Part shown: in pieces, positions 1-32,283 of the stretch
How the letters are laid out: every line of letters begins with the position of its first letter
How positions within the stretch are numbered: the first letter of the stretch is position 1
Virus record (IMG/VR): IMGVR_UViG_3300022539_000518
Location: 1 to 32,283 of that record
Strand: one strand, 5' to 3'
Length of the DNA stretch: 32,283 nucleotides
From: a virus
Notes under the pieces: generated by a model
The model's input: the letters and a program-made list of their open reading frames with translations, nothing else
Told to the model about the DNA's origin: nothing
Databases searched by the model: none
Position numbers and translations under genes: made by a program

Positions 1-28
1 TTTAAAACTGGGTGCAAATATTGGGAAT

Positions 29-83
29 CTAACAAGCGGGTGAACTTGACGCCCTGATCGGGCGCAAGTTACCCATCCGTTAG
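29..83. repeat. 55-nt interrupted inverted repeat (structured element)
   Basis: The arms pair in order as CTAAC/GTTAG, GGGT/ACCC, AACTTG/CAAGTT and CGCCC/GGGCG around a TGATC loop, with one small internal loop and two single-base bulges, about 20 bp in all. It lies just downstream of the last leftward gene. No T-run follows on either strand, so it is not a standard intrinsic terminator. It could be a structured 3' end, a small RNA or a protein or packaging site. Confidence 0.6.
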
Positions 84-105
84 AAATATCATTCTCTAGG
101 ATTAA

Positions 106-264
106 TTATTGACCTTTTTCCTTTTTTGATGATAATTTCTTTATAGCCATACCGATAATATCAACAGCGATATCATCGTAAGGCCATGGCGTAATCTTAA
201 CAATCTTTTCAGCCACGAAAAAACCCAATAAAATCCATTCCCAATTTGCGAAGATCCATTCCAT
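106..264 (-). CDS. Small holin-like membrane protein (52 aa)
   Basis: This short reading frame has a strong ribosome site (GGAGG, 7 bases before ATG). The N-terminus MEWIFANWEWILLGFFVAEK forms one hydrophobic segment at about residues 3-18, followed by an amphipathic stretch and a lysine-rich tail (KKLSSKKEKGQ). Similar tryptophan-rich small proteins occur at the ends of phage late operons and are often called holins. It is the last gene of the leftward train. The endolysin candidate is some 30 kb away, so the lysis role is inference from shape and position; it could also be another small virion or membrane protein. Confidence 0.6.
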   Translation of the reverse strand: MEWIFANWEWILLGFFVAEKIVKITPWPYDDIAVDIIGMAIKKLSSKKEKGQ

Positions 265-279
265 TTTTAATCCTCCAAT

Positions 280-768
280 TTAAAGGTTAGTTTCTGTCAT
301 CTTCGCCTTATATGCCTCTATGACCTCAGCCGTGTGAATCTTCTTAGCCACTGCTTTTGACATCACATCGGCACTAGAAGGATCATCCCCTGGCATTATC
401 CAACTTCGATGGTATTTTTTTGAGACTTCTTTTTCTTCATCAAAGATTCTGGTTATCCTTCGGACTGCTATCTTGCCATCTTCTTCAGGAATTCTATCAT
501 ATTTTATTATTTCCTCAAGACCAACCCCAGTGGGTTCTTGTTTCTCAGCATCAAAGTCAGCCAGCACCTTCTTATCAGTAATCGCCGCAACTATATCCTT
601 ACTTTTATCATCCCATCCTTCCATATTGTTTACATCAGCAGGTGTCATGGGGTCGCCATACTTCTCGTCTATGACTTTCCCATCCTTGATATATTCAGTC
701 ACAATCCTTACCTGGATGTTACCATTCTCTGTAACTGAATGATGAAATTTATTGATTTTTGCTATCAT
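280..768 (-). CDS. Phage protein with internal duplication (162 aa)
   Basis: The start at 768 is chosen because AGGAGG precedes this ATG at good spacing; an in-frame upstream start at 825 has no such site and would overlap the next gene. The protein looks like two versions of one module. Residues ~15-45 (GNIQVRIVTEYIKDGKVIDE... then DPMTPAD) resemble residues ~100-135 (GKIAVRRITRIFDEEKEVSK... then WIMPGDD). The second copy, with a PGDD turn and a helical tail with IHTAEVIEAYKAK, resembles small proteins often found near tail genes of phages. It lies between a tail-fibre-like gene and the holin-like gene. Function unknown; a tail-associated or chaperone role is possible. Confidence 0.75.
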   Translation of the reverse strand: MIAKINKFHHSVTENGNIQVRIVTEYIKDGKVIDEKYGDPMTPADVNNMEGWDDKSKDIVAAITDKKVLADFDAEKQEPTGVGLEEIIKYDRIPEEDGKIAVRRITRIFDEEKEVSKKYHRSWIMPGDDPSSADVMSKAVAKKIHTAEVIEAYKAKMTETNL

Positions 769-781
769 GTCTCGCCTCCTT

Positions 782-1387
782 TTATATGAAATATGTGCCT
801 GTGACATACATGCACCCTGTACCAAATTCGGCCACTGTCACATAATCGACAACCGTCCCGCTTGTAACTTCGGCAATTTTAAAATATTCTCCGCCAGCGG
901 CCTGTATTTCTATTACTGGAGTACCATTGAACGTAACATTATGTAAATAGACTGGTCCTGTTTGATCATACGCTGCTGCTATAGTTCCAACCGGGAAAGG
1001 CAAATCACGGAAAAAGGCATCATTAGCGCCTGTCATCCCGCCAACCCCAGCTATTTCCATCACAATAATAAAATGTACACACTTGCCAATCTTGACATAT
1101 TTTCCTGCATGAACAGTATAAGTTGCCTCGTTTCCACCTCCAGAGGCATCAAACATGCCAAGCGTGAAACCTCCCTCCTCATAATCATCCAGTGTGTTTG
1201 GGTCTGCGCTTGGAACGGCTGTGGCGGGAAAGGCTATTTGGCCGCCTGTGAGATCGATGGTAGGGATAGTAGCTTGCCCTGTAAAGGTGGGTGAATCTAT
1301 TAAATAGGGTTCTAATTCCTTAACCAACCTTTCAAGCCAAACGTCTAAGTGCAGGATATCTGTTTTGGGGGGATAGTATAGTTTCAT
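782..1387 (-). CDS. Tail fibre/appendage-like protein (201 aa)
   Basis: The N-terminal helix (residues 1-30) is followed by a beta-rich Gly/Thr/Val sequence. Residues ~63-75 read DPNTLDDYEEGGF, a close match to the DDYEEG(T/S)(F/W) motif that is common in phage tail-fibre and receptor-binding proteins. The remainder (YTVHAGKYVKIGKCVHFIIVMEIAG... and following strands) fits the beta-strand domain seen after that motif. The gene overlaps the upstream large virion protein by ATGA, implying coupled translation. It is likely a component of the host-recognition apparatus. It lacks a long fibre region, so it may be a short tip or adaptor. Confidence 0.75.
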   Translation of the reverse strand: MKLYYPPKTDILHLDVWLERLVKELEPYLIDSPTFTGQATIPTIDLTGGQIAFPATAVPSADPNTLDDYEEGGFTLGMFDASGGGNEATYTVHAGKYVKIGKCVHFIIVMEIAGVGGMTGANDAFFRDLPFPVGTIAAAYDQTGPVYLHNVTFNGTPVIEIQAAGGEYFKIAEVTSGTVVDYVTVAEFGTGCMYVTGTYFI

Positions 1388-3654
1388 AATCTTCCTATTC
1401 CCTCTATGCCCTTAATGCCTTTTGCTTTTCTTCTGCGTGGCCCATATGTTTGCAAACCAACACCGAATACACCCAGACCTGCAAGGGGTATTAATTCCGG
1501 ATCTTCTTTAGCAAGATCATATATATCTTGTATTACCATCGGCGTAAATCTTTTGGCTATTTCTTCAGATACTTTAACTTCCTTACCCCCAATTTCCTTT
1601 TCTCCCAGCATCGTTTTAACGAAAGAAAGTACCGGAGCAAATTTCGATTCAAGGAACCTTCCCCCGATTTCCCAACGAGTTAATGGCCGATACCCCTCCC
1701 CGAGAGTTATAACTTTACCCGTTGTTGAGCTAACATATTCCCCTGAAAGTATCTGTCCCGCAGCTCTCATATACTGCTGAAACCCTCCCAGTATATCAAT
1801 CCTGGTATTACCTATTTTAATTTTAAGAAAATCGGCACTTCTGGGGTCTGTACCAACATCCGCACCGCCAAGCTTTGCCAGCCCTAAGACTGTTGTTGTC
1901 ATTCCCGTAAGGACAAACAATGATTTTAAAGCCTCTTTTCTTACAAAAGGGCTTGCATTAATATAATATGCAGGATTGAGTAAAGTAAGACGAGCTGCCA
2001 TTAAACGGGGGGAAAATAAAGCAGAGTTTAACATAACGGCAGATTTCTCTAAACCTCCTAATGAGCCCCTTCCTGATGCTGCATTGACGAATTTTGCTAT
2101 TTCGGTACTTAAATCTATATTTTTTGAAGCATTGAGTCCAAGTTTATCAGCTTGCCTAATCAAATCCTCAAACACATCTGCTCTTAGCTTATTAAGAAAT
2201 CCTACATAGGCCCTGCTGGATGCCCTAACACCTCGTCCTATACCTGGTATTTTTTCAGCCCATGAGGACATGAAGATTTCTTCCCTCAGGCCTATTTCTT
2301 GACCTAATTCAGTTAAGGCAAGTTTGCTTTCCCGCATCAAATTATAAGTAGGTTTTTGCTTTATTGATTCTTGCAGGGCTGCAAAACTTTTTTCACTTCC
2401 AAATAACTTGAACATTCTTTTAAAGCTGGAGAAAAATCGCTTGGGATGACTTATAAGCATAAGCCCTTGTCTGAAAGGTGCTGACAAGTCAAAAGAAGAC
2501 ATCAAAGCCCGTGGTATATTCAATGCTTCAGCAGTGCCCTTCTTGACTTTTTGCCAAGTGGTTCTTTTTTTCAATAATGTTTTAATAAAGTCAGGTGGGA
2601 AAACCTTACGCAGCATTGCTAATTGGCTATCAGTAGGTAGCACTCCGCCTTGTGCCCCTACGAGCCTTGCTAAACCTTCCCCCGCTGTAATTTCGTCCCA
2701 TCCTTCAACCGCAGGAGATTCATGGACCAATTCAAACAAATCATCAATATCTTGCTGAGTTACTTTAGTCCGTATTGATTCATATTCTACTTTTGGCAGT
2801 TCCCCTTTCAATTTGCTCTTTTGTATAATAAAACCTTTTTCTCCTTTTACTTTTACTGCCATTGCTTTTTCTATTCGCTTACCCCGCTCTATAGAGTATA
2901 ATGTTTCTTGCATTTTACGTTTGGATGCTGCTTCTTTTATTGCAGTACCGATTCTTGCGATGGCAGGAGCGGCCCTACTAATTTTAGCCGCCTGTGCTGT
3001 AGCAGCTTCAGCCATTATTTCTCTTCCAAACTTTTCAGCCGCAGCCTTAACCATAGTTTTTTCTAACTGCTTTGCTGATAGCGCCTTGACTCCAGCCTTT
3101 AGACCAGCACCAGGGATATCACTTACTCCACCTGTAAGCCAAGCCGCCCCTTTTTTGATGGCTACTTTACCTATACCAAGTAGACCCGCTCCGGTACGGG
3201 CTGCTCCATATCCTCCCGCTACTGTAGCGGCCAATGCTGCCCCTGTAGGCTCTTCGAAATAGCCCATACGAGTGGTAGGTGCTCTTTTAGCAATTTCAGG
3301 GAATTGTTTAGAAAGACGGTCAAAACCTTGTTGGAGAGCTTTTAAATCTTGATCTTTTTCATATTTTCCCCATAAATACTTTATTGCTTCTCCTGCTTCT
3401 CCTTTAGGTCTTTCCCATTGTTGTGGTTTTAGTTTTTCAGGATCATAAGTGATATGACCAGCTGTAGCATAATCAATGATTTTTTCTACAGGGCTTGGAC
3501 CAAAACCGCCAGAAGCGCCGCCATGTCTTTTATCGAATTCTTCTGGACTGAGAATAGCAGTTTTACCAATCTTCTTATCAAATTCTCCTGGTGAAAGGAT
3601 TGTAGCTTTGGTTTTATGTTTGTCATCAAATTCTTCGGGAGACAATACTTTCAT
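1384..3654 (-). CDS. Large internal virion (ejection-type) protein (756 aa)
   Basis: The protein opens with three copies of a 15-16 residue unit carrying L-S-P-x-E-F-D-x-K (residues 3-46). An Ala/Gly-rich stretch (residues ~135-165, AALAATVAGGYGAARTGAG) and a long helical region follow. Residues ~380-560 contain SSFDLSAPFRQGL, an aromatic/basic SHPKRFFSSFKRMFKLFGS segment and RAYVGFLNKLRADVFEDL. This block is familiar from large phage virion proteins, often classed with large polyvalent protein-associated domains. A hydrophobic segment near residue 590 (SLFVLTGMTTTVLGLAKLGG) could span a membrane during DNA entry. It is probably carried in the capsid and ejected with the DNA, as inferred from size, helicity and place among tail genes. 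Confidence 0.75.
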   Translation of the reverse strand: MKVLSPEEFDDKHKTKATILSPGEFDKKIGKTAILSPEEFDKRHGGASGGFGPSPVEKIIDYATAGHITYDPEKLKPQQWERPKGEAGEAIKYLWGKYEKDQDLKALQQGFDRLSKQFPEIAKRAPTTRMGYFEEPTGAALAATVAGGYGAARTGAGLLGIGKVAIKKGAAWLTGGVSDIPGAGLKAGVKALSAKQLEKTMVKAAAEKFGREIMAEAATAQAAKISRAAPAIARIGTAIKEAASKRKMQETLYSIERGKRIEKAMAVKVKGEKGFIIQKSKLKGELPKVEYESIRTKVTQQDIDDLFELVHESPAVEGWDEITAGEGLARLVGAQGGVLPTDSQLAMLRKVFPPDFIKTLLKKRTTWQKVKKGTAEALNIPRALMSSFDLSAPFRQGLMLISHPKRFFSSFKRMFKLFGSEKSFAALQESIKQKPTYNLMRESKLALTELGQEIGLREEIFMSSWAEKIPGIGRGVRASSRAYVGFLNKLRADVFEDLIRQADKLGLNASKNIDLSTEIAKFVNAASGRGSLGGLEKSAVMLNSALFSPRLMAARLTLLNPAYYINASPFVRKEALKSLFVLTGMTTTVLGLAKLGGADVGTDPRSADFLKIKIGNTRIDILGGFQQYMRAAGQILSGEYVSSTTGKVITLGEGYRPLTRWEIGGRFLESKFAPVLSFVKTMLGEKEIGGKEVKVSEEIAKRFTPMVIQDIYDLAKEDPELIPLAGLGVFGVGLQTYGPRRRKAKGIKGIEGIGRL
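3517..3648 (-). repeat. Three tandem LSPxEFDxK peptide repeats
   Basis: Residues 3-46 of the 756-residue virion protein hold VLSPEEFDDKHK, ILSPGEFDKKIG and ILSPEEFDKRHG at 15-16 residue spacing. The DNA copies differ at several positions, so the repeat is kept at protein level. Such short linear motifs at an N-terminus could be docking or packaging signals. Confidence 0.85.
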
Positions 3655-4667
3655 TTAAGTACCCCAATTTCCTTGAGGACTTGCTCAACTGTCATTCCTG
3701 TCTTATTTGCTTTATTTTGTACTTTTGCCGGCGTCCATTCTGCGGCAATTGCTTCTTGTGGCAGTTTTATGATTTTCGTTCTATTATCGAAACTTGTGCT
3801 ATCCCAGTAAGCTACTTCATTCTGGGTATTCATATTATTGAATTGAGGGCCTTCGGCCCCATAAATAGCTTTATCCTGTCTACCTTTTGTGAGGATTAGC
3901 CTTTTTCCCCCTACGGTTATCGCTTTTCCAATTTTAAGTTTCTCCATGCCGATATTAATTTGGGATGCCCCCGCCGTTGCCATAGTTTTTTTCCATTCTG
4001 TAAAACTATCCTTATAGCCTTGTTCTTTGGCATATTCATATTGTTCAATCAAAGCCTGTTTTTTTCCTGCCCCTGTAATTGTAAGATCGTATTCTTTTAT
4101 TCTTTGGCCTTCTGGAGTAAAAGCAGGATAAAATACATCACCCTTACTGTTTATTACAGGTTTGCCATGTTTAATTTGAGGATAAAATTCTTTAAGTCCA
4201 CCATCTTTTGTTGGTTTAAATAGTTTGCCATCCTTCCTTAGTAATCCATGTTGTTCGTATATAATTCTGTCCATATTAAATGTTTCGGGTGGGATATAGC
4301 CAGCCTGATTTCCATATTTCCAAATTGTGCCACCTTTTTCCAATTTTTCTAATTTCAGGGTAGGTCTTGTGAGTTTTGTACCCGTTCTTTTAAAAGTCAA
4401 ATCTGCTTTTGTTGAGGGCTGCCCACCATATCCTCGCAATCCCATTTCTTCCGGTTGATATTCCGTCCAACCTTCAGATAGTAATTTTTGTGACAATTGC
4501 TCTTCTTTTGCAAATTGACCCGTTTCAAATTCTTCCTCAAATTTTTCCTTTCCTAACTTATGCTGAAAGTAATACCCCATCATACTCATCAAGAATTGTG
4601 GCATCTGTCTTTGAAAAGGACTTTCATATGGCCTTGGTCTAAATTGGGCCGGGATATTGGTAATCAT
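3651..4667 (-). CDS. Unknown virion-module protein (338 aa)
   Basis: I do not recognise a family. The N-terminus is Pro/Arg/Met-rich (MITNIPAQFRPRPYESPFQR). A charged helical stretch follows at residues ~38-65 (GKEKFEEEFETGQFAKEEQ), and then beta-rich sequence with many Lys and Gly. The C-terminus (EAIAAEWTPAKVQNKANKTG) is again helical. It overlaps the next gene by ATGA and sits between two candidate internal or tail proteins, so it is probably a structural or ejection protein. Codon use and the coupled start support a real gene. Confidence 0.7.
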   Translation of the reverse strand: MITNIPAQFRPRPYESPFQRQMPQFLMSMMGYYFQHKLGKEKFEEEFETGQFAKEEQLSQKLLSEGWTEYQPEEMGLRGYGGQPSTKADLTFKRTGTKLTRPTLKLEKLEKGGTIWKYGNQAGYIPPETFNMDRIIYEQHGLLRKDGKLFKPTKDGGLKEFYPQIKHGKPVINSKGDVFYPAFTPEGQRIKEYDLTITGAGKKQALIEQYEYAKEQGYKDSFTEWKKTMATAGASQINIGMEKLKIGKAITVGGKRLILTKGRQDKAIYGAEGPQFNNMNTQNEVAYWDSTSFDNRTKIIKLPQEAIAAEWTPAKVQNKANKTGMTVEQVLKEIGVLK

Positions 4668-4689
4668 ATCTATCTCCGTTTTAAATTAT

Positions 4690-5856
4690 CTACCCACCTG
4701 TCCCACCTGGGTAATACTGCTGCCCTGTGGCTGGATCAATGCTTGGCTGTTGTGTTTCACCAGGGTAGCCTCCCGCAGCAGGGTAGCCTCCCGCAGCAGC
4801 AGGCGCAGGCGTTTCTCCAGGAAAATATATATCTGCGCTACTTGTGATTGCTTCAGGCATCATATAAGGCAACATTGCTGGCATCATCTGATAAGGCATC
4901 ATCTCTCCTTGCCATGCTTGCTGTTGTTGCAACATAGCTGCCTGATCTGCGGCTCCTTGAGCTTGCAGAGTTGATTGTGCGCCATATCCGGCCGCTTGCT
5001 GAGATGCCCCATATTGCTGTCTTTGTTTCTCCAACAATCCGGGCGCCATCATTCCCCATCCAGTCATTGCCATTGAAGGTGCGGCTTTTTGCATATACTG
5101 ACCCATAACATCTGCTGCTGCGCCTGAAGGGCCTGCTCGCTGAGCGCCATAAGCACCTCTGCCTTGTAATTGCTGGCCCATCATTTCCATTCCACGCATA
5201 TAGGGCTCTTCTATCCCTGCCCTCACGTTCGGATCAAGGCCAGCATACCAACCGGCAGTAGGTGCAGGCGCTTGCCCTATAGCAGCCGGATCAAATGTTT
5301 GCCCTGGCTGTGTAACGGCAGCTCCGGGAGTCGGCAAAGGTATTGGATCTAACCATTGGTCCCCTGGAGGGACTACAGGTCCGCCTTGTTGCCTCGGCGT
5401 CAATGGCATTGTTGGCCGCATTCCTGGCTGCATCCCTGGTTGCATACCTGGCTGCATCCCTGGCGTTACCGGCCCTCTTTGTTGCCCCGGTGTCAATGGT
5501 ATAACTTGCCCACGTTGCTCCGGCACGAATACCTCCGGCCCTGCTTCTCCGACAAGATAAGGTGCCTGACCTACGGGGCCACCATATTGTCTGCTTTCCG
5601 GTGGCTTCTCAAATGCTGCTATATCCGTTTGCCCTGCAAGATTTGCCGCCGTTGGAATAGTGCCGGCCTGAGCGCCGTACATACCACCCATCATCGGAGC
5701 CATCCAGTTATACATCTGGCGCTGCGTCGGATTCCAGGCATATCTGAGATAAGTGGGAAGAGGTTGGCTTAACTCTTTTTGTAATCGTTGATTTTGCCGA
5801 TCTGAATACATTTGATATAATAGTGCCGCTCCACCTACGGCTGCTGCATATCCCAT
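4690..5856 (-). CDS. Low-complexity virion protein with tape-measure-like GEAGPE motif (388 aa)
   Basis: The N-terminus has a small hydrophobic Ala/Gly segment (residues 2-14) and then a Met/Gln/Pro/Gly-rich body. Residues ~90-120 contain GGPVGQAPYLVGEAGPEVF followed by VP; this GG-x-V...VGEAGPE-x-F-V-P pattern is normally seen in tape-measure proteins of long-tailed phages. Next come four PGM(Q/R) units (about residues 131-146), further PGQ/PTPG stretches, a Gln/Ala/Met-rich helix (residues ~220-315) and a Gly-Tyr-Pro C-terminus. At 388 residues it is far too short for a long-tail ruler. It could be an internal or ejection protein, or a short-tail ruler. Confidence 0.7.
   Translation of the reverse strand: MGYAAAVGGAALLYQMYSDRQNQRLQKELSQPLPTYLRYAWNPTQRQMYNWMAPMMGGMYGAQAGTIPTAANLAGQTDIAAFEKPPESRQYGGPVGQAPYLVGEAGPEVFVPEQRGQVIPLTPGQQRGPVTPGMQPGMQPGMQPGMRPTMPLTPRQQGGPVVPPGDQWLDPIPLPTPGAAVTQPGQTFDPAAIGQAPAPTAGWYAGLDPNVRAGIEEPYMRGMEMMGQQLQGRGAYGAQRAGPSGAAADVMGQYMQKAAPSMAMTGWGMMAPGLLEKQRQQYGASQQAAGYGAQSTLQAQGAADQAAMLQQQQAWQGEMMPYQMMPAMLPYMMPEAITSSADIYFPGETPAPAAAGGYPAAGGYPGETQQPSIDPATGQQYYPGGTGG
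4761..4796 (-). repeat. Two perfect 18-nt tandem repeats in coding sequence
   Basis: CAGGGTAGCCTCCCGCAG occurs twice head to tail on the plus strand. It encodes the Gly-Tyr-Pro-Ala-Ala-Gly repeat near the C-terminus of the 388-residue virion protein. The perfect DNA identity suggests recent slippage. Confidence 0.9.
5418..5465 (-). repeat. Four 12-nt tandem repeats encoding PGM(Q/R)
   Basis: Four units of GCAT(C/A/T)CCTGG(C/T)T lie in tandem on the plus strand and encode the Pro-Gly-Met-Gln/Arg array of the 388-residue virion protein. The units differ at third-codon-type positions, so the array is older than the 18-nt repeat nearby. Confidence 0.85.
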
Positions 5857-5857
5857 T

Positions 5858-6355
5858 TTAATCTCCTTCCGATTTCTTCACATACTTTCGTTTATAATTA
5901 CTTCCTATTCTCCTTTTTCCGATATGGATATATTCACTTTTCAATGTCTCAAGCCCAAAAGGTTCCAATCTTTCTCGAAGATGAATCCCCAATTTCTTAT
6001 TCTGAGAATGAAACATGAAATATTTGAGATTATTCTTTTTTAAAAAATCTGGAAAAGCCTCATAAAGTTTCTGAACTAACTCCTCATCCTTCTCTTTCAT
6101 AAAGATAAAGTTACGAATGCCAGTGGAATAATACGGGGGCCCTGCCAGTTGAAAACAAGTAAACCCGATTGGTTTCTCATCCTTTATTGCCGCCCATAAT
6201 TCTATAGTTCCATACATGAAATAACTCATAATGCTATGCGCTGACATATTCGGTTCTTTTAAAATATCGGAAAATTCCACAATTAAGGGCCACATAGACT
6301 GCTGGAGATAATCTAAGTTATTCACAAGTGCAATTTCTCTTTTAACTTCTTCCAT
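5858..6355 (-). CDS. GNAT-like acetyltransferase-fold protein (165 aa)
   Basis: The length and pattern fit a small GNAT domain. An N-terminal helix pair is followed by the strand TIELWAAIKDEKPIGFTCFQ (about residues 50-70, typical of strands 2-3 with the W-x-A-x-x-D/E-x-x-x-x-G-F/V pattern). A middle strand (GIRNFIFMKEKD) and a helix (EELVQKLYEAFPDFLKKNN) then lead to a late strand (KYFMFHSQNKK). A clean Q/R-x-x-G-x-G/A acetyl-CoA loop is not obvious, so activity is uncertain. Similar proteins are often found among phage tail genes. It starts two bases from the next virion gene and may act on a virion or host protein. Confidence 0.6.
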   Translation of the reverse strand: MEEVKREIALVNNLDYLQQSMWPLIVEFSDILKEPNMSAHSIMSYFMYGTIELWAAIKDEKPIGFTCFQLAGPPYYSTGIRNFIFMKEKDEELVQKLYEAFPDFLKKNNLKYFMFHSQNKKLGIHLRERLEPFGLETLKSEYIHIGKRRIGSNYKRKYVKKSEGD

Positions 6356-6366
6356 ATTTCAATCCA

Positions 6367-7941
6367 TTAATAATTCCCCTGCATCTGAAATCCGATTCTT
6401 ATCTCATTTATACTATATGGCTCATTTTTCAGATCGGTGCCCCATTTAATCTGATTCAGTCTCGCCGTCTCATCCATATAGATAACTGCATCATCAGGAT
6501 TATTCATGCTCACCGAACCTACTGATTTCCATGAAGCTCCTTTAACCTCACCGGGGGTATCCCCCCCACGCCAATAAAGATCGATATTGGCTGCCTGTTT
6601 TTGTGCTATCCCGAACCATACTTCCAGGATCCTTTTCATTCTTGTCTTATCCGGCAAAGGTAGAATAGGCTCTATCCTGTAAGATTCCCAGTTTGCAGCA
6701 TCATCCCCCTCGGATACGGAGGCATAAAGATGACCATTATTCCCATCCATGACAAGTTTGGAAATTTCAGATGTATAATAACTCCAGAAATCAGCAGGCC
6801 AGGCATCATCTGTTAATATTGCAAGATCCTCCCATGTCATGTCTGCCCAATATCGCCATGTATTCAAGCATCTGACAACTTTATTCTCATGTCGCCATTG
6901 GCCCGTATTTCTGTTGAAAAAGATTATTTTAGATGGGTTGGTGTCATTATCGACCGGAATATTCCAGGCAAGTTCATTGGTGAATGGTATCCAGGTACTT
7001 GTTATCAGATTATTGTAAGCAGTAGGAATACGAGATATCATACCATCATAAGGTTCAGAGATTACAAGCGGTTCTCTTGTGCCATCGAACTTACAGAAGC
7101 CTTTCTGTTGATCAAAGAAATAAAGGAATGTGCCATCACTTACAATGCAAGAATGATTTACACTACCCCAGCCTTTTAATACTTGTAGGAGGCTAAAAAC
7201 GGGACTCTGAGCACTATAATAGTCCATCCTATATATGTCAGTCTCACCAAAGATAAAGGCTGCATTGTGGCCTAATACATGACCCCCTGTGATAGAATCT
7301 CCCTCTTTGTATAACTGATTTGCTGCCGGGAACTCTGTGACGGCCAGGGCGTCTGTATATCTTATGTCTATGTCAGGATTTGTTTGTTGAGTATTATAGA
7401 GACCTATTATTCTGTTGGTAAAATTCAGAAGGTATTTAGGCTGAAACTCATCACCTGTATCTATTAGTTTTGTTAAAGCCGTATCATCATGATCACATTT
7501 ATAAGGTGTATGTTCTCCATTATCTGCAAACACCATATGAGCGCCATACTGGATAATGGAATATAGATCTATGGCATTCAGAGCGAATGTGATTGAGGTT
7601 GAATCGGTTATTAGAACCGGATCTCGACTGGCATCGTATCTGTAAACCTGGCCGCTATCGAAAATGAATTGCTTTCTATTTGTGCCATCCCATAATTCAT
7701 GTAGGCCCAGACATACCGAGCCAGTAACAGTTTCACATGAGGTGGCAGTATTACTCCACTGCGCCCTGCCGTAAGCCTTACAGCAAGAATCCTTTTCTCT
7801 TTCCAGGTCAAAGTTCTGGCCTCCAGTATCATGACAGGCCCAGACTTTACCCTCCGGATCTAAAGGCTGCATAAGAGTAATGCTGTCTATTGCACAGTTA
7901 TTTTTTGTGCCTAATATGGGTTTTAAAGTTAGATAGTTCAT
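6367..7941 (-). CDS. Tail nozzle-like beta-propeller protein (524 aa)
   Basis: The sequence is beta-rich with repeated aromatic/Gly units. Examples are HELWDGTNRKQFIFDSGQVY, FLYFFDQQKGFCKFDGTREP and ELAWNIPVDNDTN...IIFFNRNTGQW, which are spaced like blades of a propeller. Size and position after the adaptor gene match the nozzle proteins of short-tailed phages (T7 gp12 type or P22 gp10 type). These form the distal tube that closes the head and carries DNA out. Assignment is by pattern and synteny, not by a diagnostic residue. The cysteine-rich N-terminal third (CHDTGG, DSCCKAYG, TSCETVTGSVC) is unusual. Confidence 0.65.
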   Translation of the reverse strand: MNYLTLKPILGTKNNCAIDSITLMQPLDPEGKVWACHDTGGQNFDLEREKDSCCKAYGRAQWSNTATSCETVTGSVCLGLHELWDGTNRKQFIFDSGQVYRYDASRDPVLITDSTSITFALNAIDLYSIIQYGAHMVFADNGEHTPYKCDHDDTALTKLIDTGDEFQPKYLLNFTNRIIGLYNTQQTNPDIDIRYTDALAVTEFPAANQLYKEGDSITGGHVLGHNAAFIFGETDIYRMDYYSAQSPVFSLLQVLKGWGSVNHSCIVSDGTFLYFFDQQKGFCKFDGTREPLVISEPYDGMISRIPTAYNNLITSTWIPFTNELAWNIPVDNDTNPSKIIFFNRNTGQWRHENKVVRCLNTWRYWADMTWEDLAILTDDAWPADFWSYYTSEISKLVMDGNNGHLYASVSEGDDAANWESYRIEPILPLPDKTRMKRILEVWFGIAQKQAANIDLYWRGGDTPGEVKGASWKSVGSVSMNNPDDAVIYMDETARLNQIKWGTDLKNEPYSINEIRIGFQMQGNY

Positions 7942-8679
7942 TTAACGCCATGATGTATAAGGTAAACATGGTACTGTGATTTTATCAGTAAGGCCGACAA
8001 CGGGAGCCGCATTAAATACATTTGCTTTTACAATTCTTATTTCATCCAAATGACCGGCAAAACACTGTTCGTGAATGGGACTTAGATTACCTATATAAAG
8101 GGAACCAGCAAATGTATATACAGAGGCTTGTGATACATATTGAAATTGAACTCCATCTTTATAAAGACCATGTTTATTGCCTACTTTACATAGAGCTATA
8201 TGATGCCAGTTTGTATCTGTAATTTCGCCTCCAGAGATCTCTATAAGATAATTCCCTTCACTTATTACTGTCAACCGAATACCAACGGCATCAGTATGCC
8301 TTAACTGCCACCTATTGGATGCATCTTCATATTGACTTATATAAGATTCTGTTCCTAAATGATTTGCATGCTTCACCCACAAATCCGCTGTCCAATTAGT
8401 TGAAATATCCCAATCCGCATGGTCATCTATATCGAGCCAGTCTAGAGAACCATCCAGCAATAATGAAGAACCAAAGAATTTACTCTGGTCTGTGTCTAAC
8501 TGGGCGTTACCGTTAAAGTTAATAGTATGCCCTGTTCCCCCTGAATCGCTGGTCGCCGTTGCTGCGTCCGCTCCATCGAAGTGAAGAAGAAGTGCGGGTT
8601 TTTGATTTAGAATATGGTTCCATACATGAGGTGTAACCATGTTCCCCCCGCTTATAAGCGTATGAATTGCTCTACTCAT
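7942..8679 (-). CDS. LamG/concanavalin A-like virion protein (245 aa)
   Basis: Residues ~30-225 fit a laminin-G/concanavalin A-like jelly roll. The entry strand ALLLHFDGADAATATSDSGG is followed by SSLLLDGSLDWLDIDDHADW, the exposed-edge motif WTADLWVKH, NWHHIALCKVGNKHGLYKDG and the closing strand GHLDEIRIVKANVF. Such domains in phage particles bind carbohydrate or decorate the surface. The gene overlaps its upstream neighbour by TAATG and is followed immediately by the nozzle-like gene, so it is probably part of the tail. Confidence 0.85.
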   Translation of the reverse strand: MSRAIHTLISGGNMVTPHVWNHILNQKPALLLHFDGADAATATSDSGGTGHTINFNGNAQLDTDQSKFFGSSLLLDGSLDWLDIDDHADWDISTNWTADLWVKHANHLGTESYISQYEDASNRWQLRHTDAVGIRLTVISEGNYLIEISGGEITDTNWHHIALCKVGNKHGLYKDGVQFQYVSQASVYTFAGSLYIGNLSPIHEQCFAGHLDEIRIVKANVFNAAPVVGLTDKITVPCLPYTSWR

Positions 8680-9290
8680 TACCAGCTCGTCTCTATTGCA
8701 GTTGCAATGGTATATTGAATAAGAATACCTATCAATTTTGCATCTTCAGCCATAGTATCTGATCCACTGGGAGGATTTCGATAGATAACAAAATGAATCA
8801 TATGACCTGCCAAGGGACTCCCTGCGATAGTCACAGCGGGTGTGGCAGATGTAATATGCATCTTGCCTACTGCTGTTACTGCATCCGTTACCTCTTGGGG
8901 TGTACCAAGACCCGTATCTATGTTATCAGCTTCAGTCAATGATAATCCCCGAATGCCCCATACAACACCATCATCTGCACTTGCTCCCGTTGCTGCATCC
9001 CAGTAGAATTTAGCTTTAATTGTGCCTCCATCCCAATTAAGAGGCATTGTAATATTGACTGTGCCAATTTCCGCAACGGTGCCATCAAAACTCAGGTATT
9101 CCACCATAATGTTATTCGTGGTATATTCTTCTTGTTTTGCCTCTGGCCCACTAGTCACTTGCTGCACCATAGCGCCTGCCGGAACCCATATTTTAGGATA
9201 AGGCCCCAAGCAAGCCAGATTTTCTTCAACATCGGGAATGTCATTCGATATCTGATTCGCCATTGCCGGGATGTCCGCATTCCAAACCAT
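8679..9290 (-). CDS. Conserved phage tail-region structural protein (203 aa)
   Basis: The N-terminus (ADIPAMANQISNDIPDVEEN) and the body resemble a widespread phage family found next to adaptor and nozzle genes. Landmarks are KIWVPAGAM, EEYTTNNIMVEYLSFDGT, ITMPLNWDGGTIKAKFYWD, ITSATPAVTIAGSPLAGHMI and the end SDTMAEDAKLIGILIQYTIA. It is beta-rich and probably forms part of the tail or a decoration. No enzymatic motif is visible. It lies two bases after the adaptor gene and overlaps the LamG gene by one base, so the three are probably translated together. Confidence 0.75.
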   Translation of the reverse strand: MVWNADIPAMANQISNDIPDVEENLACLGPYPKIWVPAGAMVQQVTSGPEAKQEEYTTNNIMVEYLSFDGTVAEIGTVNITMPLNWDGGTIKAKFYWDAATGASADDGVVWGIRGLSLTEADNIDTGLGTPQEVTDAVTAVGKMHITSATPAVTIAGSPLAGHMIHFVIYRNPPSGSDTMAEDAKLIGILIQYTIATAIETSW

Positions 9291-9292
9291 AA

Positions 9293-10045
9293 TTATCTCC
9301 CTTGCTGATAAGTTCTCGCTCCTATTTCTTCAAAACAACTTATTGCTCTAAAGCCTATATTCTTCCATTTCCTTCTTGCATCTGCCCTGCGACTTCTGCC
9401 GACTCTATCGTTCCACTTGCCCTTGTACCATTTTGCTTTATTCCAGTCCTCCAGGGATTCAGCGGCTTCGGATAAGGCATAATCGCAACATCCGAACCGT
9501 TCTATCTCAGGTAGAAAAGAAAAGTCTGTAGGGGTGTTATCATCACCGGATCGGTCATATTGGATTTCAAGTCTGATACCTGCGCTTACAGGTGGAGAAA
9601 TCCATAACTCTCTGCCCTTGATGGTTGCCACTATCGGCTCATCATCCCCCTCCTCATCCATATCGGGATATTTCAGATCAAAGATATGGTTAGGCCATAT
9701 CTTGATATTTCTGTCATTGTTCTGGTCCAGTAAAACTACATGGCCACCAGCATAATCAGGGGGTAGAGCTATTCTGTAATCTCCGGCAGTCAGCGTAGCG
9801 TAGGCAAATCTACGGGCGAAGGAGAAGGATTTAACTTGCATAAGCTCTTCTTTTGCCCTGACAAGCCATCTCTGGACAGAGGCAAGCGCAGGGGAAGAGG
9901 AAGTAGATAAGGTGCCTCTTTTAAGCTTGCTTTCAACCTCAGTTACCATGTCAGTGACAGTATTGAGAGTGCCTGCTGTGAAGGCTACTACGGTATCCTC
10001 TGCCCATGACTGATCTAAGCCAGTTGTGTCATCTGTTATCGACAT
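9293..10045 (-). CDS. Head-tail adaptor (P22 gp4/T7 gp11-like) (250 aa)
   Basis: The order of elements fits podovirus adaptors. An N-terminal helix with VQRWLVRAKEELMQVKSFSF (residues ~57-76) is followed by the strand ATLTAGDYRIALPPDYAGG, the beta segment ATIKGRELWISPPVSAG and LEIQYDRS. A C-terminal helical arm (FGCCDYALSEAAESLEDWNK, then GKWNDRVGRSRRADARRKW) closes it. These proteins ring the portal and join it to the nozzle. The gene is the first after a terminator at 10057-10092 and has its own AGGAG site, so it opens the tail module. Confidence 0.75.
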   Translation of the reverse strand: MSITDDTTGLDQSWAEDTVVAFTAGTLNTVTDMVTEVESKLKRGTLSTSSSPALASVQRWLVRAKEELMQVKSFSFARRFAYATLTAGDYRIALPPDYAGGHVVLLDQNNDRNIKIWPNHIFDLKYPDMDEEGDDEPIVATIKGRELWISPPVSAGIRLEIQYDRSGDDNTPTDFSFLPEIERFGCCDYALSEAAESLEDWNKAKWYKGKWNDRVGRSRRADARRKWKNIGFRAISCFEEIGARTYQQGR

Positions 10046-10056
10046 CTTGTCTCCTA

Positions 10057-10092
10057 ATAAAAAAGCCCTACACTGGAATACCAGTGAGGGCT
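10057..10092 (-). terminator. Intrinsic terminator between capsid and tail modules
   Basis: On the minus strand AGCCCT-CACTGG pairs with CCAGTG-(T)-AGGGCT around a four-base TATT loop (12 bp with one bulge), followed by TTTTTTATT. It sits in the short gap upstream of the adaptor gene, whose start is only about 12 bases beyond the T-run, so some read-through or antitermination would be needed to express the tail genes. Confidence 0.85.
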
Positions 10093-10126
10093 ATGCGTGA
10101 CTGGCAAGAATAAATTTCTTTTCTTT

Positions 10127-10930
10127 TTACTTTGCTATAAGTACCTCAAAGTAAGTAATATCATTCAGATCAATCCCTGTCTCCAGATCTGCCCAGGATT
10201 GTGTTGTGCCGCCTTTGGTGCTCATTATCAACACACCATCGGCTCCTACATTGGTTACTTCTTCGAGGACAAGATTGTCGAGCCAGATGATATCGTTGTC
10301 TGTGTCCATCCCACTCATTCTGATTTTCTCTTCTGTTACTGTTGTGGCTACAAAGTAAATAGTTTTACCAGTAAAGTCTGTCTCAGTAACAGATACATTA
10401 GGACCTGTACCAGTATTAGTCTGAACAACGAAAGTAACGACCCCAGCATCCACTTTAGCATCAAATGTTAGTTTGTATAATTTTCCAACCGTAAGATCTG
10501 AAGATAAATCGGTTGCATCCTTTAATATAAGATATGCACCATTGGTATTATCTCCCCAAGTAATCTTCAAAGTATTAGCATCATTCGCAATCGTATTGGT
10601 TCCATATGCCACCCAACTATAAGTTCCAGCAGTGAATATTCCCGCTCCAGCATCGAATAAATCACCCCCTGTCGCCTCCGCATCATCCGCCACATCTATA
10701 TAGCCCTTTGCAGCAACCCGCCAGAGGTGATCGAACAACCAAAGCATATAATCATTGCCAGCAGAGGCATAAAGAGCCGCTAAATCGACACCTGCTACCC
10801 GGAAACGGGCATTACCGGCGTTGAAGCAAGCTCCGGCATTCGTAGGCCAAAAGGTAGCGCCGGTCTCATCATCTATCAGACCCCAGGCTTTGCCTATGCA
10901 AGTATTTAGGTTAAGTTTTGATTCAAGCAC
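10127..10930 (-). CDS. Carbohydrate-binding-module-like virion protein (267 aa)
   Basis: The gene starts with GTG, overlapping the upstream 51-residue gene by eight bases. Residues ~1-80 are Ala/Gly-rich with WGLIDDETGATFWPTNAGAC. Residues ~95-230 form a beta-sandwich pattern typical of CBM4/9-like modules: TYSWVAYGTNTIANDANTLK, GKLYKLTFDAKVDAGVVTFV, TGKTIYFVATTVTEEKIRMS and IIWLDNLVLEEVTNVGADGV. The WLDN(L/I)xLxEV ending is characteristic of this fold. It probably sits on the particle and binds glycan. The N- and C-terminal parts resemble generic phage virion sequence. Confidence 0.65.
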   Translation of the reverse strand: MLESKLNLNTCIGKAWGLIDDETGATFWPTNAGACFNAGNARFRVAGVDLAALYASAGNDYMLWLFDHLWRVAAKGYIDVADDAEATGGDLFDAGAGIFTAGTYSWVAYGTNTIANDANTLKITWGDNTNGAYLILKDATDLSSDLTVGKLYKLTFDAKVDAGVVTFVVQTNTGTGPNVSVTETDFTGKTIYFVATTVTEEKIRMSGMDTDNDIIWLDNLVLEEVTNVGADGVLIMSTKGGTTQSWADLETGIDLNDITYFEVLIAK

Positions 10931-11078
10931 TCTGGGCCGCCTTCATCTTCTCTACAAGTTTATCAAAAACAGCAGTTACATCATCTGCTATCAAGGCTTT
11001 GCTCTCAGTTGCTGCCTGTTTTTCTGCTATCTCCTTTGCCAGATGCATAAGTCCATGCAGGATTTTGTCATCGATCAT
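10923..11078 (-). CDS. Small helical protein (51 aa)
   Basis: This gene begins at an ATG preceded by AAGGAG and encodes a hydrophilic helical peptide (MIDDKILHGLMHLAKEIAEK... ending KMKAAQSA). It has no cysteine and no membrane segment. Its end overlaps the GTG start of the next gene by eight bases, a sign of coupling. Function unknown; position suggests a minor virion or assembly protein. Confidence 0.65.
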   Translation of the reverse strand: MIDDKILHGLMHLAKEIAEKQAATESKALIADDVTAVFDKLVEKMKAAQSA

Positions 11079-11104
11079 CGTTTTTCTCCTTCTTGGTTAT
11101 TCGA

Positions 11105-11404
11105 TTAATCTATCACCACATAGCATACACCGCCATTCAACGCAGTAATGGTGAGGCCATCGAAAGGAACACCCGGATAGCCGAATACAACGCCCAGATC
11201 GTCTCCTATGAATGATGCCCTTTTCCCTATGATTCTCATTCCGGTCTGTGAGCTCAGAAGAAAGTCATCGTCAGTCGCTATGTCCTTGCCAGACGTCTCA
11301 TCTGCCACCCAGAAGATAGCGATAACTCGTACCATTCTTGTCATCAGCGCAGCCCCTTCGACATCTGAGTAAAGAACATTTCCAGTAAGTGTGGTTGTTG
11401 CCAT
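11105..11404 (-). CDS. Small capsid-module protein (99 aa)
   Basis: The protein is beta-rich with no recognised enzyme motif. MATTTLTGNVLYSDVEGAAL leads to VRVIAIFWVADETSGKDIA, then GKRASFIGDDLGVVFGYPG and a last strand GLTITALNGGVCYVVID. Small beta proteins of this kind downstream of capsid genes are often decoration or stabilising proteins. A clear GGAGAA site precedes the start. Confidence 0.65.
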   Translation of the reverse strand: MATTTLTGNVLYSDVEGAALMTRMVRVIAIFWVADETSGKDIATDDDFLLSSQTGMRIIGKRASFIGDDLGVVFGYPGVPFDGLTITALNGGVCYVVID

Positions 11405-11420
11405 TTTAAGGTTCTCCTGT

Positions 11421-11585
11421 TTAGTTTAGAGTTTTTTTCATCCTTTTCTCTATCTTTGTTGAAATACCAAAGGCCAGACCGCCTGCGGTAATACAGACAA
11501 AGCCTATATCTGCGCCATAATAAATTTCAATGACAATGCCAACAGCGACTATAACAACGCAAAACGTCTGAAGGATTGTTTTCAT
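11421..11585 (-). CDS. Small membrane protein, possible holin (54 aa)
   Basis: Two hydrophobic segments (residues ~4-21, LQTFCVVIVAVGIVIE, and ~26-42, DIGFVCITAGGLAFGIS) are joined by a short turn with one aspartate. A basic tail KIEKRMKKTLN follows. Two-segment proteins with a charged tail fit class II-type holins, but many phage membrane peptides look alike. The start has only a weak AGGA site. It lies between decoration-like genes, so its job may instead concern assembly. Confidence 0.6.
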   Translation of the reverse strand: MKTILQTFCVVIVAVGIVIEIYYGADIGFVCITAGGLAFGISTKIEKRMKKTLN

Positions 11586-11591
11586 TCCTAT

Positions 11592-11870
11592 TTACCAACC
11601 GATAACGCCGATTATACAAGCATCGGCAGTAGTATCCACACCGGAGATTGTTATTCCTGTAGAAGCGGCCCCATATTTGAGTACCTGGCCGGCTGTTGAT
11701 CCTGCGCTAAGGGTTTGTTTTTTCGGACAAATCCAAGAGGCTTCAATCCAAGTTAATCCCAGTGAAGCGGCAGTAATGGCATTGGTATCGACAGCAAGAT
11801 CACATTCATACATGATTAATTTCTTGCCGCCTATATCGGCCTTGAATCGCTCAGTTAATGTAACGGCCAT
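11592..11870 (-). CDS. Decoration-like protein, paralogue A (92 aa)
   Basis: It is closely related to the next upstream gene. Both begin MA(V/I)(S/T)LTERFK and continue DIGGK(K/Q)LIMYEC, with TNAITAASL, LKYGAASTGITISGVD and a final VIGW. The predicted fold is beta-rich. The pair follows the accessory block after the major capsid gene, so capsid decoration or vertex proteins are reasonable candidates. Compared with B it has a cysteine-containing SWICPKK and a shorter final loop (TTADACII). Confidence 0.7.
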   Translation of the reverse strand: MAVTLTERFKADIGGKKLIMYECDLAVDTNAITAASLGLTWIEASWICPKKQTLSAGSTAGQVLKYGAASTGITISGVDTTADACIIGVIGW

Positions 11871-11901
11871 GATAAATTCTCCTTATAATCTAAAGTTTAT
11901 A

Positions 11902-12186
11902 CTACCAACCGATGACACAAAGCATAACCTTATTATCTGTACTATCCGCATCAACACCGCTTATGGTTATGCCTGTAGAAGCCGCGCCATATTTCAGCAC
12001 CATACCGGTTACCGCGCCTGCGGTCAAAGTCTCCTTCATCGGTGATATCCAGGAAGATTCGATATAGGTCAATTCCAAGGAAGCGGCAGTTATTGCGTTC
12101 GTCTGGGCTGCCAAAGTACATTCATACATGATTAACTGTTTACCGCCTATATCTGTCTTAAATCGCTCTGTAAGGCTTATAGCCAT
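11902..12186 (-). CDS. Decoration-like protein, paralogue B (94 aa)
   Basis: This is the tandem relative of the 92-residue protein at 11592-11870. It shares about two thirds of its residues, including SLTERFK-DIGGK-LIMYEC and YGAASTGITISGVD, and differs mainly at the C-terminal loop (DADSTDNKVMLC). Both genes have a GGAGAAT(T) ribosome site at the same distance from ATG, so the duplication included the translation signal. It is likely a virion surface protein. Confidence 0.7.
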   Translation of the reverse strand: MAISLTERFKTDIGGKQLIMYECTLAAQTNAITAASLELTYIESSWISPMKETLTAGAVTGMVLKYGAASTGITISGVDADSTDNKVMLCVIGW

Positions 12187-12197
12187 GATAATTCTCC

Positions 12198-13115
12198 TTA
12201 CAATTTGAATTTAATGCTACTCGTTGTGTCCAGATTCTTTTCCGGATCTCTATTGGAATATAGCAAAGGTGATTCCTGTTCTATATTTAACTGATCGCAT
12301 AAATCGCATGGTAGCCCCTTGAGATCGCCCTTTTCGTGTTTTCCTCTGAATTCACTATAGGCTTTACCCTTTAGGATTCCCTCTAAGGTCTGCTCATGAG
12401 CATCCCCAAGTATCACTTCGCTATCAGTTAAGAAGCAACACGGTATCACCGTCCCATCCCATTGTATCTGAAGTGGCCCGGAAAACGGACGTTTACATGA
12501 TTCCTTTCTTTTCTCTGTCTTTTTCCGATAATTTTTAACATTACACCAGTTATGAGATTTCCATAGTTCGATATAGTCTACCCCCGCTAAAGTCCACATC
12601 TCGAAATGATCCATCTCATCATCATTTACTGGTATAGCCGTTACCGATATTTTGCAATCGGGAACTATTTTATCTCTGAGAAGAATAGTTGAGAAGAGAT
12701 TAGTCATAACATTATCAAACCTCAGGCCCTTATGGATCTTTTCATAATTATCATACAGGCCATGAATACTGAACCGGATGTGGTCTAATCCTGCTACAAA
12801 CAGATCATACATTCTTTCCCATGTGCAAATACTGCCGTTTGTTGTGATGAAAGTATCTAAACCGTAATATTCACAACCCTCAATTTTTTCAGCTAATCCA
12901 TCATCCAGGAGTGGCTCCCCAAACCCAAATACTGAGATTGTTGTGGCTCCCAAACCCTTTGCCTGGTCAACTAATTCTGAAAATAATTCATATGGCATCG
13001 TACCTTTTGGTCTGGTCATCTTGTCATGGGCGCACATAGTACATGAGGCATTGCACCGATTTGTATTCTCTATCCTAATCTCTGGATTAATTAGTTTGCC
13101 TTTAGAGTCCAACAT
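12198..13115 (-). CDS. Radical SAM/SPASM enzyme (305 aa)
   Basis: Residues ~19-28 carry CNASCTMC, the C-x3-C-x2-C motif that binds the 4Fe-4S cluster and S-adenosylmethionine in radical SAM enzymes. FGFGEPLLD (residues ~63-71) is the usual second SAM-contact segment (G-E-P-L). ITTNGS follows at about residue 90, also typical. A C-terminal SPASM-like region has cysteines at CKRPFSG, VIPCCF and LPCDLCDQ, which may hold further clusters. Substrates in this class are often peptides or sugars. It overlaps the sulfotransferase-like gene by 14 bases at the end of an accessory block. The chemistry is sure; the substrate is not. Confidence 0.9.
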   Translation of the reverse strand: MLDSKGKLINPEIRIENTNRCNASCTMCAHDKMTRPKGTMPYELFSELVDQAKGLGATTISVFGFGEPLLDDGLAEKIEGCEYYGLDTFITTNGSICTWERMYDLFVAGLDHIRFSIHGLYDNYEKIHKGLRFDNVMTNLFSTILLRDKIVPDCKISVTAIPVNDDEMDHFEMWTLAGVDYIELWKSHNWCNVKNYRKKTEKRKESCKRPFSGPLQIQWDGTVIPCCFLTDSEVILGDAHEQTLEGILKGKAYSEFRGKHEKGDLKGLPCDLCDQLNIEQESPLLYSNRDPEKNLDTTSSIKFKL

Positions 13116-13809
13116 TTCTACCCACCCATACCTCTTTTATATTGACAGGAGACATATCTATTTGCCCCCCGATAAACTCTGATAGTTTATCACCTATCTC
13201 TTTCGTCTTATTCAGAATATCCTCTAACCATATCTCGATGTAATTAACTGTAGGCAATACCTTTGCAAGTTCCTTTTCATATCTTCTGGCTACCTTTAAA
13301 GATTCATTAGTTGTAAATCCTCGAAATATCTCTGATCCATGTAATTCGATTTTATGTCTCACTTCTGATTTTGCTCTTTCTAATGGCTCCCGCCTTGTCC
13401 AGATCCATTTTGCATTCTTAAATATACCAAAATTCTCAATCCATCGTTTATAAGCATAAATTCCCATAGGATCTTTTAGTATTTCTATATTTGATTCATG
13501 AAAATATTCTATTGTTCTCGCCATTCTGCATAAAATCTTACTGCTTATTGGATTATTTTTTCGCAATCCCATAATTATTCCTATAGCATTAGGATGAATT
13601 TTATAAGAACGAACAACACCTCTCTCTACAGAAATCTCAGCATTCATCATTCCCCATGTTGTATTTTCTAGTATCTCTTGACGAGACCTTTTATCCTCTA
13701 AATCCAGCAAAGGGAATAAATTATGATCTCTGGCATTGTAACCACTCTTTATCAGGCATTCCATGATTACGGATGTCCCAGTTCTACCAATGCCACATAC
13801 AACAATCAT
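13102..13809 (-). CDS. Sulfotransferase-like protein (235 aa)
   Basis: The N-terminus VVCGIGRTGTSVIMECLIKS is a P-loop-like 5'-phosphosulfate-binding motif (G-x-x-R-T/S-G-T/S-S/T) of PAPS-dependent sulfotransferases. EILKDPMGIYAYKRWIE (about residues 109-125) and KWIWTRREPLERAKSEV (about residues 134-150, with the R-x-P/E-x-x-R/S arrangement of the 3'-phosphate loop) support the fold. The first catalytic base is not evident. The gene overlaps its neighbours (ATGA upstream, 14 bases downstream). It probably transfers sulfate to a sugar hydroxyl; another P-loop role is possible. Confidence 0.75.
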   Translation of the reverse strand: MIVVCGIGRTGTSVIMECLIKSGYNARDHNLFPLLDLEDKRSRQEILENTTWGMMNAEISVERGVVRSYKIHPNAIGIIMGLRKNNPISSKILCRMARTIEYFHESNIEILKDPMGIYAYKRWIENFGIFKNAKWIWTRREPLERAKSEVRHKIELHGSEIFRGFTTNESLKVARRYEKELAKVLPTVNYIEIWLEDILNKTKEIGDKLSEFIGGQIDMSPVNIKEVWVGRNVGL

Positions 13810-14417
13810 TTAACTCTTCCATTCCTTAACCAATAAGGCCTATCATCATTCTCAGGATGCTTCATAACCATGGTCAGCCCTGCATCGATAGCAGAATAAG
13901 GGAATGAGAGGACATCTATGTTTGGATTCTGTTCTAATTCCTGTCTCGCTTTATACACATCATGGGCCATATTTTTAGTGAGATAATGCTCCTGACATGG
14001 AAATGTGTCGTGGAGGAACATAACTCCACCCATTACCAGTATGCTTAGAAAGAATTCCGCTTCCTTTTTTACAACCTCATAGTCATGCTGGCCATCAATG
14101 AAAACTATTGCCGGTATATCCTGAAATTGTTTTATAAAAGCCTCTGATTTACCGATAAAGCAAATGTGATCTTTAAATAATTTATCTTGGAAGCTTCCGA
14201 ATATCCCGCCCATAACAAGATCACAGCTATACAACTTGACTTTTTCCCGTTTAGCATGTTCAGCAAACATCAGACTTGAGGCTCCCATTCCTATCTCGAC
14301 AATCGGGCCTTTGCGATATTTTAAGACAACTTGTGTTATGGCACTCATTATGCTCCATTCTTCTGTGGCAGTGCCTAATTCGATTTTTCCTTTGCTTGTC
14401 TGAAACCATATTGCCAT
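13806..14417 (-). CDS. Class I SAM methyltransferase, Methyltransf_24-like (203 aa)
   Basis: GPIVEIGMGASSLMFAEHA (about residues 37-55) is the nucleotide-binding motif I. KVKLYSCDLVMG is motif II with its acidic end, and AIVFIDGQHDYEVVKKEAEF is the FIDG-x-H-x-Y-E signature of this family. A final GGVMFLHDTFP strand holds the acidic metal or substrate site. The family methylates sugars or small molecules. It lies between the second methyltransferase and the sulfotransferase-like gene with an ATGA overlap. Confidence 0.85.
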   Translation of the reverse strand: MAIWFQTSKGKIELGTATEEWSIMSAITQVVLKYRKGPIVEIGMGASSLMFAEHAKREKVKLYSCDLVMGGIFGSFQDKLFKDHICFIGKSEAFIKQFQDIPAIVFIDGQHDYEVVKKEAEFFLSILVMGGVMFLHDTFPCQEHYLTKNMAHDVYKARQELEQNPNIDVLSFPYSAIDAGLTMVMKHPENDDRPYWLRNGRVK

Positions 14418-14418
14418 G

Positions 14419-15213
14419 CTATTTACCTGAACATAATGCCATTATTCGTGATAAGTTTCTCCTCGAGTATTTCTTGCGTCTTATTGTCCATGCATTAAAT
14501 CCGGCCTCTCTTAAAACTCTATCTAATGTCGAGGCATTGAAAAACCAAAGATGTACAGAATTAAATTCGTCATTGTTTTGGGACAGGTAATCAAATTCAA
14601 CCACATCCGGGACTTCCACAAAAAGAGTCCCTTTCTCTGTTAGATCATGTTGCTTTATATTCTTGAGAAAACTTATCGGGTCCTGCACATGCTCAAGAAC
14701 ATGAACAAGTGTAATCAGATCGAAAGACCGCTCATCCGGCAACCAATTTCTCACATCCGGATAGAAACCCTGGATACTTGTCATCCCAAGTTTATTTATG
14801 AATTCTGCCGATTGCTGATCCGGCTCGACACAATAAATCTGATCGACATAATGCCTCATTGCATGGGGGAAAACCCCTAATCCGCTACCTATATCCAACA
14901 TTGATTTAGGGCGATCTAAGAATTGGGTTAACCACATCACCCTTTGTTTGTTTTCGGATTCCGGAAAGTCTATATTGTTAATCCGCTCGAATTCCTCTTT
15001 TACGGTTGTCTTTCTCATTTGATGATTACGGTATTTCAAATAGATCTGCTTTCGATCCTTTTCCGTCATTTGATTCTCTTGCCACATAAATTCACAAGAT
15101 GGGCATTCATACCAATCTCTCGGATTACCATTATTGATAAGTCTTTGATATCTATCTGATAACATCCTAAGACTATCAATCCGAAATTCCGATTTACAAA
15201 GATAACACCTCAT
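14419..15213 (-). CDS. Zinc-ribbon plus class I methyltransferase (264 aa)
   Basis: The N-terminal zinc ribbon has CYLC (residues 3-6) and CPSC (about residues 38-41), as in many sugar C- or O-methyltransferases. The methyltransferase domain carries KSMLDIGSGLGVFPHAMR (motif I, about residue 104), YCVEPD (motif II), FDLITLVHVLEHVQDPISFL (motif IV with the H-V-L-E-H-x-x-D-P signature) and a final FVEVPDVVEFD. The carbohydrate link comes from family and context. It is one of a run of genes coupled by ATGA after the capsid gene. Confidence 0.85.
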   Translation of the reverse strand: MRCYLCKSEFRIDSLRMLSDRYQRLINNGNPRDWYECPSCEFMWQENQMTEKDRKQIYLKYRNHQMRKTTVKEEFERINNIDFPESENKQRVMWLTQFLDRPKSMLDIGSGLGVFPHAMRHYVDQIYCVEPDQQSAEFINKLGMTSIQGFYPDVRNWLPDERSFDLITLVHVLEHVQDPISFLKNIKQHDLTEKGTLFVEVPDVVEFDYLSQNNDEFNSVHLWFFNASTLDRVLREAGFNAWTIRRKKYSRRNLSRIMALCSGK

Positions 15214-15449
15214 GGATCTACCGGCCTCCCAAGTGGAGCTGTCTGCATTGCAATCGCTCCTCTATGAATCATAACACCCGTTTTCTTGAAATTATGCCCC
15301 CGCGCCCTTTTCATCTCTACTTCATATTTCGCCTTTTGGATCTTGAAAGTGCATTTAGTACAGCAACGATAATCATTGACAGGAGCTATCAGCGGATCTC
15401 CGCACATGAGACAAAGACCCTTATCCAATCTTTCTTGTGATGTTGTCAT
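15210..15449 (-). CDS. Small zinc-binding protein (79 aa)
   Basis: LCLMCGDPLI and CCTKCTFKIQ form a C-x2-C...C-x2-C zinc ribbon in the first 40 residues. A lysine/arginine-rich helix (KAKYEVEMKRARGHNFKK) follows. It overlaps both neighbours by ATGA, placing it firmly in the accessory block. It may bind nucleic acid or serve as an accessory to the methyltransferase downstream. Confidence 0.65.
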   Translation of the reverse strand: MTTSQERLDKGLCLMCGDPLIAPVNDYRCCTKCTFKIQKAKYEVEMKRARGHNFKKTGVMIHRGAIAMQTAPLGRPVDP

Positions 15450-15682
15450 CGTTCTACTGGAAACTTATCTCTGATTATCCCAAACGAAGTCGGTATAAAT
15501 GGAGAAAATATGTCTCTGCCTTCTCCGATCTTGGTGCCGAATGGTTCGAGTACATGCTTATTGTACTTATCCTGAGTCCGCGGCAAGTTACCTTGTTTTA
15601 ATTCGCAACTGCGACAATATCCTGACTTGGTTGCAGCCCGGTTGCATATTTTGCACCTGTAGGGGTTTCCACGTTTTGCCAT
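15446..15682 (-). CDS. Small zinc-binding protein with long overlap (78 aa)
   Basis: YRCKICNRAATKSGYCRSCE gives a C-x2-C...C-x2-C zinc finger at residues 9-26, then a polar tail. The first 85 bases lie within the 3' end of the 410-residue gene in another frame. The ATG at 15682 has AAAGGA about 11 bases upstream. No later in-frame start would keep the cysteines, so the overlap seems real unless the upstream gene is frameshifted. Function unknown. Confidence 0.6.
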   Translation of the reverse strand: MAKRGNPYRCKICNRAATKSGYCRSCELKQGNLPRTQDKYNKHVLEPFGTKIGEGRDIFSPFIPTSFGIIRDKFPVER

Positions 15683-16830
15683 CTCATTGAATCCTTTATT
15701 TTTATAAAATCATCGGTTGCATCTTTTAACATCGATGTATGGTAAAATTTACATACCTCATCGAACATATACCAATTTTCTGCTTTCTTGAGAGATTCCT
15801 CATCTAACTCCCTCGCCATTGTTCCCAGAATTCCCCCCTCACTGCAATTGTAATAGTGAAAGGAGACAGGATTATTAAGTTGACCGAGCAAGGTAGATTC
15901 AAGCCATATCTTATAAACCCATAACTGGCCGGATGTCCCTGCTAAGTCCAATTCAACATCATACTTACACCGCTCATTCGGAATCCAGAGATTTTTTTTC
16001 TTCATTTTAAAACTGGCCCATACCTTCTCTATTGCCGCTTCATCCCTTCCCGTTCCTGTCTTTGGTGCATTGGTTGAATAATCACCATCGGCATAATAAA
16101 GTTTCCGGCGTTCATCGGCAGAGGGAATATTCGGAAAACAGAGATCATTTCCTACTGCCATAAATACTGTTGATTGAAATTTCACAATGCTGATCATCCA
16201 GGCAGCATTTAATGTATTTCCTCCCAGCTCCAGTTTATGATGATAAGGATTTTTTCTTATCTCTTTCTGAAATACATCACACAATTTGGGTTCACTGCTG
16301 GCATAAAAGAGTATTTCCCTTTTCTGTTTTGACCATTCTCCTAATACCTTCGGAGAGCAATGCAGTCCGGTTATGAGAACTGTATTTTGGCCCTCTGGCG
16401 GTATGTCCTCATTCAATTGCCGATATGTAACATCAGAGGCATCAACGAGCATTACAAAATCAGGAATTATGCCTATCTTTAGCAACGGTTTGAACTGATG
16501 ATTAGAAGCGATTATGACAAAATCTCTATGTGGCCATTCTTTGACTCCATCTCTATCGACAATCTCTTTTAAAACATCGCAATTTTTATTGAATGAGCCT
16601 CCGGCACCAACACCGATAGTCGCTTTGTTTCTGCCTATACCGATACAACTATTGAGCGGTTTATGTTTTTTCCAGAGTTTATGATTAGTCTTGATATTCT
16701 TTCCCCATAGAGGGCCCAATAAGCCTCTTGTGCTATTCGATATACCTGTCACATAATCATAACTTGACTTTCCTATGATCCCGTGTAAGTGCTCTTGCTC
16801 TTCGTAAGGCTTGGCCTGGCCTTTTTCCAT
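15598..16830 (-). CDS. DUF115/MptE-like protein (410 aa)
   Basis: The central part resembles the DUF115 (6-hydroxymethylpterin pyrophosphokinase MptE-like) fold shared with motility-accessory glycosyltransferase-type proteins. ATIGVGAGGSFNKNCDVLKE (about residue 70) is the N-terminal loop of that fold, followed by FVIIASNHQFKPLLKIGIIP and DFVMLVDASD, where bacterial members read G-x-x-PDF-x-x-x-x-D. VFMAVGNDLCF (about residue 240) is the later conserved D-containing strand. Family members prime or modify surface sugars. It starts the accessory block 55 bases after the capsid gene, behind a hairpin. The last 85 bases overlap a zinc-finger gene. Confidence 0.7.
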   Translation of the reverse strand: MEKGQAKPYEEQEHLHGIIGKSSYDYVTGISNSTRGLLGPLWGKNIKTNHKLWKKHKPLNSCIGIGRNKATIGVGAGGSFNKNCDVLKEIVDRDGVKEWPHRDFVIIASNHQFKPLLKIGIIPDFVMLVDASDVTYRQLNEDIPPEGQNTVLITGLHCSPKVLGEWSKQKREILFYASSEPKLCDVFQKEIRKNPYHHKLELGGNTLNAAWMISIVKFQSTVFMAVGNDLCFPNIPSADERRKLYYADGDYSTNAPKTGTGRDEAAIEKVWASFKMKKKNLWIPNERCKYDVELDLAGTSGQLWVYKIWLESTLLGQLNNPVSFHYYNCSEGGILGTMARELDEESLKKAENWYMFDEVCKFYHTSMLKDATDDFIKIKDSMRWQNVETPTGAKYATGLQPSQDIVAVAN

Positions 16831-16841
16831 ATTTTGAATAG

Positions 16842-16866
16842 CAGGCCTGTAAATTCTACAGGCCTG
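16842..16866 (-). terminator. Hairpin between capsid gene and accessory block
   Basis: A perfect 10-bp stem, CAGGCCTGTA with TACAGGCCTG, has a five-base loop. It lies in the 55-base gap between the capsid gene stop and the next start. No T-run follows on the minus strand, so it may be a weak terminator, an mRNA-stabilising hairpin that favours capsid expression, or an attenuator. Confidence 0.6.
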
Positions 16867-16885
16867 GCTTGGTTAAATTGTTATA

Positions 16886-18115
16886 TTACTGAAGTACAGT
16901 AAACATGCCATGTTGGCGCAGATTCCATCCCTGCATCTTCATAGAGAATTCACTCAGAATCTGCCAATCCTCGAAGTCACCCATCTTGCCGAGTTTCTCC
17001 ATGATTGCTTTTCTTCCCCTTTTCGCATGCAAGGAAATCTTATCGGTATCGAGAACAAAGGCAAGGTTTGTCGGGACATGGCGCATTGGCACGATATCCA
17101 CCTCGATATTAGCCTCAGACATCCAGGAAGTAATTACTCCACCTCCTACTCTATCATTCGGTCTCATCCGAATCCGATTGACATCCCAGCGGGTAATCTT
17201 TGCACACTGATTCTTGTCTCCGAAGAAAGTCAGACGATCAGCACCATATTCCCACAACGCTGAAACCATTGTGTTGAGTTTCGTGTTGGTGAGAGTATAA
17301 GTGGAGGTGTCTATATGGGTTCCGCTTTGACTGAGTAAAAATCCCAGGCAACCATTGATAAGACCTGCAATAACACTCGTCTTTGCTTTGTAAATGCTAT
17401 ATAGTGCCGCTCTTTCACGATCTCGCTGCAACTCCTTCATACGCATCAAGATCTGATGTCTGTCCTCACGTCCGACTGCGTACATATCCGTTGCCCGCAT
17501 TGATCCGGTAATCTGGACATCCTGACGTAGAATAGTGAAGTTGTTAGAGCAGACGACCCTCTGGCGTGGCATGGGGACATTAGGAATAGAACCTTCGTTT
17601 GCGAACGCCCCGAGCACATAAACCATGTGGTCAGATACCATCGACACAGGAGTGCCTTCTATCCATGAAACAAATATGGTGGTTCCGGTTCCTGCCGCAG
17701 CCGTTGTACTGGTTACGACAGCAAGCATATGAGAAGCCGTGATAGAACTAAAGGTATAAAGAACCGAGCCTTGTTTCACCTGGTGCAAAGTTTGACTTGC
17801 AGACAATCCGTCAATGCTTGTGACTGCAAAACTGAGCTGGGCACTTTGAGTACTGGTTATGACTTTTAAATATCCAGGGCCAAGATCTTCCGAAATCCAT
17901 TCGATTGAGTTTCCTCCCGACTCCGGTCCCCATGAAATTGAGTTAATAAAAGGAGTATCCGACTGTGCTAAAAGATCCAACTGCTCAGATACATCCCTCC
18001 TTTCGGTTCCGGTAACGATACCGAAAGGCACATCACCTACGATATCCCTGGAATAATAACCTCTCCCTAAACTCTGGGCCTCGGTCATCAACCAGGTACT
18101 GGCTGTAGTGGCCAT
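16886..18115 (-). CDS. Major capsid protein, SU10/DUF5309-like (409 aa)
   Basis: The features fit the SU10 major capsid family of the HK97 fold. The N-arm ends in SDTPFINSISWGPESGGNSI with EWISEDL (residues ~51-78, the DTPF...W/EW...D motif). QRVVCSNNFTILRQDVQITG sits in the core strand at about residue 183. The spine helix region is MRMKELQRDRERAALYSIYK, followed by the C-terminal domain RLTFFGDKNQCAKI and the closing strands FEDWQILSEFSMKMQGWNLR and HGMFTVLQ. It follows the scaffold gene with 14 bases between. The length is slightly above the usual ~300-350 because of inserted loops at residues ~85-170. Confidence 0.9.
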   Translation of the reverse strand: MATTASTWLMTEAQSLGRGYYSRDIVGDVPFGIVTGTERRDVSEQLDLLAQSDTPFINSISWGPESGGNSIEWISEDLGPGYLKVITSTQSAQLSFAVTSIDGLSASQTLHQVKQGSVLYTFSSITASHMLAVVTSTTAAAGTGTTIFVSWIEGTPVSMVSDHMVYVLGAFANEGSIPNVPMPRQRVVCSNNFTILRQDVQITGSMRATDMYAVGREDRHQILMRMKELQRDRERAALYSIYKAKTSVIAGLINGCLGFLLSQSGTHIDTSTYTLTNTKLNTMVSALWEYGADRLTFFGDKNQCAKITRWDVNRIRMRPNDRVGGGVITSWMSEANIEVDIVPMRHVPTNLAFVLDTDKISLHAKRGRKAIMEKLGKMGDFEDWQILSEFSMKMQGWNLRQHGMFTVLQ

Positions 18116-18129
18116 AATTTATTCCTCTC

Positions 18130-18975
18130 TTATTTTTGCTCAGGGCCTGCCGGCGATTCAAAGAGAGTGTCAATAACAGCTAATTCATCTTCATATTTCA
18201 TTCGCTCCCCAGCAATTACATTACCATCCTGAGTGAATTTGGGTCTTCCCTTATCCCTCAAAGCCTGAAGTTTTGCTTTATATTCCGGGGAACTTGGAGT
18301 TTCAGTTATAAGATTCGTGGACACTCTTTCCCCAACCTCAACGTGAGGTGGGAGAGGCTTGCCTTTGCCCTGGAGTTGTTTAATTGTATCTGCTGCCTTC
18401 TGCATATTGCCTTTGAGATATTCTCTCACAGTATCATTGTATTCTTTATAAGGATTGAGAAGACCTTGCTGGACTTTGAATCCAAAGTTGGGATCTTTCA
18501 TCTTTTCCTCCCAAACCTCTTTCACCAGACCATAATCCGGGTCATTCTGGATTGCATTCCACATATTCAAACTCATTTGTTGAGATTGTTTATATGCATT
18601 AGCTTGTTTTTTCTCTCTCTTATCCAGAACATCTTCCATTTTACGGCCGATTATATTATCCAGATCGGTTTCTTCCTGTCCAAAAGTTCCTTCTGATACT
18701 GGTGTTTGTATTTGCTGATTGGCCACCATTGCCTTGAGTTCTGCGATCTCAGATCTTGCAGTTCCCAATTGATTAGCAAGATTGCCCGCTTCCCGGCTTG
18801 CGATAAGCTTACCATCAAGTTCGCCTACAGTGCTCACTCCGGCTTTTTCTAATTCGATTAAAAGTGCTGCTGTCTCATCTTCTGTCTTGACTTCCGATTT
18901 TACTTTTTTTGTTTCCGCTGGTTTCTCCTCCACTATTGTCGGAGTCTCCTCGGTCACTTTTATTTCCTCAGCCAT
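18130..18975 (-). CDS. Scaffold protein (281 aa)
   Basis: Placement between portal and capsid genes, a strongly acidic/lysine-rich N-terminus (EEIKVTEETPTIVEEKPAET) and a long helical middle (residues ~60-200, with LGTARSEIAELKAMV and KREKKQANAYKQSQ) are typical of phage scaffolds. The Pro-rich C-terminal part (GKGKPLPPHVEVGER) could bind the capsid protein. There is no visible protease motif. It overlaps the upstream 107-residue gene by TAATG. Confidence 0.85.
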   Translation of the reverse strand: MAEEIKVTEETPTIVEEKPAETKKVKSEVKTEDETAALLIELEKAGVSTVGELDGKLIASREAGNLANQLGTARSEIAELKAMVANQQIQTPVSEGTFGQEETDLDNIIGRKMEDVLDKREKKQANAYKQSQQMSLNMWNAIQNDPDYGLVKEVWEEKMKDPNFGFKVQQGLLNPYKEYNDTVREYLKGNMQKAADTIKQLQGKGKPLPPHVEVGERVSTNLITETPSSPEYKAKLQALRDKGRPKFTQDGNVIAGERMKYEDELAVIDTLFESPAGPEQK

Positions 18976-19298
18976 TATTTTTGCTCCTTCTTTAAATATT
19001 TAATTGCATTTTGCCATTTACTTTTTTTCTCTATCCATTTTAGAGGATCTAAGAGAAACATAAGTATTTGGTCTATGTTGTAATATGTCCTCTGAACTAT
19101 ATCCTTCTCCTTAATATCAAGAGTTGTAAATTGCTTGGAAAACATATTCATTTGCATTATTCCTTTAATTATCAGTAGCATCTGTTTATAAAATTTCCAT
19201 TGATGAGATTTTATCGCTAATTGAAAGTTGTTTATTTCTCTCTGAAATTCTGGATCAGTCTGATAAAAATGTACGAATTGGGTTAGTAAACTCTTCAT
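18975..19298 (-). CDS. Unknown helical protein of head module (107 aa)
   Basis: The protein is rich in aromatic and basic residues (SLLTQFVHFYQTDPEFQREI, then WKFYKQMLLIIKGIMQMNMF and WIEKKSKWQNAIKYLKKEQK) and predicted all-helical. No family is recognised. It is coupled to portal by ATGA and to scaffold by TAATG, so it is probably made with them. It may assist portal or scaffold assembly. Confidence 0.65.
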   Translation of the reverse strand: MKSLLTQFVHFYQTDPEFQREINNFQLAIKSHQWKFYKQMLLIIKGIMQMNMFSKQFTTLDIKEKDIVQRTYYNIDQILMFLLDPLKWIEKKSKWQNAIKYLKKEQK

Positions 19299-21250
19299 GA
19301 TTCCGGACTCATTTCATTTTTTATGGCCTCAAGTGCCATGTCATATCCAAATTGCTGACCTGCCAGTTCTTGATCTTCTTGAAAATCCTTGTCACTTAAT
19401 CTAAGTTTTCCGCCTGATTTCACTTGCTCTAATTGTTGCTTGCCACGCCTTTCAGCTTCTTCCATTTGCATAGCGGCCCTTTGCTGTTGGGCCATTTCCT
19501 GCTGGAATTGTTGCGGAGATTTCAGGAGAAGATCAGCTTCCCGGATATCCATTAATTCCATCATAGTTTTGATGTACTGATACTGATTAATCCAGGGATT
19601 GTTTACCCACTGTTGGGACATCTGAATTAGATTCTGCGCCCTGAAGTGTTTACCGAGGGCCGGTTCCATTGCCGTATATCTTGCAGCAAAATCAAAATCG
19701 GGATGAATATCATCACCGAATAACTGCCCGAAACTCTGACCTTCTTTCTCAGTAACCCGATATTCAAAACCGCTGGGTAGATGAAAAGTATTTAATATCA
19801 TCATATATTTCAATAAAGGCCTTATCCCTAAGTAATCATTTGACATGAGCATGAGTTTTGCCCTGGCCTCACCCATTTGCTGGATGCTTGCAACAACGCC
19901 TACTCGCTCCTGACGTTGCGGTGTTTGCCCCATCGAGTAACTATACATTCCCGTGATATCCTGGATTGCATTCTCATAGAAATTCTCTTGTTCCAGAAAT
20001 AGATTAGAATGCATATCAGCGATTGGAAGTGGTTCTACTTCGCCTGCATGAGCCGGTATAATGCCGAATGGCTTCCATACAAGGGCAGCCGGATCAATAT
20101 CGGAATCAGGATCGACCCTAATCATTTGGTTGACCATCATCATCACATTCTGGATACGGAGATTGGCCAATGTGTTTATCTGGTCTTGTATGCCTTTGGT
20201 TAGTCTAATCAACCCTAAATCCCAATATATCTCAGGATGCATATAGCAACCGATATCGAACAATGGTCTTACGCCATAAGTATTACGCTGAAGAGAGAGA
20301 ATGGTTTTGTAATTGCCGATATGGACAATAACCTCTTCTTCCATGCCTTTTATCTGAACGCCTGATCCGACTTCATAAGGAGCACTGTCAAGAATGAGTT
20401 TGGTATAGCATTCGAGTACATCTACTTCGGGCGCTCTATGTTCATCCTCAATCTGATCGACTGTCAGACCTCCTTCAATTTCTAATCCTTTTACAAATGC
20501 CTCGTCTGAATCCTGTGGTCTCTGGCTTGCCCCGCCTGCCGAATGCCATCCAAGATCCTTGATATTTTTATATATTCCTTTATCTTCCATCTTTTTCAAC
20601 TCATCTACGCTTCTCTTATAGACAAGGAATACAGCAGGCATCTTTTGAATCGACTTATATTCAGGATCAGGGAGAAATAACTTGTTATGCAGGATCTCGA
20701 CATAAGGCCCATCATAAATCGTCTGCATTTCCTGATTGATATAATCGATAATATCCATGCCCTGAAAATTCCCAAATCGGTCGAAATTGGGCTTAGGCAA
20801 GGATATGCGTCTGGGCGCTATCCTTTCTTCTTTTTTCCAATAAACTTTAGCAATACCTTTTCCAAAGGTAAGAGCATTAAAAAACCATTTGATCATCGTC
20901 AGGTATGAACCACCCTGCATATCGACATCATTCAGGCTTTCAAGTTGAAAATTCAGAACACCTTCGATTCCTTTTGCTCTGTTCAGGTCCACCTTTTTAC
21001 GTGGCTTAACTGAGACGATATTACCGGATTGATAAAGTTGATCCATGAATCGGGACAGGATTGTGTAGATTATGGGTATCAGACGGGGGAAGGTATGATT
21101 ATAAGCCAGGGGGTATGATTCCCTATTTCTAAAACTTAGATAGGATTCTAAGTCCTCATCATAGTTTGTTCTGTTATATTGATTCTTGTCCCAATTGTGC
21201 TTGTATCGGGCCATTAGGGTTCGGAAGATTTTTTGTTCTTTCTGATTCAC
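19295..21250 (-). CDS. Portal protein, P22-like (651 aa)
   Basis: The start is GTG, overlapping the cupin gene stop as GTGA. The N-terminal helical part (YKHNWDKNQYNRTNYDEDLE, residues ~15-35, and LSRFMDQLYQSG) and the wing region fit portal proteins. So do WFFNALTFGKGIAKVYWKKE (about residue 122), ECYTKLILDSA, the stem helix GLIRLTKGIQDQINTLANLR (about residue 340) and the crown with TGMYSYSMGQTPQRQERVG (a T-G-x-x-x-x-x-x-G motif common in portals). The long Gln/Glu/Met-rich C-terminal helix (residues ~575-645) is typical of podovirus barrel-type portals. It forms the dodecamer through which DNA enters. Confidence 0.9.
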   Translation of the reverse strand: MNQKEQKIFRTLMARYKHNWDKNQYNRTNYDEDLESYLSFRNRESYPLAYNHTFPRLIPIIYTILSRFMDQLYQSGNIVSVKPRKKVDLNRAKGIEGVLNFQLESLNDVDMQGGSYLTMIKWFFNALTFGKGIAKVYWKKEERIAPRRISLPKPNFDRFGNFQGMDIIDYINQEMQTIYDGPYVEILHNKLFLPDPEYKSIQKMPAVFLVYKRSVDELKKMEDKGIYKNIKDLGWHSAGGASQRPQDSDEAFVKGLEIEGGLTVDQIEDEHRAPEVDVLECYTKLILDSAPYEVGSGVQIKGMEEEVIVHIGNYKTILSLQRNTYGVRPLFDIGCYMHPEIYWDLGLIRLTKGIQDQINTLANLRIQNVMMMVNQMIRVDPDSDIDPAALVWKPFGIIPAHAGEVEPLPIADMHSNLFLEQENFYENAIQDITGMYSYSMGQTPQRQERVGVVASIQQMGEARAKLMLMSNDYLGIRPLLKYMMILNTFHLPSGFEYRVTEKEGQSFGQLFGDDIHPDFDFAARYTAMEPALGKHFRAQNLIQMSQQWVNNPWINQYQYIKTMMELMDIREADLLLKSPQQFQQEMAQQQRAAMQMEEAERRGKQQLEQVKSGGKLRLSDKDFQEDQELAGQQFGYDMALEAIKNEMSPES

Positions 21251-21576
21251 AGTGTTGACCCCAGTTCTCTACGATCAATATCCGATTCATCGTATTCAAT
21301 ATACATTTCTTCGATCATCTCCGAATCTTCATAAACTCTGAATTCGTGCCAGATAAGAGGTCCAACTGTAAATTCCTGTCCTGGCCCTAAAATAACCTCA
21401 TCAAATTCTGTCCTAATTCCTACTTTGCCACTAAGGACAACAAAGATATTCGACTTAGCTTTATGGGAATGAAAACTACATCGTGTCCTCGCTTTAAGTT
21501 TAAGATAACTGACAGCATGGGTGGAATCCTGCCTTATCAGCCATCTTTCACCCCAAATTTTTGATGTTCTTTCCAT
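21247..21576 (-). CDS. Cupin-fold protein (109 aa)
   Basis: CSFHSHKAKSNIFVVLSGKV (about residues 33-52) is cupin motif 1, with the H-x-H pair and a downstream Gly. EVILGPGQEFTVGPLIWHEF is motif 2 with its conserved P-G and final His. The metal-ligand glutamate of motif 1 is replaced (AKSN). The family covers sugar epimerase/isomerase-like, binding and storage proteins. It overlaps the genes on both sides (TAATG and GTGA). Given two sugar blocks nearby, a sugar-related role is plausible but not shown. Confidence 0.8.
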   Translation of the reverse strand: MERTSKIWGERWLIRQDSTHAVSYLKLKARTRCSFHSHKAKSNIFVVLSGKVGIRTEFDEVILGPGQEFTVGPLIWHEFRVYEDSEMIEEMYIEYDESDIDRRELGSTL

Positions 21577-21791
21577 TATTTCTTCTTTTTCTTTTTTCTT
21601 AATCTTTGCAAAATGCGCAAGTCTCGCGAAGTAGCTGCCCCGGGGTTGTCAGCAATCTTATTGCGCAAAAGGGTACGCAATGCGCTTTCACCACGATCAC
21701 CAAAAAAAAGTTTGTTTATCCTCTTTTGTTCTTTCACTTCTTTCTTTGTCCAAGTCCCAAAAAGACCTTTTTTCTTTTTCTTTACTGGCAT
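21576..21791 (-). CDS. Very basic small protein (71 aa)
   Basis: Lysine runs cap both ends (MPVKKKKKGLFG at the start, RLRKKKKKK at the end) around a helical RGESALRTLLRNKIADNPGA region. The charge pattern suits nucleic acid binding. It is the first gene after the leader terminator at 21847-21884, with GGAAGAAAT before the start. It may bind DNA during packaging or RNA in regulation. Function unknown. Confidence 0.6.
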   Translation of the reverse strand: MPVKKKKKGLFGTWTKKEVKEQKRINKLFFGDRGESALRTLLRNKIADNPGAATSRDLRILQRLRKKKKKK

Positions 21792-21846
21792 TATTTCTTC
21801 CTCTTTTTGTGGGTGCCTTTTTTTGTTAACGGCATACTTCCTCCAA

Positions 21847-21884
21847 ATAAAAAAGGCCCCACCAGATTTCTCCAGTGAGGCCTT
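21847..21884 (-). terminator. Intrinsic terminator upstream of portal module
   Basis: On the minus strand AAGGCCTCACTGG pairs with CTGGTGGGGCCTT (13 pairs, four of them G-U) around a six-base loop, followed by TTTTTTATT. It lies downstream of a promoter (21959-21987) and another small hairpin (AGCCC-N6-GGGCT, 21892-21911 region) and upstream of all head genes. Confidence 0.85.
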
Positions 21885-21952
21885 ACCTATCTGAGCCCTA
21901 TCTCGGGCTTATAGTTCAGCGTGACTGATTAATACTCTAAATTTTAGTCGAT

Positions 21953-22063
21953 TTACTCCTTATATCCTGTTTTTAGATATTTGTCAATTAAAGCAACAAA
22001 TTGTTTCAGTGATCGTAAAAATATCTTTAAGATTCTGGAATCTATGATTATTTTGACTTCCAT
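21953..22063 (-). CDS. Small basic peptide (36 aa), coupled by TAATG
   Basis: The ATG overlaps the stop of the upstream gene as TAATG, with AAAGGG just before. The product (MEVKIIIDSRILKIFLRSLK, then a KYLKTGYKE tail) is hydrophobic-basic and probably an amphipathic helix. The distal part of its coding sequence contains a promoter-like sequence, so either the peptide or the promoter may be the selected feature. Confidence 0.5.
   Translation of the reverse strand: MEVKIIIDSRILKIFLRSLKQFVALIDKYLKTGYKE
21959..21987 (-). promoter_or_regulatory. Strong sigma70-like promoter (leftward)
   Basis: TTGACA (21987-21982) is spaced by 17 bases from TATAAG (21964-21959) on the minus strand. Transcripts would start near 21952, run about 70 bases through a small hairpin and hit the terminator at 21847-21884 before the head genes. 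Confidence 0.7.
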
Positions 22064-22269
22064 TATCCCTTTATCTCGTTAACATCTGCTTCCCAATTTA
22101 ATTTCCCGAAATGTTCACACATCCTATGGGCATAAGCTGACGGGAATTTATTATCAGGTATAAGTACAGAAAAACGCGGTACAGATTGCCAAGGAAACTT
22201 ATAAATCATTATTTCCTCATCTTTGTCCAGTAACGGATGTGGACATTTTTTTATTATTTCTGGTTTCAT
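22063..22269 (-). CDS. Unknown small protein (68 aa)
   Basis: The start at 22269 (ATGAAACCAG) overlaps the upstream stop as ATGA and has GGAG nine bases before; the longer TTG start has no such support. The protein (MKPEIIKKCPHPLLDKDEEI... PRFSVLIPDNKFP... YAHRMCEHFGK) is not recognised. It lies between the glycosyltransferase-like gene and the 36-residue peptide, so it ends the first sugar block. Confidence 0.65.
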   Translation of the reverse strand: MKPEIIKKCPHPLLDKDEEIMIYKFPWQSVPRFSVLIPDNKFPSAYAHRMCEHFGKLNWEADVNEIKG

Positions 22270-23135
22270 CTTGTAATTCTCCAGCAATCCTCAGAATAAC
22301 CCGCGTCTTTGTATCCTTGAAGCTCAGTTTTAAGTTTACCTAAAAAGTATTGCACAATCGGATCTTGCATTATCTTTTTATTCTTTTTCTTAAAATGCTT
22401 CAGTACCTTAGCAAATTCATTGGTATTATGCACTCTATAATCTAAATAATCAGCACTTCTCCAGATCCGGGGATCTCCTATATGAAATGTCAGATGTGCC
22501 TCTGTAAACATTTTACACCTTTCTGCATAAAAAGCCATACTTGTTGCAAGGGTGGTTTCCTGCCAGGGTATGCCCATGCAGACATTACCGATTCTATATG
22601 CAGGATATATTTTTCTGGGAAATACAAAACAATCGCATCCGCCATGAGGGGAGCCGATTTCAGCATACATTATAGGAATGTCCTCGATATCCTTATACTC
22701 GCCTGGAATCACTCTTCTGTTGATAATGAAGGCATCATGGCCTCTATCTATGAGTTTGTTGACTGCAAGGTAAAATTGAGGCATCAGGCAAATGTCGGAG
22801 TTAGTTTGAATGAAATAATCTGCATCGGAGGCCTCATAGAGATTGTTGAGTATATCCCTGACAAGGGGTAAGTCACGTTCAATTTTGAATTTTTTGCCAA
22901 GATCTAAAACAGAGCGTTCTAAGTCTTTCCATGTTTTTGTGAAACCTGCTGGCAATATCTCCTGATCATCAGGATAAATAGTAGCATAAAGATCAACCTG
23001 AAAATCACCTTTCATCAAATCTTCAGCAAATTGTTTAGCAATTCGTATAGTTTGCCACACAATAGGCTGGGCCGTTTTCAGATCGGATGTCTCGGGAGCG
23101 GTGAAAGGATTTATGATATGGGCAAATTTGCGCAT
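22266..23135 (-). CDS. Glycosyltransferase-like protein (289 aa)
   Basis: ASDADYFIQTNSDICLMPQF (about residues 101-120) has the acidic N-S-D-I/L of GT-A glycosyltransferases, where D binds metal and nucleotide sugar. AFIINRRVIPGEYKD and the later GGCDCFVFPRKIYPAYRIGN (G-x-D-x-F-V-F/P) resemble the acceptor region of phage- and cyanobacteria-borne relatives. WQETTLATSMAFYAER follows. The start lies inside the upstream HNH gene by 25 bases, with AAGGAA before it. It probably transfers a sugar, perhaps fucose made by the neighbour. Confidence 0.65.
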   Translation of the reverse strand: MRKFAHIINPFTAPETSDLKTAQPIVWQTIRIAKQFAEDLMKGDFQVDLYATIYPDDQEILPAGFTKTWKDLERSVLDLGKKFKIERDLPLVRDILNNLYEASDADYFIQTNSDICLMPQFYLAVNKLIDRGHDAFIINRRVIPGEYKDIEDIPIMYAEIGSPHGGCDCFVFPRKIYPAYRIGNVCMGIPWQETTLATSMAFYAERCKMFTEAHLTFHIGDPRIWRSADYLDYRVHNTNEFAKVLKHFKKKNKKIMQDPIVQYFLGKLKTELQGYKDAGYSEDCWRITR

Positions 23136-23668
23136 AATTCCTTCTTTTGATTTGGAGTTAAAAACATATGATATTTGTTTAATATTTTGATAGAATGAAA
23201 AATTAAATCTTCGACAAATTGTCCTGCAGGATGATTACTTACCCAAAGTTCCAGATTTTCTGGTTCATTATCATCCCTTACACCATTTTTATGATGAACA
23301 GTTTCATTTTTAGTCAAAGGTCTTCCTAATCTTTTGGACATTACTAAAATATGTTCTGCAACATAACCCTTTTTCCATGCATTGGGATGATCCGGATTTT
23401 TAATATATTGATACCCATTGATTTTCGTTTTTCCACCGCGCCATCCTGGTGGATTATTGAAACATCTTTTGCTCGCAAGTTCTTTTCTTAAACATCCACA
23501 TGATAATGTACTTCCCTTTCTTAAATGGTATCCTAAAATTAGTTTTTGAGTTCCGCATATACATTGACATTTCCAATAGACATATCTATCTTTTCTTTTG
23601 TTGGACAATTCAAGCACTGTCAATTTTCCAAAAACCTGTCCCTTTAAATCTATAACTTTCCCCTTCAT
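23111..23668 (-). CDS. HNH homing-type endonuclease (185 aa)
   Basis: Residues ~1-65 hold a zinc-binding N-domain (GQVFGKLTVLELSNKRKDR, CQCICGTQK, TLSCGCLRKE) common to phage HNH proteins. Residues ~103-150 carry the nuclease core: VAEHILVMSKRLGRPLTKNE, TVHHKNGVRDDNEPENLELW and SNHPAGQ. The His-His-Asn pattern looks intact. Genes like this are often free-standing homing nucleases that cut nearby sites in rival phages. It lies between two sugar genes, with which it has no apparent functional link. Confidence 0.9.
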   Translation of the reverse strand: MKGKVIDLKGQVFGKLTVLELSNKRKDRYVYWKCQCICGTQKLILGYHLRKGSTLSCGCLRKELASKRCFNNPPGWRGGKTKINGYQYIKNPDHPNAWKKGYVAEHILVMSKRLGRPLTKNETVHHKNGVRDDNEPENLELWVSNHPAGQFVEDLIFHSIKILNKYHMFLTPNQKKELCANLPIS

Positions 23669-23671
23669 GTA

Positions 23672-24598
23672 TTATTTCTCCTTGTACCATCGACAAGTCT
23701 CTATTAAACCTTGTGATAAAGATGTTTTTGCTTGCCAACCTAATTTATTAATGTGAGATATATTTAAAAGTTTCGATTTAACACCGTGTGGAGATAAAAG
23801 ATCCCATTCTATTGATTGTTTCCGCCCTATAATATCTATAATTAATTGAGCAAGTTCCTTAATTGATATTTCTATGCCTATTCCTATATTAAGAGTACCA
23901 TCTTGTAGATCAACATAATCTAAATTTTCCATCACCCAAATTGCTCCTTCAGCAAAATCATCGACATATAAGAATTCCCGTTTTGCGGTTCCGTTTCCCC
24001 AGACTTTTATTATATTCTCTTCTTTCTGTTCAAAGCATTTCCTTATAAGTGCAGGTATAACATGACTTTTTTTTTTATTAAAATTATCCCATTTGCCATA
24101 CAAATTAGGAGGAATTAAAGACAAAAAATTACATCCATATTGCCTGAGATAAGACCTGCAAAGCTCGATACCAGCTAATTTAGCAATGGCATAAGACCAG
24201 TTCTCATCCGTCTTTCCATCGCCAAGTTGCTCTTCTTTATAAGGTTGAGGGCCATCTACAGGATAAATGCAAGAACTCCCAAGGAAGAGGAGTTTTTTGA
24301 CTTTGTATGCGTGGCAGGCATTGATGACATTGGTCTGAATCAGAAGGTTATCGGAGAGCAATTCAGTAGGATGAGTGATTGATTCCAGAACACCCCCGAC
24401 ACGGGCAGCAGCTAAAAATACATATTCAGGTTGATAAGAAGAAAAAAGCCAATCAACCATTGGCGCGGATATTAGATCGACTTCCTGATGTGTTTTGAGA
24501 ATGAGATTATCATATCCTTTATTTTGCAAATTTCGCAAAATAGCAGATCCGGCCAGACCAGTATGACCAGCTATGTATATCTTTGAGTTTTTATTCAT
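23672..24598 (-). CDS. fcl: GDP-L-fucose synthase (308 aa)
   Basis: The extended short-chain dehydrogenase fold begins with IYIAGHTGLAGSAILRNL (NADP-binding G-x-x-G-x-x-G). It continues with FLAAARVGG, the Ser of LFLGSSCIYP and the Y-x-x-x-K of WSYAIAKLAGIE, which is the catalytic pair. LIPPNLYGKWDNF and VWGNGTAKREFLYVDDFAEG are typical of GDP-4-keto-6-deoxymannose epimerase/reductases. The enzyme makes GDP-L-fucose from GDP-4-keto-6-deoxy-D-mannose. No GDP-mannose 4,6-dehydratase is in this window, so that step would come from the host or another part of the genome. Length is normal. Confidence 0.9.
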   Translation of the reverse strand: MNKNSKIYIAGHTGLAGSAILRNLQNKGYDNLILKTHQEVDLISAPMVDWLFSSYQPEYVFLAAARVGGVLESITHPTELLSDNLLIQTNVINACHAYKVKKLLFLGSSCIYPVDGPQPYKEEQLGDGKTDENWSYAIAKLAGIELCRSYLRQYGCNFLSLIPPNLYGKWDNFNKKKSHVIPALIRKCFEQKEENIIKVWGNGTAKREFLYVDDFAEGAIWVMENLDYVDLQDGTLNIGIGIEISIKELAQLIIDIIGRKQSIEWDLLSPHGVKSKLLNISHINKLGWQAKTSLSQGLIETCRWYKEK

Positions 24599-24659
24599 TC
24601 AAAAGTTCTCCAGGATCTAATCGTAACAATGGATATTCCCCGGGATCGCATCGCAGCAT
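24591..24659 (-). CDS. Possible tiny peptide with internal repeat (22 aa)
   Basis: The ATG at 24659 begins MLRCDPGEYPLLRLDPGELL, where L-R-x-D-P-G-E occurs twice, and the stop overlaps the start of the fucose gene. The same frame stays open upstream with no good start. It may be a coupling leader or chance. Confidence 0.35.
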   Translation of the reverse strand: MLRCDPGEYPLLRLDPGELLNE

Positions 24660-24670
24660 CGGATTATCTT

Positions 24671-24793
24671 CTATTTGTGCTTCTCCAGATGTTCCTTCAG
24701 CACCTCTTTCATTGCCAATACATCCTTCTCAAGTTGTTTAACATGCTTGATGATGGCGTTTAGTTTCTGATTTAATTCGGCTGTACCGGCCAT
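24671..24793 (-). CDS. Small coiled-coil protein (40 aa)
   Basis: The ATG at 24793 lies directly after the stop of the 78-residue gene. The sequence after MAGTAELNQKL is a heptad-like helix (IIKHVKQLEKDVLAMKEVLK). It is hydrophilic with no motif. Short coiled coils like this are common between phage genes; function unknown. Confidence 0.55.
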   Translation of the reverse strand: MAGTAELNQKLNAIIKHVKQLEKDVLAMKEVLKEHLEKHK

Positions 24794-25030
24794 TTACCTA
24801 TCCTTATGAAATTTCAGTTTCGTCCGTTTGCCCCTCGTTTTCACGGTATCTGTCTTGATATAGACCTCATCGGTTACTTTCTCCACAAATGCACATCCCA
24901 TGCTACTTCTTAGTAGCTTTATGATTATCCCATCCATATGCTGATCCCTTTCCGGAATTGCAGGATAGTATTCTACATTTATGCACATCGTTGCTTTGGG
25001 GGGAAGTTTAACTTGTTTTAATCTTGCCAT
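24794..25030 (-). CDS. Unknown small protein (78 aa)
   Basis: The protein is basic, with MARLKQVKLPPKATMCINVE at the start and a KTRGKRTKLKFHKDR tail. The middle is beta-rich (GIIIKLLRSSMGCAFVEKVT). A GGAGG site precedes the start. It belongs to a run of small genes downstream of the large terminase. Confidence 0.65.
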   Translation of the reverse strand: MARLKQVKLPPKATMCINVEYYPAIPERDQHMDGIIIKLLRSSMGCAFVEKVTDEVYIKTDTVKTRGKRTKLKFHKDR

Positions 25031-25059
25031 TTGTAATCCTCCGGTTTTTATTAAAATGA

Positions 25060-25311
25060 TTATCGATGTTTAGGTGTAATACGTTTTGATGTTAAAGAAC
25101 CGGGGCCACCTATCTTAGCTTTACTTTCATTTTTAGCTACAAGGCGCTGCTCATCAAATGTAAATTCCAATATTACTGGATTTCCATATTCATCTTTACC
25201 TAATTTCTCTAAGAGGACTCTTCTACATCCATATTGATATTCTGTAATTGCTGTGGCGACTCCTTCGATTCCTGTGCAGTTATCTTTATATTTTTTACTT
25301 AATTCGATCAT
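25060..25311 (-). CDS. Conserved small phage protein (83 aa)
   Basis: The sequence is of a type widely found in phages: the opening L-x-K-K-Y-K-D-x-x-T-G-I/F-E-G-V-A-T-A-x-T-E-Y pattern, then GCRRVLLEKLGKDEYGNPVI and FTFDEQRLVAK. It is beta-rich and looks like a small beta-barrel. Biochemical role is not known to me. GGAGG precedes the start. Confidence 0.75.
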   Translation of the reverse strand: MIELSKKYKDNCTGIEGVATAITEYQYGCRRVLLEKLGKDEYGNPVILEFTFDEQRLVAKNESKAKIGGPGSLTSKRITPKHR

Positions 25312-25357
25312 TTATTGATCCTCCGTTTTGTAAGTAAGAATTTATTATTAATTTCCA

Positions 25358-25507
25358 TCATACCTTCTTTTTCTTCTTGCGTTTCTTATGGGTCCCTGTT
25401 ATTGTACCCTTACTTTGAGAAGCATAGAATACTTGTTCACCTTTCTCTTTGCCATATTGCTTTATCATGGCACGTTTGATTTTAGCGCCTTTGGGTGTAA
25501 GAGGCAT
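25358..25507 (-). CDS. Small basic phage protein (49 aa)
   Basis: The opening MPLTPKGAKIKRAMIKQYGK and then KGEQVFYASQSKGTITG match a recurrent short phage protein (MPLTKKG..., Y-G-x-x-K-G-x-x-V-F-Y-A-S). The tail is a lysine run (HKKRKKKKKV). The start has AGGAGAG. Function unknown; nucleic acid contact is possible. Confidence 0.7.
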   Translation of the reverse strand: MPLTPKGAKIKRAMIKQYGKEKGEQVFYASQSKGTITGTHKKRKKKKKV

Positions 25508-25542
25508 CTAAACTCTCCTCCTTAGTTGAGTATATGGGGTTA

Positions 25543-25734
25543 TTATACATATTCAAAACTACTATCATCAAAGAATTTTCCGGGATATTCAAATAGGGAT
25601 ATTCTTGTACACCAAAAATAAATCTCTTTTATTTTTATGCTGTAAATATGCCCTTTATGTAAAAGTTTTCTTGGGTCTTCATTGATTGCCCAATTAAGAC
25701 GAAAATCTGTTTTCCCTACATACTTTACTTTCAT
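25543..25734 (-). CDS. Unknown small protein after terminase (63 aa)
   Basis: The ATG at 25734 directly follows the terminase stop. MKVKYVGKTDFRLNWAINED, KGHIYSIKIKEIYFW and SLFEYPGKFFDDSSF suggest a small beta-barrel or SH3-like fold. I do not recognise the family. Confidence 0.6.
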   Translation of the reverse strand: MKVKYVGKTDFRLNWAINEDPRKLLHKGHIYSIKIKEIYFWCTRISLFEYPGKFFDDSSFEYV

Positions 25735-27216
25735 CTAAACCCTTCTCCCCAGATCTATAATATGTCTTTTAGGTTTTGTAGATTTAAAACTCTGTAAAGG
25801 CCATTTCTTCATTTTATCCTTATCTCTATACTTAGCACCCACCTCCTGCAGAATATATCTCACGCAGATAGGAAAGTCAGACCATTTAGTATCCGGTGTG
25901 GCCAGGTTCTTGTTTTCGCTGCGCTTCCAGTAGTGATTACCCATGGCATGCCTGAGATGTTTACAGTTCTCTCTCACAAACAACCGTGGGTGATTCTTAC
26001 AGTTGCCCTTCAGATAGTCATTTACTATGCCGATACCCACATCCGGATCCCTATTTTTCCCCTCAGTAGTAATTATGCCATTTTTCCTAAACTCATCCCA
26101 GGCGTTAAATCCTTTGTCTATACCCTTATATTTGTTTTTGGCACTGGGATCCTGCCATCTCCTGAACTTGCGCTTCATGTGCGGCCATCCCTCGATCTGA
26201 AAGAACATCTCTGCCAGTTCCGGGATTTCTTTATTCTCAGCTATTGCGGGATCGAGCTCATCGAATATCGTGATATCTCCATCGCTATCTATCCATCCCC
26301 AGACAGCAGCGCAGGGTTTGGAGGGATGCCAGTCAAAGGCCATAACCCATTCGACATCCCAATAATCAGGGGTGTTGATATCCATAGGTACGATATGGCC
26401 TTCTATCTTCTCCGGATTCCAGTATCTATCTTCCCAGGGATAGTGAATTATCTTGCCCCAGGAGGGGTATTCGCCAAAAATCTGAACTCTTATCTGTTCC
26501 GGGGTCTTTCCTTTACTCCATTGCTTTATGAACCAGTCGTCGATAGCAGGATTATCCGCCATACATGCCTTAAAAACATCGATATTAGGATCTTCCAGCT
26601 CTGCCTCGACCACTTGCTCTTTCGTCCAGGTAGGGCCTTTGCCTTCTTCATATGGCGGGGTAAGTGCGCCTAAGATTTTACCCCTATTCTTGGCATTTCT
26701 TAACCCTCGATAATTCTCATCCCATACCCTCTGGCCTGACTCCTCATCCATACCCAGAATATCGTGCTCTGTCCCTCTTTCGAGCTTCCATCCCTGAACC
26801 TCTGTTACCCAGACCATTTTACTGCCGTTCTTTAAATCTATTCCCGGATGTTCTTTGCTGAATCCTGCCTTTATTTGACTTTTAGGTAAAAGAGGTCCTA
26901 ATTCGTCTATAACCTCTCCATGATGTACTACTTTTTGTGGTTCTAACAGTTTTATGAGAGCTACCTCCTTCACGTTATCGAAAGAAGGAACTAAGATCCT
27001 GGCCGTGAGAGGCGGTGTGGCAAATTGTTTGGGATGTGTCCCAAGAAGATAATTCACGATATTCCAATAGAAAAGGATACTCTTTCCGGTGCCATTCGCT
27101 GATATAAACCACCTCTGAAAAGCTTCCGATAGGATAAACTTTAATTGCTGCTTATAGAAGTATTGGCCCCAACTGTGTACTGCCGGCAACCAATCCTTGG
27201 GAATCTCCTTAGACAT
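25735..27216 (-). CDS. terL: Large terminase subunit (493 aa)
   Basis: Motor and nuclease landmarks are in order. RWFISANGTGKSILFYWNIV is the Walker A loop, and HDILGMDEES is Walker B followed by the catalytic Glu. GALTPPYEEGKGPTW is the coupling motif region. The nuclease half carries WVMAFDWHPSKPCAAVWGWI (the first acidic ligand) and IFDELDP (second), with a later conserved region HLRHAMGNHYW. The start at 27216 is chosen because GGAGTGAAA precedes it; the longer frame starts inside a terminator. It packages DNA with the portal and a small subunit. Confidence 0.95.
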   Translation of the reverse strand: MSKEIPKDWLPAVHSWGQYFYKQQLKFILSEAFQRWFISANGTGKSILFYWNIVNYLLGTHPKQFATPPLTARILVPSFDNVKEVALIKLLEPQKVVHHGEVIDELGPLLPKSQIKAGFSKEHPGIDLKNGSKMVWVTEVQGWKLERGTEHDILGMDEESGQRVWDENYRGLRNAKNRGKILGALTPPYEEGKGPTWTKEQVVEAELEDPNIDVFKACMADNPAIDDWFIKQWSKGKTPEQIRVQIFGEYPSWGKIIHYPWEDRYWNPEKIEGHIVPMDINTPDYWDVEWVMAFDWHPSKPCAAVWGWIDSDGDITIFDELDPAIAENKEIPELAEMFFQIEGWPHMKRKFRRWQDPSAKNKYKGIDKGFNAWDEFRKNGIITTEGKNRDPDVGIGIVNDYLKGNCKNHPRLFVRENCKHLRHAMGNHYWKRSENKNLATPDTKWSDFPICVRYILQEVGAKYRDKDKMKKWPLQSFKSTKPKRHIIDLGRRV

Positions 27217-27234
27217 TTTCACTCCATATCTAAC

Positions 27235-27273
27235 AAAAAAGGCAATATGATGGTGTGGCACCACACTGCCTTT
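27235..27273 (-). terminator. Intrinsic terminator upstream of terminase
   Basis: On the minus strand AAAGGCA pairs with TGCCTTT around an inner GTGTGG/CCACAC hairpin, followed by TTTTTTG. It separates the RAMP-like gene's transcript from the terminase gene. Confidence 0.75.
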
Positions 27274-27287
27274 CGTATTAGTTATGA

Positions 27288-27313
27288 GAATTTAATTCAA
27301 ATCAACTCAACTC
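27288..27313 (-). repeat. Copy A of AT-rich/CAAC element
   Basis: Read on the minus strand it has GAGTTGATTTGAATTAAATT, the same arrangement as copies at 27876-27902, 27965-27990 and 28300-28325: GTTG/CTTA, then TT, then ATTAAATT or ATAAATT. This copy precedes the terminase-side terminator. The plus strand reads as CAAC-rich. Confidence 0.6.
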
Positions 27314-27336
27314 AGCATAACCCAAATCAACAAAAC

Positions 27337-27864
27337 CTAAATCACCTCATACTCCACAACTTCAAACCTACCATTCCCGTGATTCCTTCTCCCCCCGATA
27401 CCGCAATAAGCTCCGGCATTCTCAAGGGCCTCTTTGATAAATGAAGATTCAAAGAAATCAGGGAATGTCATTTCAAATTTCAGACTCCAATCGCCTTTGA
27501 TGAAAGCCTGGATATTCCACCTCATCTTACCTTGATCGACCATGGTATGAAATTTATCTGTCTGAATATCATCCAGATTCATTTCCGGCTCGAAGAATAT
27601 ATCTTCTGGCTTCACCCATAAGGCCGATAAGACAAGATTCTTGGCTCTCGTCTTGGATCTTTCTATCTTCATATTCATGGTGTCGATGGCATTCAGGATA
27701 GTACCCTTTATCTGCCTGGCCGGAATATGAAGATGCCCGTTACAATACACCCGATTCATAGCCACTTTCATCTCTTGCGCCTCCCCTTTAGGGGTCTTAT
27801 CCTGTGTGGGACGTGAAAAGAAGTAGGGGGCTATACCTTTAATCTCTGCTTTTACTTTGTACAT
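27337..27864 (-). CDS. RAMP-like/ferredoxin-fold candidate (175 aa)
   Basis: The protein opens with the strand YKVKAEIKGIAPYFFSRP and later has HLHIPARQIKGTILNAIDT (about residues 44-62), the I-P-x-x-x-I/L-K-G-x motif found in Cas-type RAMP proteins. It ends with AYCGIGGRRNHGNGRFEVVE, a Gly-rich loop and strand of the G-x-G-x-x-x-x-G-x-G-R-F kind typical of RAMPs. The middle has TMVDQGKMRWNIQAFIKGDW and LKFEMTFPDFF. There are no CRISPR repeats or other cas genes here. It belongs to a phage family of unknown role. It starts after AAGGAG and lies between repeat-rich gaps. Binding of RNA or DNA is inference. Confidence 0.65.
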   Translation of the reverse strand: MYKVKAEIKGIAPYFFSRPTQDKTPKGEAQEMKVAMNRVYCNGHLHIPARQIKGTILNAIDTMNMKIERSKTRAKNLVLSALWVKPEDIFFEPEMNLDDIQTDKFHTMVDQGKMRWNIQAFIKGDWSLKFEMTFPDFFESSFIKEALENAGAYCGIGGRRNHGNGRFEVVEYEVI

Positions 27865-27875
27865 GATGTTTCTCC

Positions 27876-27902
27876 TTTAATTTATTTTAGATTAACGCAA
27901 CG
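27876..27902 (-). repeat. Copy B1 of AT-rich/CAAC element
   Basis: On the minus strand it reads GTTGCGTTAATCTAAAATAA then ATTAAAG, directly before the ribosome site of the RAMP-like gene. Compared with the 17-nt exact pair at 27965 and 28300 it keeps the same GTTGCGTTA...TAAATTAAAG frame with changes in the middle. Confidence 0.55.
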
Positions 27903-27940
27903 TAAACCAACTGAAACCAACTCAAAGCAACACAACAAAA
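27893..27940. repeat. 10-bp periodic CAAC/AAACCAAC motif array
   Basis: The plus strand reads as successive 10-base units CGTAAACCAA, CTGAAACCAA, CTCAAAGCAA and CACAACAAAA, so the AA-C step recurs once per helical turn for four units. It lies in the leader of the RAMP-like gene. A DNA-binding site for a protein that sits on one face is possible. Confidence 0.75.
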
Positions 27941-27964
27941 CATTCTCTTGCGCAAAGGAAAGTC

Positions 27965-27981
27965 TTTAATTTAATATAACG
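27965..27981 (-). repeat. Copy B2: 17-nt exact direct repeat, first copy
   Basis: TTTAATTTAATATAACG on the plus strand is identical to 28300-28316. It is followed by TAAGCCAAT, then by a run of CAA-type words up to 28018. It lies between the 86-residue gene and the RAMP-like gene. Confidence 0.85.
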
Positions 27982-28018
27982 TAAGCCAATCTAACTCAAG
28001 CAAAGGTAATGCAACGCA

Positions 28019-28279
28019 TCACTTCTTCTTATCAGGCAATAAATTCTGCTCTTTTACAAGCTTTTTGATTTCTTCTCTATCCTTGGCAATCCATTTGACT
28101 ATCTTCAGGTTAATGGCCTTATTTTGGCCTGTACTGCCGAGGTGCTTTTGGTGTTGTTGGATATTGAACTGATTGAGTTTTACCCGTTCCGGCCCAAGGT
28201 CTTTATCTTTCCTCATCAGATCATTAAATTCTTGGGCACTGGCTTTGGCATTGTCCTCTAATAGTTCTCCTAAATCCAT
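28019..28279 (-). CDS. Unknown helical protein next to RAMP-like gene (86 aa)
   Basis: MDLGELLEDNAKASAQEFND is an acidic helix. QFNIQQHQKHLGSTGQNKAI could be a polar loop. INLKIVKWIAKDREEIKKLV and KEQNLLPDKKK end the protein with a basic tail. No domain recognised. It lies between copies C and B2 of the repeat element, and its start follows AAAGGAG. It may work with the RAMP-like protein, as judged by position only. Confidence 0.65.
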   Translation of the reverse strand: MDLGELLEDNAKASAQEFNDLMRKDKDLGPERVKLNQFNIQQHQKHLGSTGQNKAINLKIVKWIAKDREEIKKLVKEQNLLPDKKK

Positions 28280-28299
28280 GGTATTCTCCTTTATGTTAG

Positions 28300-28316
28300 T
28301 TTAATTTAATATAACG
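28300..28316 (-). repeat. Copy C: 17-nt exact direct repeat, second copy
   Basis: TTTAATTTAATATAACG is identical to 27965-27981; CAACTCAACTTAAC follows on the plus strand. Read on the minus strand it is AGTTGCGTTATATTAAATTA, located about 20 bases before the start of the 86-residue gene. Confidence 0.85.
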
Positions 28317-28365
28317 CAACTCAACTTAACAGAAATTAAAATAACGTAACCTATATCATAAGCTC

Positions 28366-28515
28366 TCACCTCCCTACGCTTAGAACATAAAATGGTTTTA
28401 GCTCATCATTGCTAAAATAGGGCCAGCATCGCTTCTCCCACTTATAGGCAAGTCTAAACAAATAATGTGCAAGCCAGAAAAGGAATCCGCAGATTAAACA
28501 AAATAGGTGTTTCAT
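28366..28515 (-). CDS. Small membrane protein (49 aa)
   Basis: MKHLFCLICGFLFWLAHYLF forms one hydrophobic segment (residues 3-22), followed by a basic/aromatic RLAYKWEKRCWPYFSNDELK tail. AGAGGGGTGAGAGCTT precedes the ATG. A lysis- or entry-related role is possible; nothing diagnostic is seen. Just downstream its leader is duplicated (see findings). Confidence 0.6.
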   Translation of the reverse strand: MKHLFCLICGFLFWLAHYLFRLAYKWEKRCWPYFSNDELKPFYVLSVGR

Positions 28516-28521
28516 AAGCTC

Positions 28522-28683
28522 TCACCCCTCTTTCTCCTTATCTTTAAATTTCTTTTCCCAATATCCTTCACGTTTACGTATTGCCTGCATTGTAAGCACT
28601 ATTCCCTTATGAAAACCCTCGATGGCTTCGATTAATAGCGCTACCTGCTGTTCTAAATGATGGATTCTGTGTTCTGTACTCAT
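28522..28683 (-). CDS. Small helical protein (53 aa)
   Basis: The ATG at 28683 has GGGAGGTGG upstream. The protein is hydrophilic and heptad-like (HRIHHLEQQVALLIEAIEGF), then basic (AIRKREGYWEKKFKDKEKEG). It is predicted coiled coil with no motif. Confidence 0.6.
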   Translation of the reverse strand: MSTEHRIHHLEQQVALLIEAIEGFHKGIVLTMQAIRKREGYWEKKFKDKEKEG

Positions 28684-28701
28684 CACTAAAACTCCACCTC
28701 C

Positions 28702-28980
28702 CTAAATTTTAATATGCTTTCGACAACCCGGACAAATCGCTTCTTTATGAACCAGAAAATCATAATTGCGAAGTTCCGATTTCTTTAAAGTTTCACGCAA
28801 AGAATATTTTACTTTTTCTAATCTTTCGGCATAAGCTTTATTTTCTTCCGTCCGATATAAAGCAACACTAAGTTCATGTATTTCATTATCCATTTTTAGA
28901 ACTTCATCTTTTAATGTTTGATATTTTAAAAAAAGAAGTCCAACCTCATTTAAATCATTTTGAGATATTCCTTGATACAT
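28702..28980 (-). CDS. Coiled-coil protein with C-terminal CxxC (92 aa)
   Basis: Residues ~10-75 form a long heptad-like helix (LKYQTLKDEVLKMDNEIHEL; KAYAERLEKVKYSLRETLKK). The C-terminus has KEAICPGCRKHIKI, a single C-P-G-C that could bind zinc with a partner chain. The gene overlaps the upstream gene by 26 bases. Function unknown. Confidence 0.65.
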   Translation of the reverse strand: MYQGISQNDLNEVGLLFLKYQTLKDEVLKMDNEIHELSVALYRTEENKAYAERLEKVKYSLRETLKKSELRNYDFLVHKEAICPGCRKHIKI

Positions 28981-29152
28981 CTTTTATCTCCTTCTCTTTT
29001 AATATACCCTTATTTTTATAGATATCGATTAAGAATTCAAGAAGCTTCTTATCTGGTGTAATCACAATACAAATAGCTTCTATCAGCCATTCTCGTGTAA
29101 CATCTAATTCTTTAGCAGCTTTATCTAGTTTTGCTGTGGTTTCAGGGGTCAT
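28955..29152 (-). CDS. Unknown small helical protein (65 aa)
   Basis: TPETTAKLDKAAKELDVTRE and WLIEAICIVITPDKKLLEFL suggest a small helical bundle of the ribbon-helix-helix or toxin-antitoxin antitoxin type (T-x-x-T/A-x-x-x-L-D-x-x-A), but the DNA-contact strand is not clear. It is adjacent to the upstream gene by one base. Confidence 0.55.
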   Translation of the reverse strand: MTPETTAKLDKAAKELDVTREWLIEAICIVITPDKKLLEFLIDIYKNKGILKEKEIKDVSRNISK

Positions 29153-29153
29153 T

Positions 29154-29351
29154 CTAAAACTCCACCTCCCCCGGATTAGAGTCTATAAATGCATGCTTGA
29201 GCCAGTAGAGGATGGCGCAGTTCTCGAAAGAGCAACCTTTGAAGCCGGTTGACATACAGAGAGTGGGAATATCGGCGGCGGTATTTGCAGGCTTTTGAAC
29301 AACCCAGGGACACCCCCCCTTCCACTTCTCGAAGTCTTTAGATAGGGCCAT
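29154..29351 (-). CDS. Cysteine-containing small protein (65 aa)
   Basis: The protein has GGCPWVVQKPANTAADIPTL and CMSTGFKGCSFENCAILYWL, with four cysteines (residues ~14, 32, 39, 44) that might bind a metal. The Trp-rich C-terminal part (YWLKHAF) is helical. It overlaps the lipoprotein gene by 14 bases. Not recognised. Confidence 0.6.
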   Translation of the reverse strand: MALSKDFEKWKGGCPWVVQKPANTAADIPTLCMSTGFKGCSFENCAILYWLKHAFIDSNPGEVEF

Positions 29352-29634
29352 CGGGGTTTACCTCCTTCAATAATTGTTTGTCAGGTGATTTCTCTATCTT
29401 TTCTCTCTTCTCTCTAAAGTCCTCTAACGTTGACCAGTATTTATCTTTGTCGGCTTCATTAAAGAAATCTTTTTTGACCTGGACAATAATAGGCCCCATA
29501 GGTGTCATGATAAAAGATACAATATCTTCCGAAGGACAAGGAGGATAGGGCGGGCATGCGGCACAGGAGATGAGAAAGAAAAGGATGAAAAACATAAAAC
29601 AAATAAATCCTGTACAGACTAATAATCGTTTCAT
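29338..29634 (-). CDS. Lipoprotein, possible outer-membrane spanin-like (98 aa)
   Basis: A signal peptide with a long hydrophobic core (VCTGFICFMFFILFF) ends in the lipobox LISC, cut before Cys-24. Directly after the Cys comes AACPPYPPCPSED, a Pro-rich stretch as seen in Rz1-type spanins. The remainder (TPMGPIIVQVKKDFFNEADK, then helix DKYWSTLEDFREKREKIEKS) could be periplasmic. It lies ~450 bases downstream of the endolysin in a lysis-like neighbourhood. A spanin role is inference; it could be a superinfection-exclusion lipoprotein instead. Confidence 0.7.
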   Translation of the reverse strand: MKRLLVCTGFICFMFFILFFLISCAACPPYPPCPSEDIVSFIMTPMGPIIVQVKKDFFNEADKDKYWSTLEDFREKREKIEKSPDKQLLKEVNPDGPI

Positions 29635-29647
29635 TTTATTTTACCTT

Positions 29648-29857
29648 TTACTTATATTTATCTATTGTTTCTTTCAAAATTGTCTTTGCCATTTCAAAAA
29701 GTTGATCGTAATGAGAAAGTAGATCCTCTGGATGTAAGATTCTTCTATAGGAATGTTCAATACCATTGACAGTGAGTTTTATTCTTAACTCTTTTTCTGG
29801 TCTATTGCAAAGATAAAGGGGTGTTATTGATAACTTAAAAAATTCAATCTCATGCAT
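29648..29857 (-). CDS. Unknown small protein (69 aa)
   Basis: The first half is beta-rich (EIEFFKLSITPLYLCNRPEK; ELRIKLTVNGIEHSYRRIL) and the second is a helix (LLSHYDQLFEMAKTILKETI). No family recognised. It is between the lipoprotein and a 73-residue gene downstream of the endolysin. Confidence 0.6.
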   Translation of the reverse strand: MHEIEFFKLSITPLYLCNRPEKELRIKLTVNGIEHSYRRILHPEDLLSHYDQLFEMAKTILKETIDKYK

Positions 29858-29866
29858 TTTATGCCT

Positions 29867-30088
29867 TTAATTAAGGTTAATTACATGATTTAAAGGAATT
29901 GTTCCTGTAAATTCATCGTATCTGTAGGTATAGAAATTGAGAAATTTGGTAACAAAACAGTGGTTTGTGGTGAGATAAGAGAGTGCAGGAGGTATGTTAA
30001 TTTTTAGTGCTGTCATTTTGTTTACAACAGGAATAGACATAGCATAATCTAAGAAATGGGGAATGTCAAGGGAAAAGTTTATTTTCAT
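29867..30088 (-). CDS. Unknown small protein (73 aa)
   Basis: The start overlaps the endolysin stop as ATGA, so translation is coupled. The sequence (MKINFSLDIPHFLDYAMSIP; TKFLNFYTYRYDEFTGTIPL) is aromatic-rich with no signal peptide or motif. It may assist lysis or be unrelated. Confidence 0.55.
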   Translation of the reverse strand: MKINFSLDIPHFLDYAMSIPVVNKMTALKINIPPALSYLTTNHCFVTKFLNFYTYRYDEFTGTIPLNHVINLN

Positions 30089-30381
30089 TCCCCAAAGCTA
30101 TAGTGATTTCCATCTGGATTCTTGAAACGACCTCCCCAGGTCCCTCCGATAGACTCCCAAAATTCCCCAAGCGGTTGATGAGCCTTGGTTGATCTGAGAA
30201 ATTTGCCATTTTTAAACGCATTAAGGTCAATAGCAAGGCGTTTGTAATGAAATGATCCTTTTTTGTGACCATCTTTGGCCCAGGCATCCCCCAGGGTAAC
30301 TTCGTAACCCTTCTCATAGGCAAACAGGATGAGTAAAGGAAGTATTTTGGCGAATTGAGATTGTCTTTGACGTAGCGTCAT
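30085..30381 (-). CDS. Peptidase M15-type endolysin (98 aa)
   Basis: The active-site pattern of the D-Ala-D-Ala carboxypeptidase/VanY-like M15 family is visible. KGSFHYKRLAIDLNAFKNGK (about residues 41-60) carries S-x-H-x(6)-D, giving the first His and the Asp zinc ligands. GGTWGGRFKNPDGNHYSFGE (about residues 79-98) carries the W-G-G-x-x-x-x-x-D-x-x-H-F/Y motif with the second His. It cleaves peptide cross-links in the cell wall. AAAAGGAGGAAATC is a strong ribosome site. There is no signal peptide, so a holin is needed. Length (98) is on the short side but has all ligands. Confidence 0.85.
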   Translation of the reverse strand: MTLRQRQSQFAKILPLLILFAYEKGYEVTLGDAWAKDGHKKGSFHYKRLAIDLNAFKNGKFLRSTKAHQPLGEFWESIGGTWGGRFKNPDGNHYSFGE

Positions 30382-30393
30382 GATTTCCTCCTT

Positions 30394-30597
30394 TTAAAAT
30401 TCTCTCGTTTTAGAAAATTGTTCAGTTCCGGCAGAATATCCAACTCTACAATTGTAGCAAAATACACAGCCAACATAAGTGCCGTCTGCATTGAGATGGA
30501 CCTTGACTGGAGTTCTACAATTAAAGCAAGGAATTTCTGTATGGCGAAATTGTTTGGGAATTTCTCTTGGTGTATATTTGGCTTGTTGTTGGTTCAT
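30394..30597 (-). CDS. Zinc-ribbon protein (67 aa)
   Basis: CFNCRTPVKVHLNADGTYVG and CVFCYNCRVGYSAGTEQF hold a C-x2-C...C-x2-C zinc ribbon over residues 24-51, as in small phage nucleic-acid-binding proteins. The first 20 residues are basic/polar. The ribosome site is weak. Function unknown. Confidence 0.65.
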   Translation of the reverse strand: MNQQQAKYTPREIPKQFRHTEIPCFNCRTPVKVHLNADGTYVGCVFCYNCRVGYSAGTEQFSKTREF

Positions 30598-30657
30598 GTA
30601 AAAGGCCGAAAATTATATGGGTTATGATACGGTTTTAAAATAAGGAATAAATGAAAT

Positions 30658-30987
30658 TTAATTATTTATATTCGCTTGTTGAGAAATATATTCATTTTGA
30701 GTATGACAGCGTTTTTTGGAATTACAAATACCACATATCCATTGTGTATTTTTATCATACACTGGATCTTGTTTGGGGTTTTTAATATCGAGAGTAATAT
30801 CACGAAGTTCTTTATAAGGATTATGACATAATGGACAATGACTTTGATATTCACGTCTAATATCACAACACATGCGGAAAGTAGCCCAACCAAAGGCTGT
30901 CCTTAATAAAGAGGACTTGATATTTAACATGCGGGCATGTTTGGTTCTCGTATCGGTAGCTTTTTGGATATAAATATCCTGGGGCAT
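30658..30987 (-). CDS. HNH-like protein lacking a catalytic His (109 aa)
   Basis: CPLCHNPYKELRDITLDIKN and DKNTQWICGICNSKKRC match the zinc-HNH pattern (C-x2-C ... L-x-x-D-H-I ... N-x-Q-x-x-C-x-x-C-N-x-x-K). However, the position of the first catalytic H reads LDI with no His, so only a degenerate core is seen. The N-terminal third (ARMLNIKSSLLRTAFGWATF) is helical. It may be an inactive or structural relative, or use another residue. AGAGGTTTTT precedes the start. Confidence 0.65.
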   Translation of the reverse strand: MPQDIYIQKATDTRTKHARMLNIKSSLLRTAFGWATFRMCCDIRREYQSHCPLCHNPYKELRDITLDIKNPKQDPVYDKNTQWICGICNSKKRCHTQNEYISQQANINN

Positions 30988-31193
30988 AAAAACCTCTGAA
31001 TTCTCTATGAGCTAATATATAGTATATAAAGCAATACCCACCCCCACGGTGCCGGGGGCCTCCATGAAAGTAATTCTTTATTTCTCACCACACTTGCTAA
31101 CTCATTGATATTACTACATGTCAATTTGTAACTACCTGACATCGTTGAATATCCAAGACGTGTGTCTGATAAAGGCTATTATGTAACCTTACC
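30988..31193. other. 206-base gap with GC-rich hairpin
   Basis: The gap holds CCCCC-N8-GGGGG (31040-31058 region), AT-rich TATATAGTATATAAA at its left end and a TTGACA on the minus strand near 31115-31120 without a clear -10 at 16-18 bases. The hairpin has no T-run. I see no convincing gene here. Confidence 0.5.
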
Positions 31194-31679
31194 CTATTCA
31201 TCGGGTTCCAGCTCACCTAACCTCTGAGTGATGGTGCTTAATTGATTGGATTGCAGGATGTTAAGGGTATCAATGTGGATAGTGTCAATGCGTGGCTGAG
31301 CCTCATCTGGCCTACCTAATCCATACTTAGCAGCTATATCAATTGCTTTAAGAGGTGGTTTAACTGCTTTTAGGTAGGTTTTAAGTCCCTTAGCAGCTTG
31401 TGGCAGCATCTGAGCGAACTTTAACTTCCCTTTCTCCTGTAATTGAGTAGTCTTTTCCTGCATTGCTGAACTACTCTGAAGACGATGGTTTAAATAAGCA
31501 GGATCTTTTACAAGCCCTAAGTCCTTCATTTCTCTACCAATTGCATGATTACTTCTATTTGGGTGCAATGCAACCAATTCAAGTGCCTTTAATTCGTTTT
31601 CAGTAAACTTTTTAACTTTAACTGGCTTTTTCTTGCCTGTTTTGCTTGCTTTACCTGCTTTTGCTTTTGTTTTACTCAT
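31194..31679 (-). CDS. Small-terminase-like DNA-binding protein (161 aa)
   Basis: The start at 31679 is the first ATG (MSKTKAK), with AGGT ahead. A lysine-rich N-terminus (residues ~1-28) is followed by a helix-turn-helix-like segment, ENELKALELVALHPNRSNHA with IGREMKDLGLVKDPAYL. A helical body comes next (MLPQAAKGLKTYLKAVKPPL), then KAIDIAAKYGLGRPDE and a C-terminal tail (HIDTLNILQSNQLSTITQRL). This order (HTH, oligomer helices, C-tail) is that of phage small terminases. It is 4 kb away from the large subunit, so a transcription factor is possible. Confidence 0.55.
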   Translation of the reverse strand: MSKTKAKAGKASKTGKKKPVKVKKFTENELKALELVALHPNRSNHAIGREMKDLGLVKDPAYLNHRLQSSSAMQEKTTQLQEKGKLKFAQMLPQAAKGLKTYLKAVKPPLKAIDIAAKYGLGRPDEAQPRIDTIHIDTLNILQSNQLSTITQRLGELEPDE

Positions 31680-31709
31680 AACCAACTACCTACTAACTTA
31701 TAACACCCG

Positions 31710-31726
31710 ACAAGCTTTTGCCTTGT
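31710..31726 (-). promoter_or_regulatory. Inverted repeat in leader of small-terminase-like gene
   Basis: ACAAG-N7-CTTGT forms a short palindrome between the leftward promoter and the start of the gene, about 30-47 bases before the start. It may be an operator or RNA hairpin that controls this transcript. Confidence 0.4.
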
Positions 31727-31755
31727 AATCAGCATTCCTTCTTAGGTTGTTAAAG

Positions 31756-31782
31756 AGTATAGTGGTTTATTTTGGCTGTCAA
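31756..31782 (-). promoter_or_regulatory. Sigma70-like promoter (leftward) for small-terminase-like gene
   Basis: On the minus strand TTGACA (31782-31777) and TATACT (31761-31756) are separated by 15 bases, one or two less than ideal. Transcription would start near 31749, about 70 bases before the start of the gene. Confidence 0.6.
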
Positions 31783-31835
31783 GCTTAAAATGCACTTATC
31801 TGGATTTTAGGACAATTTTTATGGGTTAAGAGATA

Positions 31836-31858
31836 AACTATAACATTTTGTCATAGTT
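31836..31858. promoter_or_regulatory. 23-bp near-perfect palindrome (operator candidate)
   Basis: AACTAT-A-ACA-TTT-TGT-C-ATAGTT has 10-base arms with one mismatch. It lies between the leftward promoter and the rightward promoter, in non-coding DNA. Its central ACA...TGT repeats the arms of the next palindrome. Confidence 0.65.
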
Positions 31859-31864
31859 GATATC

Positions 31865-31882
31865 TGTTACAATTTCGTAACA
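31865..31882. promoter_or_regulatory. Palindrome TGTTAC-N6-GTAACA (operator candidate)
   Basis: The 18-bp palindrome has perfect six-base arms and an AATTTC spacer. It follows the 23-bp palindrome by six bases and precedes the TGGATA cluster. It is consistent with a dimeric regulator such as a phage repressor or activator. Confidence 0.65.
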
Positions 31883-31884
31883 AA

Positions 31885-31985
31885 TGGATATTAAGTATCC
31901 ACCCTTGGGGTATCCACCCTTTGCCCTTATCAGACATGGCTTTGCCGGTTTTATCATCCAAAATGGATAGAAATCTAACTGGATA
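31885..31985. promoter_or_regulatory. Cluster of five TGGATA half-sites (enhancer candidate)
   Basis: TGGATA occurs at 31885-31890, 31964-31969 and 31980-31985 and inverted (TATCCA) at 31896-31901 and 31911-31916. The first pair makes TGGATA-N5-TATCCA, and the inverted ones lie in the 11-base direct repeat TATCCACCCTT (31896-31906, 31911-31921). The cluster is about 90-190 bases upstream of the expected rightward start, the usual range for enhancer-binding activators of sigma54 promoters. Confidence 0.65.
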
Positions 31986-32049
31986 CTGCCACAATGTGGT
32001 ACAAGCGCAAATATAGGCCAAGTATGGATTTAAGGCATTTATGGAAATA

Positions 32050-32066
32050 TGGCACAAGGCTTGCAT
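32050..32066 (+). promoter_or_regulatory. Sigma54-like (-24/-12) promoter (rightward)
   Basis: TGGCAC-AAGGC-TTGCA matches the TGGCAC-N5-TTGCW consensus at all fixed positions, with the GG and GC exactly 10 bases apart. Transcription would start near 32076 and reach the first rightward gene at 32119. Promoters of this type need an ATP-dependent activator bound upstream. Confidence 0.7.
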
Positions 32067-32118
32067 AATAAGATTATGACTTTGGACACAGACCAAAACA
32101 TTTAACTGGGGGGACATT

Positions 32119-32199
32119 ATGAAATTGCTTATCACTTGGTTTACTTTATTCCTTGTCATGTTTCTTTTATGTACTGCTTATTTGGCTATCAGTTGTTAA
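32119..32199 (+). CDS. Tiny single-span membrane peptide (26 aa)
   Basis: The ATG follows ACTGGGGGGACATT, a strong ribosome site. The peptide is almost entirely hydrophobic (KLLITWFTLFLVMFLLCTAY then LAISC) and would insert in the membrane. It is the first rightward gene downstream of the sigma54-like promoter. The next gene repeats its ribosome-site module (ATTTAACTGGGNGG). Function unknown; membrane peptides of this size are common in early phage operons. Confidence 0.55.
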   Translation: MKLLITWFTLFLVMFLLCTAYLAISC

Positions 32200-32222
32200 C
32201 AATTTAACTGGGAGGCAAGAAG

Positions 32223-32283
32223 ATGAAAACAGAACAATTTGGTTACATGGTGGGAAATGGCAATAAATCAGTAGACCGGAAAA
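32223..32283 (+). CDS. Start of second rightward gene (partial)
   Basis: ATG at 32223 follows ACTGGGAGGCAAGAAG and opens MKTEQFGYMVGNGNKSVDRK, running off the right edge. Function cannot be told. It shows that rightward transcription continues beyond this window. Confidence 0.55.
   Translation, partial: MKTEQFGYMVGNGNKSVDRK

Follow-up and report, generated by a model that had tools for sequence, protein, structure and literature searches.

The seven-gene block that follows the major capsid gene in IMG/VR record IMGVR_UViG_3300022539_000518 (the whole 32,283-nucleotide stretch analyzed here, hereafter the window) probably constitutes a virion-glycosylation module in which the core is fixed and the decoration enzymes are exchangeable, a reading to which we assign a probability of about 0.56. 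It is based on the position and recurrence of the genes, on their identities, and on the folds and motifs of the products; most likely the cassette of this uncultured phage attaches an unusual sugar, methylated and sulfated, to the phage's own particle.

Arrangement of the block and neighboring genes

The cassette spans positions 16830-12198 of the minus strand, where seven overlapping or abutting open reading frames (ORFs), all starting with ATG and free of internal stops, lie downstream of an SU10-type major capsid protein (MCP) gene (Table 1). The gap between the MCP gene and the first cassette gene (DUF115) is +55 nt, and those that follow are -85, -4, -4, +1, -4, and -14 nt; hence, the genes are tightly coupled, as the initial annotation had proposed in describing seven coupled genes directly behind the capsid gene. 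Its calls of two methyltransferases and two zinc proteins also hold. Neither of the small zinc-like ORFs had a family match above cut-off, yet their Cys motifs recur in relatives; for example, the overlapping start and Cys motif of zinc-ribbon-like protein 1 are repeated in contigs L018, L114, L124, and L125. An Rfam scan returned no RNA families, and promoter and terminator signals were no commoner than in shuffled sequences.

The small-protein family that trails the radical SAM (rSAM) gene occurs in 7 of 12 related records, in one to three copies and always between the rSAM and adaptor genes. On the other side of the capsid gene lie candidate sugar genes, and some related phages carry a GDP-fucose-synthase-like gene or a GDP-mannose 4,6-dehydratase. 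The conserved 289 aa protein encoded in the same region had no Pfam or PDB matches. The block had originally been read as a pathway able to assemble a sugar and then methylate and sulfate it. The glycan-type character of the cassette stands, given the acyltransferase and GT2 glycosyltransferases found in a relative's slot, but assembly of the sugar by the cassette itself is no more than a possibility. The GDP-fucose-synthase-like gene and the cupin gene lie outside it, upstream. Methyl and sulfate on a sugar, and the virion as target, are predictions. A known anti-phage defense system was also considered and rejected, PADLOC giving only weak superfamily-level matches (viperin and a Mad2 methyltransferase domain).

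Table 1. Features of the cassette and of neighboring genes in the window
Feature	Coordinates	Strand	Evidence and remarks
GDP-L-fucose-synthase-like epimerase, possible sugar-nucleotide supply	23672..24598	-	PF01370 2.4e-59; NF047922 2.6e-103, below equivalog cut-off
Conserved 289 aa protein, possible GT-A glycosyltransferase (weak, look by eye only)	22266..23135	-	Homologues at same place in L114, L115, L117, L124
Cupin beside portal gene, possible sugar enzyme	21247..21576	-	PF07883 4.2e-06, just under cut-off; kept in most relatives
SU10-type MCP, 409 aa, directly upstream of cassette	16886..18115	-	PF17236 SU10_MCP 7.8e-34; PHROG major head protein 9.8e-27
DUF115/PF01973 protein, 410 aa, Maf-like, candidate protein glycosyltransferase, cassette core gene	15598..16830	-	PF01973 (MptE-like/DUF115) 5.5e-18, over cut-off
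Zinc-ribbon-like protein 1, CxxC..CxxC, 78 aa	15446..15682	-	Cys 10,13,23,26; first 85 nt lie within the end of the DUF115 gene
Small zinc-binding-like protein 2, 79 aa	15210..15449	-	Cys 13,16,29,30,33; family in 11/12 records
Class I SAM methyltransferase, 264 aa, N-terminal four-Cys element (Cys 3,6,37,40)	14419..15213	-	PF13489 (Methyltransf_23) 6.9e-22; in 4/12 records
Methyltransf_24, O-methyltransferase type, 203 aa	13806..14417	-	PF13578 2.6e-12; in 4/12 records
PAPS-type sulfotransferase, 235 aa	13102..13809	-	PF13469 1.2e-3
rSAM enzyme, 305 aa, twitch/SPASM-type C-terminal domain, BtrN-like	12198..13115	-	PF04055 2.2e-16; PF13186 (SPASM) 2.9e-11
Small protein, putative decoration protein or acceptor	11902..12186	-	21% Ser+Thr
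Tandem paralogue of 11902-12186	11592..11870	-	242 nt direct repeat, 71% identity
SU10 adaptor (head-tail connector), closing the MCP-adaptor interval at its lower end	9293..10045	-	PF24175 7.4e-12

Predicted enzymes and the possible target of modification

An AlphaFold model of the DUF115 protein, built from a 12-row alignment (pLDDT 83.8, pTM 0.86), had Maf (5MU5) as its top PDB match (Z 21.7, rmsd 3.4, 249 residues aligned), followed by the pterin kinase HPPK (Z 14.4); sialyltransferase folds ranked below kinase and SteA folds (CstII, Z 8.9). Of the DUF115/MptE-like label first given to this protein, the family assignment stands, but a role as pterin kinase (MptE) is the less likely reading, since the fold comparison favors Maf. 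The window genes scanned included no pterin genes. Maf proteins are known or candidate glycosyltransferases of flagellin Ser/Thr residues (PMC9298399), and the DUF115 protein resembles Maf/PseD enzymes in the central domain and the residues that follow, by fold and by sequence profile. Unlike them, it has no flanking Maf domains: residues 32-384 of the model align with Maf 238-520 only, and the N- and C-terminal domains of Maf (~650 aa) are missing. Moreover, its gene lies behind a capsid gene and not in a flagellin locus, and neither a flagellin gene nor a CMP-sialic-type sugar pathway (CMP-pseudaminic or legionaminic acid) was seen in the window. The model points to a Maf-like protein that is a candidate protein glycosyltransferase.

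Hydropathy analysis detected no membrane segments in the cassette enzymes tested, which fits cytoplasmic action on assembling virions. At a late stage of infection, the cassette might instead alter a glycan on the host surface, whether to mask receptors, to lessen sticking to debris, or to block co-infection, in which case its position among head genes would serve only for late expression. Its enzyme kinds are the same as those of bacterial surface-polysaccharide clusters, GDP-sugar genes are present, and the nearest cellular rSAM homologues adjoin genes that, read from their sequences, encode KdsD-like sugar isomerases, heptosyltransferase-like proteins, or methyltransferases, a setting that also favors the virion-glycosylation reading. 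The host-surface explanation is nonetheless unlikely in our judgment, as Maf-type enzymes act on protein, the cassette has no flippase, polymerase, or membrane glycosyltransferase (nor do the tested enzymes have membrane segments), and the capsid gene is the conserved partner across a dozen phages. Against the virion-glycosylation reading, just 5 of 75 neighbor proteins of cellular rSAM genes match GT2, so that the surroundings of the wider family in cells are no more than mildly glycan-like. No link between DUF115 and the cellular rSAM genes was found, PF01973 being present in 2 of 15 rSAM-bearing genomes when counted genome-wide.

A full SPASM domain holds two auxiliary clusters and has seven conserved Cys. 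The rSAM enzyme carries five invariant Cys beyond its CxxxCxxC core (C21, C25, C28), and the C-terminal set (C207, C226/227, C270, and C273) corresponds to one auxiliary cluster; Cys 21, 25, 28, 207, 226, 227, 270, and 273 are invariant in 11 homologues. Consequently, the radical SAM/SPASM call of the first description holds at family level, but not as a full SPASM domain, and the protein is better termed twitch-type and BtrN-like. BtrN (4m7s), which uses radical SAM chemistry to dehydrogenate an aminocyclitol (2-deoxy-scyllo-inosamine; PMC9012708), is its closest solved relative (profile 1.6e-26), with both domains aligned and the core motif and one-cluster Cys set shared. The phage rSAM family differs in forming its own clades; two-electron oxidation of a cyclitol or sugar alcohol would be its predicted reaction. 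Alternatively, the rSAM enzyme could modify a capsid or decoration peptide directly (via a crosslink, epimer, or thioether, as a RiPP maturase might), with separate roles for the other genes. Although peptides are the substrates of many SPASM-type enzymes (PMC9012708) and small paralogous proteins adjoin the rSAM gene, this seems improbable: the peptide epimerase YydG is a far weaker profile match (about 4e-6) than BtrN, the Cys set suffices for just one auxiliary cluster, and GT-like proteins and methyltransferases are the constant company of the gene. The Cys count and the BtrN match also speak against a full SPASM peptide maturase, a candidate that was rejected.

For the sugar-capping enzymes of the proposed glycosylation module, the Methyltransf_24 protein matched O-methyltransferase structures by profile (3e-6). 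The sulfotransferase is the weakest family call, scoring 19.5 bits against PF13469 where the cut-off is 27. The initial sulfotransferase-like assignment is upheld because orthologues in L128 and L134 exceed that cut-off (5e-9 and 4e-7), a profile comparison matches the CurM sulfotransferase structures 4gox/4gbm (7e-6 and 2e-5), and the RTGTS-like (phosphosulfate-binding RxGTS) and R..S (3'-phosphate) motifs are conserved, with R9, G11, R140, and S148 invariant (n=5 sequences).

Recurrence of the frame in related phages

The comparison took in 12 phages that share this head module and have a complete MCP-adaptor interval, namely the window and relatives that are metagenome contigs. The DUF115 gene follows the MCP gene in all 12 (and in the incomplete record L133), the small zinc protein and the rSAM enzyme are each found in 11, and the order MCP-DUF115-variable region-rSAM-adaptor is kept in 11/12 SU10-type records. 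The cassette gene order is far beyond chance, as the frame recurs in the 12 records with a complete interval. By comparison, the interior is variable (sulfotransferase in 4/12, methyltransferases in 8/12). One phage of the 12 encodes two GT2 glycosyltransferases and a hexapeptide acyltransferase inside the interval. In the closest relative sharing the frame, the sulfotransferase slot holds a hexapeptide acyltransferase, two GT2 proteins, and another methyltransferase; matches in the variable slot of L018/L117 were 4.6e-24 for the acyltransferase and 6.8e-9 and 2.6e-7 for GT2. No same-capsid relative was without the entire block, so the gene-order half of the condition that the initial annotation had set for its own refutation did not arise. 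The interval of L129, reduced to DUF115 and the zinc protein, has no rSAM, sulfotransferase, or methyltransferase; the head module can hence do without the decoration enzymes.

Strong differences in interior genes among close relatives would also be expected if loose cargo genes without joint function had accumulated at a permissive site just downstream of the capsid gene. We regard this as quite improbable, considering that DUF115 and rSAM occur together in 11/12 records, that the genes overlap translationally, that swaps stay within one functional theme, and that SU10-type phages form one clade in the rSAM tree (support 100/99). Radical SAM enzymes occur in nucleoside pathways, which counts toward a role of the cassette in DNA or nucleotide hypermodification. 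Phage glycosyltransferases can modify DNA (cited in PMC12619734), but this role is very improbable, as no modified-pyrimidine synthesis gene was recognized among the window genes scanned, the cassette genes sit in the head block, and DUF115 and rSAM match Maf and BtrN, not nucleoside enzymes.

The link of the module to head genes, which the initial annotation had drawn from gene placement, extends to two further capsid types besides SU10. In HK97-type and P22-type phages, distant rSAM relatives (36-43% identity) are encoded in the region of the head genes, where their neighbors are GT42-like proteins, FkbM methyltransferases, GT8 and other putative glycosyltransferases, and a sulfotransferase-like ORF. 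An IMG/VR scan for rSAM without positional restriction yielded 17 distant contigs (some near-duplicates), and in all 17 the gene was in a block of head genes, its partners being of the FkbM, GT8, MT24, and sulfotransferase-like kinds. In the isolate-phage collection, a cassette-wide DNA search and most protein searches found no match, indicating that the collection has no close isolate of the group.

Proposed pathway, precedents, and implications

In the pathway we infer, in which the timing of expression, the sugar donor, the acceptor, the sequence of steps, and every catalytic activity are putative, the cassette would be expressed late, together with the head genes, as its position suggests. 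The Maf-like DUF115 protein would transfer a nucleotide-activated sugar to Ser/Thr residues of a newly synthesized structural protein. This acceptor would be the capsid protein or else the small proteins whose genes directly follow the cassette, and the donor would be host-derived, with help from the upstream GDP-fucose-synthase-like gene. The BtrN-like rSAM enzyme could then oxidize a hydroxyl of the transferred sugar, or remodel it otherwise, and the methyltransferases and sulfotransferase would cap it with methyl and sulfate; in relatives, the caps may instead be acyl or further glycosyl groups.

As in phage virion-glycosylation systems, these glycan enzymes lie amid structural genes. Mycobacteriophages are the known precedent: in Corndog, the genes between portal and protease include those for an O-methyltransferase and for glycosyltransferases (PMC4351075), Che8, Corndog, and Myrna are reported to have glycosylated proteins (PMC12363180), and virion glycans on capsid and tail-tube proteins are described by Freeman et al. 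2023, as cited in PMC12363180, PMC11256854, and PMC12619734. Phage glycosyltransferases amid head genes, and the O-methyltransferase of Corndog, are thus shared features. In contrast, a Maf-like enzyme, rSAM, and sulfotransferase are not described in the mycobacteriophage papers covered, and their combination appears to be new; the phages here form an SU10-type group, with a putative glycan and acceptor. In Pseudomonas phage PAJU2, similarly, the stretch from head closure to tail terminator holds a GT42-like gene annotated as alpha-2,3-sialyltransferase, followed by a gene of unknown function and a methyltransferase gene. However, the GT42-like product is similar to the short partner found in HK97-type islands (22% identity), and a profile comparison did not link this short family to the window DUF115 protein. 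Nor did comparison of profiles support homology between the DUF115 family and F2 or F16, both short GT42-like families, and treating them as one family was dropped.

Since similar gene sets sit in head regions of three shell types, the pattern resembles a recurrent way of masking or adjusting the surface of the virus. More tentatively, and at less than even odds, the cassette may represent an undescribed, widespread virion-glycan system, shared in outline by SU10-, HK97-, and P22-type capsids, in which a Maf-like enzyme glycosylates heads, an rSAM dehydrogenase yields an oxidized sugar, and sulfate, methyl, and acyl caps are swapped in a serotype-like manner. If our reading is right, virions would carry elaborate, swappable glycans made by rSAM and sulfotransferase chemistry, which was not described for virions within the searches made, and sulfated or keto sugars on capsids would offer viral proteomics a distinctive chemical marker. 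Dozens of unnamed head-block genes would gain testable functions, new sugar-modifying enzymes would be at hand, and the glycans would influence the binding of phages to hosts, mucus, and antibodies.

Cassette layout and exchange in SU10-type phages

The window, a virus record of 32,283 bp, has a virion module of the SU10 type (portal, 1.4e-27; adaptor, 7.4e-12; major capsid protein, 7.8e-34). A longer IMG/VR contig, 3300022538_000866 (49,877 bp), represents the same virus (compared proteins 99.4-100% identical); the isolate phage collection held no close relative, the sole match to the portal being 21.5% identical. Seven minus-strand ORFs start 55 nt past the capsid gene and overlap or abut (junctions: -85, -4, -4, +1, -4 and -14 nt). 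ORF layout and family matches bear out, at family level, the coordinates and annotations of the glycan-modification cassette initially proposed here.

Features of the window and of related phage contigs
Feature	Coordinates	Strand	Assignment	Basis
Cassette gene 1	15598..16830	-	MptE-like/DUF115	family search
Cassette genes 2 and 3		-	two small Cys-motif proteins	
Cassette gene 4		-	Methyltransf_23, four-Cys element at N terminus	family search
Cassette gene 5		-	Methyltransf_24	family search
Cassette gene 6		-	Sulfotransfer_3, below cut-off	family search
Cassette gene 7 (rSAM)	12198..13115	-	Radical_SAM + SPASM	family search
Overlap within 3' end of gene 1	15598-15682	-	zinc-ribbon motif of first small protein, other frame	
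Two adjacent small genes	11592-12186	-	tandem duplication, 71% DNA identity	
HNH endonuclease gene	23111-23668	-	between GDP-fucose-synthase-like and 289 aa genes	
175 aa ORF	27337-27864	-	RAMP superfamily (PF03787, E 0.001), sub-threshold	
L117, position of tandem small genes	17919-19434		three copies of longer form	
L127, L128, L130, immediately upstream of rSAM	8401-10241, 10261-12105, 9512-11352		two-gene unit: Methyltransf_11-type, 110-120 aa protein	
L130 rSAM (contig 3300035698_003928)	33727-34626		one in-frame TAA	
PAJU2 (L136)	5001-6944		annotated alpha-2,3-sialyltransferase (GT42-like), unknown gene, methyltransferase	

Twelve SU10-type records, the window included, contain a complete interval from capsid to adaptor gene. 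DUF115 is present in 12/12, always as the first cassette gene past the capsid gene, and a protein of the Zn2 type (15210..15449 in the window) in 11/12, an unrecognised Cys/His ORF occupying its slot in L130. The rSAM gene occurs in 11 of the 12; it was not found in L129, where a profile search across the whole record likewise failed to detect it, and that contig stops within the adaptor gene. Sulfotransferases occur in four records (window, L120, L128 and L134) and methyltransferases, of three kinds, in eight. In the window's nearest relative by rSAM (L018/L117, 64%), the second methyltransferase is separated from rSAM by a hexapeptide acyltransferase, two GT2 glycosyltransferases and a further methyltransferase; L116 has a minimal DUF115-Zn-rSAM cassette. 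Therefore, the frame is constant and decoration genes are swapped among these phages; comparing gene order in relatives, a check suggested with the initial annotation, recovered the frame repeatedly.

Upstream of the portal lies a GDP-fucose-synthase-like gene (window, L114, L115) or a GDP-mannose 4,6-dehydratase gene (L117, L124), and L114 and L117 also encode a sugar C-methyltransferase (Methyltransf_13/14). In L114, the GDP-fucose-synthase-like and 289 aa genes are adjacent, without the HNH gene. The 110-120 aa protein of the two-gene unit had no Pfam match (one copy scanned). The RAMP fold is most familiar from CRISPR proteins, and the 175 aa ORF is oddly placed next to a phage terminase.

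Predicted enzymes

The DUF115 model, built from a 12-row alignment, is of good quality (pLDDT 83.8, pTM 0.86). Among solved structures, it was closest to Magnetospirillum Maf (Foldseek 5.1e-9; VIA Z 21.7 over 249 residues, rmsd 3.4), with a clear lead over an archaeal pterin kinase (Z 14.4) and over SteA, a regulator of cell division (Z 10.2); next came CstII and sialyltransferases from mammals, at about Z 7.5-8.9. Maf proteins are candidate flagellin Ser/Thr glycosyltransferases in Campylobacter and Magnetospirillum (PMC9298399). The phage protein covers the central domain of Maf and slightly more, whereas the outer domains are missing; several uncultured phage proteins share its fold. Its tail, where its gene overlaps that of the first small protein (85 nt; 46-91 nt in four relatives), is a low-confidence prediction.

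The rSAM profile matched BtrN across both domains (1.6e-26), far ahead of peptide-modifying enzymes. Cys 21, 25 and 28 of the SAM cluster are invariant, as are Cys 207, 226, 227, 270 and 273, a single-auxiliary-cluster pattern. BtrN is a twitch-domain enzyme that performs a two-electron oxidation of an aminocyclitol (PMC9012708). Because of this profile, Cys pattern and chemistry, we infer that rSAM oxidises a sugar-like hydroxyl. Either disruption of the gene or faulty assembly would account for the in-frame TAA in L130.

The window's sulfotransferase is a weak match with orthologues in L120, L128 and L134; each of these records contains a match above cut-off, and the L128 and L134 orthologues exceed the Pfam cut-off. 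The family profile matches the CurM sulfotransferase (7e-6) and both nucleotide-binding motifs are kept. An HK97-type phage, L019, has a separate sulfotransferase-like ORF after rSAM (3.7e-3, below cut-off).

rSAM relatives beyond SU10-type phages

A scan without positional restriction gave 19 rSAM loci: the window's own virus, SU10-type L018 and 17 distant relatives (some near-duplicates), all 17 within head-gene blocks. Where an HK97-type contig includes both flanks, rSAM lies between the capsid gene (PF05065) and a gp6-like connector (PF05135); in L005, whose capsid gene lies off the contig, it follows the connector. P22-type phages (PF13252) carry it two ORFs past the capsid gene. Companions include short GT42/DUF115-like proteins (weak PF01973), FkbM methyltransferases (6.6e-13), Methyltransf_24 (2.2e-17), GT8 (7.3e-18), an epimerase family and a family, F4, with some phage homologues annotated as glycosyltransferases, P1 PmgQ among them. 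An rSAM homologue in phage C48C1 lies within 1 kb of a glycosyltransferase, with a carbamoyltransferase gene nearby. In PAJU2, the GT42-like to methyltransferase genes lie between head closure and tail terminator; as a cultured Pseudomonas phage, it makes a convenient model for this idea.

In the rSAM tree, the SU10-type sequences form one supported clade and the P22-type sequences another. HK97-type requires two changes, and the wider group also includes a few bacterial sequences, so the gene has probably moved at times from one lineage to another or into bacterial contigs. The four nearest cellular loci adjoin KdsD-like isomerase, heptosyltransferase-like or methyltransferase genes, as read from sequence; wider neighbourhoods are mixed (of 75 neighbour proteins, 11 radical SAM, 5 GT2 and 4 Methyltransf_23). 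Cellular neighbourhoods lend mild support to a glycan role.

Proposed virion glycosylation

In the most probable reading, the cassette is expressed late and acts in the cytoplasm, where its enzymes would glycosylate a virion protein and decorate the attached sugar. The analysis shows gene identity, fold, motifs and conserved linkage; we infer all catalysis, as well as the donor, the acceptor and when the genes are expressed. The module is read as cytoplasmic because hydropathy revealed no membrane segments in the cassette enzymes. Candidate acceptors are the capsid protein (26 Ser/Thr among the 80 residues 81-160) and the small proteins just downstream of the cassette, which 7/12 SU10-type records encode as single, double or triple copies.

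Our search of open-licence literature found nothing relevant on radical SAM, MptE-like or sulfotransferase genes in such a setting. Mycobacteriophages already provide known cases of virions glycosylated by phage enzymes (PMC12363180), among them Corndog, in which an island with an O-methyltransferase and glycosyltransferases is flanked by portal and protease (PMC4351075). The window cassette would be a variant of this kind, with a combination of enzymes that appears new.
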